The notes under the pieces are model-generated. The model ran no database searches, was not told where the DNA came from, and worked only from the letters and a program-made list of their open reading frames with translations. DNA of 64,000 nt from Bacteroidota bacterium (GTDB taxonomy: Bacteria; Bacteroidota; Bacteroidia; B-17B0; Aurantibacillaceae). Below are positions 1-64,000 of this stretch, one piece after another. Location of the stretch: assembly GCA_020403265.1 (NCBI GenBank), contig JADBXZ010000001.1, forward strand, positions 1-64,000. Reading direction: 5' to 3'. Made by a program: the position numbers and the translations under genes. Each line of letters begins with the position of its first letter. Position 1 is the stretch's first letter.

Positions 1-1198
1 CATTGGCAGGTAATAAATTGGCTAAGGTTGCCGTTTGTGCCGAAGTAGTATAAGCTGCCGGGCCTGACCAACTGTAACTACTCGCTCCAACTGCCGCAGT
101 GGTTAAGGTTAAACCGGCTCCCTGACAAACTGTGTAGGTGGAACCAGACAAGCTTTGGGTTTGAACAACTAGCGCTGAGGTACTTGAATTGGCGGTACAA
201 ATGGCACCATTAGTAAAGGTATTTGTAACAAGTAAATTATAGACCCCTGTATTTGTACCTTGAGATGCCGGAATGGAAGGTAGTTGTAGATTGCTTGAAA
301 AACCTCCCGGACCTGTCCAACTATAGGTTGTTAAACCTCCCTGAGGTGCGCCAACACTAGTGTTAGAAACAGTTAAATTTAATGCGGCGCCAGAACAAAC
401 AGGGCCGTTGCTACCAATAGAATTGATGGTTGGTGTTGGATTAACCACCACGGCCACAGTTCTTGTGCCAATACAACCATTTTGCTCTCCATTTAAGGTA
501 TATGTTGTTGTTATGCTCGGTGTAGCTGCAATACTGGAGGTGTTGACGTTTGAAGGAAGCCATGTATAAGTAGTTGCACCACCTCCTAAAATTGTAACAC
601 TAGTTCCACTACAAACATTTGTTGCAGATGCTGCTGTGGTTAATGTTGGTGTTTGACAACAATTATAATACATGAAAATTCTACCAATGCTAAAATTAAT
701 CTCACTCCAAATATTAGCCATAGGTGCTCCACCGGCAATACAAGCTTGCATACCGCTTCTTCTTAAGATCGTTGGAAAACCAGAAATATTTGTACCAAAG
801 TTTGCACCATCATAAGAATTAATACAATTTCCCGCTCTTGCACCATAAACCCCGATGATATCGCCTGCGGCAATTGCAATGTTACAGGGAACAGTAGCAG
901 TTGGTGCGGCACCGGTAATTGAAAAAAGTGTTACAAATGCATTAGTTGTACCCGGAAAAGCCGGAGGTGCAGCTGCTGTGAATCTCACAACCCTTAAATG
1001 CTGTAGTTGACCAATTGCGCCCACTGCATCTGGCGGAATATACAACTGGCAAATAGTGAAGTTAACAGGAGCAATAAAATGATAACCCCTTACCATACTG
1101 GCAAACTGGCTTGTATGAGGACCAACAGGCACCTGCGTTTGCCCAAAGAAACTAAAAAACGCAAGTAAAAAAACAATTGTATGAACTAATTTTCTCAT
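1..1198 (-). CDS. Large secreted protein with Ig/PKD-like repeats, cut by the window edge
   Basis: The frame is open from an ATG at 1198 to the left edge, giving 399 visible codons without a stop. The N-terminus (MRKLVHTIVFLLAFFSFFG then QTQV) is a clear Sec signal peptide. The next ~170 residues are a domain I do not recognise. After a paired Cys-Cys near CCQTP there are repeated modules with CSGTSVTI, VNPTPTINS and CSGAALNLTVSNTS, typical of the Ig-like/PKD-like repeats of Bacteroidota surface proteins. Such proteins usually end in a T9SS sorting domain, which would lie outside the window. It probably forms an operon with the small secreted protein starting 10 bases upstream. Function unknown; adhesin or cell-surface role is inference. 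Confidence 0.8.
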   Translation of the reverse strand, partial: MRKLVHTIVFLLAFFSFFGQTQVPVGPHTSQFASMVRGYHFIAPVNFTICQLYIPPDAVGAIGQLQHLRVVRFTAAAPPAFPGTTNAFVTLFSITGAAPTATVPCNIAIAAGDIIGVYGARAGNCINSYDGANFGTNISGFPTILRRSGMQACIAGGAPMANIWSEINFSIGRIFMYYNCCQTPTLTTAASATNVCSGTSVTILGGGATTYTWLPSNVNTSSIAATPSITTTYTLNGEQNGCIGTRTVAVVVNPTPTINSIGSNGPVCSGAALNLTVSNTSVGAPQGGLTTYSWTGPGGFSSNLQLPSIPASQGTNTGVYNLLVTNTFTNGAICTANSSTSALVVQTQSLSGSTYTVCQGAGLTLTTAAVGASSYSWSGPAAYTTSAQTATLANLLPAN

Positions 1199-1208
1199 GT
1201 TTAAACTC

Positions 1209-1553
1209 TTAAAATGATGTAACAATGTCTTTGCGGTTTATAAATAATTTAATAACTAAACTGCCATTTTCCTGAATCCAATTGCCAATTGCAGTTTTAT
1301 CATTTCCATTTAAAGCAGCGTTGTGTTCTATTTTAGGAAAACCAGGAGTGTTAATCAATTGTTGAACCTCAGCGTCTTTGGCATACTTGGCTCCCGCTTT
1401 GAGTTCCTTAAAAACCAATTCGGTTACTTTATCAAAATTATAAGTATAACCTGTGGTTGCATCACTCGCAGGCTTATTATTCGTTGTGGTTTGCGCACTT
1501 AAACCGCCAAAAAGAATCAAAAAAACAATGGTAAGTAGGTGATTTCTAGACAT
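1209..1553 (-). CDS. Small secreted protein of unknown function
   Basis: 114 residues with a classic signal peptide (MSRNHLLTIVFLILFGGLSAQ, cleavage after SAQ likely). The mature ~93 residues are rich in Lys, Thr and Asn and contain no cysteine and no motif I recognise. The gene ends 10 bases before the start of the large secreted protein on the same strand, so the two are probably co-transcribed and may act together outside the cytoplasm. A TAGATTTG box at 1581-1588 (read on the minus strand) is a good -7 promoter candidate. The coding frame, signal peptide and promoter support a real gene; no function can be given. Confidence 0.7.
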   Translation of the reverse strand: MSRNHLLTIVFLILFGGLSAQTTTNNKPASDATTGYTYNFDKVTELVFKELKAGAKYAKDAEVQQLINTPGFPKIEHNAALNGNDKTAIGNWIQENGSLVIKLFINRKDIVTSF

Positions 1554-1580
1554 AATGCGTTATTTATTTCATAAAGTTAG

Positions 1581-1588
1581 CAAATCTA
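1581..1588 (-). promoter_or_regulatory. -7 box TAGATTTG for the small secreted protein
   Basis: Reads TAGATTTG on the minus strand, matching the Bacteroidota -7 consensus TAnnTTTG, 27 bases before the ATG at 1553. A second weaker match (TAACTTTA) follows directly. No convincing -33 element seen. Confidence 0.5.
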
Positions 1589-1672
1589 GACCGGTTTAGG
1601 AAAAATTTAACTCACCCAAAGAAATACTTCACCCATAAAATTGTGATGTTTAATAATTATATAAAAATGAAC

Positions 1673-2890
1673 CTAATCTTTGGTGACATCCGACCTGGTG
1701 AACACCTTAATTGGATAAATGGCGGCTATAAAACTAATGAGCATGATTAATAAAAATATCCACACAAAATCATTCAATTTTAATTCAATTGGATAATATG
1801 GCACAACAAATTCATCACCAAACTTTACAAAATGAAATTTTTGTTGGAGAACACAAACAATCAAACCCAAAAGCAAACCCAACATTGCTCCAAAACCTGA
1901 AATTAATAATCCTTCTTTCATAAAAATGCTTTTTATTTGATTAACCGATGCACCTAATGAATATAAGGTTTTAACATCCTTTCTTTTTTCGATGATTAGC
2001 ATAGTTAAGGCTCCTATAATATTAAATGTGGCAATAATTAAAATAAAGGCCAAAATAATAAAGGTTGCTAACTTCTCCGTTTCTAATGTTTTAAATAATA
2101 CATCATTTAATTGGTATCTGTTTTTTACCTTAAAATTATCACCTAAATATAATTGAACTTGGTTTTGAACATTATCTAAATTATTAGGATCACATTTCAA
2201 CTCTATACTTGAAACATTTAAGCTATCATCAAACAACTCTCTTGCAGAACTTAGACTTATAAAAACATTTTGATAATCAAATTCATCATTTAAGGCAAAA
2301 ATGGCTTTAGGAGTAATGTACAATTGATTTAACTGATCAGTGATATTTAAACTACTTGATTTTCCTCTTGCTGGACTATACAAACTAAGTTCATTAACAT
2401 ACCCTTTTAAATTTAACCCTAATTGATTAGAGATTCCCTTTCCAAGTAAGATGTGTTTCATTTTCTTATCATCGCTCACTTTAAATTCACCCTCAATGAT
2501 TGCCGAATTAATACTAGTCACTTTTTCAAAATTCTGATCAATTCCTTTTACTGAAACAAGTACTTGCTTATCTTCATTCTTCAACAAAGCTTTATCACTT
2601 AAACAACTGGAAATAGCTGTAATTCCCTTTATAGACTTAATGTAATTAAGACTATCAGCCGATAAAAAAAAAGTTTTTTGTTTAGCGGCAACAATCTTCA
2701 AATCAGGCTCTAAGGTATTGTAAAGTGAGGCAACAATTCCGGTTAAACCGTTCATGGCACTGAGGATAATTACCAAGGCTGCTGTTGTGATGCTAATGGC
2801 AACTATACTTATCCAACTGATAATATTAATAGCATTATTACTCTTTTTTGAAATAAGATAACGCTTCGCTATAAAACTGGAAAAATTCAC
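1673..2890 (-). CDS. ABC transporter permease, FtsX/LolC-LolE type
   Basis: 405-residue inner-membrane protein with the MacB-PCD/FtsX layout. A first membrane segment lies at about residues 22-48 (ISWISIVAISITTAALVI), followed by a long periplasmic domain to about residue 270, then three C-terminal membrane segments with the conserved FtsX stretch TLYSLGASVNQIKSIF. This architecture is that of LolC/LolE, which pull lipoproteins out of the inner membrane for transfer to LolA. The ATPase LolD is not in the window. The start is a GTG at 2890, 2 bases after the rbfA stop, so translation is probably coupled to rbfA; there is no nearby in-frame ATG, and the start gives the usual N-terminus (FSSFIAKRYL). 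The exact substrate cannot be read from sequence. Confidence 0.85.
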   Translation of the reverse strand: MNFSSFIAKRYLISKKSNNAINIISWISIVAISITTAALVIILSAMNGLTGIVASLYNTLEPDLKIVAAKQKTFFLSADSLNYIKSIKGITAISSCLSDKALLKNEDKQVLVSVKGIDQNFEKVTSINSAIIEGEFKVSDDKKMKHILLGKGISNQLGLNLKGYVNELSLYSPARGKSSSLNITDQLNQLYITPKAIFALNDEFDYQNVFISLSSARELFDDSLNVSSIELKCDPNNLDNVQNQVQLYLGDNFKVKNRYQLNDVLFKTLETEKLATFIILAFILIIATFNIIGALTMLIIEKRKDVKTLYSLGASVNQIKSIFMKEGLLISGFGAMLGLLLGLIVCVLQQKFHFVKFGDEFVVPYYPIELKLNDFVWIFLLIMLISFIAAIYPIKVFTRSDVTKD

Positions 2891-2892
2891 AA

Positions 2893-3228
2893 TTACTTTT
2901 TCAATAATTCTTCAATTTTCATTGCATAATCTAAAGAATCGTCAATAAAAAATGTTAAATCAGGCACTACTCTTACCTGCTTACCTATTAATAATCCAAG
3001 CTTCTTCCTAATTGGTGTTTTGTTTATCTCTACAAGTTTAAAAATCTCATCTCTGTTCTTACCCATGATACTCAGATAAACCTTGGCGTAACCTAAATCA
3101 GGACTAACTCTTACAACTGTTACTGTAATAAAACCTCCGCCAAACCAGTTTCTTGATTCACTTCTAAATATTTCGGCTAATTCCTTTTGAATGAGCTTAT
3201 TTACTTTTTGTTGCCTAACACTGTCCAT
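2893..3228 (-). CDS. rbfA: Ribosome-binding factor A
   Basis: 111 residues, the usual size of RbfA, a KH-fold factor that binds the 30S subunit during late 16S rRNA maturation and cold adaptation. Recognisable features are the N-terminal helix (RQQKVNKLIQKELAEIFR), the central VTVVRVSPDLGYAKVYLS strand-helix block, and the C-terminal VPDLTFFIDDSLDYAMKIEELL, which matches the family signature. It is first in an operon with the FtsX-type permease. The -7 box TATCTTTG at 3233-3240 sits only 4 bases upstream of the ATG, so the transcript is probably leaderless. Confidence 0.93.
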   Translation of the reverse strand: MDSVRQQKVNKLIQKELAEIFRSESRNWFGGGFITVTVVRVSPDLGYAKVYLSIMGKNRDEIFKLVEINKTPIRKKLGLLIGKQVRVVPDLTFFIDDSLDYAMKIEELLKK

Positions 3229-3232
3229 AAGC

Positions 3233-3240
3233 CAAAGATA
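3233..3240 (-). promoter_or_regulatory. -7 box TATCTTTG, leaderless-type, for rbfA
   Basis: Perfect TAnnTTTG on the minus strand ending 4 bases before the rbfA ATG. Transcription would begin at or within a base or two of the start codon. No clear -33 TTG at the expected distance. Confidence 0.6.
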
Positions 3241-3297
3241 GTGAGAAATTTTATTATACTCACTTAGTTCAATAACCTATAATTAGCTTAATATCTT

Positions 3298-3305
3298 TAT
3301 ATTTG
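3298..3305 (+). promoter_or_regulatory. -7 box TATATTTG for the 3320 gene cluster
   Basis: Perfect TAnnTTTG on the plus strand, 14 bases before the ATG at 3320. It is divergent from the rbfA promoter, about 57 bases away, so one 91-bp region drives both directions. Confidence 0.55.
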
Positions 3306-3319
3306 TTACTTTATTAATT

Positions 3320-4090
3320 ATGAGACTTGATAGGGTTTTAAGAAGAAAATTATTCTGGTTGCTCAATACAGGAAACAACGTAGAGTGCACTTATTGCGGT
3401 AAAACCTTCAAACGGTTTATGGCAGAAGGGGTTAAGTCTCCAGTTTTCCAAAAATATAAAGTGGCCGGAGGTGGCTATAAAGAAAACGTATATTGCCCCA
3501 ATTGTTATTCTGTTGACAGATCGCGACTTTTAAAATTATTTTTTGAGTTGCGTACAAATGTTTACAAACAACCAACTAACCTACTTCACATTTCGCCTAA
3601 TAAAGAAATTGCTAATGCCTTAATTGCACCTACAATCAAGCAAACTGTAGGAACAATTGAGCCGGAAATGTACGCTGAATATAAACCGGTATACATGGAT
3701 ATTCAGGACATCAAAGAGAATGACAATACGTTTGATGTTGTAGTATGTTGTCATGTAATTGAGCATGTAGATGATGCTCCAAAAGCAATGCGAGAAATAT
3801 ACAGAGTATTAAAAAAGGGAGGTTTTGCAGTCTTACAAGTACCTTTAGCAATTAATTTAGATAAAACAATTGAAGATTTAACGCTTAAAACCGACAAAGA
3901 AAGAAAGCTAAAATTTGGACAAACTGACCATGTTAGGTTATTTGGTTTAGATTACTTTGATAAACTAACTCAAGCCGGATTTCGGGTAGATAGAGATAAT
4001 CCTTTTACGAACAAATGGATAGATGAAAAACTTTTGAAACGTTATTCATTAGATCCAATTGAAGATGTTATAGTTTGTCATAAGGATTAA
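3320..4090 (+). CDS. Zinc-ribbon SAM-dependent methyltransferase
   Basis: 256 residues in two parts. Residues 1-70 carry two CxxC pairs (C23/C26 in CTYC, C59/C62 in CPNC) that look like a zinc ribbon. Residues 80-256 are a class I methyltransferase of the Methyltransf_11 type: the late motif is clear (VVCCHVIEHVDDAPKAMREIY then RVLKKGGFAVLQVPL). The usual Gly-rich motif I is degenerate (LLHISPNKEI), as is common in this subfamily. The stop is 1 base before the start of an MsbA-like exporter, so they are probably one transcript. In such contexts these enzymes often act on cell-envelope glycans or lipids; the substrate here is unknown. Confidence 0.75.
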   Translation: MRLDRVLRRKLFWLLNTGNNVECTYCGKTFKRFMAEGVKSPVFQKYKVAGGGYKENVYCPNCYSVDRSRLLKLFFELRTNVYKQPTNLLHISPNKEIANALIAPTIKQTVGTIEPEMYAEYKPVYMDIQDIKENDNTFDVVVCCHVIEHVDDAPKAMREIYRVLKKGGFAVLQVPLAINLDKTIEDLTLKTDKERKLKFGQTDHVRLFGLDYFDKLTQAGFRVDRDNPFTNKWIDEKLLKRYSLDPIEDVIVCHKD

Positions 4091-4091
4091 A

Positions 4092-5966
4092 ATGAAATTA
4101 TTTAGTGCATTTAAATATATTAAGGGCTTTGAAAAGTATGCAGCCCTCAACGTATTTTTTAATATTTTTTATGCGCTTTTCTCTGTTATCTCACTCACCT
4201 TAGTTTTACCCTTTTTAAACTTACTTGGTAAATCAAACGAAGAGTTAATAAAATTCTCCTCCCAGCCCGAACCGGTATTTTCGATAACAAAGCTTACTAG
4301 CTATGTTTTTCAGAAGTTTGACTATGAAATATCGCAAATTATTTTCCTTAATGGCTCTGATGAAAATAGTATTAAGTCAGGAAAACTTAAAGCACTTTTA
4401 TTTATTTGCTTTCTTGTTTTTTTCGCAACTTTCCTCAAAAATCTGTTCAGATACTTAGCCATGTATTTTATTGCGCCAATTAGAATCGGAGTTGTAAATC
4501 AGTTACGAAATAAACTACACTTAAAATCTTTACAACTACCAATTAGCTATTTTAATGATGAAAAAAAAGGTGATCTGATGAGCAGGATAACAAATGACGT
4601 TATTGAAATTGAATTTGGAATTATGACCAATCTTGAAATAATTTTCAGGGAACCTTTAACAATTATTCTTCTTTTTATTTCATTAATCAGCATTAGCGCT
4701 AAATTAACTTTGTTGGTAGTATTATTATTGCCGTTAGCAGCTTTATTTATTGTCTTCCTGAATAAAAGCTTAAAGAAATCATCTTTAAAAAGTAAAGGTA
4801 TTTTAGGAAGCTTATATGCACTAATTGAAGAAACATTTCATGGCACAAAAGTAATTAAGGCATTTAGTGGCGAATCATTTCTTCAGAAAAAATTCGAATC
4901 AGTTAATAAGCAATTTTATAATGAAAGCTTAAAACTTTATCGGAAAACAGATTTGAACAGTCCACTAACGGAAACAATTGTTATTTTGATTTTAATGGTA
5001 ATTTTATACCTAGGAGGTACAATGGTTGTTAATGGAACTGATGGACTAACAAGTGAAACATTCATCATGTACTTTATAGCCGCCTCTCAATTAATTCCTC
5101 CAATAAAACAAATAACTGTTGCTTATGGATTTGTTCAGCGAGGTGTTGCGAGTGAAGAACGAATCAATAAAATATTGCTAGCAGACAATGTTATACATGA
5201 AGCTCAAAATCCTATTGAACTTAAAAAGTTTTCCGATTCAATTCAGTTTAAAAACGTAAGTTTTAAATATATAAAGGGTGATGATGGTTATGTTTTAAAG
5301 AATATTAATTTGGAAGTAAAAAAAGGAAAAACCATTGCGCTTGTTGGCCAAAGTGGAAGCGGAAAAACAACACTGGCAGATATGCTACCTCGTTTTTATG
5401 ACTGTGATAATGGCGAAATTTTAATTGATAATGTTAACATTAAAAGTGCAACTTTTAACAGCTTAAGAAATCAAATAGGAGTTGTAACGCAAGAAAGCAT
5501 TTTGTTTAATGATACGATACTAAACAATATAGTTTTTGGTTTACCTAATACTTCCAAAGAAGATGTTATTGAAGCTGCAAAAATTGCGAATGCGCATGAA
5601 TTTATTATTAAACTTCCAAATGGTTATGATACTAACATAGGTGATAGAGGCAACAAGTTGAGCGGAGGTCAAAAGCAGCGCATTAGCATTGCACGAGCCA
5701 TTTTACGTAATCCGGAAATTTTAATTTTAGATGAAGCTACAAGTGCTCTTGACACTGAAAGTGAAAAATTGGTTCAAGAAGCTTTAACTAATTTAATGAA
5801 AAATCGAACAAGTATTGTTATAGCTCATCGTTTAAGCACAATCGCCAATGCTGATGAAATCATTGTAATGCAACTGGGTGAAATTATTGAACGCGGAACG
5901 CATGATCAATTGTATCAGCAAAATGGAACATATAAGAAATTATGTGAAATGCAGAGCTTTAAATAA
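4092..5966 (+). CDS. MsbA-type ABC exporter (lipid flippase family)
   Basis: 624-residue half-transporter: a six-helix exporter transmembrane domain (about 1-340) fused to an ATPase domain (about 375-624). ATPase motifs are intact: Walker A GQSGSGKTT near residue 418, ABC signature LSGGQKQR near 522, Walker B ILILDEATSALD, and the H-loop IAHRLST. The coupling-helix region (YFNDEKKGDLMSRITNDV) is typical of MsbA/lipid A exporters. It probably flips lipid A-core or another lipid or glycolipid from the inner leaflet; related drug exporters cannot be excluded. It sits between a methyltransferase (1-base gap) and an MFS pump (25-base gap), consistent with one envelope or export operon. Confidence 0.85.
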   Translation: MKLFSAFKYIKGFEKYAALNVFFNIFYALFSVISLTLVLPFLNLLGKSNEELIKFSSQPEPVFSITKLTSYVFQKFDYEISQIIFLNGSDENSIKSGKLKALLFICFLVFFATFLKNLFRYLAMYFIAPIRIGVVNQLRNKLHLKSLQLPISYFNDEKKGDLMSRITNDVIEIEFGIMTNLEIIFREPLTIILLFISLISISAKLTLLVVLLLPLAALFIVFLNKSLKKSSLKSKGILGSLYALIEETFHGTKVIKAFSGESFLQKKFESVNKQFYNESLKLYRKTDLNSPLTETIVILILMVILYLGGTMVVNGTDGLTSETFIMYFIAASQLIPPIKQITVAYGFVQRGVASEERINKILLADNVIHEAQNPIELKKFSDSIQFKNVSFKYIKGDDGYVLKNINLEVKKGKTIALVGQSGSGKTTLADMLPRFYDCDNGEILIDNVNIKSATFNSLRNQIGVVTQESILFNDTILNNIVFGLPNTSKEDVIEAAKIANAHEFIIKLPNGYDTNIGDRGNKLSGGQKQRISIARAILRNPEILILDEATSALDTESEKLVQEALTNLMKNRTSIVIAHRLSTIANADEIIVMQLGEIIERGTHDQLYQQNGTYKKLCEMQSFK

Positions 5967-5991
5967 TTAACCAAAATTTCGAAAAACCAAT

Positions 5992-7206
5992 ATGATTAAT
6001 ACACAAAATAAAAATGCTATGCTTTTTATTTTCCTCACTATCTTAATTGATTGTATTGGATTAGGAATAATTATACCTGTGTTGCCTGAGTTAATAAAGC
6101 AAATAACTAACGGCAACATTAGCGAAGCGGCATCAATAGGTGGCTGGCTAAGTTTTGCTTATGCCATTATGTCGTTTTTGTTTTCACCGGTTTTAGGGGG
6201 TTTAAGTGATCGATTTGGAAGACGACCGATAATACTTATTTCACTCTTAGGTTTGGGCATTGATTATATTTTCTGCGCCATGGCACCAACATTAGGATGG
6301 TTATTCGTTGGGCGTATTTTAGCCGGCGTTTGTGGCGCAAGTTTCACAACTGCTTCTGCTTATATAGCTGATGTTAGTAACGACGAAAATAGAGCCAAAA
6401 ACTTTGGAATGATTGGCGCTGCCTTTGGTGTTGGCTTCATCATTGGCCCACTACTAGGCTCACTATTCGGTACTTTTGGCACACGTGCTCCATTTTATGC
6501 AGCAGCTATTTTATCATTAGTAAATTTCATCTATGGTTTCTTCGTATTGCCCGAATCATTGGCTAAAGAAAAGTTAAGGAAATTTGATTGGAAACGAGCC
6601 AATCCGCTTGGTTCACTTATACAGTTAAGCAAACAAAAAGTAGTCATCAATTTAATACTTGTGATGTTCATTCTTGAACTCGCCAGCCAGGCCATGCCAA
6701 ATGTTTGGAGTTTTTTTTGCATAGAGCGTTTTAACTGGAGCGAAAAACAAATTGGTGTTTCTTTAGCTTTTGTTGGCGTAGCCATTGCCATTGTGCAAGG
6801 TGGTTTAATTGGTTGGGCAAAAACTAAATTCGGTGAAAAGAAAAGTTTGTTTGCCGGTTTACTCTTTAACACCGTTGGATTTATCCTATTCTCATTCGCT
6901 AATCAATCATGGATGATGTATGCTTTTTTGATTCCGTTCGCGTTAGGTGGATTTGCAATTCCAAACATACAAAGCATTATTACACAAAAAGTACCAAGTA
7001 ACGAACAAGGAGAATTGCAGGGTGGTTTAACAAGTTTGATTAGTATTACTGCTATTTTAGGTCCTCTAATTATGAGCAATTCCTTCGCTTTTTTTACCAA
7101 TCATCAAAACCATATTTATTTTCCCGGAATTGCCTTTTTAATTGGAGCAGTATTGTCAATAGTTGGTTTAATATTTAGCTACTTTACTTTAAAAAACATG
7201 AGATAA
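5992..7206 (+). CDS. MFS efflux transporter, TetA/TCR-like
   Basis: 404-residue 12-helix major facilitator protein. The first helix (FIFLTILIDCIGLGIIIPVLP) and the loop 2-3 motif A (GGLSDRFGRRP) are those of the tetracycline-resistance/DHA1 branch. Motif C lies in helix 5 (GAAFGVGFIIGPLLGSLFG), the antiporter signature. Chromosomal Bacteroidota commonly carry such homologues, so drug resistance cannot be assumed; it is a probable proton-coupled efflux pump of unknown substrate. It follows the MsbA-like gene by 25 bases on the same strand. Confidence 0.85.
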   Translation: MINTQNKNAMLFIFLTILIDCIGLGIIIPVLPELIKQITNGNISEAASIGGWLSFAYAIMSFLFSPVLGGLSDRFGRRPIILISLLGLGIDYIFCAMAPTLGWLFVGRILAGVCGASFTTASAYIADVSNDENRAKNFGMIGAAFGVGFIIGPLLGSLFGTFGTRAPFYAAAILSLVNFIYGFFVLPESLAKEKLRKFDWKRANPLGSLIQLSKQKVVINLILVMFILELASQAMPNVWSFFCIERFNWSEKQIGVSLAFVGVAIAIVQGGLIGWAKTKFGEKKSLFAGLLFNTVGFILFSFANQSWMMYAFLIPFALGGFAIPNIQSIITQKVPSNEQGELQGGLTSLISITAILGPLIMSNSFAFFTNHQNHIYFPGIAFLIGAVLSIVGLIFSYFTLKNMR

Positions 7207-7212
7207 AATTGC

Positions 7213-7220
7213 TATCTTTA
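7213..7220 (+). promoter_or_regulatory. Weak -7 box TATCTTTA before the serine palmitoyltransferase gene
   Basis: TAnnTTTA (last base differs from the consensus G), 23 bases before the ATG at 7244, in the only gap between the MFS gene and this gene. The downstream gene may therefore have its own promoter. Confidence 0.35.
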
Positions 7221-7243
7221 CGCCCAAATTATCAATCATACAA

Positions 7244-8500
7244 ATGAAAGACATTTTTCAAAAAGTAACGGCTAACATGGGACCAATTGGTGAACATGCA
7301 AAGGAATCTCATGGTTATTTCACATTTCCTAAGCTAGAAGGTGAAATTGGCCCACATATGACTTTTAGAGGTAAAAAGTTACTAAACTGGAGTTTAAATA
7401 ATTATTTAGGGTTGGCTAATCATCCTGAAGTAAGAAAAGCAGATGCAGATGCAGCTGCCCAATTTGGTCTTGCGCTCCCAATGGGTGCTCGTATGATGAG
7501 TGGTAATTCAAACTACCATGAACAATTGGAAAAAGAGTTGTCTGACTTTATGCAAAAGGAAGATACGATTCTTTGTAACTTTGGATATCAAGCAATGGTA
7601 AGCGCCATTGATGCGCTTGTAGACAGGCATGATGTAATTGTTTATGATAGCGAAAGCCACGCATGTATTTTAGATGGTGTTCGTTTGCATATGGGCAAGC
7701 GTTATGTTTTTAAACATAATGATGTTGCGGATTGCGAAAAACAACTACAACGTGCAACCAAACTCGCAGAACAAACAGGAGGCGCCATTCTTGTGATAAC
7801 AGAAGGGGTATTTGGAATGCGCGGAGATCAAGGTAAATTAAAAGAGATTATTGATTTAAAGAAAAAATTTAATTTCCGTTTATTTGTAGATGACGCGCAT
7901 GGTTGCGGAACCATGGGTCCTAATGGTGGTGGTACGGGTGAACACCAAGGGTGTCAAGCAGGTATTGATGTGTATTTTGGAACATTTGCAAAATCTTTTG
8001 CACTAATAGGTGGTTATATCAGCTCAGAAAAAAACATCATCACTTACTTAAGATATAACATGCGAAGCCAAATCTTCGCTAAAAGTATGCCGATGCCTCT
8101 GGTTGTTGGCGCCCTTAAACGTTTAGAGTTAATGCGCAAACATCCCGAGTACCGCGAAAAATTATGGGAAATTACGCGCGCTTTGCAAGGCGGATTGAAG
8201 GCTGCAGGTTTTAATATTGGAGACACCGATAGTCCTGTTACTCCGGTTTACTTAAATGGAAGCATTCCTGAAGCCACCAACATGGTTAAAGATTTACGTG
8301 AAAATTTCGGTATATTTTGTTCAATGGTTACTTATCCTGTAATTCCTAAAGGGATGATCATCCTACGTTTAATACCTACTGCCGTTCACACGCATGAAGA
8401 TGTTAAATATACTATTGAAAGCTTTAGTAAGATTGTTAACAAGCTAAAAAATGGTGAATACATGAGTGACCGTTTAGCTGAAGTTAAAGTGGATTTATAA
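7244..8500 (+). CDS. Alpha-oxoamine synthase, probably serine palmitoyltransferase
   Basis: 418-residue PLP enzyme of the family that includes serine palmitoyltransferase (SPT), KBL, BioF and HemA. The Schiff-base lysine is K250 in GTFAKSF. Other family marks are LNNYLGLANHPEV, GARMMSGNSNYHEQLE, YDSESHACILDG and LFVDDAHGCGTMGPNGGG. The N-terminal block before the first strand and the length near 420 fit bacterial SPT better than KBL (~400) or BioF (~385). SPT condenses serine with an acyl thioester to 3-ketosphinganine, the first step of sphingolipid synthesis, which is common in Bacteroidota. KBL (2-amino-3-ketobutyrate ligase) is the main alternative. A strong hairpin at 8531-8563 lies just past the stop. 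Confidence 0.75.
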   Translation: MKDIFQKVTANMGPIGEHAKESHGYFTFPKLEGEIGPHMTFRGKKLLNWSLNNYLGLANHPEVRKADADAAAQFGLALPMGARMMSGNSNYHEQLEKELSDFMQKEDTILCNFGYQAMVSAIDALVDRHDVIVYDSESHACILDGVRLHMGKRYVFKHNDVADCEKQLQRATKLAEQTGGAILVITEGVFGMRGDQGKLKEIIDLKKKFNFRLFVDDAHGCGTMGPNGGGTGEHQGCQAGIDVYFGTFAKSFALIGGYISSEKNIITYLRYNMRSQIFAKSMPMPLVVGALKRLELMRKHPEYREKLWEITRALQGGLKAAGFNIGDTDSPVTPVYLNGSIPEATNMVKDLRENFGIFCSMVTYPVIPKGMIILRLIPTAVHTHEDVKYTIESFSKIVNKLKNGEYMSDRLAEVKVDL

Positions 8501-8507
8501 TTAACAG

Positions 8508-11447
8508 GTGATTTTGAAAGTGAATAATTTAAAAAACAGAATAGCAACACTATTCTGTTTTTTGTTTGCAGGACTTTTTGTGTACGCACAAAATTTTGCA
8601 GAACATGTAAATCCTTTTATTGGAACCGGTGGCCATGGCCATACTTTTCCCGGCCCTGTAGCGCCTTTCGGAATGGTTCAACTCAGCCCGGATACCAGAG
8701 TAGATGGAAGCTGGGACGGCTGCAGCGGTTACCACTATAGTGATTCTATCATTTATGGCTTCAGTCATACACATTTAAGCGGTACCGGCTGTAGCGATTG
8801 GGGTGATATTTTATTAATGCCAGGTTATGATTTACCAAACTTAAACAATCTAAACTATTCATCCGGATTTTCACACAACAACGAGACAGCAAAAGCCGGT
8901 TACTATTCTGTGAAACTTAATAATGGTGTTAAAGCTGAATTAACAACAACTTTAAGAACCGGGATACATCAATACACCTTTTTAAAAAACAAGAAACCAC
9001 AAGTCATTCTAGACTTACTTCACCGTGATGAAACGCTGAGTCAAAATGTTAGATTAATTGACAGCAACACTGTTGTTGGTTTCAGAATAAGTAAAGCCTG
9101 GGCGAAAGAGCAATTTATTTTCTTCGCCATTAAATTCAGTCAATCCATTTCAAGATTTGATTATGCAGTAAAGAAACAATTTAAGAACCAACTCAATATT
9201 AAAACCAAAGAAAAACCCGAAGGCGCCATATTTGAATTTAAAGATTTAAATGGTAAGCCACTAATTATAAAAGTTGGCATTTCAATGGTAAGTGAAGATG
9301 GCGCACTTGCGAATTTGAATGCAGAAGCTCAGCATTGGGACTTTGAAAAATATGTAAAGGAGGCCAAAAATAATTGGAATCAAGAACTTTCTAAAATAGA
9401 AGTAACAGAGGAAAACAGCGATAAATTATCGATATTCTACACCTCACTTTATCATTGCTTCATCCACCCAAGTATCGCAAGTGATGTGGATGGAAACTAC
9501 AGAGGTCGTGATAATAAAATTCACAAAGCTCAAAATTACACGCATTATATGGTGTTTAGTTTGTGGGATACATACAGGGCATTGCATCCACTACTAACAA
9601 TAATTGATAAAAAGCGAACTGCAGATTTCATCAACACGTTTATATCACAATACGAACAATGCGGTAGGTTTCCGATGTGGGAATTATCAAGTAATGAAAC
9701 CGATTGTATGATAGGATTTCATTCCGTTTCTGTTGTGGCGGATGTAATGGCAAAAGGTATTAAAGGTTTTGATTATTCAAAAGCATTTGAGGGTAGCATT
9801 GCTACTTCTAAATTTGAAAAATACGGACTACCTACATTTAATGAAAACTCATTTTTACAAGTAGAAGATGAAAGTGAAAGCGTAAGCAAAACACTAGAAT
9901 ATGGCTATAACAATTATTGCGTTTATAAAATCGCAGAGATTTTAAATCAATCTACAAACTATTTACCTTACCATATTCGATCATTTGCATTTTTGAATTT
10001 ACTTCATCCAACCTCAAAGTTTATGCAACCAAGATACAATGGTGGTTGGCTCACACCTTTTTTTCCAAATCAAATTAATAATCATTTCACCGAAGGTAAT
10101 AGTTGGCAATATTCGTTTTATGTACCACACCAAGTTCATCAATTAATTAATTTGCATGGTGGACCAAAAGCATTTGAAAATAAACTGGATGAGTTATTCA
10201 CCACTAAACAAAAAACAATTGGAAGAGAACAGGCAGATGTAACCGGACTCATTGGTCAATATGCGCACGGTAACGAGCCAAGTCACCACATGGCTTATTT
10301 GTATAATTATATCAATAAACCTTACAAGACAATTTACTATACTCACAAAATAGGAAATGAATTTTATAAGAATTCACCTGATGGATTAATAGGTAATGAA
10401 GATTGTGGCCAAATGAGTGCATGGTATGTTTTTAATGCGTTAGGATTTTATCCGGTTTGCCCTGGAGAAACTAACTATCAATTAAGTTTGCCGTATTTTA
10501 AAAAAATAAACATTAAATTAGAAAATGGTAACCGGTTTTTGATTGAGCGTGAGTCTAATTCAGATGAATATCTTAATAGTGTTGAAATCAATGGAAGTTT
10601 ACTTAATAATTTTAATTTAGCACATGATGCAATTGACAAGGGCGGAAAACTTTTATTCAAATCAAACCAAACAAAAATAAAAAGTGAGAGTTATTTGAAA
10701 AATTTTGTTGCAACGCCAATCTCGTCAATTCTGCCAATAGTTGCACCTGTTATTGAAACCAACTTAAAAGTATTTGCAGATAAAGAACTTGTCAAAATAG
10801 TAGATCTTAACTCAAACACGAAACAAACTATCAGATATACCATCAATGGAAACGAACCAACTCAAAATTCCATGATATATACTAAACCATTCTATGTCAA
10901 TTCAACATGTATTATTAAAGCCAAGTCGTATTCCGTAAATGATTCTAGTTGTGTAACTGAAACTAAATTATTCAAACTGCCTAATAATTATAAAATTTCA
11001 ACGACCGGTACAATAAATCCACAATATAAAGCCATGGGACCATCCACCCTACTCGATGGTTTAAATGGCCCGTTAGATTGGAGAAAAGGCGAATGGCTTG
11101 GCTATCAAGGGCAAGACATAGAAATCACAATTGATATGCTTCAATTAAAGAGTATTACAGAAGTAAATCCTAATTTTTTGCAAGATTCGAGGTCTTGGAT
11201 ATTAATACCAAAACAAGTTGAGTGTTTAATAAGTAATGACAACAAAGTCTATACTAAATTAGGGGATAAGCAATCGAATACTAATCCAAAATTAGAAGAA
11301 ATAGTCGCTGAAGCATTTAGCTTTCAATGCGATCAAAAATGCCGTTACATTAAACTAAAAATAACACACTTTGGGAAACTACCTGATTGGCATATTGGAA
11401 GTGCGAATGATGCATTCTTTTTTATTGATGAAATTAAAATTAAATAA
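8508..11447 (+). CDS. Glycoside hydrolase family 92 (alpha-mannosidase) with C-terminal carbohydrate modules
   Basis: 979 residues. A signal peptide (core ATLFCFLFAGLFVYAQ) precedes the GH92 N-terminal domain (HVNPFIGTGGHGHTFPGPVAPFG) and catalytic domain with family signatures WELSSNETDCMIGFHSV, GNEPSHHMAYLYNY and GNEDCGQMSAWYVFNALGFYPV. GH92 enzymes are calcium-dependent exo-alpha-mannosidases. After about residue 750 comes a chitobiase C-terminal-like module (IRYTINGNEPTQNS) and then an F5/8-type-C-like module (LDGLNGPLDWRKGEWLGYQG). There is no ATG before the signal peptide: candidate starts are GTG 8508, TTG 8514 and GTG 8520. GTG 8520 gives the most typical signal peptide. A perfect 14-bp hairpin overlaps these codons. 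No T9SS domain is seen; export to periplasm or surface is inferred. Confidence 0.9.
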   Translation: MILKVNNLKNRIATLFCFLFAGLFVYAQNFAEHVNPFIGTGGHGHTFPGPVAPFGMVQLSPDTRVDGSWDGCSGYHYSDSIIYGFSHTHLSGTGCSDWGDILLMPGYDLPNLNNLNYSSGFSHNNETAKAGYYSVKLNNGVKAELTTTLRTGIHQYTFLKNKKPQVILDLLHRDETLSQNVRLIDSNTVVGFRISKAWAKEQFIFFAIKFSQSISRFDYAVKKQFKNQLNIKTKEKPEGAIFEFKDLNGKPLIIKVGISMVSEDGALANLNAEAQHWDFEKYVKEAKNNWNQELSKIEVTEENSDKLSIFYTSLYHCFIHPSIASDVDGNYRGRDNKIHKAQNYTHYMVFSLWDTYRALHPLLTIIDKKRTADFINTFISQYEQCGRFPMWELSSNETDCMIGFHSVSVVADVMAKGIKGFDYSKAFEGSIATSKFEKYGLPTFNENSFLQVEDESESVSKTLEYGYNNYCVYKIAEILNQSTNYLPYHIRSFAFLNLLHPTSKFMQPRYNGGWLTPFFPNQINNHFTEGNSWQYSFYVPHQVHQLINLHGGPKAFENKLDELFTTKQKTIGREQADVTGLIGQYAHGNEPSHHMAYLYNYINKPYKTIYYTHKIGNEFYKNSPDGLIGNEDCGQMSAWYVFNALGFYPVCPGETNYQLSLPYFKKINIKLENGNRFLIERESNSDEYLNSVEINGSLLNNFNLAHDAIDKGGKLLFKSNQTKIKSESYLKNFVATPISSILPIVAPVIETNLKVFADKELVKIVDLNSNTKQTIRYTINGNEPTQNSMIYTKPFYVNSTCIIKAKSYSVNDSSCVTETKLFKLPNNYKISTTGTINPQYKAMGPSTLLDGLNGPLDWRKGEWLGYQGQDIEITIDMLQLKSITEVNPNFLQDSRSWILIPKQVECLISNDNKVYTKLGDKQSNTNPKLEEIVAEAFSFQCDQKCRYIKLKITHFGKLPDWHIGSANDAFFFIDEIKIK
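8531..8563 (+). terminator. Perfect 14-bp hairpin with T-run inside the GH92 signal-peptide codons
   Basis: AAAAAACAGAATAG (8531-8544), loop CAACA, then the exact reverse complement CTATTCTGTTTTTT (8550-8563). The shape is that of an intrinsic terminator for the SPT gene ending at 8500, yet it encodes part of the GH92 signal peptide (residues NRIATLFCFL). It could end most SPT transcripts, act as an attenuator of GH92, or both. Confidence 0.65.
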
Positions 11448-12072
11448 AATACTACTATTAGGCTTATTACTGACCATTAGCTTTCAGGGCTGTTTACTAT
11501 TTAAAAAGGAACTAAAATCCCCTGTTGCAATCAAAATAATTGAAGAAGGGGCAACAATTCATATAGAATCAAATTTGAATTATACAAAATATGTCAACAA
11601 TTATTCAAAAGAAACTATTCTAAATGAATTCATGAAAGGCTTTAACGAAGAGGCGGGAAGGACGAAAAATCTAACAATCGTATATAACGACAACATTAAA
11701 GCAGACTATAACCTGGTTATAAAAACAATTCGTCTCACTGAGAAAAGCAAATTAGAAACCATTAACAATGAAAAATCTGAACTAAACGGACAGCAATTTG
11801 AATTGCATGAGGTAACCTGTGATGCAGAAGTTGAATTAATTAAACTAAGCGAAATAGATGCAAAACCCCTGAGATGCTTTAACTCGAAACAAAAATCAGA
11901 AAAGCTAAAAAATAACAGGAACTTATCTGATTTGTTAAGTGGAACAAATAAAGACAATAGCATATACAGAACTAAGCTCATGCCGGCAGAAATAGGCTTA
12001 ACACTTACTCAGGACGTAGGAAGACGAATTTGGGTTCCAATAACTAAAAAGCTCAGTAAAAAGCAAAAATAA
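11428..12072 (+). CDS. Lipoprotein of unknown function
   Basis: 214 residues from the ATG at 11428, which overlaps the last 20 bases of the GH92 gene. The frame is open further upstream, but only this start gives a clean lipoprotein signal (LNKILLLGLLLTISFQGC, Cys about residue 22 as lipidation site). The mature part holds a hydrophilic alpha/beta domain with AIKIIEEGATIHIESN and YNLVIKTIRLTEKSK, ending LTQDVGRRIWVPITKKL. I recognise no family. The overlap with the mannosidase gene suggests coupled translation and a shared role at the envelope. It ends 12 bases before the convergent methyltransferase gene. Confidence 0.7.
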   Translation: MKLKLNKILLLGLLLTISFQGCLLFKKELKSPVAIKIIEEGATIHIESNLNYTKYVNNYSKETILNEFMKGFNEEAGRTKNLTIVYNDNIKADYNLVIKTIRLTEKSKLETINNEKSELNGQQFELHEVTCDAEVELIKLSEIDAKPLRCFNSKQKSEKLKNNRNLSDLLSGTNKDNSIYRTKLMPAEIGLTLTQDVGRRIWVPITKKLSKKQK

Positions 12073-12084
12073 TTAGCATTACTT

Positions 12085-12705
12085 CTATTTTGGTTCAATT
12101 TTAAAAATTGTGGTAGAATCAATATTTACATCATCAACTGTTGTTGCTATGCCATAACCTACTAACTTAAAAGGCATGTAATTAATTAATTCCTCCGTTG
12201 AGGTAAAATACTCTCTTCCATACTTCTGAACACCTTCTCTGTATGTTACAAAATTATTAATTAAATATTTACCTCTAAAGTTCTCGAGTAGTTTTTGATT
12301 GATGGTTTTCAGATCATCTAGGATGTACCACATGATGTCAGCCAATAAAATGCAATCCACCTCATCTTTGCTTGGTAATTTATCCAAATCCAATATCGAA
12401 CCAACCTCAAAATTTAAATGCGGAAACTTTTGTTTCGCTTTCAAAATAGCTGTAGGTGAAATATCAATTGAACGCGGGATAATGCCTGTTTCCTGATGAA
12501 TCCAGTTCGCATAGTAACCCAAACCACAGCCATACTCTACGATATTCTTTATACCGTAGCGTTTGATATTCATGATGGCCATTGTGCGGCTGTATCGGTT
12601 TGGTTGTGTTGATTGTATCCATGGATCATCAAACTTTTGATACATCTCCTCATACTTAGCAACTAATTTGCCATCTTTTATTGCATAATCGTGATAACTT
12701 TCCAT
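12085..12705 (-). CDS. Class I SAM-dependent methyltransferase
   Basis: 206 residues with motif I VEYGCGLGYYANW (about residues 56-68), the acidic end of strand 2 (SIDISP) and a motif with D in CILLADIMWYI. These mark a Rossmann-type small-molecule or lipid methyltransferase. The N-terminal part (AKYEEMYQKFDDPW) is typical of Methyltransf_23/25-like proteins. The start is 9 bases downstream of the SDR gene stop on the same strand, so it is probably the last gene of that operon. The substrate is unknown. Confidence 0.75.
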   Translation of the reverse strand: MESYHDYAIKDGKLVAKYEEMYQKFDDPWIQSTQPNRYSRTMAIMNIKRYGIKNIVEYGCGLGYYANWIHQETGIIPRSIDISPTAILKAKQKFPHLNFEVGSILDLDKLPSKDEVDCILLADIMWYILDDLKTINQKLLENFRGKYLINNFVTYREGVQKYGREYFTSTEELINYMPFKLVGYGIATTVDDVNIDSTTIFKIEPK

Positions 12706-12714
12706 ATTAATATT

Positions 12715-13485
12715 TTATTGTGCGTTCCAACCTCCATCAACAGGCATTGCAATTCCGGTAAGTGTACTGGCGTGATCGCTCGCCATTAATAAAGCCGTTT
12801 GGCCAAGTGTCTCTAAACTAACAAAATCTTTAACAGCCTGTTTGTATAACATCACCTTACTTACAACATCAGCTTCGCTTAAATTATGGGCTTTTGCCTG
12901 ATCGGCTATTTGCTTCTCAACAAGCGGTGTTTTAACATAACCCGGACATATTGCATTAACTGTAATATTAAATGGCGCGCCTTCTAAAGCTAAAGTTTTT
13001 GTAAATCCAACTATTCCGTGTTTACTGGCTACATAAGCACTTTTAAATTCACTGGCAACCAATCCATGTGCAGAGGCAATATTAATAATACGACCGAATT
13101 TGCGATCTTTCATTCCTTTCCAAACGGCTTTGCTTAAATAAAATGCACTAGTTAAATTTATACCAATAATTGCATTCCATTTATCATCCGGAAAATCCTC
13201 AATTGGTGAAACAAATTGAATACCGGCATTATTGATTAAAACATCTACCTGACCAAATTTTGTATTGGCGGCATCCACCATAGATCTTAATTCTTCTGGC
13301 TTTAGCATATTAGCTGGGCTAAACATGGTTTGTATCCCAAATTCCTTGGCTAAGTTATCTGCAATCTTTTGTCCATTAGCTTCTAATCCGTTTAATACGA
13401 TATTGTATTGTTTTGTTTTTGCAAACTCTCTGGCAATTCCTAAACCAATGCCGCTTGTACTTCCTGTTATTAATGCTGTTCTCAT
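12715..13485 (-). CDS. 3-hydroxybutyrate dehydrogenase-like SDR
   Basis: 256-residue short-chain dehydrogenase. The cofactor motif is TGSTSGIGLGIA (residues 7-18), followed by NNAG near residue 85, the catalytic Ser in IINIASAHG and the YVASKHG motif (Tyr-xxx-Lys). The stretch SAHGLVASEFKSAYVASKHGI and the C-terminal LTGIAMPVDGGWNAQ match D-3-hydroxybutyrate dehydrogenases, which interconvert 3-hydroxybutyrate and acetoacetate with NAD. Other SDR specificities cannot be excluded. A TAAATTTG box at 13525-13532 gives it a candidate promoter that overlaps the stop of the upstream SCO gene. Confidence 0.82.
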   Translation of the reverse strand: MRTALITGSTSGIGLGIAREFAKTKQYNIVLNGLEANGQKIADNLAKEFGIQTMFSPANMLKPEELRSMVDAANTKFGQVDVLINNAGIQFVSPIEDFPDDKWNAIIGINLTSAFYLSKAVWKGMKDRKFGRIINIASAHGLVASEFKSAYVASKHGIVGFTKTLALEGAPFNITVNAICPGYVKTPLVEKQIADQAKAHNLSEADVVSKVMLYKQAVKDFVSLETLGQTALLMASDHASTLTGIAMPVDGGWNAQ

Positions 13486-13524
13486 AATTTACTTTTTTTA
13501 TAGATTACAATTATTTATCTCCTT

Positions 13525-13532
13525 CAAATTTA
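13525..13532 (-). promoter_or_regulatory. -7 box TAAATTTG for the SDR gene
   Basis: Perfect TAnnTTTG on the minus strand, 39 bases before the ATG at 13485 and overlapping the stop codon of the SCO gene. A TTG 15 bases further upstream is a possible but close -33 element. Confidence 0.45.
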
Positions 13533-14156
13533 GTCAATTTCAGTTTTCAATAGCTTTATGTCATTAATCATTTTTTTTACTTCAGAAGGATTTGTTCCAT
13601 CAAAGTAACCACGTATCCGACCTTTTTTATCAACCAATACAATTAGTTCGCTATGCAAAAAACCTTCTGGTGTTCCATCATCCTCTAACGCATTCACTAA
13701 ATAACCATAACGTGCCAAGTCATATATGGCCTTTTTTTGTCCTGTTAAAAAATGCCATTTCCCCTTTATGGCGCCGTAACTTAATGAATAACCATTTAAT
13801 AATTCAACGGTATCATGCAAAGGATTAACAGTATGACAGAGAATTAAAAATTCTTTATCGGTTTTAAACGAATCCTGAACCGTTTTTAAATTATTGGACA
13901 TTTGTGGGCAGATACTTTGGCATGTAGCAAAGAAAAAATCAGCTACATATATTTTACCCTGAGTCGTTTGATCAGTTACTAATTCCCCATGCTGATTAGT
14001 TAAAGTAAAAGTTCCGATTGTGTGATAAACCGTATCTTTATTGCCAAGATGTTTTTCTCCAAAAATTGGTAAAACAAATTGTTTAGTTGACTGATTAGCG
14101 CAGGCGCACAAAAGCACTAATGCACCAACGCAATTACTTATTAATCTTAATTTCAT
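13530..14156 (-). CDS. SCO1/SenC family copper-binding lipoprotein
   Basis: 208 residues. The N-terminus is a lipoprotein signal (CVGALVLLCAC). The thioredoxin-like SCO domain has the copper motif CQSICP (CxxxC) after VADFFFATCQS, and the conserved His in GFLHSELIVLVDKKGRIRG. SCO proteins deliver copper or electrons to the CuA site of cytochrome c oxidase, on the periplasmic side. The gene overlaps the upstream SCO-like gene by 23 bases, so both are made from one mRNA. Oxidase structural genes are not in the window. Confidence 0.88.
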   Translation of the reverse strand: MKLRLISNCVGALVLLCACANQSTKQFVLPIFGEKHLGNKDTVYHTIGTFTLTNQHGELVTDQTTQGKIYVADFFFATCQSICPQMSNNLKTVQDSFKTDKEFLILCHTVNPLHDTVELLNGYSLSYGAIKGKWHFLTGQKKAIYDLARYGYLVNALEDDGTPEGFLHSELIVLVDKKGRIRGYFDGTNPSEVKKMINDIKLLKTEID

Positions 14157-14787
14157 TGTCTTTTATCAATTCCTTTTTTGCTTCTTTTAATCTTAAATGC
14201 TTAAACTCATCTAACAAACGCTTCACTTCTGCCACATACCTGGCATCGTAAAAACCTCTAATATTTCTATTTTCATCTAATAGAACAATAAAACTATAAT
14301 CAATGTAGTATGGTTTTTTCCGAAAAAAAGTTTTATTCACACTATCAAATTTTTGCTGATTGATATTAAGAAATTGTAGATTTCCGCCACTCGTTAAGCG
14401 CTTCAGTGAGTCAGCAACCGGAACAGTTCCACCCACATTTTCAGCAACAATAAATACAGGTAAGTCTTTTACCTTTTCTTTTTTATAATTAATATACTCC
14501 CATAATCCTGCTAATCTGAATGACTCTGACTTGTAACTAGATTTCACGAACATTAGCGCCACTATCGGATATTCTTTAGTGTTGATGGTTGCCTTATTTG
14601 TTTGAATTTGGTCGCTGTAAAAATCCAAATCTACCTTGTAATAAATGGTATCGCCGGTAGAACCGGATATACTTTTAGGCCCATAAAATGGTAATTTTTT
14701 AGAATTAATGGTACTCGTTTCAAGGATAACCCATAAAGCAGACGGTAAAGCAATTATAAGCAGAAGTAACCATTTTTTGTTTTTCAT
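14134..14787 (-). CDS. SCO/thioredoxin-like protein lacking the metal-binding cysteines
   Basis: 217 residues from the ATG at 14787; the longer frame starts at a TTG and adds residues before the membrane anchor, so it is less likely. Residues 4-20 (KKWLLLLIIALPSALWV) form an N-terminal anchor. The rest resembles SCO proteins: KLPFYGPKS, then IVALMFVKS where CxxxC would be, and YSFIVLLDENRNIRGFYDARY at the end, aligning with the SCO gene's GRIRGYFDG. There is no cysteine in the protein, so it cannot bind copper as SCO does. It overlaps the true SCO gene by 23 bases. A non-metal partner or scaffold is a reasonable inference. Confidence 0.7.
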   Translation of the reverse strand: MKNKKWLLLLIIALPSALWVILETSTINSKKLPFYGPKSISGSTGDTIYYKVDLDFYSDQIQTNKATINTKEYPIVALMFVKSSYKSESFRLAGLWEYINYKKEKVKDLPVFIVAENVGGTVPVADSLKRLTSGGNLQFLNINQQKFDSVNKTFFRKKPYYIDYSFIVLLDENRNIRGFYDARYVAEVKRLLDEFKHLRLKEAKKELIKDNEIKINK

Positions 14788-14833
14788 AAATATTCCTGAA
14801 TAGTAAATTAGTGACAATTCCAAAAAGGAATTA

Positions 14834-14841
14834 CAAAAGTA
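14834..14841 (-). promoter_or_regulatory. -7 box TACTTTTG for the SCO operon
   Basis: Perfect TAnnTTTG on the minus strand, 46 bases before the ATG at 14787. A small hairpin (AATTCC, 5-base loop, GGAATT) lies in the leader immediately downstream of the box. Confidence 0.45.
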
Positions 14842-14952
14842 AGTAATGTATAACTGGTTTAAAACTAATTTACCTTTTTTTTGCTCAAATTAAAAACTTT
14901 GTTTTTATTTGTGGCGCTGAATGAAAATTAAGCTTGAAATAAAGTCTAAATG

Positions 14953-14972
14953 TAAATGGCTCTAGCCATTTA
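14953..14972. repeat. 8-bp hairpin next to the tRNA remnant
   Basis: TAAATGGC, loop TCTA, GCCATTTA: a perfect inverted repeat. It lies directly 3' of the tRNA-like D-arm sequence when read on the minus strand. It has no T-run, so it is not a standard terminator. Confidence 0.5.
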
Positions 14973-14976
14973 AATA

Positions 14977-14998
14977 TCACCAACTGAGCTACGGTCTT
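14977..14998 (-). pseudogene. tRNA 5'-half remnant
   Basis: On the minus strand this reads AAGACCGTAGCTCAGTTGGT(GA): seven acceptor-like bases, then GTAGCTCAGTTGGT, the standard tRNA D-arm start. The D-stem would normally close as GAGC a few bases later; here TAGAGC appears only after an extra ~14 bases, inside a hairpin. No anticodon arm, T-arm (GTTCRA) or 3' acceptor follows. It is a truncated or rearranged tRNA, not a functional one. Confidence 0.5.
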
Positions 14999-15050
14999 GG
15001 TTATTCAACAATCTTTAACTATTAATTTCCAAACATTAAAAACAATAAAC

Positions 15051-16370
15051 ATGTACTTAATTTTAAAATTTGGGGGTACAAGTGTTGGAACCCCACAACG
15101 AATCAAAGAGCTAGCTCAATTAACTGTTAATACTGAGCCCAAAATAGTGGTACTTAGTGCTATGAGCGGCACTACGAATGCTCTGGTAGAAATATGTAAT
15201 GCGTTATTCGCAAAAGATATCGTTGTAGCCAAACAAAAAATTGAATCGCTAAAAGAGAATTACATCAAAGTTGTTCAAGAATTATTTTCAAAGGACGAAA
15301 GCCTTTCTAAAGGTCAAAATTTGATTACAAGTCATTTTAATTATATCTACAATTTTACTTTAGATATGTTTACGGCAAATGAGGAAAAAGCAATTTTGGC
15401 ACAAGGTGAGTTGATAAGCACCGCTTTGTATCATTACTATTTAGAGGAACAAGATATTGAATCAGTATTATTACCGGCAATGAATTTTATGAGATTAGAT
15501 GTTAATGAAGAACCGGATCTTAACTTCATTGAAAATCAAATTAAAATTGAATTAGCAAAATACCCCAATGCTAAGTTGTTCATCACACAAGGTTACATTT
15601 GTAGAAATGCCTATGGCGAAATTGATAATTTAAAAAGAGGTGGCAGCGATTATACTGCATCCATAATTGGCGCGGCCATAAGAAGTCCGGAAGTGCAAAT
15701 CTGGACCGACATTGATGGTATGCATAATAACGACCCTCGTATTGTTAATAAAACGCATCCAATAAATGAATTAAGTTTTGATGAAGCTGCGGAATTAGCC
15801 TATTTTGGTGCTAAAATATTACACCCAACCTGTATTTTACCTGCACAAAAAAGAAATATACCGGTTCGCTTAAAAAACACCATGCAACCAAATGCAGAAG
15901 GTACATTAATTGCAAATTTAAATACAAAAGAAGGTATTAAGGCTGTTGCAGCTAAAGACGGCATTACGGCAATAAACATTAAGAGTGACCGAATGCTTTT
16001 GGCACATGGCTTTTTAAGATCTGTTTTTGAAGTATTTGAACGTTACAAAACTTCCATTGACATGATTACAACCAGCGAAGTGGCCGTTTCGCTCACAATT
16101 GACAACAATAAAAATCTTGAACACATCCTTAGAGAATTAAAAGAAATTGCAACCGTTGATGTGGAAGAAAATCAAACTATTATTTGTGTAGTTGGACAAG
16201 TGCCAAAAGAAAGCGCCGGTTACGGTTACAAGGTTTTAGAGGCATTGAAAGACATTCCATTGCGAATGGTTAGTTACGGAGGCAGTCCAAACAATATTTC
16301 GGTTTTGGTTAAAGGAGACTTAAAAAAACAAGCATTACAGGCCTTAAACAAAGGATTATTTGGATATTAA
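15051..16370 (+). CDS. lysC: Aspartate kinase (monofunctional)
   Basis: 439 residues from the ATG at 15051. The frame is open 18 codons further up to a TTG, but those codons fall in the tRNA-remnant region and KFGGTSVG then sits at residues 6-13, as usual for the family. The kinase domain shows KLFITQGYICRN, LKRGGSDYTASIIGAAI and WTDIDGMHNNDPR. Two ACT-type domains follow from about residue 300 (AINIKSDRML, ICVVGQVP), indicating allosteric control, probably by lysine. It phosphorylates aspartate, the first step to lysine/DAP, threonine and methionine. lysA starts 10 bases after the stop. Confidence 0.95.
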   Translation: MYLILKFGGTSVGTPQRIKELAQLTVNTEPKIVVLSAMSGTTNALVEICNALFAKDIVVAKQKIESLKENYIKVVQELFSKDESLSKGQNLITSHFNYIYNFTLDMFTANEEKAILAQGELISTALYHYYLEEQDIESVLLPAMNFMRLDVNEEPDLNFIENQIKIELAKYPNAKLFITQGYICRNAYGEIDNLKRGGSDYTASIIGAAIRSPEVQIWTDIDGMHNNDPRIVNKTHPINELSFDEAAELAYFGAKILHPTCILPAQKRNIPVRLKNTMQPNAEGTLIANLNTKEGIKAVAAKDGITAINIKSDRMLLAHGFLRSVFEVFERYKTSIDMITTSEVAVSLTIDNNKNLEHILRELKEIATVDVEENQTIICVVGQVPKESAGYGYKVLEALKDIPLRMVSYGGSPNNISVLVKGDLKKQALQALNKGLFGY

Positions 16371-16380
16371 AAATAAGTTT

Positions 16381-17538
16381 ATGTTCAATACACAACACTT
16401 CAAAAAATTTAATGGAATTAAAACCCCATTTTATTATTATAATACAGCTTTATTAAAGGAAACATTAAAATCGATGCTTGATGCTGCGCCAAAAGCATAT
16501 CACATCCATTATGCATTGAAAGCCAACTCAAATCCCAAGTTACTTAATATAATAAAACAACATGGTATTGGTGCAGATTGTGTAAGTGGTAACGAGGTTA
16601 AACGAGCGCTGGAAATAGGCTTCACAAATAAACAAATTGCCTTTGCAGGCGTTGGAAAAAGTGATGAGGAAATACTAATCGGTTTAGAAAATGATATTTT
16701 TTGTTTCAATGTTGAAAGCATACCGGAATTAATAGTCATCAATGAACTAGCTTCACAAGAAAATAAAATAGCGCAAGTGGCCTTAAGAATCAACCCAAAC
16801 GTTGATGCATACACACACAAATACATCACTACAGGATTAGAAGAAAATAAATTTGGAATTAATCCTTATGAATTTGATACTGTACTAGAGCATTTGAGCA
16901 ACTGCAAAAACATTAAACTTGTAGGCTTACATTTTCATATAGGTTCACAAATACAAAGTCTTACACCTTTTAAAAATTTATGTATTCGCGTCAATGAAAT
17001 CAATAAGTGGTTTTTAAATAAAGGCTTAGAAATAGAGCATATTAACGTTGGAGGCGGCTTAGGGATTAATTATCAGGAACCTGATAAAGAGTCAATCGTT
17101 GATTTTAAAGCCTATTTTAATGTGTTTAAACAATTCTTAGAATTAATGCCAAGCCAGCAAGTTCATTTTGAATTGGGAAGATGCATCATTGCACAGTGTG
17201 GCAGTTTAATAAGCAAGGTACTGTATGTAAAGAATGGCATTAACACCAACTTTGCAATATTAGATGCGGGCATGACAGAATTGATCAGACCTGCTCTTTA
17301 CCAGGCTTATCATAAAATTGAAAACCTTACAGCTTGTGTTGAAAACAGAGAACTGAATAAATATGATGTGGTTGGCCCTATCTGCGAAAGCAGTGATTGT
17401 TTTGGAAAGGCTGTTGTTTTGCCAGAAACTAAACGTGGAGATTTGATTGCAATTAGAAGTGCGGGGGCATACGGTGAAGTAATGAGCAGCAATTATAATT
17501 TAAGAGAAACAGTAGGCTGTACTTTTGATGAAGCTTAA
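16381..17538 (+). CDS. lysA: Diaminopimelate decarboxylase
   Basis: 385 residues from the ATG at 16381, 10 bases after the lysC stop. A longer frame from TTG 16360 overlaps lysC and is unlikely. It is a fold-type III PLP enzyme: PLP lysine K47 in HYALKANSN, the glycine-rich phosphate loop VGGGLGINYQ, the substrate Cys-Glu-Ser motif GPICESSDCFGK, and GAYGEVMSSNYN near the end. It converts meso-DAP to lysine, pairing with lysC for the first and last steps of the pathway. Its stop shares the TTAA at 17535-17538 with the convergent aminotransferase. Confidence 0.95.
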   Translation: MFNTQHFKKFNGIKTPFYYYNTALLKETLKSMLDAAPKAYHIHYALKANSNPKLLNIIKQHGIGADCVSGNEVKRALEIGFTNKQIAFAGVGKSDEEILIGLENDIFCFNVESIPELIVINELASQENKIAQVALRINPNVDAYTHKYITTGLEENKFGINPYEFDTVLEHLSNCKNIKLVGLHFHIGSQIQSLTPFKNLCIRVNEINKWFLNKGLEIEHINVGGGLGINYQEPDKESIVDFKAYFNVFKQFLELMPSQQVHFELGRCIIAQCGSLISKVLYVKNGINTNFAILDAGMTELIRPALYQAYHKIENLTACVENRELNKYDVVGPICESSDCFGKAVVLPETKRGDLIAIRSAGAYGEVMSSNYNLRETVGCTFDEA

Positions 17539-18671
17539 ATTGAACACAAAGTTTCTGCAGCCTTCAGTAAAGTATCTTCCTTTTTAGCAAAACAAAACCG
17601 AAGTATGTTTTGTTTGACCTCTGTTGAATAAAAAACGGATAATGGAATGGCTGCTAGTTTTTTCTCCTTCACTAATCGAATCGCGTAGTCTGTATCCCTT
17701 TCATCCGTTATCCCACTATAATCAAGCAATTGAAAGTAGGTTCCCTTACTCGGCAAAATCTTAAAGCGGGATGATTGAATATTGTTGACAAAAAAATTTC
17801 GTTTGCTTTCGTAAAAATTATTTAATTGCAGATAATTTTTACGATCGCTTAAATAGTCTGCTATAGCTAACTGCATCGGATTATTTACACAAAACACCAG
17901 AAATTGATGGATTTTTCTAAACTCTTTTGTTAACTCACTTGACGCTAAAACATACCCAATTTTCCAGCCCGTTGTGTGCGTGGTTTTACCAAATGAAGAT
18001 ACAATATAGCTGCGATCTCTTAAACTTGGTAACTGAGCAACACTATGGTGTAATTGGCCATCAAAAACCATGTGTTCATATACTTCATCGCTAATTAAAA
18101 ATAAATTATTTTGCAGAATTAATTTCTCCAGCTGCAACAAATCGTTTTTGGAAACAATGGTTGCAGTTGGGTTATGAGGCGAATTTAGTATGATGCACTT
18201 TGTGCGCTTTGTAATTTTGCTCTCAACTTCCTGCCAATCTATTCTAAAGTCAGGACTTTTTAATTGAACAGAAATCACTACTCCACCATGGACCTGTATG
18301 GCTGGTTTATAACAATCATAAGCCGGCTCAAAAATAATCACCTCATCACCGGGCTCAATAATAGTGGCAATAGCCGTATAAATGGCTTGAGTAGCTCCGG
18401 CAGTAACGGTTATTTCATTCGTAACATCATAATTTGCTTTATAACATACCTGCACTATCTCTGCGATACGTTCACGTAAAGGTAAGGCTCCGGGCATAGG
18501 TGCATATTGGTTCGCCCCATCTTGAACAAATTTATTAACTAAGTCCTTTAATTTTTGATCACACTCAAAATCAGGGAAACCTTGTGAAAGATTAATGGCT
18601 TTGTTTTCATTAGCAAGGGCACTCATGGTTGTAAAAATGGTTGTGCCTATATCAGGTAATTTACTTTTCAT
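17535..18671 (-). CDS. Class I/II aminotransferase, methionine aminotransferase (YbdL)-like
   Basis: 378 residues from the ATG at 18671; a frame extension to TTG 18683 adds only four residues. The start SKLPDIGTTIFTTMSALANE with NLSQGFPDF is characteristic of the YbdL/kynurenine aminotransferase group. The PLP lysine is K229 in SSFGKTTHTTGWKIGY, and LNSPHNPTAT and ISDEVYEHM are also present. YbdL-like enzymes prefer methionine and aromatic amino acids and act in methionine salvage. The exact amino-donor range is not readable from sequence. It converges on lysA with a 4-bp overlap. Confidence 0.85.
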   Translation of the reverse strand: MKSKLPDIGTTIFTTMSALANENKAINLSQGFPDFECDQKLKDLVNKFVQDGANQYAPMPGALPLRERIAEIVQVCYKANYDVTNEITVTAGATQAIYTAIATIIEPGDEVIIFEPAYDCYKPAIQVHGGVVISVQLKSPDFRIDWQEVESKITKRTKCIILNSPHNPTATIVSKNDLLQLEKLILQNNLFLISDEVYEHMVFDGQLHHSVAQLPSLRDRSYIVSSFGKTTHTTGWKIGYVLASSELTKEFRKIHQFLVFCVNNPMQLAIADYLSDRKNYLQLNNFYESKRNFFVNNIQSSRFKILPSKGTYFQLLDYSGITDERDTDYAIRLVKEKKLAAIPLSVFYSTEVKQNILRFCFAKKEDTLLKAAETLCSI

Positions 18672-18773
18672 TCTTTTACGCAATGGAAAGCTCTAATTTA
18701 ACCTATTTACTCATAAAAAACCATGCTTCACGAACTAAATTTTACAAGTCGTAGTTAATTAAAATTATTTATT

Positions 18774-18781
18774 TAAATTTA
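18774..18781 (+). promoter_or_regulatory. -7-like box TAAATTTA before the TPR-SpoIIE gene
   Basis: TAnnTTTA ends 6 bases before the ATG at 18788. It overlaps the rival GTG start at 18782 closely enough to favour the ATG. The match to consensus is one base short and AT-rich, so chance is possible. Confidence 0.35.
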
Positions 18782-18787
18782 GTGATT

Positions 18788-20800
18788 ATGACACGCCCCT
18801 TCAAGCAGTTTAGTTTATTAGTTGTATTGCTATTTGCATTTACGTGTCAACTTTTTGCTAATAAAGATTCTCTTTTAAGGGAATTAAAAAAATCTCACTC
18901 TGATAAGGATTTATACACACTTAATTTTGAATTAGGTTGGGAGTATGCATTTTCAAATCCGGATAGTGCTTACTACTATGCAAAACGCGGATTGCTCATC
19001 TCCAAACGAATGAACGACCCAAGTGTGTTTGCACAAATTTATAATTTATTAGGCGTCAGCTGTCAACTAGGTAAAAATTATAAAGATGCTATTAGTTTTT
19101 ACCGTGAATCTTTAGCTAATGCCCAAAAAACAAATAATACAAAAGCAATTTTAACTGCCTATGGTAATATAGGTGCTCTTTATACAGAGATTGATGATCA
19201 GGCCAAAGCATTAGAATACGCGTTTTTAAGTTTAAACTTGGCTAAACAAACGAATGACTCTTTAAAAATTGCGAATAATTCCAACAACATCAGTTTAATT
19301 TATTCCAATAAAAAAGAGCTTGATAAAGCCTTAGGTTATGGCTTAGCCTCACTCAAAATATACACGGCACTAAACGACGAAAATGGTTTGTGCAATAATT
19401 ATGGTAACCTGGGTAATATTTATTTAGGTTTAAATCAACTTGATAAAGCCAAAGAATCTTATGAGAATTGTCACCAAATAGCCCTTAAAGTTAATCTCAC
19501 GTTCGAAATTGCTAAGTCCGCCAATGAACTAGGAGCCTTACATAAAATAAGAAAAGAATTTGAAAAATCACTTGCCTATTATCAAACAGCAGAGAAATAT
19601 GCTAAAGACAGCGAAGATCAAGAAGTATTGAAAGATACTTATAGCGGCCTATATCAATTATTCTATGAAAAAAATGATTTTAAAAATGCGAAACTTTACA
19701 TGGGTAAATATTTTGAAGCATTTGAAGAATATAATAAATCTGCTCATGCTGCCGAAGTAAGCAAAAACGAACTGGCCTATGAATTTAAAAGCAAAAGTGA
19801 GCAGGATAGCATTAAGAATGCTGAAAAAGAAAAAGTAACCAAAGCACAATTGGTAGCGAATAAAGCGCAAATTGAGAAAGACAGGTTGTTAAAAATTGGA
19901 TTAACAGTTCTATCCATTCTATTGGTTCTTTTTGGTTATTTCATGTACAATCGATTTAAACTCATCAAAAATCAAAACAGTATTATCGAACAAAAAAATA
20001 AGGAAACCGAAATTCAAAAAAATGAAATCGAGAATAAGAATAAAGAAATATTAGACTCCATTAATTACGCTAAAAGAATACAACAAGGTTTATTGGAAAA
20101 CAAAAGGCAATTAAATGGTTGTTTTCCTGAAAACTTTATTTACTTTAATCCTAAAGATATCGTTAGCGGGGATTTTTACTGGACAACACTCACAAAAAAT
20201 TCCAAAGACGAAGACATTTTTTATTTGGCCTGTTGCGATAGTACGGGACATGGTGTCCCCGGTGCATTTATGAGTTTGCTTAACATGGCCTTGTTTAGTG
20301 AATCCATTAACGAAAAAAATTTAGCTGAACCTAATGTGGTGTTTAATCATATTAGAGCAAGATTAATTGAGTTAATAGGTGCGGATGGTCAACAGGATGG
20401 ATTTGACGGAACGTTGATTGCTTTTAATCTATCTTCCAAAAAAATTACTTATGCTTCTGCTAATAATGGTGGAGTGTTAGTAAAAGGAAATCATAGTATT
20501 GATGAATTACAATATGATAAAATGCCGGTAGGAAGAGGGATTATTGAAAAAGGCTTTTCTTTGTTTGAATTAGATTATCAAAAGGGAGATACGTTATATC
20601 TATTTACAGATGGTTACGCTGACCAGTTTGGCGGGCCATCCGGTAAAAAATTTAAGTACAAAAAACTGCTTGAAACCATTTTAACTGCTAACGACTTGAC
20701 TTTAACCAAACAAGCTGCCTTTTTTGATGAGACTTTTGAAAGTTGGCGAGGTAAGCTGGAGCAGATAGACGATGTGCAGGTAATTGGTGTGAGGTTATAG
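18788..20800 (+). CDS. TPR-repeat membrane sensor with SpoIIE-type (PP2C) phosphatase domain
   Basis: 670 residues from the ATG at 18788 (GTG 18782 is an alternative). Order: signal peptide (LLVVLLFAFTCQLFANK); about seven tetratricopeptide repeats from 35 to 330; a coiled stretch; one membrane helix near 360-380 (IGLTVLSILLVLFGYFMY); a second Lys/Glu-rich coiled coil; then a SpoIIE domain from about 440. The phosphatase metal motifs are present: SGDFYW, CDSTGHGVPGAFMSLL and LFTDGYADQFGG. The layout suggests that periplasmic TPRs sense a protein or envelope state and control cytoplasmic dephosphorylation, perhaps of an anti-anti-sigma factor. No partner gene is adjacent. Confidence 0.88.
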   Translation: MTRPFKQFSLLVVLLFAFTCQLFANKDSLLRELKKSHSDKDLYTLNFELGWEYAFSNPDSAYYYAKRGLLISKRMNDPSVFAQIYNLLGVSCQLGKNYKDAISFYRESLANAQKTNNTKAILTAYGNIGALYTEIDDQAKALEYAFLSLNLAKQTNDSLKIANNSNNISLIYSNKKELDKALGYGLASLKIYTALNDENGLCNNYGNLGNIYLGLNQLDKAKESYENCHQIALKVNLTFEIAKSANELGALHKIRKEFEKSLAYYQTAEKYAKDSEDQEVLKDTYSGLYQLFYEKNDFKNAKLYMGKYFEAFEEYNKSAHAAEVSKNELAYEFKSKSEQDSIKNAEKEKVTKAQLVANKAQIEKDRLLKIGLTVLSILLVLFGYFMYNRFKLIKNQNSIIEQKNKETEIQKNEIENKNKEILDSINYAKRIQQGLLENKRQLNGCFPENFIYFNPKDIVSGDFYWTTLTKNSKDEDIFYLACCDSTGHGVPGAFMSLLNMALFSESINEKNLAEPNVVFNHIRARLIELIGADGQQDGFDGTLIAFNLSSKKITYASANNGGVLVKGNHSIDELQYDKMPVGRGIIEKGFSLFELDYQKGDTLYLFTDGYADQFGGPSGKKFKYKKLLETILTANDLTLTKQAAFFDETFESWRGKLEQIDDVQVIGVRL

Positions 20801-20871
20801 TGGAGTTGATTTAATTTTCTCCATTCGTTTTGTAAATTTTAAATAAGTCACTAAAATTTCACTAATCAAAA

Positions 20872-20905
20872 AAGCCTCATCGTATTAGAAGACACAATGA
20901 GGCTT
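20872..20905 (-). terminator. Intrinsic terminator of the glycine-rich T9SS gene
   Basis: Inverted repeat AAGCCTCAT (20872-20880) / ATGAGGCTT (20897-20905), a 16-base loop, and on the minus strand a run of T directly after the stem. It lies 57 bases past the minus-strand stop at 20962. On the plus strand no T-run follows, so it serves mainly the minus gene. Confidence 0.65.
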
Positions 20906-20961
20906 AATATATAGCAATGTTTCTCTACAACGCCAATAATAATTTGTTCAAAGAATTATAT

Positions 20962-22740
20962 TTATTCAATGATAGTTTTAAAAACTTCTAGTTTATCATC
21001 AAAATGTGCATTAACAATATAAGTTCCTTTTGCAAGGTTACTTAAGTTAATTTTTGTAGAACCTTCTGATAATTTGGCATTGTAAACAATTTCGCCCAGC
21101 ATATTAAAAATAATTACTGACGCCTTGTTATTTAACTTTATAGTAAATTCACCATTATTGGGATTCGGAAATAAATTAATATGTTCAATCTCTTGTAAAT
21201 TGTCAGTTAAACCAACACAAGAATTAACCGTTTGTAAAACTGTGGCTTGAGCTGTGCATCCATTCACTGCCGTACCAATTACAGTATAGGTTTGTGTAGT
21301 AGTAGGGCTAACTACACCCGTTAAAGGAATAGAAGGATTCCAAGATAAAGAAGGCGAACCCGTAGCTGATAGTGTTACACTATTACCTGAACATATTACA
21401 CTAGAGGAACTAACTGCTGAAATAGTTGGATTTGCATTTACAGTAACAATAAAAGAACAAGTTCCGGAATTACCGGCTGCATCTGTTGCGCGATATAAAA
21501 CATTTGTTACGCCAAGATTATAGTTTGTATTGGCACTTCCGGTATTTGAACCGCTTGTTGCACCGCTTAGCGAATAGGTAACGCCAGGTAAACTACTACA
21601 ATTATCCGCTACATTTATTGGAGCCAAATTACTTAAAGCAATTGCAGAAGAACTGCATACAGCTGCGCTGCTTGGACAAACAATAGTTGGTGAAGTAACA
21701 TCTAAAACATTTACAGAAAAAGAACAGGCAGCCGTTTGACTATTACTGGCTAATATCGTAAATGTTTGTGCGGTTAAACCTAAAGGAAATTGGCTACCAC
21801 TAGCTAAACCGCTTGCTAAAGAGCTGGTGAAAGTTACTGCACCTGCAGAATAGGTAATAATTACTTTACCATGTCCAACTGTTACGCCATTTGAAAATGA
21901 AGTAGCTGTTGCGCTGGGCAAAACGTAACCGCTTCCACCACCGCCACCGCGGCAATTTCCGCTTGCTGCACCACCGAACCAACCTCCGCCTCCGCCATAG
22001 CCTTCGCAGCCACAAGAACTGCCTGAGTTACCTCCTAATCCAAATGAACCAGCCATAGTTATAACACTAAAGCTACCGCATGTACCATGTAAACCTGGCG
22101 TTGTTGTTGTAGCGCCTAATCCTCCTGGGTTAGTTGCATAATCAGGTGCTCTATATCCATCTCCTCCATTAGTACCACCGCCAACACCTCCAGCAACGTG
22201 CATAGCAGTCCAGAAACCTGCACCACCTCCACCACCAGAAACAATAATTCTATCATTCAATCCGTAAGGTGAAACTCTAACATCTGTAGCGCCTCCTCCT
22301 CCTTTGCCAGCGGCATCTCCAGAACCACCTCCATTAAAACCGCCGGCAGTTGTAGTTGGCTGACCACCTGCATTTATTTGCAGTGTTTGACTTGGGGTAA
22401 CTGTAAAAGTACCTTTATTGTACCCACCGAAATTTGTGTTACTAACCCAATTAGCACCACCTTGTGCGCCCCAAGTTTCAATGGTTAGGGATGAAACTCC
22501 TGATGGCACCACGAAAGTTTGGGTTGAACCGGTAAAATTAAAAGTTTGAGACACAACAGATGTAGTACAACTATTGACTACCACCGGGTTTGAATAACTG
22601 ACTAATGCGGTGCATGAAGAGCTTGTAGCTGCGGCAGTAAAGCTAGATGGGCATGTTACGGTAATACAAGATTGCGCATGAGATTCGATGAACACAGAAC
22701 AAAGGATTGCAATAAAAAGTTTAGTAAGTTTAAAATTCAT
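20962..22740 (-). CDS. Glycine-rich secreted protein with HYR domain and T9SS sorting signal
   Basis: 592 residues from the ATG at 22740; the upstream TTG extension runs into the promoter box. Signal peptide FKLTKLFIAILCSVFIESHAQ. Residues ~60-300 are a glycine-rich domain of the type found in ALK/LTK receptors and bacterial surface proteins (FNFTGSTQTFVVPSG, ETWGAQGG, GGGGATDVRV, IVSGGGGGAGF, CRGGGGGSGYV). A HYR-like domain follows (VTSPTIVCPSS to FIVTVNANP), then an Ig-like segment (SSSVICSGNSVTLSATG). The C-terminus (LFPNPNNGEFTIKLNN, then NLSNLAKGTYIVN) is a T9SS type A sorting domain. It is probably an adhesin or matrix protein at the cell surface. Confidence 0.85.
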   Translation of the reverse strand: MNFKLTKLFIAILCSVFIESHAQSCITVTCPSSFTAAATSSSCTALVSYSNPVVVNSCTTSVVSQTFNFTGSTQTFVVPSGVSSLTIETWGAQGGANWVSNTNFGGYNKGTFTVTPSQTLQINAGGQPTTTAGGFNGGGSGDAAGKGGGGATDVRVSPYGLNDRIIVSGGGGGAGFWTAMHVAGGVGGGTNGGDGYRAPDYATNPGGLGATTTTPGLHGTCGSFSVITMAGSFGLGGNSGSSCGCEGYGGGGGWFGGAASGNCRGGGGGSGYVLPSATATSFSNGVTVGHGKVIITYSAGAVTFTSSLASGLASGSQFPLGLTAQTFTILASNSQTAACSFSVNVLDVTSPTIVCPSSAAVCSSSAIALSNLAPINVADNCSSLPGVTYSLSGATSGSNTGSANTNYNLGVTNVLYRATDAAGNSGTCSFIVTVNANPTISAVSSSSVICSGNSVTLSATGSPSLSWNPSIPLTGVVSPTTTQTYTVIGTAVNGCTAQATVLQTVNSCVGLTDNLQEIEHINLFPNPNNGEFTIKLNNKASVIIFNMLGEIVYNAKLSEGSTKINLSNLAKGTYIVNAHFDDKLEVFKTIIE

Positions 22741-22758
22741 ATTTTTTAGTTTAAGAGT

Positions 22759-22766
22759 CAAATGTA
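22759..22766 (-). promoter_or_regulatory. -7 box TACATTTG for the glycine-rich gene
   Basis: Perfect TAnnTTTG on the minus strand, 18 bases before the ATG at 22740. It supports that start over the TTG at 22761, which would lie inside the box. Confidence 0.55.
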
Positions 22767-22865
22767 ATGAATAAAACTGAGATCACTAGCTTTGCAATAT
22801 TCACGCTCGTTAACAAGCATTATGTTATTTATTCAATTCTTAAACGTTGAATTCCCTTTTGTAAA

Positions 22866-23708
22866 TTACAATTCAGAAATCACTACCTTCTCTTTCATTC
22901 GAATTCCTTTTTCTGTTCTTTCCAAACTTGCACATTCGATCTGTGCATCATGCTCAAAATACAACAGCCAGTTTTGTTCAACTGCTTTTTCTAAAACTTC
23001 TTTTTTCTCTTTTAATGTTTCCAAAGGTCGCATATCATAACCCATTACATAAGGCAATGGCAGGTGAGCAGCACTAGGGATTAAGTCTGCCATATAAGCA
23101 ATGGTTGTATTTTTATATTTAATAATCGGTAACTGCATGGCCTCTGTGTGTCCGTATACATTTATAAAATTTAGTTCCGGTAAAAGATGCTCTTTCATTA
23201 AATCAATAAACTTTAACTGCCCGCTTTCCTGAATGGGTAAAATATTTTCCTTTAAAAAACTGGCTTTCTCTCTGGCATTTGGGTTCATAGCCCAATCCCA
23301 ATGTTTAGAATGACTATAGTAGTGTGCATTTTTAAATGCTGGTTCGTACCCTGTTCTAGACGCATTATGCTGTATCGCTCCACCACAATGATCAAAATGC
23401 AAATGGGTTAAAACTACATCCGTGATGTCACTGGTTGTAAAACCATATTTATTGAGATTAGATTCTATTGAATCGTTACCATGCAAATAATAGTAACCAA
23501 AAAACTTATCGTCTTGTTTGTTTCCCATACCGGTATCCACCAAAATTAATTTGTTGCCACTTTCAATTAACAAACAACGCATGGCCCAACTACACATGTT
23601 GTTTTCATCGGCGGGATTAAGTTTATTCCATATTGATTTAGGAACAACGCCAAACATGGCGCCACCATCTAACTTAAAATTTCCGGCGTTGATTGAATAT
23701 AACTGCAT
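22866..23708 (-). CDS. Metallo-beta-lactamase-fold hydrolase
   Basis: 280 residues. The zinc-binding signature THLHFDHCGG (HxHxDH) is at about residues 110-119. ILVDTGMGNK lies before it, and VYGHTEAMQ and YMADLIPSAAHL supply the later His and Asp ligands. The pattern and size resemble lactonase-like and general MBL-fold hydrolases of the quorum-quenching (AiiA/AttM-like) and methyl-parathion-hydrolase groups. There is no signal peptide, so it is cytoplasmic. The substrate cannot be assigned. It has its own -7 box at 23726-23733 and is divergent from dxs. Confidence 0.8.
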   Translation of the reverse strand: MQLYSINAGNFKLDGGAMFGVVPKSIWNKLNPADENNMCSWAMRCLLIESGNKLILVDTGMGNKQDDKFFGYYYLHGNDSIESNLNKYGFTTSDITDVVLTHLHFDHCGGAIQHNASRTGYEPAFKNAHYYSHSKHWDWAMNPNAREKASFLKENILPIQESGQLKFIDLMKEHLLPELNFINVYGHTEAMQLPIIKYKNTTIAYMADLIPSAAHLPLPYVMGYDMRPLETLKEKKEVLEKAVEQNWLLYFEHDAQIECASLERTEKGIRMKEKVVISEL

Positions 23709-23725
23709 AAACTGTATTATTTCTA

Positions 23726-23733
23726 CAAATTTA
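23726..23733 (-). promoter_or_regulatory. -7 box TAAATTTG for the MBL-fold gene
   Basis: Perfect TAnnTTTG on the minus strand, 17 bases before the ATG at 23708; divergent from the dxs promoter. Confidence 0.5.
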
Positions 23734-23850
23734 ATTGTCTTATTGAGTTAAACAATATCTGCTTTTGCTTGTTTTATTACAAGAATTAACACAATTTACA
23801 AATCCTCGGATACAATTATAATTTGTAAATAACGTTAACCAATTATTTAC

Positions 23851-23858
23851 TATATTTG
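23851..23858 (+). promoter_or_regulatory. -7 box TATATTTG, near-leaderless, for dxs
   Basis: Perfect TAnnTTTG 7 bases before the dxs ATG. A TTTG lies 25 bases further upstream, slightly far for a -33 element. Confidence 0.55.
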
Positions 23859-23865
23859 TATAAAC

Positions 23866-25833
23866 ATGGAAATTGTAAAAGGTAGTGGTTTTATACCTGG
23901 TGAATTGCTCGCAAAGATTAATTCGCCTGCCGATTTAAAAAAACTCAAAGAGGATCAGCTTGAACAAATTTGTTCTGAAGTTCGTCAATATATTATTGAT
24001 TTAGTTTCCGTAAAAGGGGGTCATTTTGGTGCTTCTTTGGGAGTTGTTGAATTAACTGTAGCCCTTCACTACATTTTTAACACACCATACGATCAATTGG
24101 TTTGGGATGTAGGTCATCAAGCCTATGGTCACAAGATCTTAACCGGTCGTCGGGATGTTTTCCATACAAACCGTATTTACAAAGGCATCAGTGGTTTCCC
24201 AAAACGTAGCGAAAGTGAATATGATACTTTTGGTGTTGGACACTCTAGCACCAGTATTGGTGCTGCCTTAGGTATGGCTGTGGCAAGTAAATATCAGCAC
24301 TTAAATGACAAACAACACATTGCCGTTATTGGTGATGGCAGTATGACAGCCGGCATGGCGTTTGAAGCACTTAACCATGCAGGTGTTGAAAATGCTAACC
24401 TCTTGGTAATTTTGAATGACAATTGCATGAGCATCGACCCAAATGTTGGTGCATTGCGCGAATATTTAACCGACATTACCACCTCACACACTTATAACAA
24501 AGCCAAAGATAAGGTATGGGAGTTGTTAGGTAAAATCAGTAAATTCGGACCAAATGCGCAAGAAATTGCCAGCAAGGTAGAAAATGCAGTTAAAACTAGT
24601 CTTTTAAAGCAAAGTAATTTATTTGAAAGCTTGAAATTTAGATATTTTGGTCCGGTTGATGGCCATGATGTAGTAAGGTTAACCAAAATATTAGCCGACT
24701 TAAAGGATATCCCCGGACCAAAGTTATTACACGTACTTACCAAAAAAGGGAAAGGTTATAAATTTAGTGAGGAAGGAAATGAAACGATTTGGCATGCACC
24801 CGGCGTTTTTAATAAAGAAACCGGTGAAATCATCAAAGTTGTTCCTAAAAATCCACAGCCGCCAAAATACCAAGATGTGTTTGGACATACCATGGTTGAA
24901 TTAGCAGAAATGAACTCTAAAATCATGGGGATTACACCTGCCATGCCGACTGGTTGCTCGTTAAACATTATGATGAAAGCAATGCCGGATAGAGCATTTG
25001 ACGTAGGTATTGCCGAACAACATGCGGTAACTTTTAGTGCCGGTTTAGCAACACAAGGCATGGTACCTTATTGTAACATATACAGTTCGTTCATGCAGCG
25101 TGCCTATGATCAAGTATTGCACGATGTAGCTTTACAAAATTTAAAAGTCATTTTTTGTTTGGATAGAGGTGGTTTAGCCGGTGCAGATGGTCCTACGCAC
25201 CATGGCGCATTCGACATCGCTTATTTCAGATGCGTACCAAACATGATTGTGAGTGCACCAATGAATGAAGAGGAATTAAGGAACTTAATGTACACAGCGC
25301 AACTGGAGGAGGTAAAAGGATCTTTCAGCATTCGTTATCCGCGCGGAAATGGCGTAATGGTGAATTGGAAAACGCCATTTCAAAAGATAGAAATTGGCAA
25401 AGGCCGTAAAATAAAATCCGGCAAAGACGTGGCCATTTTATCTTTAGGTCATCCCGGCAATCTTGTTACCAAAGCCATTGAGCAGCTGGCAACTGAGAAT
25501 ATCGACCCTGCACATTATGACCTGCGTTTTGCAAAACCAATTGATGAAGAACTTTTACATGAGGTATTCAGTAATTATAAAAAAGTAATTACAGTTGAAG
25601 ATGGCTGTATCATGGGCGGTATGGGAAGTGCAGTTTTAGAATTTATGGCAGATCATGATTATTCAGCTAAAGTTGTTCGCCTAGGTATTCCTGATAAATG
25701 GATTGAACACGGCGAACAATCCGAACTATATGAAGAGTGTGGGTTTTCTCCTGCCAAAATAGTATCTGAAGTTAAACAAATTTTGGAGGCGCCTCAACGA
25801 AAAGTACAAGAACCAACTTTAAAAGGCGCTTAA
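23866..25833 (+). CDS. dxs: 1-deoxy-D-xylulose-5-phosphate synthase
   Basis: 655 residues, full length. Thiamine diphosphate enzyme joining pyruvate and glyceraldehyde 3-phosphate in the MEP isoprenoid pathway. The N-terminal half has DVGHQAYGHKILTGR and the ThDP/Mg motif GDGSMTAGMAFEALNHAG ... NDN. The centre holds the pyrimidine-binding region with DVGIAEQHAVTFSAGLA, and the C-terminal transketolase domain has VEDGCIMGGMGSAV. The N-terminus is slightly long (GSGFIPGELLAKINSPADLK), which is usual for Bacteroidota. It shares a TTAA as its stop with the convergent pseudouridine synthase gene. Confidence 0.96.
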   Translation: MEIVKGSGFIPGELLAKINSPADLKKLKEDQLEQICSEVRQYIIDLVSVKGGHFGASLGVVELTVALHYIFNTPYDQLVWDVGHQAYGHKILTGRRDVFHTNRIYKGISGFPKRSESEYDTFGVGHSSTSIGAALGMAVASKYQHLNDKQHIAVIGDGSMTAGMAFEALNHAGVENANLLVILNDNCMSIDPNVGALREYLTDITTSHTYNKAKDKVWELLGKISKFGPNAQEIASKVENAVKTSLLKQSNLFESLKFRYFGPVDGHDVVRLTKILADLKDIPGPKLLHVLTKKGKGYKFSEEGNETIWHAPGVFNKETGEIIKVVPKNPQPPKYQDVFGHTMVELAEMNSKIMGITPAMPTGCSLNIMMKAMPDRAFDVGIAEQHAVTFSAGLATQGMVPYCNIYSSFMQRAYDQVLHDVALQNLKVIFCLDRGGLAGADGPTHHGAFDIAYFRCVPNMIVSAPMNEEELRNLMYTAQLEEVKGSFSIRYPRGNGVMVNWKTPFQKIEIGKGRKIKSGKDVAILSLGHPGNLVTKAIEQLATENIDPAHYDLRFAKPIDEELLHEVFSNYKKVITVEDGCIMGGMGSAVLEFMADHDYSAKVVRLGIPDKWIEHGEQSELYEECGFSPAKIVSEVKQILEAPQRKVQEPTLKGA

Positions 25834-27410
25834 ATCATCTTTAAAAAAGCAACTTCTTTCTGAGTTAAAAAACGGTGTTTACTTCTTGGTAAGTCTTTCT
25901 TGGTGAGTCCAGCGAAAGTTACTCGATCTAATTTAATTACATCATACCCTAAGTGTTCAAATATTCTTCGAACAATTCGATTTCTTCCACTATGAATTTC
26001 AACGCCAATCTCTTTCTTACCTTCACCAACATATGCTAAATCATCCACCTGAATAAATCCATCCTCCAAATCTAATCCTTCCTGTATTTGATTGAAATCA
26101 TCAGTACGTAAAGCTTTATTCAAGCTAACATGGTAAATCTTTTTGATGTCGTTTTTAGGATGCGTTAATTTTTTTGCTAGTTCGCCATCGTTTGTCATCA
26201 ATAATACACCTGTTGTGTTTCTGTCTAAACGACCTACAGGATAAATACGCTCACTACAAGCATTGGCAACCAAATCCATTACTGTTTTACGTTCTTGTGG
26301 ATCATCCGTTGTGGTTATATAATCTTTAGGTTTATTCAAAAGCAAATAAACTTTGCGTTCACTTCTTACCTTGGCATCTGCGTAGGTTACTACATCACTG
26401 GCTTTAATTTTATAACCCATTTCGGTAACCGGCACGCCATTTACCTTTACGGCCCCGCTTTTAATTAATACATCTGCGTCTCTTCTTGAAGCAATCCCTG
26501 CATTAGATAAATACTTATTTAAACGAATTAAATCATCCGAATCTTTATTTCTCTTAGACGTGCCTACCTTTGGTTTCTTAAAATTCTTTTTATCAAAGCG
26601 CTCCTTGTCAAAAGATTTTGTCTCACCAAATTCTTCATAACCAATTCGTTTTTGACTTTTTAAACCATCTTCATTATCAACGACCTTTTTTGTAGGTTGA
26701 AATTTAGACTTATTTGAGTAGTCTCGCTCAAATGGGCGTTTAGGTTTATCCTTCGAAAATGAAGGTTTTTCAAACTTACTTTGATTTGTACGTAACTCCT
26801 TATTTTTTGTAAAAGATCGCTTAGACTTATAATTTTCACGAGCACTTTTTGTCTCTTCGCCTGTGTTTTCTCCCTTTTTAAACGCCTTTTTATAACTTTT
26901 GCTGTACTCTTTTGATTCATCAGAATAAGCACTCACCTTGTCATTGTATGATTTGTATGGCTTTTTATCGTCCTTAGAATTATAAGTTTTTTTTTCGAAG
27001 CTGTCAGAGCCTATTTCTCTTTTACTCCTGTATGGTTTATCCGTACCGCTATCAAATTTCTTTTTGTCGAAGCCACCATCTCTCTTGCTTTTATAATTGC
27101 CCCGACCAACCTTCTTAAAGTTTGAGTCATCGCCATTGCTTTTACGATAAGATTTTTTGAAATCACCAGTATCTGAATATTTTTTTTCACCTGACTTGAA
27201 AGACTTTTCTCTTGAAGAGTCAAATGATTTCTTGTCGCCTTTTTCAGATTTAAAGGTTTTTTTATACCCATTTTCTCCCTTATCGCTACCTCGGAATCCT
27301 TCTCCCTTGGGTTTAAAATCTCTAGACGAGTTGCTGAAACGAGCGCCGCTCTGTTTGCCTTTGTTTTTATCGGTTCTTCCTGTATTTCGTTTACCTGAAT
27401 TATAAGCCAT
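25830..27410 (-). CDS. RluB/RsuA-family pseudouridine synthase with long disordered N-terminus
   Basis: 526 residues. Residues ~1-285 are low complexity, rich in Lys, Ser, Asp, Gly and Phe, with recurrent KKFDS/YKSKR-like patches, and are surely disordered. An S4 RNA-binding domain follows (LNKYLSNAGIASRRDADVLI) and then the catalytic domain with GRLDRNTTGVLLMTNDG, catalytic Asp D396. It probably makes pseudouridine 2605 in 23S rRNA, by analogy with RluB. Bacteroidota homologues often carry basic tails like this. A -7 box at 27415-27422 lies 4 bases before the ATG. The C-terminal stop shares TTAA with dxs. Confidence 0.9.
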   Translation of the reverse strand: MAYNSGKRNTGRTDKNKGKQSGARFSNSSRDFKPKGEGFRGSDKGENGYKKTFKSEKGDKKSFDSSREKSFKSGEKKYSDTGDFKKSYRKSNGDDSNFKKVGRGNYKSKRDGGFDKKKFDSGTDKPYRSKREIGSDSFEKKTYNSKDDKKPYKSYNDKVSAYSDESKEYSKSYKKAFKKGENTGEETKSARENYKSKRSFTKNKELRTNQSKFEKPSFSKDKPKRPFERDYSNKSKFQPTKKVVDNEDGLKSQKRIGYEEFGETKSFDKERFDKKNFKKPKVGTSKRNKDSDDLIRLNKYLSNAGIASRRDADVLIKSGAVKVNGVPVTEMGYKIKASDVVTYADAKVRSERKVYLLLNKPKDYITTTDDPQERKTVMDLVANACSERIYPVGRLDRNTTGVLLMTNDGELAKKLTHPKNDIKKIYHVSLNKALRTDDFNQIQEGLDLEDGFIQVDDLAYVGEGKKEIGVEIHSGRNRIVRRIFEHLGYDVIKLDRVTFAGLTKKDLPRSKHRFLTQKEVAFLKMI

Positions 27411-27414
27411 TTTA

Positions 27415-27422
27415 CAAATATA
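27415..27422 (-). promoter_or_regulatory. -7 box TATATTTG, leaderless-type, for the pseudouridine synthase
   Basis: Perfect TAnnTTTG on the minus strand ending 4 bases before the ATG at 27410. Confidence 0.6.
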
Positions 27423-27487
27423 CGCTTAATTTTTGGCATTATTTTTTTGATTAACCAATTTTGGCGTGGAACTAATTGAATAGTGTT

Positions 27488-27495
27488 TAACTTTG
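27488..27495 (+). promoter_or_regulatory. -7 box TAACTTTG, leaderless-type, for the VanZ gene
   Basis: Perfect TAnnTTTG ending 5 bases before the ATG at 27501. It falls inside the longer reading frame that begins at GTG 27483, so that GTG cannot be the start if this promoter is used. Confidence 0.6.
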
Positions 27496-27500
27496 CGCCG

Positions 27501-27938
27501 ATGAAAAAACTAGTTTATAGCCTCTTTTTTTTTCTATCCAAACACCCAATAAGATACCTTATTATATGGTTCTTTGTTATTCTTGGACTTTGCTCAATGC
27601 CTGGTCAATACATACCTTCAACTGATTTTTTTGAATTATTGAAGTTTGACAAATGGGTGCATGCCGGCATTTTTTATGTTCTTATGTTGCTTTGCCTTAA
27701 TTTGATCTACAAAAATAATTTAAGTAATGTATACATTTATTTATTCCTTTTACTATGCATTATATATGGGGGTTTGCTGGAAATTATGCAAGCAAAATTA
27801 TTCAGTAATAGAAGTGCCGATGTTTTAGATTTTATTGCAAACAGCTTTGGTTGTATTGTTAGTTTTATTTTTCATTTTTTGTATTTAAAAAAACAAACAC
27901 CGAAATGGGATTTTTTAAATAAGCTGTCAACTAAATAA
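27501..27938 (+). CDS. VanZ-like membrane protein
   Basis: 145 residues from the ATG at 27501; the GTG 18 bases upstream is excluded by the promoter box. Four membrane segments are visible (LIIWFFVILGLCSMPG; WVHAGIFYVLMLLCLNLI; YIYLFLLLCIIYGGLLEI; FIANSFGCIVSFIFHFL). The motif KWVHAGIFYVLMLL and the later EIMQAKLFSNRSADVLDFIANSFG are typical of the VanZ family. VanZ is named from teicoplanin-resistance clusters, but most family members have no known function. It is followed 17 bases later by marC, which has its own promoter box. Confidence 0.8.
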   Translation: MKKLVYSLFFFLSKHPIRYLIIWFFVILGLCSMPGQYIPSTDFFELLKFDKWVHAGIFYVLMLLCLNLIYKNNLSNVYIYLFLLLCIIYGGLLEIMQAKLFSNRSADVLDFIANSFGCIVSFIFHFLYLKKQTPKWDFLNKLSTK

Positions 27939-27943
27939 AATTG

Positions 27944-27951
27944 TAATTTTG
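27944..27951 (+). promoter_or_regulatory. -7 box TAATTTTG, leaderless-type, for the MarC-family gene
   Basis: Perfect TAnnTTTG ending 4 bases before the ATG at 27956. It lies in the 17-base gap after the VanZ gene. Confidence 0.55.
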
Positions 27952-27955
27952 TAGT

Positions 27956-28576
27956 ATGTCTTTATTAGCCCTTATCTCATCATTAGTATCTGTATTAAAT
28001 CCAATTGGCGCGGTTCCAATGTTTATATCATTCACTAGTAACCGGACACCTGAAGAAATAAAGAAGATTTCCATTAAATGTACCTTTTATGTTTTTTTAA
28101 TTTTAATTGTTGCTTTCGTATCCGGCAATGTTATTATTGATTTTTTTGGAATTTCTATTCATAGCATGAAAGTAGCCGGTGGTATAATCATGTTACTGAG
28201 CGGGGTTTCATTCATCAATAACAAAAGAGATACGCACAAAGGTATTAATCAAAAAGTAAAAATAGAAGCCATTGAAAAAGAAGACATTTCATTTACACCA
28301 TTGGCAATGCCATTATTAGCAGGTCCGGGCAGTATGTCATACCTTGTATCACTTAATTTTGCAGATAAAAACCTTACACAAATTCTAATCGTTTTTCTAG
28401 CCATCTTTATCGTTTGCAGTATTATTTTATTAATTTTATTAAGCTCAAGGTATTTTGCTAAATTAATTGGCACGTCTGGTTTAATGGCTTTGTCTCGTTT
28501 AATGGGATTTTTTGTTATGTGCATTGGCGTTGAACTAATTTATACGGGTGTAAAACATTTTATAATGCAGCCCTAA
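27956..28576 (+). CDS. MarC family integral membrane protein
   Basis: 206 residues with six membrane helices and the family's N-terminal signature LNPIGAVPMFISFTSNRTPEE (residues about 15-35) and the mid-protein FTPLAMPLLAGPGSMSYLV. MarC/YhgN proteins were named from the mar locus, but their role in drug resistance was not upheld and their function is unknown. The next gene, mqnA, starts 6 bases after the stop and is probably co-transcribed. Confidence 0.88.
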   Translation: MSLLALISSLVSVLNPIGAVPMFISFTSNRTPEEIKKISIKCTFYVFLILIVAFVSGNVIIDFFGISIHSMKVAGGIIMLLSGVSFINNKRDTHKGINQKVKIEAIEKEDISFTPLAMPLLAGPGSMSYLVSLNFADKNLTQILIVFLAIFIVCSIILLILLSSRYFAKLIGTSGLMALSRLMGFFVMCIGVELIYTGVKHFIMQP

Positions 28577-28582
28577 TTTGCC

Positions 28583-29329
28583 ATGAAACTATCTATTGTA
28601 AATTATACCAACACACTACCTTTTCGATGGGCCATACATTCATCTGAACTGATAAAAAAAATAGATTTAGAGGAGGATATTCCAAGTATCTGTGCTCAAA
28701 AATTAAAGCATCATCAGGTGGATGTCGCGCTTGTGCCCGTTGCTTTACTATGTGAATTAAGTTCATATCACATCATAACGGATTTTTGCATTGGTGCACT
28801 TGAGAAGGTTGATAGCGTTAAGTTATATGCTCAAAAGCCAATTAACGAATTATCAAATATACTCTTGGATTACCAATCCAAATCATCGGTTACCTTAATT
28901 AAAATATTGTGTAAAGAATTTTGGAAAATCAACCCTAATTTTATTCCAGCGAGTGTTGGTTTTGAAGAGCAAATAAGTTATTCAACCGGCGCTGTAATTA
29001 TTGGCGACAGAACTTTTGGTTTGAGCAACAAATACAAGTTTGAATATGATTTAGCAACAGCGTGGTTTGAATTAACGCAGCTACCATTTGTGTTTGCTGT
29101 TTGGGTAGCTAATGTAAAACCCTCTGATGCGTTTATAGATGAATTTAATTCTGTTTTGAAATATGGTATTTCAAATATTGAATTAGCTGTTGATAATAGC
29201 AAGGTTAATTATGACACAGCATTTGTAAAGGATTACTTAACTAAAAGTATCAGTTACAATCTAGATGCTGAGAAAAAAAAGGGCCTAAATTTATTCCTAA
29301 ATAAAATCAAGGAATTAAACTTGGCTTAA
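28583..29329 (+). CDS. mqnA: Chorismate dehydratase of the futalosine menaquinone pathway
   Basis: 248 residues of the MqnA/MqnD fold (periplasmic-binding-protein-like). The N-terminal KLSIVNYTNTLPFRWAIH and VDVALVPVALLCEL, and the central FEEQISYSTGAVIIGDRTF, are those of MqnA, which converts chorismate to 3-enolpyruvylbenzoate. This indicates menaquinone synthesis by the futalosine route. MqnD, the closest alternative, has a different N-terminus. Other pathway genes are not in the window. It starts 6 bases after marC, and its last 23 bases overlap the convergent lipid kinase gene. Confidence 0.85.
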   Translation: MKLSIVNYTNTLPFRWAIHSSELIKKIDLEEDIPSICAQKLKHHQVDVALVPVALLCELSSYHIITDFCIGALEKVDSVKLYAQKPINELSNILLDYQSKSSVTLIKILCKEFWKINPNFIPASVGFEEQISYSTGAVIIGDRTFGLSNKYKFEYDLATAWFELTQLPFVFAVWVANVKPSDAFIDEFNSVLKYGISNIELAVDNSKVNYDTAFVKDYLTKSISYNLDAEKKKGLNLFLNKIKELNLA

Positions 29330-30206
29330 ACCCTTCCCCAACAATCACTTTTAATTGATGATGCTGGCATTTGTAAGTTAAGTTGCCGCTGAATTGAGCC
29401 GGCTCGCCATCATAATGAATAGTGGTATTGCCATTTTCAATAATTGATAAATCATTAGTTACAAATGTTTCAATGTACTTACTTTGATGTGCTTTCTTAC
29501 TAAGAATTTTAACGAATAAAGAAATTGCTCCGAAAACACCTGTAGGTCTTAGTATTACAACATGAAACTGACCATCCTGTAAATTTGCTTGCGGGGCGAT
29601 GTAAAATTCATTTCCGTATTGACCGGCGTTAGCAACAGTAATTAAAAAAGCTTTACGCTTTATTGTGTCTCCATTTATACTGAGCGTATAGTTTTTCCCT
29701 TTATACTTTACTAATTCCCTAATGGTAATTTTCACATAACTCTGCAAGCCTCTTTTAACAGAGGTTGCAAATAGATTTCCAATATGAGCATCAAACCCTA
29801 TTCCACTGGTACAGAAAAATGGGCGCTCATTAACTACACCATAATCTATGACTTCGGTTTTACCCGCAGCAATTTGTTTGATCACTTCACTTACATTCAT
29901 AGAAAGTTTTAAACTTCTGGCTAAACCATTTCCACTGCCCGCAGGAACAATTCCAAAAGTAATGGATGTATTAATCAAACTGCTTGCAACTTGATTTACT
30001 GTCCCATCACCACCAACAGCAATTACATCCGTGTAATTCTGTGAGTGCAAAATATCTAACACTTCCTTGAAATGATTTTTATCCTTCCAAATTACAATCT
30101 GGTAATACACATCTTTTGGAAACTCGTTGTTAATAGTTTCAATTAATTTATCTGAAATTTTTTTACCTGCGTTAGGATTAACAATGAATAATAGTTTTCT
30201 AGCCAT
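29307..30206 (-). CDS. Diacylglycerol/sphingoid-base kinase family protein (YegS/DgkB-like)
   Basis: 299 residues of the DAGK catalytic family. The nucleotide motif is VGGDGTVNQVASSL (G65-T69), preceded by FIVNPNAGKK and followed by GIVPAGSGNGLARSL. The C-terminal beta domain contains PQANLQDGQFHVVILRP and IHYDGEPAQFSG. Substrates of the family are diacylglycerol, ceramide, sphingoid bases or related lipids. Given the probable SPT elsewhere in the window a sphingoid-type substrate is possible but unproven. Its stop lies inside mqnA (23-base convergent overlap). Confidence 0.85.
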   Translation of the reverse strand: MARKLLFIVNPNAGKKISDKLIETINNEFPKDVYYQIVIWKDKNHFKEVLDILHSQNYTDVIAVGGDGTVNQVASSLINTSITFGIVPAGSGNGLARSLKLSMNVSEVIKQIAAGKTEVIDYGVVNERPFFCTSGIGFDAHIGNLFATSVKRGLQSYVKITIRELVKYKGKNYTLSINGDTIKRKAFLITVANAGQYGNEFYIAPQANLQDGQFHVVILRPTGVFGAISLFVKILSKKAHQSKYIETFVTNDLSIIENGNTTIHYDGEPAQFSGNLTYKCQHHQLKVIVGEGFKPSLIP

Positions 30207-30308
30207 ATATTTTATGGAACAAATAAAAGAATAAATAATTATACTATTTACTCAATAAATTTAAAATTACAACTAAAACTTTTAATAGGGATATTTTGTA
30301 TGTCATAT

Positions 30309-31394
30309 TTAGATATTTGTTATTTCAGAATATATTTTCTCCTTTGCTGTTCCAACCCAATTTCTAAAGTGGGAATTATCATAAACCTTGTCTTTAGTAT
30401 AATTTATCAAATTAGATAAGTTAAATGAATTATCGTAAATACCAGCACCGGCTTTGGCAGCATCACGTGAGTTACAAAATTGCTCGAAATGGCCTTCGAT
30501 AGGAACAAGCAGCACAGGTTTGCCAAGATACATTGCCTCGCAAACACTTTCAAAACCAGCTGTACTTGCCAGTCCTATTGAAGCACTCATTTTCTCTAAA
30601 AACAATTTATCGTTGATGGCATGCAACATTAAATTGGAATTACTGTATGGAAATAGCTCCATTAATTTTTCTGGAGAATCAGTAAAGCAGTGAATCTTCA
30701 CATCTGAATTCTCTTTATGCCATTGAATCAAATCCTCGTAATAGCCATTGTTAACCAAATAAACTAAAAAGTAATCTTGTGGATTTGTAGGTAATTCAAA
30801 TATTTCCTTCCTCAATAATGGTGGCACTACCACTACCTCATCATGATGGGTATAAACCTTATAAAAAGATAGTGCCAAGTTTTTGCTTGAACCCTTTGAT
30901 GTCAATTTTGTATAAAACTTTATAGCCAATTTATCGAAAAAATATCCTTTTGGAAATTCGAAATCAGGATGATAATAAATATATTGATGCGCAATACATA
31001 CCATTTTAGTGGTTGGCTTGTAAAATCGATAATATAAGCCCATTAGCAAATCAAAAAAGTTAATGATTACATCAGGTTGATGTTCCTTAACGATAGTATC
31101 AATTTTATCAAGCGATGATTTAAAAGTTTTAAGTTTTAATAAATTATGTATAACCGATTTACCAATATTGATGGATTTATTTTTTTTATCTGAAACAAAA
31201 TTTGGACTAACCAAATTAAAAATTGGGGCTTTAATTTTTTTATGAAAAAATTCAGGAGTATCTCTTTTTCCGCTTGAGCCAAGTATAACAGCACAAACGG
31301 TATTTCCCTGCTCAATCAATAAATCGTACAAAGTCATAGCTTGTGTCATATGCCCTCTACCCTCTCCTTGTACTACTAAGAGATACTTTTTCAT
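30309..31394 (-). CDS. Glycosyltransferase family 28-like protein
   Basis: 361 residues. The N-terminus (YLLVVQGEGRGHMTQAMTLYDLL) is the GT-B glycine loop of the MGT/GT28-related glycosyltransferases. The C-terminal half has the donor-site pattern ASTAGFESVCEAMYLGKPVLLVPIEGHFEQFCN, very close to the MurG/UDP-sugar transferase signature. There is no signal peptide or membrane helix. It starts 2 bases after the LpxH-like gene stop, so the two are translated together and may act on the same glycolipid, perhaps in envelope assembly. Donor and acceptor are unknown. Confidence 0.8.
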   Translation of the reverse strand: MKKYLLVVQGEGRGHMTQAMTLYDLLIEQGNTVCAVILGSSGKRDTPEFFHKKIKAPIFNLVSPNFVSDKKNKSINIGKSVIHNLLKLKTFKSSLDKIDTIVKEHQPDVIINFFDLLMGLYYRFYKPTTKMVCIAHQYIYYHPDFEFPKGYFFDKLAIKFYTKLTSKGSSKNLALSFYKVYTHHDEVVVVPPLLRKEIFELPTNPQDYFLVYLVNNGYYEDLIQWHKENSDVKIHCFTDSPEKLMELFPYSNSNLMLHAINDKLFLEKMSASIGLASTAGFESVCEAMYLGKPVLLVPIEGHFEQFCNSRDAAKAGAGIYDNSFNLSNLINYTKDKVYDNSHFRNWVGTAKEKIYSEITNI

Positions 31395-31396
31395 TT

Positions 31397-32185
31397 CTAT
31401 GCTGATTTTGATAATTGATTAATTTTTTGTTGCTCATGCTTCTCTAGCCACTCAGAATAATAAATAATACTCCAAACACCCTCCTTGTCCTCAACTAAGG
31501 CAGTTAAACTTTCAACCCAGTCTCCACTATTAAGATATTCAATGCCATCAATGTTTTTGATAGCCGGTTGGTGAATATGCCCACAAATAATACCTCCGCA
31601 ACGACGAGCCTGTGCTACTTTCACTAACTCTTGTTCGTAATCTGATATAAAAGAAACAGCTGACTTTACCTTAGCTTTTACAACTTGAGAAAGCGAATAA
31701 TATGGTAATCCTTTCCGTTCTCGATAATTATTGTAGTGACGATTTAACCATAACAAAAAGGTATAACCTACATCTCCGAGCTTGGCTATCCATTTTAATT
31801 TTGTAGTTACATTATCAAAAATATCACCATGTGTAACGAAATACTTTTTATTTACACCGTAGTGAACATGATGGCGTTTAATTTTAAAATTAGCTAATGA
31901 GAATGGTAAAATTTCATCTAGAAAATCATCGTGATTTCCTCTTAAATAAATAATCTCGTCGCATTTGGCTTTTGCAATAAGATTTATAACGTATTTAAAA
32001 AAATTGCTGTGTTGTTTTTTCCACTTACCACTTTTTCTGAGCTGCCACCCATCAATAATATCACCATTTAATATTAGTGTTTCACATTTGTGATGTTTTA
32101 AAAAGTGTACTACTTCCTTTGCCTTACTGGCTTTGATTCCAAGATGAATGTCAGATAATACGATGGTTTTGTAAAAGGCTTTCAT
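31397..32185 (-). CDS. UDP-2,3-diacylglucosamine diphosphatase-like metallophosphoesterase (LpxH type)
   Basis: 262 residues of the calcineurin-like phosphoesterase fold. Metal-binding blocks appear in order: SDIHLG (residues 12-17), NGDIIDGW, RGNHDDF, THGDIFD and CGHIHQPA. The insert RHYNNYRERKG and overall layout match the Bacteroidota LpxH-type enzymes that hydrolyse UDP-2,3-diacylglucosamine to lipid X in lipid A synthesis. A more general phosphoesterase role cannot be excluded. It is paired with a glycosyltransferase gene 2 bases downstream. The 150 bases upstream are AT-rich with no clear promoter box. Confidence 0.8.
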   Translation of the reverse strand: MKAFYKTIVLSDIHLGIKASKAKEVVHFLKHHKCETLILNGDIIDGWQLRKSGKWKKQHSNFFKYVINLIAKAKCDEIIYLRGNHDDFLDEILPFSLANFKIKRHHVHYGVNKKYFVTHGDIFDNVTTKLKWIAKLGDVGYTFLLWLNRHYNNYRERKGLPYYSLSQVVKAKVKSAVSFISDYEQELVKVAQARRCGGIICGHIHQPAIKNIDGIEYLNSGDWVESLTALVEDKEGVWSIIYYSEWLEKHEQQKINQLSKSA

Positions 32186-32335
32186 TAAATATTTACCTTA
32201 CAAAACTCTTAATATTATCTCCTAAACCAATTACGGTATATTTAAATTAAAATTATTAAATCTTATGCTTTTTAAGCCAAGATACATTACTAAATGTTTT
32301 GAATGTTAGCTTAATGTTATATTAACAAATTGTCG

Positions 32336-34216
32336 TTAATATTCTCCGCCAATTTTTCTTTTTTCGTAACCTTCAATTAATGGTAATTTCTTAGGTGGTT
32401 CTATGGAGGTCAATGGTCTATTTAATGTTTTCAAAAATGAAATTAAAGCTTTAATCTCCATTTTAGTTAGCTTGAGTGAATCAAACGGTAAAGTTTGATT
32501 TGTTAAAACTATACCTTGACCCTTGCCACCACCATGATTGTAAAAATCGACAACCTCGTTGATGGTTTTCAAACTACCGTTATGCATGTATGGTCCGGTA
32601 TATTCAAAGTTCCTTATCCCGGGAGTTTTAATTGCATGTAAATGAATTGGATTCTTCGAAACCAAAAATCTTCCAGAATCAGCGGCAATTATACTAGAGT
32701 TTTTATGCTCACCAACTCCAATCACTTCAAACTCATTATCACTATAAAAAGGCGGTGGCGATCCATTAAAAAGAGGGAAAAAATGACAAGATCCGCATAA
32801 AGCTTTACCTGCAAAAACAGCATAACCCCTTATTTCTTCCTTTTTTAAGGCGTTTAAATTTCCTTGCAAATATGAATCAATAGGGAGATTCAAGTCTACC
32901 AGCGTTCTTTCAAATTCCGCAATAGATTTTAAAACTGAATAATAGGTAATTAACGTATCTTCTGAGCCTTGAAAGGCGTTTGCAAACAATTTACGATACT
33001 CGTAGCTTTTTCTTAATTTGGCAATTACAGCCTCTGGCGTTGAATTCATTTCCCTTTCATTTATAAGTACGGCATGTAATTGATCTTCCAGTTGCATGCT
33101 TCGACCATCATGAAAAAATGATTTCTGAAGAGACACGTTTAATAAACTTGGTGTATTAATTTTCAACTCTCCTTTAAAATTAAATTCCTTGTTAGATTTT
33201 ACATTAGAAGCTAAACTTTTGTTAATCTGATGACAAGAAGCACAAGCTCTTTTTTCATTTCCAGATAAAATTGGGTCGAAAAAAAGAATTTTTCCTAACT
33301 CTACTTGTTGGCGAATCTTTGCTGTATCAACACTATAATTTCTAAAGAAATTTAAATTCAACCATGAGCTTGAATACATTTGTTGTTCCCGGATATTAAT
33401 GGCGTATGATGTGGATTCCAATCTCGATTCTATAGAATAATAACTGTAGAGATTTTTATATAATGGCTTAATTTGATTTGATATAAAAAACAATCTATCA
33501 AACTGCTCGTAATTATTATTCTGATTTATATACTCCAAAATTGAATTAATAATATGCCTTGTTTGTTGTGCAAGTAAAGGATCTAATATCTGACAAACCT
33601 CTTCCAAACCTTCCATAGAACTTCTTACTTCATTCAATGCATTTTTATCAATGGTTGAATCATATCCATTTAAGTGCATTGAAACTATCCTGTATAAATT
33701 CAAACGTAACATATCAACAATTGTAGACTGTTGATTCGAAATGGATTTATTTCTTTTTATAACTGATTTTAAGGTTTCGATTAATAGATCGATTTCGAAA
33801 TTGATTTCCTTTACCCTTTCAGCATCATAATTATATACGAACTCTTCAATAACCTGATAGCCATGAGGCGAAATGGTTTTAAAATTATATTCCGCCTCGG
33901 CCTTCGGCACTAATGGCCCATTAATGAAGTATTTACTATAAAACGGAAAATGATATTCAAGGTAAAACTCTATTTTCTTATAATTAATTCTTGCCTTTCT
34001 GTAAATATCAATTAAGTGGTTGGTAGCTTTATTCTGTTTTATGACCTCTTTTAAATCGCTTAATTGTTGAATTTGATTTATAAGATTTTTTTCAATAAAG
34101 CTATTAATTTTAGCTTCCTCCGATAATTCTATATGCTTAAAAGAGTTAAAACAGAAAAATAAAATCGTTAGCAGTAAAAGTTCCAAAAGTGGAAAATAAA
34201 ATCGATTCAAATTCAC
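32336..34216 (-). CDS. Diheme cytochrome-c peroxidase (MauG/CcpA family) with a helical N-terminal domain
   Basis: 626 residues. Two heme c motifs are seen: CASCH at C325-H329 and CGSCH at C474-H478, with the family context GKILFFDPILSGNEKRACASCH and LYGSCH-type second site, and HDGRSMQLEDQ. This is the periplasmic diheme peroxidase fold. Residues ~25-290 are an all-helical extension not found in standard CcpA (~320 residues); the stretch ISPHGYQVIEEFVYN recalls imelysin-like domains, but weakly. The N-terminus is a membrane anchor or signal (LLELLLLTILFFCF). The start is GTG 34216; no ATG precedes the anchor. It follows the phosphatase operon by 76 bases. Confidence 0.85.
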   Translation of the reverse strand: MNLNRFYFPLLELLLLTILFFCFNSFKHIELSEEAKINSFIEKNLINQIQQLSDLKEVIKQNKATNHLIDIYRKARINYKKIEFYLEYHFPFYSKYFINGPLVPKAEAEYNFKTISPHGYQVIEEFVYNYDAERVKEINFEIDLLIETLKSVIKRNKSISNQQSTIVDMLRLNLYRIVSMHLNGYDSTIDKNALNEVRSSMEGLEEVCQILDPLLAQQTRHIINSILEYINQNNNYEQFDRLFFISNQIKPLYKNLYSYYSIESRLESTSYAINIREQQMYSSSWLNLNFFRNYSVDTAKIRQQVELGKILFFDPILSGNEKRACASCHQINKSLASNVKSNKEFNFKGELKINTPSLLNVSLQKSFFHDGRSMQLEDQLHAVLINEREMNSTPEAVIAKLRKSYEYRKLFANAFQGSEDTLITYYSVLKSIAEFERTLVDLNLPIDSYLQGNLNALKKEEIRGYAVFAGKALCGSCHFFPLFNGSPPPFYSDNEFEVIGVGEHKNSSIIAADSGRFLVSKNPIHLHAIKTPGIRNFEYTGPYMHNGSLKTINEVVDFYNHGGGKGQGIVLTNQTLPFDSLKLTKMEIKALISFLKTLNRPLTSIEPPKKLPLIEGYEKRKIGGEY

Positions 34217-34292
34217 AAAATTTCTTTTAGAAGGGAAGTTTACCTAATATTTAATGCTCGTATTTAAAATAGACTCCAGTTAATTGGCTATT

Positions 34293-36164
34293 TCAATGTT
34301 TAACAAATTTGAAATTCTTCGAGTATTTACCATCAGAAACTTTTAAAAGGTATGGACCATTTGCCAACTGTGTGATATCTAAATGGTATTTCTCCAAATT
34401 ACCTTCATCTACTTTATATGACTTACTTATCAACATTTTACCTTCAATAGAAAAAACAGAAATCGTAACCACTCCGGCAATTTGATTTTGCATCTGAACT
34501 GATAAATACTCTTCACTAGGATTTGGATATACAGACAATACAATTGGAGAAGAATCTATTCCTTGCAAAGATGTAGAGGTATTGGTGATTAGGGCACGAG
34601 GACACTGTGGCGCATATATGTATTGAATATTTGATCTTGGAATAGCCGCAGAATTATTAGAAATTAAAAAACGCTGAAGATTATTAACGTAAAATGATTT
34701 GGCGTGATTAAAAGAAGTTGACTTAGTATCTAAGGTATTCACATTAAACCAATCTGCTTGAGTTCTGTTTTGATTCACATCCATAATAATATAACCGTGT
34801 TCCGTTAAATCAACATACTTTATATGACTATTAGCAGCTTGAATAGCAGATGCTCCAATCGGTAATGAGCTTCCTGGAGAAGTAACACTCGAACACACAA
34901 ATTCAACGCCTGCACTTCCTGCACCTGTGCTCGAATTATATGTTGGCAGGGGCAAATCATTTGCCCAGGCTGTGTGTATGTCACCTGTTATCACAACAAA
35001 ATTACTTATATTGTTGGTGATTACATGGTTTAAAACTCTGTCTCTCTCAGCAGGATAACCATCCCATTGATCTCCATTAACCGCAACCCCAAATACTTTT
35101 AAAGGTGCCATCATCACTTGTTGACCTAATACTTTCCATTTAGAAGTGCTATTGCTCAATTTTGAAGAAAGCCAATTAAATTGTGTTGTACCTAATAATT
35201 GTCTGCTCATACTATTAACGGTTGCTCCGGTAGTACCGGCCTGTAAATCTCTTCCTTCAACCCTTGTGTCAAGCATCATTAATTCAATCAAATTACCGTA
35301 TTTCATCGATCTATAAATCTGATAAGGATTGGTAGTCCCTGTTACTCTGATTGGCAACCATTCAAAATAAGCTTTTTGTGCTACCATCTTTCTTGCACTC
35401 CATAAGCCTTCACTAGGTTGATGATTCTGTGCACCATTCATCCATGCATCATTGGTAAATTCATGATCATCGTAAACACAAATAAATGGAAATTGTTGAT
35501 GCAGCTTTTGTAAATCATCATCTAGTCTGTAGCTTGAATAACGCATTCTGTAATCAGCTAGTGAAACAATTTCATTGGCAGGAGACCATTGCCTGTTTAC
35601 ATTTGAATTAGGAGAATAACCGCCAGTATTATACTCATAAATATAATCTCCTAAACAAATAACTGCATCAAAATCATTTCTTTGAAACAAACTACCGTAT
35701 ACATTAAACCAACCTGCTTCAAAATTCGCACAAGAGGTGATAGCAAATCTTAAACTATCACAATTTCCAATCGGATTAGTTTTTGTTCGACCCCTTGGGG
35801 ATAATTGATTATCAACCTGAAATTCATAAAAATAAAACGTGTTCGGATTTAAGCCATCTACATCCACCTTAACTGTATAATCAGAACTTGAATCTGTTAG
35901 AAGTGCTCCTGACTTTACAATATTCACCATTCCTGTATCTGTTGCAACACGCCAAGAAACAGCTATTGAATTAAACATTTGACTAGGTTCTGGCGTTACT
36001 CTTGTCCAAATAATAACTTTGTCATGTAGTGGATCACCAGAAGCTACGCCGTGATAAAATGGTTTTAAGCAACTTTGAACACTCACAGAATGTTTAAATT
36101 GAGCGATTAAATTACTACGTGTAAGTGTTAGTAGAAATAATATCGAAAATAATTTTAGTTTCAT
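34293..36164 (-). CDS. Alkaline phosphatase D (PhoD)-family protein with T9SS sorting domain
   Basis: 623 residues. Signal peptide LKLFSILFLLTLTRSNLIAQ. A PhoD N-terminal domain (HGVASGDPLHDKVIIWTRVTP) is followed by the metallophosphatase domain with CLGDYIYEY, VYDDHEFTNDAW, MMLDTRVEGRDL and VVITGDIHTAWAND, the usual metal ligands of PhoD. The C-terminus (LSVYPNPSEEYLSVQMQ ... ANGPYLLKVSDG) is a type A T9SS sorting domain. It should therefore be a secreted or surface phosphatase or phosphodiesterase acting on organic phosphate. It starts 1 base after the glycine-rich gene, as the last member of a three-gene operon. Confidence 0.9.
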   Translation of the reverse strand: MKLKLFSILFLLTLTRSNLIAQFKHSVSVQSCLKPFYHGVASGDPLHDKVIIWTRVTPEPSQMFNSIAVSWRVATDTGMVNIVKSGALLTDSSSDYTVKVDVDGLNPNTFYFYEFQVDNQLSPRGRTKTNPIGNCDSLRFAITSCANFEAGWFNVYGSLFQRNDFDAVICLGDYIYEYNTGGYSPNSNVNRQWSPANEIVSLADYRMRYSSYRLDDDLQKLHQQFPFICVYDDHEFTNDAWMNGAQNHQPSEGLWSARKMVAQKAYFEWLPIRVTGTTNPYQIYRSMKYGNLIELMMLDTRVEGRDLQAGTTGATVNSMSRQLLGTTQFNWLSSKLSNSTSKWKVLGQQVMMAPLKVFGVAVNGDQWDGYPAERDRVLNHVITNNISNFVVITGDIHTAWANDLPLPTYNSSTGAGSAGVEFVCSSVTSPGSSLPIGASAIQAANSHIKYVDLTEHGYIIMDVNQNRTQADWFNVNTLDTKSTSFNHAKSFYVNNLQRFLISNNSAAIPRSNIQYIYAPQCPRALITNTSTSLQGIDSSPIVLSVYPNPSEEYLSVQMQNQIAGVVTISVFSIEGKMLISKSYKVDEGNLEKYHLDITQLANGPYLLKVSDGKYSKNFKFVKH

Positions 36165-36165
36165 T

Positions 36166-37752
36166 TTACTTTTTAATTAATTTTTGCATGACGGTTACAT
36201 CAGAAGATATTAACTTGAGAAAATAAACACCATTATTTAAATGACTTAAGTTAATAACTTGAAAATCATCTTTACTTAGCAAACAATCTGTAACAAAAAC
36301 TTCTTTACCGTTGATATCTAATACGATTATTTTTCCAGAATGGTCATTTAAATACTGAGGGTACTTAAATTGAATGTTCAAAAAATCATTCGTCGGATTA
36401 GGAAAAATAGATAACTCATGGTATTTAGTATACTCAGAAAGTGATGTGTTGAAATTACAAATCAAACTGTATGTGCCTGGTAATCCATTTGCAAAACCTG
36501 TACCGCCAGTAACGTTTGTAACCGGACTAATGGTATTTCCTTGACAACTTGCTGCGAAAATTTTAATTCGCCCACCGCCGCCTGCTCCGCCTGAATTTCC
36601 TGCAGCTCCATCTCCACTCTTGAGTGTTTGAGTACCGCATAATAAGGCACTATAATTGCAAGTTATACCGGTACCGGCTTGTCCACCTAAACCACCATTT
36701 CCACCTTTGGCATTTAGTGAGCCATTTATATTTATAAAATTATAACATTCTAAAAGAATTCCCCCACCGCTGCCTCCGCCACTTCCTGCACCTGATCCAG
36801 CGCCGCAAGATAATGTTGCTTCACCACAATCATCACATCCGTCAGAACAACATTTAGCTGTTACGTTCCCATTTCCGCCACTTCCACCATTACCGCCATT
36901 TGAACCGTTCACAAGTATCGAACCGCTTATTATCAAAGTATCCTGAGCACTTATCTTAATCAAGCCACCGCCATTTCCTCCTTTAGCACCATTACTTCCC
37001 GTGTTAAATGAACGAGCGCCTCCTCCAGCACCTCCTCCTCCACTACCTAAATCAATGTCATTTGAACCTGCTGTGCCATAAGTGTTACCTGTAATTGCAC
37101 CAGCACCTCCACTTCCTTGAACAACAGCATACCCTGTTGATACATTTACCCCAGTAGCTGTATATGAGTTAGTTCCATTTCCACCAGCTCCGCCGCTACT
37201 ACCTTTACCGCCATAACTTCCACCTGAACCGCCACCTCCGCCGCCAGCGCTTCCTATCATTCCAGCTTCATCATTATTACTTAAACATTGTTGCTTTGGC
37301 CCTGAACCATTACCACCATTTGCCCCGGAAAGACCTGCTCCAGTACCGAAACCATTCAGCCCAGCTTTACCTCCTTCAAGTGTAATTTGACCCGTATTAT
37401 CTTTATTATTACAAGAAGTTAAAGAAACCTGATCGCCTGTTAAACTTGTTACACTGCTGCCGCCAACACCGCCAATACCACCTAGTTGCCCAGCATCATT
37501 TGCATCAATAGTCCCATTTACAATAACTGTTTTCGCATTAATTTCTAATTTGCCACAAGTGTTATTGGCGTACTTATTTACAAAAACCGTTACACCGGAA
37601 GGAATAATAAATCGGCCTGAAACACTATATGTCCCTGATAAAATTATGCTACTTGACACAACGTAATCGCCATTAATGGCAGTGAGCGTGCATTGTGCCC
37701 AACAGAATTTAGCAGATAACAATATGCAAAGGATAAAAGTCTTTATTTTCAT
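36166..37752 (-). CDS. Glycine-rich extracellular protein with T9SS sorting domain
   Basis: 528 residues. Signal peptide MKIKTFILCILLSAKFCWAQ. Residues ~60-420 are extremely glycine-rich, with GG-x-G repeats (GGIGGVGG, SAGGGGGGSGGSYGG, GSGGGGAGGGARSF, SGAGSGGGSGGGILLE) separated by beta-like stretches such as LIKISAQDTLIISGSILVNGS and NININGSLNAKGG. A cysteine cluster lies at CCSDGCDDCGEATLSCG. The C-terminus (LSIFPNPTNDFLNIQF ... NLSHLNNGVYFLKLI) is a T9SS type A sorting signal. The layout suggests a polyglycine or beta-helical scaffold outside the cell. It sits between two phosphatase genes with gaps of 1 and 3 bases. Confidence 0.82.
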   Translation of the reverse strand: MKIKTFILCILLSAKFCWAQCTLTAINGDYVVSSSIILSGTYSVSGRFIIPSGVTVFVNKYANNTCGKLEINAKTVIVNGTIDANDAGQLGGIGGVGGSSVTSLTGDQVSLTSCNNKDNTGQITLEGGKAGLNGFGTGAGLSGANGGNGSGPKQQCLSNNDEAGMIGSAGGGGGGSGGSYGGKGSSGGAGGNGTNSYTATGVNVSTGYAVVQGSGGAGAITGNTYGTAGSNDIDLGSGGGGAGGGARSFNTGSNGAKGGNGGGLIKISAQDTLIISGSILVNGSNGGNGGSGGNGNVTAKCCSDGCDDCGEATLSCGAGSGAGSGGGSGGGILLECYNFININGSLNAKGGNGGLGGQAGTGITCNYSALLCGTQTLKSGDGAAGNSGGAGGGGRIKIFAASCQGNTISPVTNVTGGTGFANGLPGTYSLICNFNTSLSEYTKYHELSIFPNPTNDFLNIQFKYPQYLNDHSGKIIVLDINGKEVFVTDCLLSKDDFQVINLSHLNNGVYFLKLISSDVTVMQKLIKK

Positions 37753-37755
37753 AGA

Positions 37756-40089
37756 TTAGTTATTAATTATTATTTTTTTTACGATTACTTGGTTACTAGC
37801 TAACAAAAATCTTAACGCAAACGCACCTCCGCTTAAGCCGGATGGAATCAGGACTTCTTTTTTATCAAAACCTTTATCTAATAATTTGCATTCGTAGACG
37901 CTGCCATTACTTGCAACAAGATCCACATGATTAATTTGAACATCCGGCAAATGTGAACAAGAAATAGTTTGTAATTCTGATGAAACTACTACCGGGTAAA
38001 TAAAAATTTTAGCATTCTCATAAGATGACGTTGAATTAAAACCTGTAGAGCCACAATTAGCAGGCGGGAGAATATTTATCTCAAAGGTATCTTTAATACA
38101 ACTTAATGCATCATATGCATAGTAAATTGTAGAAACAGCAGGATTAACGATAATTGAATTTTGATTAACACCTAGTGGGAACCATTGCACATTCTCAGGC
38201 CATGAAGCTGTTAATGTTGTTGATTGATTTGGGCAAATAGAAAAAGTTGTTTTCTTTCCAGCGTTTTTAACAATAGTAAACTTATCTAATACGTTCCCTG
38301 TTGTTCCAATAAATTTAGCGTCCAAACGGTTATTGTTAAATTCCAACAACATGCTTCCAAGGTTAGTATTGGTAGAATAATACATGGCCGGGTGCGGCCA
38401 ACCACTTGATGTTCCGCTTAATTTACCAGAACACCCGCAAACAGTATATACTGCGCCTTTATTTGCTTTTGATGCGTTCGTAATTTTTTGATATGGACAA
38501 TTTGTTGGATAACTTCCGCTACCCGCATCCAACTTCATGTTTGCTTGCAATGAACCCGAGTTTCCATAATGACCATTTAACAAATAAGATCGTTCATAAC
38601 AATGACTATGGCCGTTCAAAACCAAATCAACTCCACCAGTTTCTAAAATAGGCACTATGTTTTGTCTCATATCCACTAATTCCCCGTCTAGAAAATTGGA
38701 GTTATCTGAATTATGACTTCCTTTAGTATATGGTGGATGATGCCAATAGGCTACAACCCAAGGCAAGGTATTTGCCGCCAAATCAGCCGTTAACCATGTT
38801 GCCATTGGTCCTCCTGCGCTTCTGCTTTGATCGTATGAATCCAATGAAATAAAATGGACGTTCCCGTAATTATATGAATAATAAGCTTCAGTACCTGAGG
38901 GTACTCCACCAGCTTCTCCAGATTTGGGTAATGAAAAAATATCAAAGTAGGCTGGTGCCGGAGAAAATGGAATATTATGATTGTAATCGTGATTACCGGG
39001 AGCGGGCCATGTTACAACACGTTTCATTTCATTCATATATCCATTTGGTGAAAAAACATTCGTTTGATACTCGCTATCAAATCCGCCTTCATAGGCATTA
39101 TCTCCTAACCAAATCCAACCATCAATATGACTAGATCCTATATAACTTAAAAAGCCGTCGCGTGCATTAGCCTGATTAGAATTGCCTGTACCTGCATCCC
39201 CAACCACCCAAAAATTAACTTTATTGGTAGACCCTGTTAATGGGCTAGTTTTGAAATAAATTGATGGACTAGCTGCTGAAAGCGTAGAGCCAGAGGCACC
39301 AATTGTATAGTAGTAAATTGTTGAAGGAGTTAAACCAGTAATTTTCACTTCATGATTCGTTGTAATTGAAGGGTCTGAGGTTACGTTAGTTAAAGAGGAA
39401 ACACTAGAACCATAAAAAACTTTTGAATCACATGGTGTCGTTGTCCTCCATTTTACAATCATGGAAGAAGGCGTTCCAAGATTTAAATATGGCCCCCTGT
39501 CAACACTGTATGATGGAACAGTTGTTATCCCGTCCAATTTTAAATTAAAACTAATGTCAGAACTGCTTCCGCTTTCTTGATGAATTTCAACGCAAATAAT
39601 ATTTGTACCAGTGCTTAATACTAGAGGACTAATTACCGATGAATTCCATGCACTTTCCGCACCAAATGCAATAGCAGAATTTGCCAAAGTATTGAATAAA
39701 ACAGGACCCGATGGTAAATTATCTCTCCAAACTTCAACTCCATTAATATAAACAACTGCTCCATCATCCCTCACTACCTGTAAACTTAAACTAGTTAAAG
39801 CGGCAGGATTGGCTACTGTAAAAGTTTTACGAAAATACGTGGTAATGTTTTTATTAGAAGAATTACTACCAAAACTAACCACCGTTGCCTCATCTCCATC
39901 ACCATAACCCAATTCAGCGTTACCCGAAGACCAAAAAGAATCATTGTAACTTAAAGTTAACCAGTTCGTTGCTTGATTTGAACCATTATCCAAATACCTC
40001 CAACTACTACCAGCGGAAATAAGTGATACCTGTGATAAAACACTATTTAATGATATAAATGTGAAAAGTAAAAAACTACATAACCTCAT
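37756..40089 (-). CDS. Purple acid phosphatase-like metallophosphoesterase with T9SS sorting domain
   Basis: 777 residues. Signal peptide (LCSFLLFTFISLNSVLSQ). An N-terminal lectin-like domain of ~170 residues (GSSWRYLDNGSN, TTYFRKTFTVANP) is followed by a fibronectin-III-like purple acid phosphatase N-domain (RGPYLNLGTPSSMIVKWRT). The catalytic domain has GDAGTGN, WLGDNAYEGG, GNHDYNHN, YWHHPPYTKG and NGHSHCYERSY, the full set of metal-ligand blocks. The C-terminal ~90 residues look like a divergent T9SS type A domain. It is the first gene of an operon with the glycine-rich and PhoD genes. The -7 box TATCTTTG lies 4 bases before the ATG. Confidence 0.87.
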   Translation of the reverse strand: MRLCSFLLFTFISLNSVLSQVSLISAGSSWRYLDNGSNQATNWLTLSYNDSFWSSGNAELGYGDGDEATVVSFGSNSSNKNITTYFRKTFTVANPAALTSLSLQVVRDDGAVVYINGVEVWRDNLPSGPVLFNTLANSAIAFGAESAWNSSVISPLVLSTGTNIICVEIHQESGSSSDISFNLKLDGITTVPSYSVDRGPYLNLGTPSSMIVKWRTTTPCDSKVFYGSSVSSLTNVTSDPSITTNHEVKITGLTPSTIYYYTIGASGSTLSAASPSIYFKTSPLTGSTNKVNFWVVGDAGTGNSNQANARDGFLSYIGSSHIDGWIWLGDNAYEGGFDSEYQTNVFSPNGYMNEMKRVVTWPAPGNHDYNHNIPFSPAPAYFDIFSLPKSGEAGGVPSGTEAYYSYNYGNVHFISLDSYDQSRSAGGPMATWLTADLAANTLPWVVAYWHHPPYTKGSHNSDNSNFLDGELVDMRQNIVPILETGGVDLVLNGHSHCYERSYLLNGHYGNSGSLQANMKLDAGSGSYPTNCPYQKITNASKANKGAVYTVCGCSGKLSGTSSGWPHPAMYYSTNTNLGSMLLEFNNNRLDAKFIGTTGNVLDKFTIVKNAGKKTTFSICPNQSTTLTASWPENVQWFPLGVNQNSIIVNPAVSTIYYAYDALSCIKDTFEINILPPANCGSTGFNSTSSYENAKIFIYPVVVSSELQTISCSHLPDVQINHVDLVASNGSVYECKLLDKGFDKKEVLIPSGLSGGAFALRFLLASNQVIVKKIIINN

Positions 40090-40093
40090 TCAA

Positions 40094-40101
40094 CAAAGAT
40101 A
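40094..40101 (-). promoter_or_regulatory. -7 box TATCTTTG, leaderless-type, for the phosphatase operon
   Basis: Perfect TAnnTTTG on the minus strand ending 4 bases before the ATG at 40089. Confidence 0.6.
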
Positions 40102-40184
40102 TTGACGAGCTTAAAGCGAATAGTTAACTATTTATTACGAATTAGTTAGGAATATGTGATACTAAAATTAAATTAATGTAATAA

Positions 40185-41426
40185 TTACTCCTCCTTAAAA
40201 GGGTTCCTAGGAATCCATTCTTCCGGTTGTAAAAATCTGATAAAGGATTTTTGAATGAGCTTTGAAAGTGTATTTTGTGCTTTAATATAGCACAAAAGAT
40301 CTCTGGGTTTGGCACCAATCGTTGTTTTTATTTCTGCTGCCGTGCGGCCAAGATTAACATGATGTTTTTCTTTACTTAATGCAGATGATATCAAATTACA
40401 AAGTGTGTTCTGATATAATTCATATTCTCTGTTTAAAGAATAATCAATACCAATGTAATGTGCTTCAAATTTATTTTCGCTCAAATTAAAAGAACTATTG
40501 AACCCAATCAATTTCTGATTCAAAAAAAATCCGGTAAGTGTAAACTTATCATCAAATATGGCTTTGCACCTACTAAAGTAATTTTTAGGTAATTGTAATA
40601 ATTTAAATTTGGCACGTTCAAATACTTGAAGGTATAATGTATTAATTGAATCTTCTCGTTCAACTATTTCATCATATTGTAGCTCTCTTACCTCTACTGA
40701 TGAAAATTTCTTTTGAATAGTTTTTGACCGATTTCGGTACTTTTTTGAAAATAATTGCACATAGTCTTCTATGCTTTCTACTTGTGATGGGATTTCAACA
40801 ATTAAATTCGGCTCAACTGAAAACATTTCATAACCAGATGATTTAAAGAGTTGTTTTGGTCTTAGTGGTTCTTCAAAATCTTTAATCAGAATTGCAGATA
40901 GCATACCTGTCTTTTTTTCTTCACCGCTAATAATATCCAATACCTTAATAACCAAGTCATGTTTCTCCTTTTCACCAACTTCCTCCCGAAATATAAAGCC
41001 ATACTCTCCTGAAATAATACTATTTCCGCATGTAAACAGGCGAAGTAAATTTTCGTCTTTATTCTTATAAAGATACTTCTCTAATAATTTTAAAGTTCCT
41101 GATTCATTTTCTTCCCGCTCACTTTTAATTAAATCACCAAAAATACCGGCGTTAAAATCAGTAATCTGGCAATTAACAAAGCCAATAGGCTTCAAATTGC
41201 TAAATATAATGCAATATCTTGTTTGCAACTTAGCATTAGTACAAGCCTCAATTAAACTAAGATACTCCTTATTAAAAAAAATATCTTCAGGTTGAATGAT
41301 TTGAGTCAACTGATTTTCAGGAATTGAGCTAGCGCAATCAAAAAGTGTGAACGAATAGTTGTTATCTAACTTCCGATGGGGAGCAAATCGTTTTTTAGAA
41401 TTAACAGGTTTACAAAAAAGAGTCAT
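40185..41426 (-). CDS. GNAT-fold acetyltransferase-like protein of unknown substrate
   Basis: 413 residues without signal peptide or membrane helix. The C-terminal half contains a GNAT/FemAB-like pattern: YRNRSKTIQKKFSSVEVREL, then LTGFFLNQKLIGFNSSFNL, HYIGIDYSLNREYELYQNTLCNLI and a terminal VNLGRTAAEIKTTIGA, the order found in Acetyltransf_6/peptidoglycan-bridge-type proteins. The N-terminal half (DIFFNKEYLSLIEACTNAKLQTRYCII) looks like the partner domain of the same fold. The substrate is unknown. The gene has a weak -7 box (TACCTTTA) close to its ATG and is divergent from deoC. Confidence 0.65.
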   Translation of the reverse strand: MTLFCKPVNSKKRFAPHRKLDNNYSFTLFDCASSIPENQLTQIIQPEDIFFNKEYLSLIEACTNAKLQTRYCIIFSNLKPIGFVNCQITDFNAGIFGDLIKSEREENESGTLKLLEKYLYKNKDENLLRLFTCGNSIISGEYGFIFREEVGEKEKHDLVIKVLDIISGEEKKTGMLSAILIKDFEEPLRPKQLFKSSGYEMFSVEPNLIVEIPSQVESIEDYVQLFSKKYRNRSKTIQKKFSSVEVRELQYDEIVEREDSINTLYLQVFERAKFKLLQLPKNYFSRCKAIFDDKFTLTGFFLNQKLIGFNSSFNLSENKFEAHYIGIDYSLNREYELYQNTLCNLISSALSKEKHHVNLGRTAAEIKTTIGAKPRDLLCYIKAQNTLSKLIQKSFIRFLQPEEWIPRNPFKEE

Positions 41427-41504
41427 TCGCGTATAAAGGTAAAAAAACCATTAAATTCAATGGATAAACTGATTCAAAAAATTAAAAATTAACTAATTTT
41501 AATG

Positions 41505-41512
41505 TAAATTTA
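41505..41512 (+). promoter_or_regulatory. -7-like box TAAATTTA, leaderless-type, for deoC
   Basis: TAnnTTTA ending 4 bases before the deoC ATG at 41517. One base from consensus, but the spacing is the same as for the perfect boxes at rbfA, the VanZ gene and others. Confidence 0.4.
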
Positions 41513-41516
41513 TCGA

Positions 41517-42407
41517 ATGAACTTTAAAACAAGTCCGGTTATTGACCAAGTTGGTATTGAAGAACGCGTTGCCCGTTTTAATACACGGAGCATCAAGAAA
41601 CAATCAAAAGTAAGTGCATTAAAGCTTGCCCTAAACATGATTGACCTCACAACACTCGAAGGCAAAGACACAGAAGGTAAAATAATTCAAATGTGTCATA
41701 AGGCAGTTCAACCAGGAGAAGGAATTGCTGACTTACCAACAGTTGCGGCAGTATGTGTTTATCCTACCTATGTTGCGCTTGCGAAAAAAACGCTTGGAAC
41801 GAGTGGCGTAAAAGTAGCCTCTGTTGCTACAGCCTTTCCAAGCGGAAATTCAACGAGAGAAATTAAACTTTTAGATACAAAATTAGCAGTTGATAATGGT
41901 GCAGATGAAATTGACATGGTAATTAGTAGAGGAGAATTTTTAAAAGGAAATTACAACTTTGTATTTGATGAAATTTCTGCCATTAAAGATGCATGCGGTA
42001 AAGCTCGTTTAAAAGTTATTTTGGAAACAGGTGAATTGAGTACATTAGATAACGTAAGAAGAGCAAGTGATATTGCCATAGCTGCCGGAGCCGATTTCAT
42101 TAAAACAAGTACAGGAAAAATTCAACCAGCCGCCACAATGCCAGTAACATTGGTTATGCTGGAAGCTATTAAAGATCACTACCTAAAAACAGCACAAATG
42201 GTTGGGATGAAGCCGGCAGGTGGTATCAGCACTGCAAAAGCTGCACTTCAATACCTCGTAATGGTTAAAGAAACCTTAGGTGCACAGTGGTTATCAAATG
42301 AATGGTTTAGGTTTGGAGCCAGTAGTTTAGCTAACGATATTATTTTACAATTAGGCAAAGAACAAAAAGGTGTTTACTATAGTAAGGATTATATAAGTAT
42401 AGATTAA
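41517..42407 (+). CDS. deoC: Deoxyribose-phosphate aldolase
   Basis: 296 residues, somewhat longer at the N-terminus than E. coli DeoC (259), as in many Bacteroidota. The Schiff-base lysine is K196 in ADFIKTSTGK. Other conserved segments are IDLTTLEGKDTEGK, VYPTYVALAKK, EIDMVISRGEFLKGN, KVILETGEL and VGMKPAGGIST. It splits 2-deoxyribose 5-phosphate into acetaldehyde and glyceraldehyde 3-phosphate in nucleoside salvage. The aldehyde dehydrogenase gene 14 bases downstream would oxidise the acetaldehyde, forming a two-gene catabolic unit. Confidence 0.94.
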   Translation: MNFKTSPVIDQVGIEERVARFNTRSIKKQSKVSALKLALNMIDLTTLEGKDTEGKIIQMCHKAVQPGEGIADLPTVAAVCVYPTYVALAKKTLGTSGVKVASVATAFPSGNSTREIKLLDTKLAVDNGADEIDMVISRGEFLKGNYNFVFDEISAIKDACGKARLKVILETGELSTLDNVRRASDIAIAAGADFIKTSTGKIQPAATMPVTLVMLEAIKDHYLKTAQMVGMKPAGGISTAKAALQYLVMVKETLGAQWLSNEWFRFGASSLANDIILQLGKEQKGVYYSKDYISID

Positions 42408-42421
42408 AAAAATTAAGGAAG

Positions 42422-43882
42422 ATGAGCACAGAAACAACAGGTTTTAATTGGGAATATGCCCCGGCACCAGAAGCAATTGATCATGCCAAAATAAAAAAAC
42501 AATACGAATTGTTCATAAACGGTGAATTTGTAAAACCACTATCAAAAAAATACTTTGAAACTATTAACCCGGCTACTGAACAAGTGCTTTCAAAAGTTGC
42601 AGAGGCAAATGAAAAGGATGTGCATGCCGCAATGATAGCTGCCAAAAATGCTTATGACAAATATTGGAAAAAATTGTCAGGGGCCGATCGGGCAAAGTAT
42701 ATATACAGAATTGCAAGAGTAATACAAGAAAGAAGCAGAGAATTAGCGGTTATTGAAAGTTTAAATGGAGGAAAGGCTATTCGCGAGAGTAGAGATTTTG
42801 ATATACCCACTGCTGCTAATCATTTTTTCTATTATGCCGGTTGGGCTGATAAATTAGCTTATGCTTTCCCCAATAAAAAAATTGAATCTGTTGGTGTTGC
42901 CGCACAAATTATCCCTTGGAACTTTCCACTCTTAATGGCTGCCTGGAAAATTGCACCGGCTTTAGCTACAGGAAATACTGTTGTTTTAAAGCCTGCGGAA
43001 AGTACTCCATTAACTGCCTTAAAACTTGCAGAATTAATACAAGATTGTGATTTACCTCCGGGAGTAGTAAATATTATTACCGGATTCGGGGCTGCGGGTG
43101 CAGCAATGGTTAATCATCCACTAGCCAATAAAATTGCTTTTACCGGAAGTACGGATGTAGGGAAAATTATACAGAAAGCAGTTGCTGGAACAGGCAAAAA
43201 AATAACTCTTGAGTTAGGAGGTAAAGCTGCTAACATCGTTTTTGAAGACGCACCTATTAATCAAGCAGTTGAAGGAATTGTTAACGGCATCTTTTTTAAC
43301 CAGGGTCATGTTTGCTGTGCAGGATCAAGGCTTTTTATTCAGGAAAGTGTTTCAGAAGAAGTTATTCAAAAATTAAAAGCTCGCATGCAAACTTTAATTG
43401 TTGGAAATCCACTTGATAAAAATACAGATATAGGCGCAATTAATAGTAAAGAGCAACTTGAAAAGATTAATTCTTATCTAAAAATTGGCGTTAATGAAGG
43501 TTTAGAAATTTATCAACCTGATAATTGTAACTTACCTAAACAAGGTTTTTATTGTAAGCCTACCCTATTTATTGGTGCAGCGCAAAGTAACCGTGTTGTG
43601 CAGGAAGAAATATTCGGACCCGTATTAACCATACAAACTTTCAGAACAATTGAAGAGGTTATAGAAAAAGCGAATAATATACCGTATGGTTTAAGTGCCG
43701 GTGTATGGACAGACAAAGGTTCCAAGATATTTAACTTAACAACAAAGCTAAGAGCCGGAGTTGTGTGGGCAAATACGTATAACAAATTTGATCCAACCTC
43801 TCCATTTGGCGGATATAAAGAAAGTGGTTTTGGCAGAGAAGGTGGTTTACATGGCTTGGCGCCATATGTAAACTTGAGTTGA
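42422..43882 (+). CDS. Aldehyde dehydrogenase (probable acetaldehyde oxidation)
   Basis: 486 residues of the NAD(P)-dependent ALDH superfamily. The catalytic Cys is C298 in QGHVCCAGSR and the general base Glu is E264 in TLELGGKAAN. IIPWNFPLLMAAWKIAPAL, NTVVLKPAESTP, GSTDVGKIIQ and EEIFGPVLTIQTF are the usual motifs. The N-terminal block (LFINGEFVKPLSKKYFETINPATEQ) is standard. Directly behind deoC, it probably converts acetaldehyde to acetate, though the family has a wide range of substrates. It ends 4 bases before the convergent AddA-like helicase. Confidence 0.9.
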   Translation: MSTETTGFNWEYAPAPEAIDHAKIKKQYELFINGEFVKPLSKKYFETINPATEQVLSKVAEANEKDVHAAMIAAKNAYDKYWKKLSGADRAKYIYRIARVIQERSRELAVIESLNGGKAIRESRDFDIPTAANHFFYYAGWADKLAYAFPNKKIESVGVAAQIIPWNFPLLMAAWKIAPALATGNTVVLKPAESTPLTALKLAELIQDCDLPPGVVNIITGFGAAGAAMVNHPLANKIAFTGSTDVGKIIQKAVAGTGKKITLELGGKAANIVFEDAPINQAVEGIVNGIFFNQGHVCCAGSRLFIQESVSEEVIQKLKARMQTLIVGNPLDKNTDIGAINSKEQLEKINSYLKIGVNEGLEIYQPDNCNLPKQGFYCKPTLFIGAAQSNRVVQEEIFGPVLTIQTFRTIEEVIEKANNIPYGLSAGVWTDKGSKIFNLTTKLRAGVVWANTYNKFDPTSPFGGYKESGFGREGGLHGLAPYVNLS

Positions 43883-43886
43883 TTTA

Positions 43887-46800
43887 TTAAAGATCTATCA
43901 ATTCTTGATTCTCAATGTAAAACAAACACAATCGAACCTTTGGATAGCTTAATTCTTCCAACACCTTTTTGTATTGTAACATTTTTGGTAAATAAAGCTG
44001 ATCTTCCCTTTGGCCAGTTTTAAAATCTAAAACAACTGTTTCTGATTTACCTATGAAAATTCGGTCAGGTCTTAATACCTTCCCTTCTTTGCTTAATATT
44101 TCCTGTTCAATTTTAGAAGTGTAGAGTTCCTTTTGATACAAATTAATTAATGAAGGATGGGTTAATACACTTTGTAATTGACTTAGAATTTTATTTTTAT
44201 CTCTTAAACCAATTTCCCCTTCATGAATACTCTTTTCTACAGCGGATGCAATTTCATCAATATTATTTATCCTGCTCAGGATGTTGTGAAGTGCAATACC
44301 ATAAAGTCTTGCGTTACCAATTTCTTCGTTCAGGTGTGCTGCTTTAATTTTAATCAACCCATCAGGCGAATGAAATTCAAGTGGATTTAAATCATACCCA
44401 CTTACATTGCTGTTGTTTTGATGTTTGTCAGATTCCATTATTCTTGAGCCAAACTCAATTTCGTTATCCTCATTTTTTATGTAACCATTTTGTTTAATGA
44501 AATCAGTTAACCAGTTGTTTATTGATTTAAATCTACTTTTTTCATTCGTGCTTCCGATGATGTGCAGTTGATTAACTGCCCTAGTAAAAGCCACATAAAG
44601 CAAATTAACCTGATCTAAAGTTTGATTGGCAAACTCCTCCTCATACGCTTCTCCTATACCCGCCTCTGTAATTTTTTCAGATAACCTTACAACCGCAACC
44701 GGCAAAGCGGTTTGATTTGGCTGAATACTTACCCAATTATTATCTGGTTTATAAATCAGCCAATTACAATATGGAATAATTACAATAGGAAATTCTAAAC
44801 CCTTACTGGCATGGATTGTCATTATTCTAATGGCATTGGCAGTTTCTGGAACAATTAAAGAGGCCTTCTCTTTACGTTTATCCCACCACTCAACAAACTG
44901 ACTAATTGTTGAATGCTGACTAACCAAAAAATCCAACACTTCATCTAAAAAAAATCTTATGTAGTGGTGTGAGTGACTAATCAGATTTAACAACTCGATT
45001 ATTTTCAGGCAATTATCAAAAATGTTCTGATATAAAAAATCCTGTTTATTGCAATGAATACCACAATTAGCCAATACTTCAAACAAATCAGAATGCTGAA
45101 GCCTTAACAATTCTTTAGTATACTTGTCAGCGGTAATGGTGTTTTTTTGAAAAAGATAATTTAATACCGATGCGGCACTTATTCTGTCATTTTCATTCAA
45201 TAAATAATTTAAAAAAGCTATTATAGTATTTACTTCAAGGTTATTCTTAAGTAAAATTGATTCGTTAGAAATGATTGGTAATTGCCGGGACTTTAAAAAA
45301 TTAGCGACTAAATGACCATGATTTTTGTTTCTTGTTATAATACAGATATCAGAATAACTATAGCCTTTGTTTAATGCTTCATTAATATATTTTAACACAT
45401 ATGTATTATGATGCTCTTCAATGGTACCCGATGACAGACTTTCATTCACAATACTTACAAAACCTTCATTAAAATTGAAAACACCCTGTTCAAGACTGTC
45501 GTATACTGATTTGTTCGAGTTATTCAGAAAAGAACGCGAAATTTGTTTAAAAAAATGATTATTGAATTCTACAATCGTTTTTGTACTCCTGAAATTTCTA
45601 TCCAATCGTTTGGATTCAAAATTCCTAATCAATGTGTTTTCACGCTCATGCGTGATCAGGTTTGAATTAGCGTTAAATATCTTTGGAAGCACTTCAAATT
45701 GTTTCACATTAGCATTTCGCCACCTGTAAATACTTTGTTTCCCATCTCCAACAATTAAATTATAATAACCATTGCTTAATGAATTATCCAGCAGTGGGAT
45801 TAGATTCTGAAATTGTAAATTACTTGTATCCTGAAACTCATCCAACAAATAATGATGGTATCGTTCACCGATTCTCTCATAAATAAATGGCGTTGGTTCA
45901 TTATTAATTAAATTAAAAATTGTTTTATTAAACTCACTTAAAAAAACTATTTGCTCTTCCTGCTTAGTTTGCTCGGTAATGTCTTGTATCTTCTTTATAA
46001 GTAATAATGAATAAATCTGTCTTGATAACAGTTCATTTAACTTATACAATTTATAATCCGAATCAATCAAATTCAAAAGTTCTTCTCCAATTTCACTTAG
46101 CCTATTTGATACTGAATCAACTACATCATCTGATAATCCACCGTCATTTTTGAACCAGTGCTTTGATTTAATAACCTCCTCAAACCTATCGCCATCAGGT
46201 TTATCAAAGTTATATTTTGTTTTAGCTATCGTATTAAATACACTTATCGTTCCAATTCCTCCGTATTTTATTGATTCATTTTTTATATTGTATTTTTCTA
46301 ATAGCGCCAATGCTTTTTTTGAAATATCCCGAATAGATGAAAGAAATTTTTCTCGTTGTGCTTTAATTTGTTCTTTAGCTTTCAATAATTGTTGTTCTGA
46401 TAATTCACTTAACTTATTGAAATAATTCTCACTGTTTTCGTTAGTTAACAATTTTGTAAATTCCTTAAGATTTGTTTCAGGATCCCAACTATTACCGGCA
46501 GCTACTTGATTGAGCGTAAATTCTTTTAAAAGATCGCCAATGTATTGATCCTCTCCTATCTTACTGATTAATTCATCAATTACTTTATTATAAAAATCTT
46601 TTGAGTCAAGCTCAAGATTGAAATTGATGGGTAATCTTAAATCAAATGCAAATGTTCTAACTAATTTATGTGTGAAGCTATCAATGGTACCTACTCCTAA
46701 ATCAGAATAATTGTGAAGTATTGAAGTAAGAACAATCTTGGATCTCCTCGCTAATTCATCCTCGGAAATCTTCAATTCATTACAGATAATTTTTCCAATT

Positions 46801-47018
46801 TCCGGCATCTTTACCCCGTCTGAAATTAATTGTAACGAAGAGATAATTCGTTCTTTCATTTCAGCTGCCGCTTTATTGGTAAAGGTAACAGCCAATATTT
46901 GTTTGAAATTAAACGATAGCTTTGTAGGCTCATGCACTGCCAACTTCAAGTATTCCTTGACTAGTGTAAACGTTTTCCCGCTTCCTGCGCTTGATTTATA
47001 AACAACGAAATTCTTCAA
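43887..47018 (-). CDS. AddA/RecB-like UvrD-family helicase-nuclease
   Basis: 1043 residues. Walker A is SSAGSGKTFT (residues 9-18) and the Walker B/DExx motif is LLDEFQDTSN. Later helicase motifs GDGKQSIYRWRNAN, LDRNFRSTKTIVEFN, MTIHASKGLEFPIVII and LLYVAFTRAVNQLHII are intact. The C-terminal PD-(D/E)XK nuclease block is visible as LRPDRIFIGKSETVVLDFKTG. This is the layout of AddA, half of the AddAB end-resection nuclease for recombinational repair. A partner AddB gene is usual next to it but none is seen here. It overlaps nadE by 4 bases, so translation is coupled. A stand-alone UvrD/PcrA role is less likely because of the nuclease domain. Confidence 0.85.
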   Translation of the reverse strand: MKNFVVYKSSAGSGKTFTLVKEYLKLAVHEPTKLSFNFKQILAVTFTNKAAAEMKERIISSLQLISDGVKMPEIGKIICNELKISEDELARRSKIVLTSILHNYSDLGVGTIDSFTHKLVRTFAFDLRLPINFNLELDSKDFYNKVIDELISKIGEDQYIGDLLKEFTLNQVAAGNSWDPETNLKEFTKLLTNENSENYFNKLSELSEQQLLKAKEQIKAQREKFLSSIRDISKKALALLEKYNIKNESIKYGGIGTISVFNTIAKTKYNFDKPDGDRFEEVIKSKHWFKNDGGLSDDVVDSVSNRLSEIGEELLNLIDSDYKLYKLNELLSRQIYSLLLIKKIQDITEQTKQEEQIVFLSEFNKTIFNLINNEPTPFIYERIGERYHHYLLDEFQDTSNLQFQNLIPLLDNSLSNGYYNLIVGDGKQSIYRWRNANVKQFEVLPKIFNANSNLITHERENTLIRNFESKRLDRNFRSTKTIVEFNNHFFKQISRSFLNNSNKSVYDSLEQGVFNFNEGFVSIVNESLSSGTIEEHHNTYVLKYINEALNKGYSYSDICIITRNKNHGHLVANFLKSRQLPIISNESILLKNNLEVNTIIAFLNYLLNENDRISAASVLNYLFQKNTITADKYTKELLRLQHSDLFEVLANCGIHCNKQDFLYQNIFDNCLKIIELLNLISHSHHYIRFFLDEVLDFLVSQHSTISQFVEWWDKRKEKASLIVPETANAIRIMTIHASKGLEFPIVIIPYCNWLIYKPDNNWVSIQPNQTALPVAVVRLSEKITEAGIGEAYEEEFANQTLDQVNLLYVAFTRAVNQLHIIGSTNEKSRFKSINNWLTDFIKQNGYIKNEDNEIEFGSRIMESDKHQNNSNVSGYDLNPLEFHSPDGLIKIKAAHLNEEIGNARLYGIALHNILSRINNIDEIASAVEKSIHEGEIGLRDKNKILSQLQSVLTHPSLINLYQKELYTSKIEQEILSKEGKVLRPDRIFIGKSETVVLDFKTGQREDQLYLPKMLQYKKVLEELSYPKVRLCLFYIENQELIDL

Positions 47019-47827
47019 TTTTGTGCACCGTGATATTTCACTTCATTTGGAATTTCACAAACAGGAATAGGCATCATTTTATGTTGGTTGGCTTTGTTTC
47101 GTTTGTTGTAAATTTCCATCACCTCTTTTTGTCTAGCCGTTAGTTCCTGTGTTTTGTTTTGAGCTATATATTCCATTGTCCATTCCAACTCAGGGTATGT
47201 TGCCATTATTTGATCTTCATCGGTTCTGCCATCGTCAAACAATCCATCTGTTGGACGTGCAGTTAAAATGCTCTCTGTAATATTTAAGTGCTTTCCTAAA
47301 GCGTAAACTTCGGTTTTGTAAAGATCTGCAATAGGACTTAAATCTACACCACCATCGCCATACTTGGTATAAAATCCTATACCAAAATCCTCAACTTTAT
47401 TCCCGGTTCCTGCCACTAATAATTTATTGGTGCATGCAAAGGCATATAAGGTTGTCATACGCAATCTTGCTCTCGTATTGCCCATACTTAACACATCTTT
47501 AACTAATTCAGGCGGAAAAGTCGCTTCCAGTGCATTGAAGGGTGAGGTTAAATCTACAACCTGAGATGAGACATTATTAAAATTAGTTTTTAACCAATTA
47601 ATATGTTCCGAACTTCTATTGAATTGTTGAGGGGCCTGACGGATTGGCATATTCAATGTCAATACTTGTTTACCCGTAAGCGCACATAATGTAGAGGTAA
47701 CTGCACTATCGATTCCACCGCTAATTCCGATGACAAAGCCATTTACATTAGATTTTTTAGCATATTCTTTTAACCAATTTACAATATGACTTGTAATAGC
47801 GCTATAATTCATTTTTAAATTATCCAT
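47015..47827 (-). CDS. nadE: NH3-dependent NAD+ synthetase
   Basis: 270 residues from the ATG at 47827; the longer frame up to 47887 would overlap the divergent SprT-like gene and lacks homology. The ATP pyrophosphatase loop is VIGISGGIDSAVTS. LLVAGTGNKVEDFGIGFYTKYGDGGVDLSPIADLYKTEVYALG is the conserved deamido-NAD-binding region, shown here in parts (GTGNKVEDFGIG, YGDGGVDLSPIADL). There is no glutaminase domain, so ammonia is the nitrogen donor. It makes NAD from deamido-NAD. The AddA-like gene overlaps its 3' end by 4 bases. The -7-like box TAAATTTA lies 5 bases upstream of the start. Confidence 0.92.
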   Translation of the reverse strand: MDNLKMNYSAITSHIVNWLKEYAKKSNVNGFVIGISGGIDSAVTSTLCALTGKQVLTLNMPIRQAPQQFNRSSEHINWLKTNFNNVSSQVVDLTSPFNALEATFPPELVKDVLSMGNTRARLRMTTLYAFACTNKLLVAGTGNKVEDFGIGFYTKYGDGGVDLSPIADLYKTEVYALGKHLNITESILTARPTDGLFDDGRTDEDQIMATYPELEWTMEYIAQNKTQELTARQKEVMEIYNKRNKANQHKMMPIPVCEIPNEVKYHGAQN

Positions 47828-47832
47828 GTTGG

Positions 47833-47840
47833 TAAATTTA
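47833..47840 (-). promoter_or_regulatory. -7-like box TAAATTTA for nadE
   Basis: TAnnTTTA on the minus strand 5 bases before the nadE ATG at 47827; the box is itself a palindrome. Supports the inner ATG start. Confidence 0.35.
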
Positions 47841-47874
47841 AAAAAATTAAAGTAATGGGTTGTAAACTGTTGAC

Positions 47875-47882
47875 TAAATTTA
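47875..47882 (+). promoter_or_regulatory. -7-like box TAAATTTA for the SprT-like gene
   Basis: TAnnTTTA ending 4 bases before the ATG at 47887, again the leaderless spacing; divergent from the nadE box. Confidence 0.35.
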
Positions 47883-47886
47883 GGCA

Positions 47887-48549
47887 ATGGACTTGCGTGC
47901 GCAACAATATTTAAGGAATTCTGAAATTCTTAAGAAATATTTACCATCTAATACGGTACCTAAAATTGCGGAATGGGTTGTTGAATTTAACTTTAAACTT
48001 AAAATAACAAAAGAAAGAAGCACTAAATTAGGAGACTATACTTCACCAAGAAATGGAATGAATCATGTCATCACAATTAATCATAACTTAAATTGCTACG
48101 CTTTTCTTATAACTTTGGTGCATGAAATTGCTCACCTTAAAACGTATAACGAGTATCTAAATAAAGTTGCTCCGCACGGTCATGAATGGAAATCAAATTT
48201 TAAAATTTTAATGGCACCTTTTTTAACAACTGATGTTTTTCCACTTGAAATATATAGTGCTTTAAGAAATTATATGTTCAATCCGGCAGCAAGTAGTTGC
48301 ACAGACACCAGACTTTACAGAGTTTTGAAATTGCATGATAAGGAAAGCGATACTGTTTTCATAGACAGAATTCCTTTTGGAACCACCTTTATATACAATA
48401 CCTCACGAGTGTTTATTAAAGAATCTAAAAACCGAAAATTAATTAAATGTAAAGAAATCACCACTGGTAAAATTTATCTTTTTCACCCGATGGCAGAAGT
48501 TAAACTTTTCGAATCGTCAAAGGATACTAATTCCTTTCAATTAGTTTAG
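47887..48549 (+). CDS. SprT-like zinc metalloprotease
   Basis: 220 residues. The zincin motif is LVHEIAHL (H79-E80-x-x-H83), with a further ligand in APHGHEWKSNF, the usual SprT-like arrangement. The C-terminal ~90 residues (FGTTFIYNTSRVFIKESKNRKLIKC) form a small beta domain typical of bacterial SprT-like proteins. SprT relatives in other organisms (Spartan/Wss1) act on DNA-protein crosslinks, but bacterial function is unproven. The last 23 bases overlap the convergent LacI gene. Confidence 0.8.
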   Translation: MDLRAQQYLRNSEILKKYLPSNTVPKIAEWVVEFNFKLKITKERSTKLGDYTSPRNGMNHVITINHNLNCYAFLITLVHEIAHLKTYNEYLNKVAPHGHEWKSNFKILMAPFLTTDVFPLEIYSALRNYMFNPAASSCTDTRLYRVLKLHDKESDTVFIDRIPFGTTFIYNTSRVFIKESKNRKLIKCKEITTGKIYLFHPMAEVKLFESSKDTNSFQLV

Positions 48550-49540
48550 TACTTAGTACAAGATTTGTTTTATTGTTAAGTTTACCATCAATCAAGTCAA
48601 CTACCAAGTTACCTGCATTACTTCCTATTTCTTTTATTGGTTGCGACACAGAAATTACAGGTGTATCAATCAAATTAAATAAATCTACATCATCAAAACT
48701 TGCAATTTGAGTTTTCTTATAAAACTCATTATACTCTTTTAGTTTTATTAATTTTAATACCGCAATGGCAATGCTATTATTAAGGCAATAAATAGCATCT
48801 GGTTTTTTCTTTTTGGTTATAAATTCGTTTAGTGCAAGCTTAACCTCACTCTCAATTTGATCATAACGGATCGCTTTAACCATATCCTCATCATAGGTTA
48901 AATTATTCTTCTGGAGTGCCTCTTTATATCCATTAATGCGATCTTCTATTGTACTCAAATAGGAAGGAGTAATGCTTAAACAAGCTATTTTTTTACTACC
49001 GCTTTTAACGAGCTTATTAACGATTTCAATTGAACCTCCGTAATTATCAATAATCACGTAATGAGCACTGAATAAAGGTAAGATACGGTCAATAAAGATG
49101 GTTGGTATTTTATTAATTTTTGGCTGGTTATAGAAATCTGCATTTTTGAAGCAAGATGCAACTATTAATCCATCAACTCCCTGCTGAGACTGCATCATTT
49201 CAACCAACTTTCTTTCTCGTGTTTCATTCTCATCAGAACTGCAAACCATCAAATTATAACCTCTTTCAAATAAACTACTTTCAATATTTTTAGCAATTAA
49301 AGAATAAAAAGGATTGCTAATATCCGCAACTATTAATCCAATAAAGAAACTTTTACCAGTGCGTAAAGCTCTTGCAAACTTATTAGGTGTATAATCTAAC
49401 TGATTAACAGCATCCATTACAGCTTCTTGCGTTTTTTTGCTAATTCCGTAATGATCCCCTTTGCCGTTTAACACCATAGAAATTAAGGTTTTTGAGTAGC
49501 CTAATTGCTTGGAAATATCTTCTAATTGTAATCTTTTCAT
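48527..49540 (-). CDS. LacI-family transcriptional regulator
   Basis: 337 residues. The N-terminal helix-turn-helix and hinge helix are clear: LEDISKQLGYSKTLISMVLNG, then DYTPNKFARALRTGKS. The rest is a periplasmic-binding-like effector domain (FIGLIVADISNPFYSLIAKNIE, GLIVAS, FIDRILPLF, SFDDVDLFNLIDTPVISVSQPI). LacI regulators usually respond to sugars or nucleosides. Nearby candidates are the divergent aminotransferase gene or, further off, the deoC unit and the FucP-like transporter. Possible operator repeats lie in the upstream region at 49633-49688. Its stop lies inside the SprT-like gene. Confidence 0.9.
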   Translation of the reverse strand: MKRLQLEDISKQLGYSKTLISMVLNGKGDHYGISKKTQEAVMDAVNQLDYTPNKFARALRTGKSFFIGLIVADISNPFYSLIAKNIESSLFERGYNLMVCSSDENETRERKLVEMMQSQQGVDGLIVASCFKNADFYNQPKINKIPTIFIDRILPLFSAHYVIIDNYGGSIEIVNKLVKSGSKKIACLSITPSYLSTIEDRINGYKEALQKNNLTYDEDMVKAIRYDQIESEVKLALNEFITKKKKPDAIYCLNNSIAIAVLKLIKLKEYNEFYKKTQIASFDDVDLFNLIDTPVISVSQPIKEIGSNAGNLVVDLIDGKLNNKTNLVLSTKLIERN

Positions 49541-49800
49541 ATGATAAAAGGCTATATTTTTTTTTAAATGTAAGCTAAATTAAGTTTTAGATGCTAAATT
49601 GTACACGAATGGTTACTTTTTAGTTTCAAAATTTAAAAGGATTTAGATTAAAGCCTTTATTCCTTCGACAAAAATTAAAACGATTTAGGAAATGAGGGGC
49701 AGCTTACTGAAATCAGACTTATGTAAAAATTACTCTATAAAAATTAAAAAAAATAAACTAGCTTAAGGCCCCTAAATCAAAACAATTAATTTAAAGTAAC
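49541..49800. other. 260-bp divergent control region between LacI regulator and aminotransferase
   Basis: Holds a 14-base near-identical direct repeat 42 bp apart (49633-49646 and 49675-49688), a 12-bp CG-centred near-palindrome (49676-49687), and GATTTAGG at 49682-49689 with its inverted copy CCTAAATC at 49771-49778. AGGGGC (49695-49700) and GCCCCT (49768-49773) could pair across ~67 bases. No open frame of note. Confidence 0.5.
49633..49688. promoter_or_regulatory. Candidate LacI operator pair
   Basis: TTAAAAGGATTTAG (49633-49646) and TTAAAACGATTTAG (49675-49688) differ at one base and start 42 bp apart, about four helical turns. The second contains TAAAACGATTTA, a near-palindrome centred on CG, the usual core of LacI-family sites. 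Confidence 0.4.
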
Positions 49801-51057
49801 ATGATCGTATCAAAATTAGCTCAAAACATTATTGGCTCTGAAATAATTAAACTAGCTGGAGAGGTTAATGAAAAAATAAAACAAGGAGAAAAAATCTATA
49901 ATCTTACTATTGGTGATTTTAATCCAAAAGAGTTTCCGATTCCTACTGACCTCAAAAAAGCAATAATTGATGCCTACGAGAATGATCATACAAATTATCC
50001 GGCAGCTGATGGAATGCTGGAGCTAAGGCAAGCCGTAAGCAACTTATTGAAACAACGTGGCGGTTTAAATTATAGCGCTGATGAAATTTTGATTGCCGGA
50101 GGGGCTCGCCCTGTTATCTATAGCATTTTCAAAGCCTTGGTAGACGAGAATGATAAAGTCATTTTTGCAGTTCCAAGTTGGAATAATAATCATTACACCT
50201 ACCTTAATTCAGCACAAGCAATTGTAATTGAAGCATCAGCTGAAACTAATTTTATGCCGAGCGCCAAAGATATTGCACCACATATATCCGGTGCGAATTT
50301 TATAGCCTTATGCTCGCCACAAAACCCAACAGGTACAGTATTTACTAAGGAAGGACTGCAGGAAATTTGTGATTTGATTCTCCAAGAAAATAAAAAGCGC
50401 GGCGCAGATCAAAAACCTGTTTACTTGATGTACGATCAAATTTATTGGGCATTAACCTTTGGCGAAACAAAACATTATGATCCGGTTAGTTTACGTCCGG
50501 ACATGAAAGCCTATACAATTTATGTTGACGGTATCTCCAAATCACTTGCTGCCACTGGCGTTAGGGTTGGATGGAGTATGGGTCCGAAACCTATCATTGA
50601 TAAGATGAAAGCTATTTTAACACATGTTGGTGCATGGGCACCTAAAGCTGAACAACTTGCAACTGCTTCATTCTTAAATAATTTAGATGAATATGATAAT
50701 TTCCTGATAATTCAGAAAGAAAAAGTTTTCGCCCGTTTGCAGGGCTTATATAATGGATTAACTGCCTTAAAAAATAAAGGGTATTCTGTTGATGCAATTT
50801 ATCCGCAAGCAGCAATTTATTTAACTGTTCAATTTAATTTAAAAGGAAAAACTACAGCTGGCGGAACGAAATTAGAAAATACCAAGGATGTAACTAATTA
50901 TTTATTGAATGAAGCTAAACTAGCAATTGTTCCCTTTTATGCTTTTGGAGCCAGTCAAGATTCAACATGGTATCGAATTTCTGTAGGCACATGCAAGCTA
51001 AGTGATGTTAATGATATAATTTCCAATGTTGAATTAGCACTTTCCAAATTAAGTTAA
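49801..51057 (+). CDS. Class I/II PLP-dependent aminotransferase (aspartate aminotransferase-like)
   Basis: 418-residue fold-type I enzyme. PLP lysine K247 in DGISKSLAATGVRVGW, with the usual LCSPQNPTGTVFT, LMYDQIYWALTF and NYPAADGMLELRQAV. The substrate cannot be fixed; related Bacteroidota proteins are generally called aspartate or broad-range aminotransferases. It has a 260-bp upstream region shared with the divergent LacI gene, so LacI-type control is possible. The next gene starts 57 bases downstream after a weak -7 box. Confidence 0.85.
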   Translation: MIVSKLAQNIIGSEIIKLAGEVNEKIKQGEKIYNLTIGDFNPKEFPIPTDLKKAIIDAYENDHTNYPAADGMLELRQAVSNLLKQRGGLNYSADEILIAGGARPVIYSIFKALVDENDKVIFAVPSWNNNHYTYLNSAQAIVIEASAETNFMPSAKDIAPHISGANFIALCSPQNPTGTVFTKEGLQEICDLILQENKKRGADQKPVYLMYDQIYWALTFGETKHYDPVSLRPDMKAYTIYVDGISKSLAATGVRVGWSMGPKPIIDKMKAILTHVGAWAPKAEQLATASFLNNLDEYDNFLIIQKEKVFARLQGLYNGLTALKNKGYSVDAIYPQAAIYLTVQFNLKGKTTAGGTKLENTKDVTNYLLNEAKLAIVPFYAFGASQDSTWYRISVGTCKLSDVNDIISNVELALSKLS

Positions 51058-51095
51058 TTCAAAGAGCTCTAGCCCGGTTCTAACTTATTTTTTCT

Positions 51096-51103
51096 ATCTT
51101 TAC
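51096..51103 (+). promoter_or_regulatory. Weak -7 box TATCTTTA for the PASTA-T9SS-RluD operon
   Basis: TAnnTTTA, 11 bases before the ATG at 51115, in the 57-base gap after the aminotransferase gene. Confidence 0.35.
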
Positions 51104-51114
51104 CTCACTAATTT

Positions 51115-51744
51115 ATGAGTGGTATTATAGCTTTTATTAAAAGCAAATCGTTTTTTGTTAATCTAGGTTTAATTGTATTAAGCTCTACACTTATTTTCTT
51201 TATTACCATCAAATCTTTAGCTGCATATACCAATCACGGCGAATATGTGGAAGTACCTGATTTTAAGAATAAATTAATTGCTGAGCTCCCTAGTTTTACA
51301 ATTGATAAAAATGTTAATTTTCAAATTATAGACAGTATCTATGATCCAAAAGAAAAGCCCGGTATTGTTATTAGACAAGACCCTGAATATAAATCAAAGG
51401 TAAAACACAATAGAACTATCTATTTGTACGTTACAGGTATGGTTCCTCCAAAAATAACCATGCCTAAATTAGTTGATAGAAGCGAACGACAAGCCAAAAT
51501 GATTTTATCAAGTTATGGCTTAAAAATTGGTAAAATTACTGAAAAATCTGCCGATTGTAATGGCTGTGTATTGGCACAATTATTTGATGGTAAAGAGATT
51601 AATCCGGGTGAACTTGTAAAAAAGGGAAGCCTTATTAATTTAGTAATTGGTAGAAAAGATTACTACTATACTGGAACTAACTCTGATTCTTCTCAAGCCC
51701 AAGATACCCCTCCGAATTTTAATAACGACGACGATGGCATTTAG
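51115..51744 (+). CDS. PASTA-domain membrane protein
   Basis: 209 residues: short cytoplasmic N-terminus, one membrane helix (NLGLIVLSSTLIFFITIKSLAAY, about residues 16-38), then PASTA repeats (VEVPDFKNKLIAEL; ITMPKLVDRSERQAKMIL) and an acidic tail (NFNNDDDG). PASTA domains bind muropeptides or cell wall in penicillin-binding proteins and Ser/Thr kinases; here they are not fused to an enzyme. In Bacteroidota such proteins commonly lie beside ddl and a RluD-type gene, as partly seen here. The last 11 bases overlap the T9SS gene. Confidence 0.85.
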   Translation: MSGIIAFIKSKSFFVNLGLIVLSSTLIFFITIKSLAAYTNHGEYVEVPDFKNKLIAELPSFTIDKNVNFQIIDSIYDPKEKPGIVIRQDPEYKSKVKHNRTIYLYVTGMVPPKITMPKLVDRSERQAKMILSSYGLKIGKITEKSADCNGCVLAQLFDGKEINPGELVKKGSLINLVIGRKDYYYTGTNSDSSQAQDTPPNFNNDDDGI

Positions 51745-53650
51745 ATTAAATTTTATTTGTGTTTTTATATATGCTTTAATCTCACATTTGTCTGGCCAAG
51801 AGAGGATTGTGCCCTTAAAGTGTAATATAAATATGATTTATACTCAAGAAGTGAACTCAAAAAACAACTTTTTGAACCAATTTCAATCCAAAATTACTAC
51901 AACACTTCAAATCCCATTTATTGAAGATTTTTCTTACGCACCAACTTCGAAATACCCAAAAAACAGTCTTTGGCTTGATTCAAATGTTTACGTTAATACC
52001 ACCTACCCTATTGCACCTCCAAGTATTGGCGTTGCAACGTTTGATGGGCTTAATAAAAATGGTTACCCTTACATGCCCGCCCTTACAAATACCAACGTGG
52101 CTTTTTTATGTGACTATCTCACAAGCAAGCCCATTAATTTAAAGGTTATTGCGGCTACCAGTCAAACCTTGCAGCCAAGCGACAGCCTTGCTTTAATATT
52201 CTACTATCAGGCACGCGGACGTGGCGAAAATCCTGAGGCTGGAGATTCTATAGCTTTAGATATGTTTAAACCAAATCAAAACGCATGGCAACGTGTTTGG
52301 GCAAAGAGAGGTAATACCTCTCCAAATACCTCTGATACCGCTTTCAAAAGAGCGTTCGTTAGAATTAAAGATACTGCTTTTCTTCAAAATGGTTTTCAAT
52401 TTAGATTCAAAAATTACGCAAATCCAAGTGGCCATTTTGATCATTGGCATGTTGATTATATTCTTTTAAATAAAGGATTAAATCCAAAAGCTGACAGTAG
52501 CGCAAAAGACATTGCTTTTGGATATATACCTAGTTCGCTTCTGCAAAGTTATTATAGCATGCCATGGAATCAATATAACGCTGGCGAAATGGGACAAAAA
52601 AATAATGTACACATCCGCAATAATGATCTAACAGGATTAAACATGACTTACAGTCTTCAAATTTTTCAAAATACCAGTTTGTTACATTCGTACAATGGTG
52701 GAGCTAATGGAAATTTATTACCATTTGCAGGTAATGGCTGGAGTAATTTTAATAGTCACAACAACCCTGCTTTTAATTATACATTTGCAACTTTAACTGA
52801 CAGCACCGACTTTACTATCAAGCATGTTATTTTCAGAAATGGTTCAAACGCTGACAGCATACCATCTAACGATACAGTAATTCAAATTCAAAAGTTTAGA
52901 AACTATTTTGCGTATGACGATGGCAGTGCCGAAGGAGGCTACGTGGTTCAGGGTAGCGGTGCTAAGCTTGCTCAAAAATATTCCTTAGCAGTTCAAGATA
53001 CATTGCGATCATTAAGAATTTATTTTGACCCGGTTGGTAATTTGCAAAATTTTTCCGGCTATAACTTCACAATTACTGTTTGGTCTGATAATGGAGGTAT
53101 ACCGGGTAATGCCATATACACCAATACTGCTACAACAGTTAAGTATGTTAATGCTCCTTTTAAACCTATGTTTGAATATGAATTAAAGGATAAAATTTTA
53201 TTGTCTCCCGGTAGTTACTTTATAGGCTTTCAGCAAGGGGTTGCAAGTGGTCTACCGGTTGGGTTTGATAAAAACACCAATAGTAATTCAAAAGTTTATT
53301 TCGACAGCGGTTTAGGCTGGGAACCTTCCGTTATTTATGGTTCCATTATGATGAATCCTGTGTTAGGAAAAAAAATTATCCCTGTTAGTATTTCAGAAAA
53401 TTCAATTAATGCAAAGGAAATACTTGCATACCCTATTCCTTGCGATTCAGAATTACTAATTTCCAATCAATCCTATACTAAAATTGAGATAATTAATTGT
53501 ATTGGAGAAATTGTACAAAGCATTGTTAATCCTAATGAAGAAACAATTAGACTTAATACCAGTAATCTTTCTAACGGCATATACATTCTCTCATGCACAG
53601 AACATTTGAAATCTACTCGCAGTTTGAAAAAAATAATTGTACAACACTAG
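51734..53650 (+). CDS. T9SS-sorted secreted protein of unknown function
   Basis: 638 residues from the ATG at 51734, which overlaps the PASTA gene by 11 bases; longer frame starts upstream lack a signal peptide. Signal peptide FRLNFICVFIYALISHLSGQ. A long beta-rich region follows, with segments such as IPFIEDFSYAPTSKYPKN and LALIFYYQARGRGENPEAGDSI, which look like a MAM/laminin-G-type or jellyroll domain (SGHFDHWHVDYILLNKG). The C-terminus (ILAYPIPCDSELLISN ... NLSNGIYILSCT) is a T9SS type A sorting domain. Function unknown. Confidence 0.8.
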   Translation: MAFRLNFICVFIYALISHLSGQERIVPLKCNINMIYTQEVNSKNNFLNQFQSKITTTLQIPFIEDFSYAPTSKYPKNSLWLDSNVYVNTTYPIAPPSIGVATFDGLNKNGYPYMPALTNTNVAFLCDYLTSKPINLKVIAATSQTLQPSDSLALIFYYQARGRGENPEAGDSIALDMFKPNQNAWQRVWAKRGNTSPNTSDTAFKRAFVRIKDTAFLQNGFQFRFKNYANPSGHFDHWHVDYILLNKGLNPKADSSAKDIAFGYIPSSLLQSYYSMPWNQYNAGEMGQKNNVHIRNNDLTGLNMTYSLQIFQNTSLLHSYNGGANGNLLPFAGNGWSNFNSHNNPAFNYTFATLTDSTDFTIKHVIFRNGSNADSIPSNDTVIQIQKFRNYFAYDDGSAEGGYVVQGSGAKLAQKYSLAVQDTLRSLRIYFDPVGNLQNFSGYNFTITVWSDNGGIPGNAIYTNTATTVKYVNAPFKPMFEYELKDKILLSPGSYFIGFQQGVASGLPVGFDKNTNSNSKVYFDSGLGWEPSVIYGSIMMNPVLGKKIIPVSISENSINAKEILAYPIPCDSELLISNQSYTKIEIINCIGEIVQSIVNPNEETIRLNTSNLSNGIYILSCTEHLKSTRSLKKIIVQH

Positions 53651-53651
53651 G

Positions 53652-54734
53652 ATGAATTATTCTTTTGAAGACGAAGAATCCGAAGATTTAGGCGGAGATG
53701 AAATTAGTAAAGACCTCTATGAACATCACAACATAAAAGTAGACAAAGGTCAAGAAATGATGCGGATTGATAAATTCATCAACATCCGTATTCCAAATAC
53801 TACACGAACTAAAATTCAAAACTCTTGTGATGCAGGCAGCATTTTAGTTAATGGGAAAGCAGTAAAGTCCAATTACAAGATTAAGCCATTTGACGAGATA
53901 TCAATTGTTTTAAGTGTTCCGCCAAGAGATGTTGAAATTGTTCCTGAAAATATTCCTATCAACATTGTATACGAAGATGATTACATTGTAATAGTGAATA
54001 AAGAACCCGGTATGGTTGTTCATCCGGGATACGGAAACTATAGAGGGACCCTAGTTAATGCTTTAGCTTATCGTTTTCAAAATCTACCAACCACCACTAC
54101 TAAGCTTAATAACGACGTTAAAATGGAACGGCCCGGCCTAGTTCATCGTATTGATAAAAATACCAGTGGGATTGTTATCATTGCAAAAACGGAAATGGCC
54201 ATGGTAAAACTAGCCAAGGAATTTTTTGATAGAACAATGGACAGAAAATATGTAGCGTTAGTCTGGGGAAATTTAAAGGAGGACGCAGGCACAATTACAG
54301 GAAATGTTGGCAGAAATTTAAAGAATAGAAAAGTAATGGATGTTTTTCCAATTGATAGTGAACTTGGCAAACATGCTGTTACGCATTATAAGGTTCTCGA
54401 ACGTTTTGGTTATGTTACATTGGTTGAATGTAAGTTAGAGACCGGACGAACGCATCAAATTAGAGTTCACTTTAAAAGTATTGGTCACCCCTTATTTAAT
54501 GATAACGAATACCGTGGTGATATCATTTTAAAAGGAGTGAACAGTGGCAATTACAAAAAATTTATTCAAAACTGTTTTGAGTTATTACCAAGACAAGCAC
54601 TTCATGCGAAAACGCTTGGAATCACCCACCCCAACACTGGCGAAAAACTTTTCTTTGATAGTGAAATTCCAAAAGACATGGAGGCTGTGTTAATTAAGTG
54701 GCGCAGATTTTCGCAAGATAAAACACTTGATTAA
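53652..54734 (+). CDS. RluD-family pseudouridine synthase
   Basis: 360 residues from the ATG at 53652, 1 base after the T9SS gene stop; TTG 53637 is the alternative. An acidic N-terminal tail (FEDEESEDLGGDE) precedes an S4 domain (MRIDKFINIRIPNTTRTKIQ, then GSILVNGKAVKSNYKI) and the catalytic domain with PGLVHRIDKNTSGIVIIAKT, where the Asp is catalytic, plus VECKLETGRTHQIRVHF. RluD makes pseudouridines 1911, 1915 and 1917 in helix 69 of 23S rRNA; homologue range in this clade is not certain. It shares its TTAA stop with the convergent hutI. Confidence 0.92.
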   Translation: MNYSFEDEESEDLGGDEISKDLYEHHNIKVDKGQEMMRIDKFINIRIPNTTRTKIQNSCDAGSILVNGKAVKSNYKIKPFDEISIVLSVPPRDVEIVPENIPINIVYEDDYIVIVNKEPGMVVHPGYGNYRGTLVNALAYRFQNLPTTTTKLNNDVKMERPGLVHRIDKNTSGIVIIAKTEMAMVKLAKEFFDRTMDRKYVALVWGNLKEDAGTITGNVGRNLKNRKVMDVFPIDSELGKHAVTHYKVLERFGYVTLVECKLETGRTHQIRVHFKSIGHPLFNDNEYRGDIILKGVNSGNYKKFIQNCFELLPRQALHAKTLGITHPNTGEKLFFDSEIPKDMEAVLIKWRRFSQDKTLD

Positions 54735-55978
54735 AATTTCTCTCCATGAATAATTACAATATCGATTAAATTACTACCAAAGGCATAAGGAAGAAAACTA
54801 TAACTTGTAATTGGTTTCGTGATAATTAAATTACACAATTTACCTCTTGTAATAGTTCCAACTAATCCTTCACAACCCATTGCATAAGCGCTGTTAATCG
54901 TAACAGCGTTTATAGCTTCCTCAGGGGTTAATTTATATTGCACACAGGCCATGCTAAGCACTTGCATCATATTACCGCTAGGACTGCTACCAGGATTATA
55001 ATCACTTGCGAAAGCTACACTCAATCCACTTTTAATCATTTTTTTAGCCGGAGGTAAAGGTAAATTTAAAAAATAAGCAGCTCCGGGAAGTATCGTTGGC
55101 ATAGTGTCTGAATTCAATAGCTTTAACACGTCTTCATCATTACAATATTCTAAATGATCGACGCTAATAGCTCTGTTTTTTACGGCTACAGAAATTCCTC
55201 CACTATGACTCAATTGCTCAGCATGAACCTTACCCTTTAATCCATATTTTGCTCCTTCACTTAAAACATAACTTGTTTCATCTGCCGTAAAATAATTTTG
55301 CTCGCAAAACACATCTATGTAATCAGCCAATTTTTGTTCTGCAATTGCAGGCAACATTTCTTCGACGATTAAATCAATGTAGCCCTTTTTGTTGTTTTTA
55401 TATTCCTTAGGAACTGCATGCGCTCCCAAAAAAGTAGCTTTTATGGGAACCAAATTAAGCTCTTTTAAACGTTTAATAACACGCAGCATTTTCAGCTCAC
55501 TATTCAAACTTAATCCATAACCACTTTTAATTTCAATTGCACCTGTTCCCAATGCAATTACTTCAATTAGTCGCTGCTTACTTTGCTCAAACAAATCATC
55601 TTCACTTGTATTTGCAAGTAGTTCCGCAGAATTTAGAATTCCGCCGCCTCTTGCTGCGATCTCCTCATAACTCAATCCGTTAATTCGATCAACAAATTCT
55701 TGTTCGCGATTCCCTGCATATACTATGTGTGTGTGACTGTCAGCAAATGCTGGCATTACTATTTTACCATCACAATCAATAATCTCTAAATCCTTCCAAT
55801 CTGTTATGCCCGGAAAATCATCCATCGATCCATAATCAACAATTTCTCCATTTTCAGAGGCCAGCCAAGCATCAGCAATACTTGGCAACTGATTCATTTG
55901 CTCACCTTTAAGCCTTGTTGGCGCGTGCTCATATACTGAAAGGAGTAACTTGATGTTTTTTAACAATAATTTTCTCAT
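54731..55978 (-). CDS. hutI: Imidazolonepropionase
   Basis: 415 residues of the amidohydrolase superfamily. Metal-binding blocks: MPAFADSHTHIVYAGNREQEF, ATFLGAHAVPKEYKN, KGKVHAEQLSHSGG and ASDYNPGSSPSGNM. These are HutI signatures. It opens the imidazolone ring to formiminoglutamate in histidine breakdown. The other hut genes (hutH, hutU, hutG) are not in the window, which is not unusual in Bacteroidota. It converges on the RluD gene with a shared TTAA. Confidence 0.92.
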   Translation of the reverse strand: MRKLLLKNIKLLLSVYEHAPTRLKGEQMNQLPSIADAWLASENGEIVDYGSMDDFPGITDWKDLEIIDCDGKIVMPAFADSHTHIVYAGNREQEFVDRINGLSYEEIAARGGGILNSAELLANTSEDDLFEQSKQRLIEVIALGTGAIEIKSGYGLSLNSELKMLRVIKRLKELNLVPIKATFLGAHAVPKEYKNNKKGYIDLIVEEMLPAIAEQKLADYIDVFCEQNYFTADETSYVLSEGAKYGLKGKVHAEQLSHSGGISVAVKNRAISVDHLEYCNDEDVLKLLNSDTMPTILPGAAYFLNLPLPPAKKMIKSGLSVAFASDYNPGSSPSGNMMQVLSMACVQYKLTPEEAINAVTINSAYAMGCEGLVGTITRGKLCNLIITKPITSYSFLPYAFGSNLIDIVIIHGEKF

Positions 55979-56053
55979 CTAATTTTGATGCATTAAAACC
56001 TTCAAACCTTCTAAAATAAGGAATAATTTCTATGAAGCCGATATTTATATAGA

Positions 56054-56065
56054 CAAATATATTTG
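56054..56065. promoter_or_regulatory. Palindrome CAAATATATTTG, two overlapping divergent -7 boxes
   Basis: The 12-base palindrome contains TATATTTG on the plus strand (56058-56065) and on the minus strand (56054-56061). It lies between hutI (start 55978) and ilvE (start 56105), so it could serve as a shared bidirectional promoter core. Confidence 0.5.
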
Positions 56066-56104
56066 TATTATTTAAAATATTATTGTTACTTGCTTAAAAA
56101 TAGA

Positions 56105-57178
56105 ATGAATATGACTAGTACTTTAGAAATAAAAATTAATAAAATCGCGAAATCACGTGTTTCTGATTATGATGTTAACAATGTACCTTTCGGAAAATGT
56201 TTCAGCGATCACATGTTCATTGCAGAATATGCTGATGGAGCTTGGCAAAAAGCCTATATAGAACCTTACCAAAACGTGCCATTAAGCTATGCTACAAGTG
56301 CATTACACTACGGGCAAGCTATTTTCGAAGGTATGAAAGCCTATAAAAATGATGCCGGTGAAGTTTCTTTATTCAGACCAATAGAAAATTTTAACCGTTT
56401 AAATAAAAGTGCAATTCGCATGGCTATGCCTGAAGTACCTGAAGAAATTTTTATGGGTGGTTTAATAGAGTTATTAAAATTAGATGCTGCATGGGTTCCT
56501 CAAAGTGAAACCGGAAGTTTATATATACGTCCGTTTATTATTGCCACAGATGAAGCAATTGGCGTAAAGGCCAGTGAAACTTATAAATTTATAATTATTA
56601 CTTGCCCTGCAGGTAAATATTACAGTGAACCAATTAAAGTGTTAGTGGAAACCAATTACTTTAGAGCCGTTCATGGCGGTGTTGGTTTTGTAAAGGCTGC
56701 AGGGAATTATGGCAGAAGTTTATATCCAACTAAACTTGCTCAACAAAAGGGTTACCAACAAGTGATTTGGACAGACAGTAAAACTCACCAATATGTAGAG
56801 GAAAGTGGAACCATGAATTTAATGTTTGTAATTGGAGACACTTTACTTACACCTGAATTAAGCGATACCATTCTCTCAGGAATTACTCGTAATTCGGTTT
56901 TATCCCTTGCAAAATTATGGGGTATGAAAATAGAAGAACGTAAAATAAGTATTCGAGAAGTATTAACAGCTCATGGAAACGGCACTTTAAAAGAAGCATT
57001 TGGCTGTGGCACTGCTGCAACAATTGCTCAGATTGTTAGCATTGGTTATGAAGGTAAAGATTATGATTTGCCGGCTGTTGAAACTAGAAAATTTTCTAAT
57101 AAGGTGGATGAAACATTACGCAACATTAGAAAAGGAAAAATAAAAGATGAAATGAATTGGATGATGAAAGTTCATTAA
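56105..57178 (+). CDS. ilvE: Branched-chain amino acid aminotransferase
   Basis: 357 residues from the ATG at 56105 (ATG 56111 also possible); the longer frame from TTG 56063 starts inside the promoter box. PLP lysine K197 in GFVKAAGNYGRSL. Further fold-type IV (BCAT) motifs are ALHYGQAIFEGMKAYK, LYIRPFIIATDEAIGV, VEESGTMNLMFVIGD and ILSGITRNSVLSLA. It transfers amino groups to form leucine, isoleucine and valine. The long form (~355 residues) is the BCAT type common in Bacteroidota. Confidence 0.93.
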   Translation: MNMTSTLEIKINKIAKSRVSDYDVNNVPFGKCFSDHMFIAEYADGAWQKAYIEPYQNVPLSYATSALHYGQAIFEGMKAYKNDAGEVSLFRPIENFNRLNKSAIRMAMPEVPEEIFMGGLIELLKLDAAWVPQSETGSLYIRPFIIATDEAIGVKASETYKFIIITCPAGKYYSEPIKVLVETNYFRAVHGGVGFVKAAGNYGRSLYPTKLAQQKGYQQVIWTDSKTHQYVEESGTMNLMFVIGDTLLTPELSDTILSGITRNSVLSLAKLWGMKIEERKISIREVLTAHGNGTLKEAFGCGTAATIAQIVSIGYEGKDYDLPAVETRKFSNKVDETLRNIRKGKIKDEMNWMMKVH

Positions 57179-57180
57179 TC

Positions 57181-58053
57181 TTATTTTTCGATACTACCCC
57201 AAACACCAAGTGGTAATTGAACACCACTTTTGGCGGTTAAATACAACTCTCCAATTTGTAAATTTGAATTGTGTTTTTCTGCAAAAGGCTGCAACAAATT
57301 TTGAGGCACCAATGCAGAGAATCCAAGGGAATAAGCATTTAAAATTAATAAATGTGAATTAACATCAACTAACTCCAATACACTTTGCATCATTTCATTA
57401 ATATTATCTTCTAATTTCCATTTCTCTCCATTCGGTCCATGGCCAAATGCAGGCGGATCAAGTATAATTCCTTGGTACTTATTTCCTCTACGTATTTCTT
57501 TTTTTACAAATTTTAATGCATCGTCAACAAGCCACCTGATGTTATCCAAGTTAGATTTTTGCATGTTTTCGTTCGCCCATGTAACAACCTGTTTTATACT
57601 ATCAACATGTGTAACATCAGCTCCTGCAGCTCTAGCCGCAACACTTGCAGCACCGGTATAAGCAAATAAATTTAAAAACTTAGCTCCTTTTTGCTGACTT
57701 AAAAAAGTGTAAATCTTTTGCCAATTAACAGCTTGCTCCGGAAAAACACCTACATGTTTAAATGAGGTTAATCCTAAGCGCAGTGTAATCTTTGAACTAG
57801 AATTGAATGCATAATCAATTGTCCATTGTTCGGGCATCTTTTTAAGCATTTTCCAGTCGCCACTGCTGCTGCTTTTAGGAATAAATTTCACATGTGCTAA
57901 TTTTTCCCATTCCTTAATGTCATATCTTTTACTCCAAACAGCCTGTGGCTCCGGTCTAATAGTTATGTATTTACCGAATCGTTCTAATTTTTCAAAATCA
58001 CCACAGTCAATTAATTCGTAATCGTTAAAATTTTTTGGTGTTAATAGTTGCAT
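57181..58053 (-). CDS. RlmI-like SAM-dependent methyltransferase
   Basis: 290 residues. The N-terminal part (FEKLERFGKYITIRPEPQAVW) is the family's small beta domain. The methyltransferase core has motif I LNLFAYTGAASVAARAAGADVTHVD and the catalytic motif GIILDPPAFGHGPNGEKWKLED, the DPP(A/S)F-type motif of RNA m5C/m2G methyltransferases of the RlmI/RlmL group. It most probably methylates 23S rRNA; the exact base is not readable. A -7-like box TACTTTTA lies 3 bases upstream of its ATG. Confidence 0.82.
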   Translation of the reverse strand: MQLLTPKNFNDYELIDCGDFEKLERFGKYITIRPEPQAVWSKRYDIKEWEKLAHVKFIPKSSSSGDWKMLKKMPEQWTIDYAFNSSSKITLRLGLTSFKHVGVFPEQAVNWQKIYTFLSQQKGAKFLNLFAYTGAASVAARAAGADVTHVDSIKQVVTWANENMQKSNLDNIRWLVDDALKFVKKEIRRGNKYQGIILDPPAFGHGPNGEKWKLEDNINEMMQSVLELVDVNSHLLILNAYSLGFSALVPQNLLQPFAEKHNSNLQIGELYLTAKSGVQLPLGVWGSIEK

Positions 58054-58056
58054 ACT

Positions 58057-58064
58057 TAAAAGTA
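58057..58064 (-). promoter_or_regulatory. -7-like box TACTTTTA for the RlmI-like gene
   Basis: TAnnTTTA on the minus strand ending 3 bases before the ATG at 58053. One base from consensus. Confidence 0.3.
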
Positions 58065-58177
58065 TTAAATTTTAGTCATTCTGAAATTAGTATAGTAACG
58101 AACTAGTAAAAAACGAAATGTTAATAAAAGTATTTTACTGTATAATAGCAGAATGATTTATTAATTAATTTCAATCT

Positions 58178-59590
58178 ATGTCATCTAAAAATCAATCGTC
58201 TTTCATAGCTTTAATTACTGTTTTCTTTTTCTGGGGATTTGTAGCAGCCAGTAATGGGATTTTAATTCCATTATTTAAAGATAAATTTGTTTTAACCAAC
58301 TTTCAGTCTCAATTAATAGATACAGCCTTCTACATTTCATACTTTGTAGGCTCTCTGCTTTACTTTGGTTTTTCATCTGCCGGCACCGACCCTATTAATA
58401 AAATCGGTTATAAAAATGCGCTTATACTTGGGTTATTGATTTCATCAATTGGAGCCTTACTTTTTATTCCGGCAGCAAATCAAAGTTCATTTATACTGTT
58501 TATGATAGCCTTATTTACAATCGGATTTGGTTTTGCCATTCAACAAATTGTAGCTAACCCTTTTGTTATCAACTTTGGAGATCCTTCAACCGGTTCGCAA
58601 CGTTTAAATCTTGCCGGAGGCATTAATTCTTTTGGTACAACCATTGGTCCTGTTTTATTAAGCTACGCTTTATTTGGTAACATTAATACACCAGATATTA
58701 AAACAAGCTCTCTAGACGCGGTAATAACACCGGCTATTATACTTTGTGCGTTGTTTTTAATTTGTTCGGCAGTACTTTATTTTAGCAGTTTGCCTAATAT
58801 CAGAAACACCGAAAAAATAGAATCAGGCTTAGGCGCTTTAAAATATCCTCAACTAGTATGGGGTATGCTTGCCATTTTTGTTTATGTGGGTGTAGAAGTA
58901 ACCATACAAAGTAACATGGGCACTCTACTTGAACTTCAATCGATAAAAAATTTACCAAAAGAAAAAATATCACATTACATTTCGTTGTATTGGGGAAGTT
59001 TAATGATAGGCAGATGGGTTGGTGCATTAGAAGTTTTTAAGTTAAAAGCAATAACAAAAACAATACTTAAACTAATTGTTCCACTCATAGCATTCGCTAT
59101 CATCTTAGGTGTTAATTACCTGAGAGGAAGCGATGTATGTGAATTTGTGTATCACCTACCCGCAATCATCGGCGTTTCAGTTTTATTTGTACTGTTTGGA
59201 GATCATCCGGCTAAAACACTTACCGTTCTTGCACTTTGCGCTGTGTTAATGATGACCCTTGGTTTATTAACCTCAGGAACCGTTGCGCTATTTTGCTTCT
59301 TAAGTGGTGGTTTATTTTGCTCAGTCATGTGGCCTTGTATTTTTACATTAGCTATAAATGGCCTTGGAAAATACACCAACCAGGCATCATCATTATTGGT
59401 GATGATGATTTTAGGCGGAGCCATTATACCGCCTTTACAAGGATTTATTGCCGACTTAACAAATCCACATCTTAGTTACGTCACCACGTTATTTTGCTTT
59501 GCTTACCTTGCTATTTATGGTTTCATGGTAAAATCCTTCTATAAAAAGCAAGGGATTGAGCTTAAATCTTCGGATTCTGTTACACATTAA
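58178..59590 (+). CDS. FucP-type sugar MFS transporter
   Basis: 470-residue, about 12-helix MFS protein of the FHS/FucP family. N-terminal signature FFFWGFVAASNGILIPLFKDKFVLTNFQSQLIDTAF (here in parts), SYFVGSLLYFGF, GFGFAIQQIVANPFVINFGDP and LNLAGGINSFGTTIGPVLL are characteristic of fucose, glucose/galactose and N-acetylglucosamine symporters. The late segment SGGLFCSVMWPCIFTLAINGLGKYTNQASSLLVM also fits. The sugar is unknown; no catabolic gene is adjacent. It is convergent with cdaA. Confidence 0.87.
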   Translation: MSSKNQSSFIALITVFFFWGFVAASNGILIPLFKDKFVLTNFQSQLIDTAFYISYFVGSLLYFGFSSAGTDPINKIGYKNALILGLLISSIGALLFIPAANQSSFILFMIALFTIGFGFAIQQIVANPFVINFGDPSTGSQRLNLAGGINSFGTTIGPVLLSYALFGNINTPDIKTSSLDAVITPAIILCALFLICSAVLYFSSLPNIRNTEKIESGLGALKYPQLVWGMLAIFVYVGVEVTIQSNMGTLLELQSIKNLPKEKISHYISLYWGSLMIGRWVGALEVFKLKAITKTILKLIVPLIAFAIILGVNYLRGSDVCEFVYHLPAIIGVSVLFVLFGDHPAKTLTVLALCAVLMMTLGLLTSGTVALFCFLSGGLFCSVMWPCIFTLAINGLGKYTNQASSLLVMMILGGAIIPPLQGFIADLTNPHLSYVTTLFCFAYLAIYGFMVKSFYKKQGIELKSSDSVTH

Positions 59591-59613
59591 TTAAAGTAAG
59601 AATTAATTAGACT

Positions 59614-60411
59614 TTATTCAACCGAAGTTATATTCTTTTCCAATAAGTACCTCAATTTTTCAGGGCTCAATTCGGCGTTAATCTCTCCAGCCATTGTAAG
59701 AGATACATTTCCTGTTTGTTCACTAACGCTGATGGCCAAAGCATCAGTTGTTTCGGTAATACCAACTGCGGCGCGGTGTCGCATTCCATAATGTGCAGGA
59801 AAATTTTCTTTCTCAGTTACAGGAAGAACGCAACGAGTAGCAACTATTCTATTATCAGCAATTATCATAGCCCCATCATGCATTGGTGAGTTTTTAAAGA
59901 AAATATTTTCAATCATTCTACTTGAAATACTCGAATCGAGCTGATCACCTGTATTTATGTACAGTTTTAAATCTGTCTTTCTGGCAATGACTATTAATGC
60001 TCCTGTTTTTGTTTTGCTCATTTTAAAACATGCATCAACAATTGCTTCAATATCCAGTTGATTCCCTTGATTGCTTGATGATTTAAATCCAAACTTAATT
60101 AAGTTACGCCATCCATTATTTTTTAAAAATTCATTGGATCCAATGTATAGTAAAAATTTCCTAATCTCTTGCTGAAACACTATCATGATAGCAATAACAC
60201 CAACGTTAATGAACTTACTTAAGATAGAACTTAGTAACTTCAATTCAATGGCGTTTATAACGATATAAAATACATAAATAATTCCAAATCCGAAAAATAT
60301 TTTAACTGCATTTGTTCCTCTAGCAAGCGTATATGCAGCATACAGCAATAGTGCTACCAAAAAAATATCTATGGCATCAAATAAACTAAACTGTATGAAA
60401 CCGTAATCCAC
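59614..60411 (-). CDS. cdaA: Diadenylate cyclase
   Basis: 265 residues. Three N-terminal membrane helices (about residues 8-85) precede the DisA_N (DAC) catalytic domain. The two catalytic motifs are intact: D179-G180-A181 in SPMHDGAMII and R211-H212-R213 in GMRHRAAVG. It makes cyclic di-AMP from two ATP. The start is a GTG at 60411 that overlaps the ppx/gppA stop by one base (TAGTG), so translation is coupled. In many Bacteroidota cdaA follows folP; here it ends a polyphosphate operon instead. Confidence 0.93.
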   Translation of the reverse strand: MDYGFIQFSLFDAIDIFLVALLLYAAYTLARGTNAVKIFFGFGIIYVFYIVINAIELKLLSSILSKFINVGVIAIMIVFQQEIRKFLLYIGSNEFLKNNGWRNLIKFGFKSSSNQGNQLDIEAIVDACFKMSKTKTGALIVIARKTDLKLYINTGDQLDSSISSRMIENIFFKNSPMHDGAMIIADNRIVATRCVLPVTEKENFPAHYGMRHRAAVGITETTDALAISVSEQTGNVSLTMAGEINAELSPEKLRYLLEKNITSVE

Positions 60412-61295
60412 TATTGCTTCTTAATATGATTTTCATACAAATCATGTATAAGGCCATCAGATAAACCAACCTGAGGCACATACACTTTTTCAATATCACC
60501 ATGTTTCATTACGCTCAAGAAAATTTTAGCAGCATGAACAATAACATCAGCCCGATCTGGTTTTAAGTCTAAACGTTCTATCCGTTCTTGAACTGTGTAT
60601 GAGCTGAGCATTTCGTAAATTCCTTTTAATCTATCAAAGCTTAAATGCTTGGTTTCTTTTTTGCCACTCATTTTAAAAATTTTATTGATGTTGCCACCTG
60701 AACCAATCGCACTTAGCGGATGAATTCCTACAGTGTTTCTTTTAACCCATGCTTTCATTTCATCCCATTCTGCTTTATCTACTTTATCCAAAACCATCCT
60801 AACTGTTCCAATGTTAAAGGATCTTGAAGTAATAACTTTATTATCATAGTATAGGGTTAATTCTGTGCTACCTCCACCTACATCGATATACATGTAAGCA
60901 TAATTCGGGTTCAATAATTCTTCGATGTGATTACTAAAAACTAAAGCAGCTTCGAGTTTTCCATCTATAATTTCAAGATTAATTTTAGATTCCTCTTTTA
61001 TTCTTTTAAGCAAATCTTCCCCATTAGTTGCATCGCGCATAGCACTAGTAGCTACAGCACGATAAGAAATAATGCCGTAAGACAATATTAAATAATGAAA
61101 ACCTTTTAATGCATTAATTAATCGATCTGCCTTTTCATCAGAAATTTTTCCGTTTAAAAATACGTCTTCCCCTAAGCGTATTGGCATTCTTATTAATTCC
61201 TCTTTTGTATAATGTGGTTTACCATCAACTACAGTTACCCTACTAAAAAGTAGTCGCATGGCATTACTTCCTATGTCAATTGCTGCAAAAACCAT
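60411..61295 (-). CDS. Ppx/GppA-type exopolyphosphatase
   Basis: 294 residues of the ASKHA-fold Ppx/GppA family. N-terminal phosphate loop AAIDIGSNAMRLLFSRV, then TSAMRDATNGEDLL, YIDVGGGSTELTLYY and GSGGNINKIFKM. It lacks the C-terminal HD-like extension of E. coli Ppx (513 residues), as do many Bacteroidota homologues. Exopolyphosphatase or pppGpp phosphatase activity is expected. It starts 1 base after ppk1 and ends overlapping cdaA. Co-occurrence with ppk1 supports a polyphosphate role. Confidence 0.88.
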   Translation of the reverse strand: MVFAAIDIGSNAMRLLFSRVTVVDGKPHYTKEELIRMPIRLGEDVFLNGKISDEKADRLINALKGFHYLILSYGIISYRAVATSAMRDATNGEDLLKRIKEESKINLEIIDGKLEAALVFSNHIEELLNPNYAYMYIDVGGGSTELTLYYDNKVITSRSFNIGTVRMVLDKVDKAEWDEMKAWVKRNTVGIHPLSAIGSGGNINKIFKMSGKKETKHLSFDRLKGIYEMLSSYTVQERIERLDLKPDRADVIVHAAKIFLSVMKHGDIEKVYVPQVGLSDGLIHDLYENHIKKQ

Positions 61296-61296
61296 A

Positions 61297-63402
61297 TTAA
61301 TTTAATATTAATGCCTTAGATTTTGTATTTAATTTTCCTTTAGTTGTAGTTACTGACAAATAATTGTATATCTCATCTTGTACCCTTACTTTCTTTTCAC
61401 CAGGTTGTTGCCTCTTATAAATATTTTCTTGTTTTTTATCTAATATCCTTACTTTCGTATTACCACTTAGTTGAATGTTTAGAATGTCTTTTAATTGTTT
61501 TCGAATTTCTTCATCGTAAATTGGTACCGCTACTTCACTTCTACTATCCAAATTTCGACTCATCCAATCTGCGCTTGAAATGAAAATTTTTTCAGCGCCG
61601 TCGTTAGCAAAAACAAATACCCTTGCATGCTCCAAATATTTATCAACGATGCTATATGCTGTAATATTGTCGCTCCAACCTTCAAGACCAGTTACCAGTG
61701 AACAAATTCCTCTTACAATTAAGGTAACTTTTACACCAGCCTTGCTTGCATCATATAACTTCTCGATCATTTCCTTATCAACAAGACTATTCATTTTTAA
61801 GATTATATAAGCAGGCTTTTTCTTTTTAGCATTATGAATTTCTTTATCAATTAATTCAATAAATATCTTACGCATGTAAAATGGAGCAACCACTAGATGC
61901 TTAAAATCTGCAACTTTAAAATTATTTTCATAAAAATCGAAAACCTTGTTTAATTCCTCACATATATTTTTATTACAGGTGAGAAGTGTAAAATCAGTAT
62001 AAATTCTAGCTGTTTTTTCATTAAAGTTGCCGGTGCCAATATGTCCACAATAACTTGTTTTACCTTTTTCTCTCGATGTAATCAAACAAAGTTTAGAGTG
62101 TACTTTTAAACCGGGTACCCCATAAATCACCTTTGCCCCTTCTTCCGACAACTTATTTGCCCAATAGATATTATTCTCTTCATCAAAACGAGCTTGTAAC
62201 TCAACCAAAACAATTACTTTTTTACCATTTTTTACAGCATTAACTAATGCATTTGCAATTTTACTAGAATCTGCTACACGGTAAAGCGTAATTTTGATAC
62301 TTTCTACATTAGGATCGATGGAAGCTTCCCTTAAAAGATTAATGATATGATTATACGTATGATATGGATAATGAAGTAACAAGTCTTTAGACTTAACAAC
62401 ACTCATAATAGTGTTGGTATTAGACTCTAGTAGTTTATGTTGAAGTGCCGGAGGATGATTATAAACTAATTTAGAATCTCCAAGATTAGGAAATCCAATA
62501 AAGTCTTTAAAGTTGTGATATCTGCCGCCAGGAATTGCATTATCCTTTTTGTTCATTCCTAATTTACGCATGATATATCTTAACATATCACCTGGCATTG
62601 CTGCGTCGTAAACAAACCTTACCGGTTGACCCTGTTTCCTCGCTTTTACACTACTAGATATTTTTTCAATCATACTTTTGCTCACATCACTGTCAATATC
62701 TAATTCAGCATCTCTGGTAAGTTTAATGTTATATGCTTCAACCGTTTTATATCCAAATACTTTAAATATTAAATCTGTATTATGCCTGATAACATCATCA
62801 ATAAGAACAATATAATGTTTGTTGCCTTGCTTGGGCATTACAACAAAACGACTGGTACGTGAAGGAATTTCAATTAATGCGTATTTAAACTTGGTACTGC
62901 CTACAATAGATTCCAATTTAATATACATATAACTGGCCTTATCCTTCATGTATGGGAAAGGCTTGTTATCATCAATCATGAGAGGATAAAGCAATGATAC
63001 TACCTCGTTGTTAAAATATTCGGTAATGTATTGTTCTTGTTGCGAACTTAACTGCTGTTCATTTAGAATAAAAACATTGCTTTTCTTTAGTTCAATTAAT
63101 AATTCTTGATAAATAGCTTCGAATTTATTTTGCTGTTCAATAACTCGCCTTTGTAGTTTTACCAAAAGATCCTTAGGATCCTCACCATAAATTTCAACTG
63201 CCTTTTTTCCTAACTTCGTAAGGCGTTTAATTGTAGCTACTCGAACTCTATAAAACTCATCTCTATTGTTACTAAAAATTCCCAAAAATTTTAATCTCTC
63301 AATTAAAGGTGTTGTTTGATCGGCTGCCTCCTGCAGAACGCGCTCATTAAAAGATAACCAACTGATTTCTCTGTTAATAAAAGGCAAGGACTTCTTTTTC
63401 AT
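61297..63402 (-). CDS. ppk1: Polyphosphate kinase 1
   Basis: 701 residues, full length for PPK1. The N-terminal block (PFINREISWLSFNERVLQEA) is typical. The autophosphorylated histidine is H435 in LKVHSKLCLI and the second active-site histidine is H592 in LEHARVFVF; both fall at the same numbers as in E. coli PPK1. HIGTGNFNEKTARIYTD and NITLYR-type ATP-binding segments are also present. It makes polyphosphate reversibly from ATP. It lies 3 bases after the sixA-like gene and 1 base before ppx, so all four genes are one transcript. Confidence 0.96.
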   Translation of the reverse strand: MKKKSLPFINREISWLSFNERVLQEAADQTTPLIERLKFLGIFSNNRDEFYRVRVATIKRLTKLGKKAVEIYGEDPKDLLVKLQRRVIEQQNKFEAIYQELLIELKKSNVFILNEQQLSSQQEQYITEYFNNEVVSLLYPLMIDDNKPFPYMKDKASYMYIKLESIVGSTKFKYALIEIPSRTSRFVVMPKQGNKHYIVLIDDVIRHNTDLIFKVFGYKTVEAYNIKLTRDAELDIDSDVSKSMIEKISSSVKARKQGQPVRFVYDAAMPGDMLRYIMRKLGMNKKDNAIPGGRYHNFKDFIGFPNLGDSKLVYNHPPALQHKLLESNTNTIMSVVKSKDLLLHYPYHTYNHIINLLREASIDPNVESIKITLYRVADSSKIANALVNAVKNGKKVIVLVELQARFDEENNIYWANKLSEEGAKVIYGVPGLKVHSKLCLITSREKGKTSYCGHIGTGNFNEKTARIYTDFTLLTCNKNICEELNKVFDFYENNFKVADFKHLVVAPFYMRKIFIELIDKEIHNAKKKKPAYIILKMNSLVDKEMIEKLYDASKAGVKVTLIVRGICSLVTGLEGWSDNITAYSIVDKYLEHARVFVFANDGAEKIFISSADWMSRNLDSRSEVAVPIYDEEIRKQLKDILNIQLSGNTKVRILDKKQENIYKRQQPGEKKVRVQDEIYNYLSVTTTKGKLNTKSKALILN

Positions 63403-63405
63403 GTT

Positions 63406-63897
63406 TTAAAATTGTTTTGGAAATTGATGAAATAGCTGTTTAATAGGATTACTATTGAATTCATTCCACTTATTGCAACTAAATTCAAACTCAACCAGTC
63501 CACATGTTGGAATGTTATCAAAATATAATTCTGAAGAAAGCTCATTTGATAAACCGGTTATGAATGGATTATGACCAAATAACATTACGTGCGTAACAGT
63601 TGCATCAAGTTCTGCAATTATTGATTTAGCATTGGCAACTGTAGATTCATAGAGTTTGCTATTAATTGTTATTGATAATTCTTTGTCGAATGTTCTTGAA
63701 AAAATTAGTGCGGTGCTTAAAGCACGAGTTGCTGAACTGGAAAGAATTAATTGCGGCAAAGTTTTGTTTTTTTTATACCATTCACTCATAAGATAAGCAT
63801 CCCTGTAACCTCTCTCATTTAAAGGTCTATCAATGTCTTTTAAGAAATCCGTGCCCCAATCACTTTTTGCATGCCTTACCAAAGTTAACTTCTTCAT
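63406..63897 (-). CDS. SixA-like histidine phosphatase
   Basis: 163 residues of the histidine phosphatase (RHG) superfamily: LVRHAKSDW with catalytic R8-H9, LSSSATRALSTAL, and the second His in MLFGHNPFITGLSNEL. The short size and these motifs are SixA-type. SixA in E. coli dephosphorylates histidine phosphotransfer domains. As first gene of the sixA-ppk1-ppx-cdaA operon it might instead act on a phosphorylated protein or metabolite linked to phosphate stores; this is inference. Confidence 0.88.
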   Translation of the reverse strand: MKKLTLVRHAKSDWGTDFLKDIDRPLNERGYRDAYLMSEWYKKNKTLPQLILSSSATRALSTALIFSRTFDKELSITINSKLYESTVANAKSIIAELDATVTHVMLFGHNPFITGLSNELSSELYFDNIPTCGLVEFEFSCNKWNEFNSNPIKQLFHQFPKQF

Positions 63898-63964
63898 TAG
63901 GTGAAATATTTATAACAAATAAAAAGAATAAATCGATAAATTTACTCGAAAAAATAAATATGTT

Positions 63965-64000
63965 ATGAGTAACAATTCAACAATTATATGCCCTAACTGC
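63965..64000 (+). CDS. Start of a gene cut by the window edge (zinc-ribbon N-terminus)
   Basis: ATG at 63965 followed by 11 codons to the right edge, MSNNSTIICPNC. The CPNC pair suggests a zinc ribbon, and similar N-termini begin DUF2130-type proteins; this is a guess from 12 residues. It is divergent from the sixA operon, with 67 bases between the starts. Confidence 0.4.
   Translation, partial: MSNNSTIICPNC

Follow-up and report, generated by a model that had tools for sequence, protein, structure and literature searches.

Why should a bacterium encode a glycine-rich protein between two secreted phosphatases, and do the three proteins act together? Bacteroidota play a major part in recycling organic phosphorus, and we addressed this question in a 64,000-nucleotide stretch of contig JADBXZ010000001.1 (GCA_020403265.1, a Bacteroidota bacterium of the Aurantibacillaceae), hereafter called the window. 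The literature that we searched, titles and abstract openings with few subscription journals among them, held neither a phosphatase-glycine-rich T9SS unit nor a proposal joining EfeO, MauG and phosphatases.

Two phosphatase genes flank a glycine-rich protein gene in a probable operon

The genes lie on the reverse strand and are read in the order purple acid phosphatase (PAP; 37756..40089, 777 aa), glycine-rich protein (GRP; 36166..37752, 528 aa) and PhoD-family phosphatase (34293..36164, 623 aa), with intergenic gaps of 3 and 1 bases; the extent of the unit and both gaps agree with the first-pass annotation. Given such short gaps, we infer that the three genes share one mRNA. A consensus scan marked no terminator-like site between them, and some within the genes themselves. 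The unit had also been tied to ppk1 as a system for phosphate capture and storage, a link that found no support: ppk1 and ppx occupy 60411-63402, about 20 kb away and outside the operon, and ppk1 shares only the same 64 kb. Separately, a gene at 31397-32185 was considered as the lipid-remodelling PlcP and dropped, being the sole such gene in the genome at 1e-5 and possibly LpxH.

The PAP open reading frame combines the Pfam domains Pur_ac_phosph_N and Metallophos and matches solved purple acid phosphatases (6gja, 4.8e-16; the Fe-Zn enzyme 8brn, 1.6e-10), with which it shares the N-domain and the metal motifs. Residues of the motifs GD.G, GDN.Y, GNHD, HH.P and GHSH are invariant in 21 aligned proteins (D298; D330/N331/Y333; N366/H367/D368; H450/H451; H494/H496), and an N-domain joined to a metallophosphoesterase with all five metal motifs classifies the protein, on sequence criteria, as a purple acid phosphatase. 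The group differs from 6gja and 8brn in the T9SS-type tail found in 20 of 21 scanned proteins and, in some members, in an additional N-terminal region, which in the window PAP spans about 190 aa, belongs to no Pfam family and is missing from orthologues of 595-623 aa. PhoD carries PhoD_N, PhoD (8.9e-107; 357.6 bits against a cut-off of 27) and Por_Secre_tail domains and matches 9uya (8.3e-114) and alkaline phosphatase D 2yeq (1.8e-86). It resembles 2yeq in the PhoD_N and PhoD domains, aligned over residues 34-477, and differs from it in having a T9SS tail and in sitting in an operon with PAP and GRP. At 345.8 bits against a cut-off of 1000, its sequence is PhoD-like and falls outside the NCBIfam equivalog AlkPhosPhoDBac.

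T9SS sorting domains had been ascribed to all three products. This holds for GRP and PhoD, whose C-terminal domains exceed the PF18962/TIGR04183 cut-offs (T9SS type A); in the window PAP neither Pfam nor NCBIfam recognised a tail. TIGR04183 was matched at E<=0.05 by 20 of the 21 PAPs scanned, the window protein being the sole exception, and orthology suggests that its tail is present in a divergent form. The tail of GRP (~446-528) has a predicted fold that fits solved T9SS tails (8qb1, Z 11.4; 8glk, Z 10.8), and the genome encodes the SprA translocon (2316.6 bits; cut-off 200).

PAP, GRP and PhoD are inherited together

We next compared the locus among 87 genomes of the family. GRP is encoded in 18, every one with the corresponding PhoD; at a threshold of at least 60% identity, 18 genomes have both, one PhoD only, none GRP only and 68 neither (Fisher 1e-17, a value that ignores relatedness). 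PAP was found at 59% identity or above in 17 genomes, each with GRP; one of them is G072, where it is in two pieces. The full triplet occurs in all 17 readable family genomes, the window included, and in the eighteenth GRP-bearing genome, G072, PAP is cut by a contig end. Four genomes outside the family keep the same gene order. A search at the level of the taxonomic order added nothing beyond the family-level search. Since the triplet recurs in each readable genome of the family, we rejected a chance neighbourhood; with 17 of 18 GRP-bearing family genomes and four from other families, the arrangement passes as a conserved neighbourhood. Distances computed for PAP, GRP and PhoD are correlated with one another (Spearman 0.81-0.90). 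Each of their three trees places L070, which comes from another family, together with L028 (support 0.91-0.96). Exceptions exist: G058, of the same family, has a PhoD flanked by neither GRP nor PAP, and G184 has GRP-PhoD without PAP. Collectively, gene order, domain content and neighbourhood support the earlier description of a T9SS-type operon with two phosphatases.

GRP contains a glycine-rich domain, predicted to be ordered, that is shared with other surface proteins

The sole Pfam match of GRP is Por_Secre_tail (1.7e-13), and the conserved domain of about 410 residues before it (~20-433) belongs to no Pfam family. Predicted in isolation, this domain is modelled as ordered (pLDDT 93.8), and we rejected a disordered polyglycine on this basis; its glycine-rich stretches are neither helix nor strand, yet are modelled with very high confidence. 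Kinship with Pfam Gly_rich_2 was also discarded, there being no match and an hhalign probability of 0.2% between the GRP profile and a Gly_rich_2 protein. In the model the domain resembles a right-handed beta-helix and matches 2odl, the secretion domain of HMW1 (141 aligned, Z 11.1). The helixless, strandless stretches recall polyglycine-II or PPII bundles (3bog, Obg, the T-even phage tip), which are defined by at least six glycine-rich PPII helices in layered packing; GRP differs from these in apparently resting on an HMW1-like beta-helix and in its conserved cysteines, with a CC.DGC motif. The glycines are spaced with weak periodicity (z of about 2 at lags 3, 4 and 6). A Foldseek search of the domain against the PDB gave a best E of 3.1, and phage gp38 and Obg were absent among the matches listed, which excludes nothing. 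BFVD returned 10 matches below 0.001, most with a high rmsd: two are named collagen-like, one has a PA14 domain and the others lack a name or a characterisation.

The distribution of this domain bears on its role. It was present in 14 of 196 genera and 29 of 395 genomes at E<=1e-30 in a class-level draw, and in the window alone (1/296, E<=1e-20) in a phylum-level draw that sampled different genomes. A related domain forms the N-terminal part of longer T9SS proteins as well. Two of these, L084 and L086, differ from GRP in carrying SprB repeats, seven of them, and a CHU_C tail, and have no PAP or PhoD nearby; in all, L075, L076, L077 and L084-L089 had no PAP or PhoD match in the fetched stretches. 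The earlier suggestion that GRP may hold the enzymes has to be set against the predicted order of its domain, these longer proteins and the solitary PhoD of G058. In its strict form, GRP as a physical scaffold joining PAP and PhoD in one surface complex, we consider it unlikely: the gene does lie between both enzyme genes and is co-inherited with them, but the same domain occurs in longer proteins with neither enzyme in the fetched stretches, and PhoD and the PAP orthologues own T9SS tails, so no carrier is required.

GRP could instead be a protein of the surface or matrix with a general role, in adhesion, in protection or in the binding of ice or minerals, that is co-regulated under nutrient stress and unrelated to phosphate. 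The domain shared with SprB-repeat proteins favours this, as does a partial match to 3bog, an antifreeze protein of the snow flea (81/81 aligned, 2.7 Å, Z 4.3), although that match lies below the level the tool deems meaningful. Weighed against the tight linkage of GRP to PhoD and PAP across several families, we regard such a role as rather doubtful, if less so than a scaffold.

A MauG-like gene follows the unit

Downstream of PhoD, after 76 nt, begins a gene (32336..34216, reverse strand) whose product, according to Pfam, NCBIfam and profile comparison, is a MauG-like di-haem protein with an EfeO/imelysin-related N-terminal half. This fourth gene was absent from the first description of the unit. 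In 17 of 18 genomes of the family it is the gene directly behind PhoD. Its CCP_MauG domain carries two conserved haem sites, CASCH (19/19) and CG[ST]CHF (18/19), the pair of CXXCH motifs by which MauG/MbnH di-haem enzymes are recognised in sequence; its 171 bits lie below the equivalog cut-offs of TTQ_mauG (443.85) and MXAN_0977_Heme2 (362.85). The N-terminal half aligns by profile to EfeO 7wgu (3.2e-5). The EfeO/imelysin metal motif is HxxE, and here Gln replaces the His, which weakens an iron-binding role for this half.

When we used our own profile, 34 of 40 MauG relatives had a gene of PhoX, PAP or PhoD type no more than two genes away. Pfam alone recognises PhoX in 17 of the 40 genes upstream of MauG relatives, and three (L122, L125 and L147) are PhoX by our profile yet lack a PhoX match even at E<=1. 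The genome of the window also has, at L160, a PhoX with a T9SS tail and a MauG relative behind it. The fetched stretches of G156, G393, G155 and G184 showed no MauG relative, indicating that it is not essential. The layout recalls the phoX-mauG operon of Flavobacterium (Fjoh_2478-2477; PMC8115612, PMC8812569), a member of the Pho regulon in which a gene for a MauG-like di-haem protein likewise comes after that of a secreted phosphatase. The unit in the window differs in its enzymes, PAP and PhoD, in its glycine-rich partner, and in its T9SS tails, whereas those papers describe PhoX as a lipoprotein.

Upstream repeats point to a probable phosphate response

Upstream of PAP we noted a Pho-box-like run of three words (TAAC/TAAT/TAAC) with an 11-bp period (40116..40148, reverse strand), 27-59 nt before the start codon, of which the second pair alone is within the two-mismatch limit of the scan. 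Of 21 PAP upstream regions, 13 have a pair within this limit at a distance of 49 to 74 nt from the start. TTAAC-type repeats at 11 bp precede 13/17 PAP and 17/25 PhoX genes versus 31/106 other genes, a comparison in which the PhoX set alone is independent, the word having been picked after inspection of the PAP upstreams. The 106 other genes are likewise enriched at offset 11 (42 vs 18.3 shuffled), and a de novo motif search of non-redundant PAP upstreams brought no gain (53.4 vs 45.2-58.8 in shuffles, 12 starts each). Closer to the gene, a candidate -7 element, TATCTTTG (40094..40101, reverse strand; 5-12 nt before the ATG), fits the Bacteroidota -7 consensus TAnnTTTG; the best match stands at an equal distance in L028, L029 and L070.

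According to PMC8115612, phosphate depletion induces the genes of PhoX and of the MauG-like protein in F. johnsoniae. The direct repeats shared with PhoX operons, together with a MauG-type neighbour whose Flavobacterium counterpart is starvation-induced, make the phosphate response likely, as first proposed, and the PAP-GRP-PhoD unit is most likely switched on under phosphate scarcity. That the phosphatases serve biomineralisation or general nucleotide or phospholipid turnover, free of phosphate regulation, seems to us quite improbable; the isolated PhoD of G058 suits it, but the repeats and the MauG link to phosphate-induced PhoX operons argue against it.

A model for surface phosphatases and their maturation

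Overall, we think it reasonably probable that the unit is an operon for phosphatases of the cell surface that serves under phosphate scarcity. At low inorganic phosphate, the 11-bp repeats upstream of PAP would be bound by a PhoB-type regulator that activates PAP-GRP-PhoD, with the MauG/EfeO-like gene co-activated in most family members having the unit. Signal peptides would take PAP, GRP and PhoD to the periplasm, where they would fold before the T9SS displays them on the cell surface, and the displayed PAP and PhoD would free phosphate from organic phosphorus. Delivered alongside them, GRP may be a rigid surface module built of a short right-handed beta-helix and a polyglycine-II-like part, its job most likely being anchoring or adhesion, by which cell or enzymes would be placed on phosphorus-rich material. 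For the MauG-like protein we envisage a periplasmic location, where it would probably mature the phosphatases before export.

A broader and more tentative proposal, which we rate as doubtful at present, is that across Bacteroidota one periplasmic fusion of an EfeO/imelysin-derived half with a MauG-type di-haem peroxidase matures the unrelated secreted metallophosphatases PhoX, PAP and PhoD before their export in folded form, and that the PAP-PhoD version adds a novel type of surface module, a polyglycine-II-like bundle on a beta-helix that fixes enzymes or cell to phosphorus-rich matter. When P. putida expressed the Flavobacterium PhoX by itself, no activity could be detected; as possible reasons the authors name poor expression or localisation, or the absence of a cofactor made by MauG (PMC8812569). 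GRP brings to light a glycine-rich domain of T9SS surface proteins, predicted to be ordered and new to Pfam. With relatives of the MauG-like gene next to those of PAP and PhoD too, enzyme maturation becomes a general and testable question that extends beyond PhoX.

A conserved phosphatase unit around a glycine-rich protein

ORF calling bore out the arrangement proposed in the first-pass annotation: three minus-strand genes encoding a purple acid phosphatase (PAP; 40089-37756), a glycine-rich protein (GRP; 37752-36166) and a PhoD-family phosphatase (PhoD; 36164-34293), transcribed in that order with intergenic gaps of 3 and 1 bases. A consensus scan of the window found no terminator-like site between them. 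Pfam assigned Pur_ac_phosph_N and Metallophos to PAP, PhoD_N, PhoD and a T9SS tail to PhoD, and a T9SS tail only to GRP, and the genome encodes the T9SS translocon SprA. The suggestion that all three products carry T9SS sorting domains is right for the family, given the GRP and PhoD tails and TIGR04183 matches (E<=0.05) in 20 of 21 scanned PAPs, but weak for the window copy of PAP, the one exception, in which neither Pfam nor NCBIfam recognised a tail.

Just upstream, on the same strand, lies a 413-aa protein (40185-41426) with no Pfam family at E<=0.1; in genome G008 the gene immediately before PAP encodes a T9SS-tailed choice-of-anchor I protein (L009:1732-5499). Downstream, again on the same strand, are an LpxH/PlcP-like phosphoesterase, a glycosyltransferase (Glyco_trans_1_3) and a diacylglycerol kinase-like gene (29307-32185), with a putative role in lipid remodelling or lipid A work, an order that G008 keeps. 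Elsewhere in the window (59614-63897), a histidine phosphatase superfamily gene, ppk1, a Ppx/GppA gene and a cdaA-like diadenylate cyclase stand in a row.

GRP is present in 18 of the 87 own-family genomes, a set to which an order-level search added nothing, and in 29 of 395 genomes drawn from the class, four of the 29 in the window's own genus. We examined its surroundings in all 18 family genomes (the window, L009, L010 and 15 further stretches). Of the 25 class genomes from other genera, we examined 18 in this way (20 stretches); in the remaining seven, GRP always lies in a long ORF. The three-gene order, which the annotation had proposed seeking in other Bacteroidota, recurs in 17 of the 18 family genomes, with gaps of -32 to +34 bases by start codons that we chose, counting G072, in which a contig end truncates PAP; the contig of the eighteenth, G071, begins within GRP. 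Outside the family the triplet is complete in G106, G156, G393 and G155, and in pieces over two contigs in G466. GRP and PhoD occur without PAP in four genomes: G184, whose flank is complete, and G279, G305 and G187, each with a contig end close by. In G244, G249 and G153, and at six long-ORF loci (L084-L089, some on short stretches), tblastn at 1e-8 found neither PAP nor PhoD near GRP; the GRP of G244 (L075:3070-4635) is interrupted by an in-frame TAG.

Within the family, PAP at >=59% identity occurs in 17 genomes, every one with GRP, and PhoD at >=60% identity in 19 of 87, of which only G058, where PhoD sits among other genes, lacks GRP. The three proteins show correlated pairwise distances, and each of their trees places L070, a locus from another family, with L028; these comparisons suggest that the unit is inherited or transferred as a block.

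A glycine-rich domain predicted to be ordered

Many glycines and six cysteines (C156, C301, C302, C306, C372 and C403) are invariant in an alignment of 30 GRP sequences (574 columns), whose consensus motifs include GSGPKQQC, DIDLGSGG, KCCSDGCDDCGEA and GGRIKIF. AlphaFold2 modelled the whole protein at a mean pLDDT of 89.5 and residues 20-433 alone at 93.8 (pTM 0.88), with values of 97-98 in glycine-rich stretches that form neither helix nor strand. Foldseek returned no significant solved structure for the domain (best E 3.1). VIA-align on 24 Foldseek candidates aligned it with the HMW1 secretion domain (2odl; Z 11.1, 2.1 A, 141 aligned), HpmA (4w8t; Z 8.9, 127 aligned) and, over all 81 residues, snow flea antifreeze protein (3bog; Z 4.3, 2.7 A), and the tail fits the solved T9SS tails 8qb1 and 8glk. 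We read the predicted domain as a right-handed beta-helix with glycine-rich loops extending out of it; there are weak signs that these loops may pack as polyglycine-II helices. PPII bundles are reported in snow flea antifreeze protein, Obg and the T-even phage tip (PMC8409303).

At L084-L089 the domain forms the N-terminus of longer ORFs (e.g. L086:6804-10292), with PAP and PhoD matches absent nearby. Pfam scans of four longer proteins found a CHU_C tail in three: L084 and L086, where it comes with seven SprB repeats, and L088, which has Ig and PKD domains but no SprB match; in L076 they found only Por_Secre_tail. Since it recurs in such proteins, the GRP domain appears to be a surface-protein module and not by nature a phosphatase subunit. 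G305 carries a different glycine-rich T9SS protein (L148:2549-4024; Gly_rich_2 and TIG by Pfam), with a MauG relative and a PAP beside it.

A MauG/EfeO-like gene beside unrelated phosphatases

A fourth gene (32336-34216) lies 3' of PhoD in 17 of the 18 family genomes; in G040 it adjoins PhoD on the opposite strand. The C-terminal half of its product matches di-haem peroxidases (1iqc, 8.3e-60) and the N-terminal half EfeO/imelysin proteins (7wgu, 7.9e-7; 7q1g, 1e-6; 3at7, 6.7e-6), the latter also when searched alone (7wgu, 3.2e-5). Iron binding by the EfeO-like half is doubtful, because the EfeO motif His is replaced by Gln.

MauG relatives occur in 57 of 295 class-draw genomes (64 matches); three of the matches lie within the PAP-GRP-PhoD unit. 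For 40 of the other 61 we inspected two ORFs of at least 150 aa on each side. In 26 of the 40, the immediate upstream gene, on the same strand and 3 to 109 bases off, belongs to a single family defined by a PhoX-seeded profile, and a PhoX-profile gene lies within two genes in 29, counting L129, L140 and L151. A PAP-type gene adjoins the MauG relative in five more (L121, L128, L148, L153 and L158), three on the opposite strand, and L158 also has PhoD. By raw count, a PhoX-, PAP- or PhoD-type gene thus accompanies 34 of 40; none lies within two genes either side at L124, L126, L127, L142, L144 and L155. Pfam alone (1e-5) found PhoX in 17 and Pur_ac_phosph_N in 4 of the 40 upstream proteins; L122, L125 and L147, with no Pfam PhoX match even at E<=1, were counted through an iterated profile started from L160, the genome's own second MauG locus, at which the gene lies behind a T9SS-tailed PhoX. 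Two PhoX-MauG pairs have a response-regulator-like gene, judged by eye, next to their MauG relative (L154:6329-7009 and L159:6402-7082).

The PhoX-MauG link is already known: phosphate depletion is reported to induce Fjoh_2478 PhoX and Fjoh_2477 MauG-like, with 12.50 and 9.58 in the transcriptome's FC column (PMC8115612), and all Flavobacterium genomes are described as having phoX and a MauG-like gene in one operon (PMC8812569). PhoX expressed in P. putida had no detectable activity, for which that source suggests, as possible reasons, poor expression or localisation, or the need for a cofactor made by MauG (PMC8812569). Among titles and abstract openings, in a search with most subscription journals outside it, we found neither the link's extension to PAP and PhoD nor the EfeO-like half.

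Candidate regulatory sequence upstream of PAP

Pho boxes have an 11-bp spacing. We scanned upstream regions for pairs of TTAAC-like words spaced 11 bases, allowing two mismatches in all; with the word picked from the PAP set itself, pairs were present in 13 of 17 PAP and 17 of 25 PhoX regions versus 31 of the 106 regions from other genes at these MauG loci (Fisher 2.9e-4 and 4.3e-4); with a few phosphatase genes among them, the 106 make a strict control. Offset 11 stands out among offsets 6-17 for PAP (22 vs <=13) and PhoX (28 vs <=16), with a smaller excess in the other genes (42 vs <=31). The 17 PAP regions derive from 22, without L039 (upstream DNA missing) and the presumed close relatives L031, L033, L036 and L080, three of which also have the pair. 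The PhoX set lost one of its 26 regions to insufficient length. A de novo motif search on the PAP regions did no better than shuffles. The window's words lie at 40148-40116. A candidate -7-like element within 40089-40108 stands 5 to 12 nt ahead of the PAP start codon, a distance shared by L028, L029 and L070; either the mRNA may be leaderless or translation may truly begin further on.

Collectively, we judge the unit's function to be phosphate scavenging, ordinary in itself; its conserved arrangement was not found described in the literature searched. We offer scaffold, adhesion and maturation roles as hypotheses. The interest lies in the ordered glycine-rich domain and in a MauG/EfeO-like neighbour common to unrelated secreted phosphatases.
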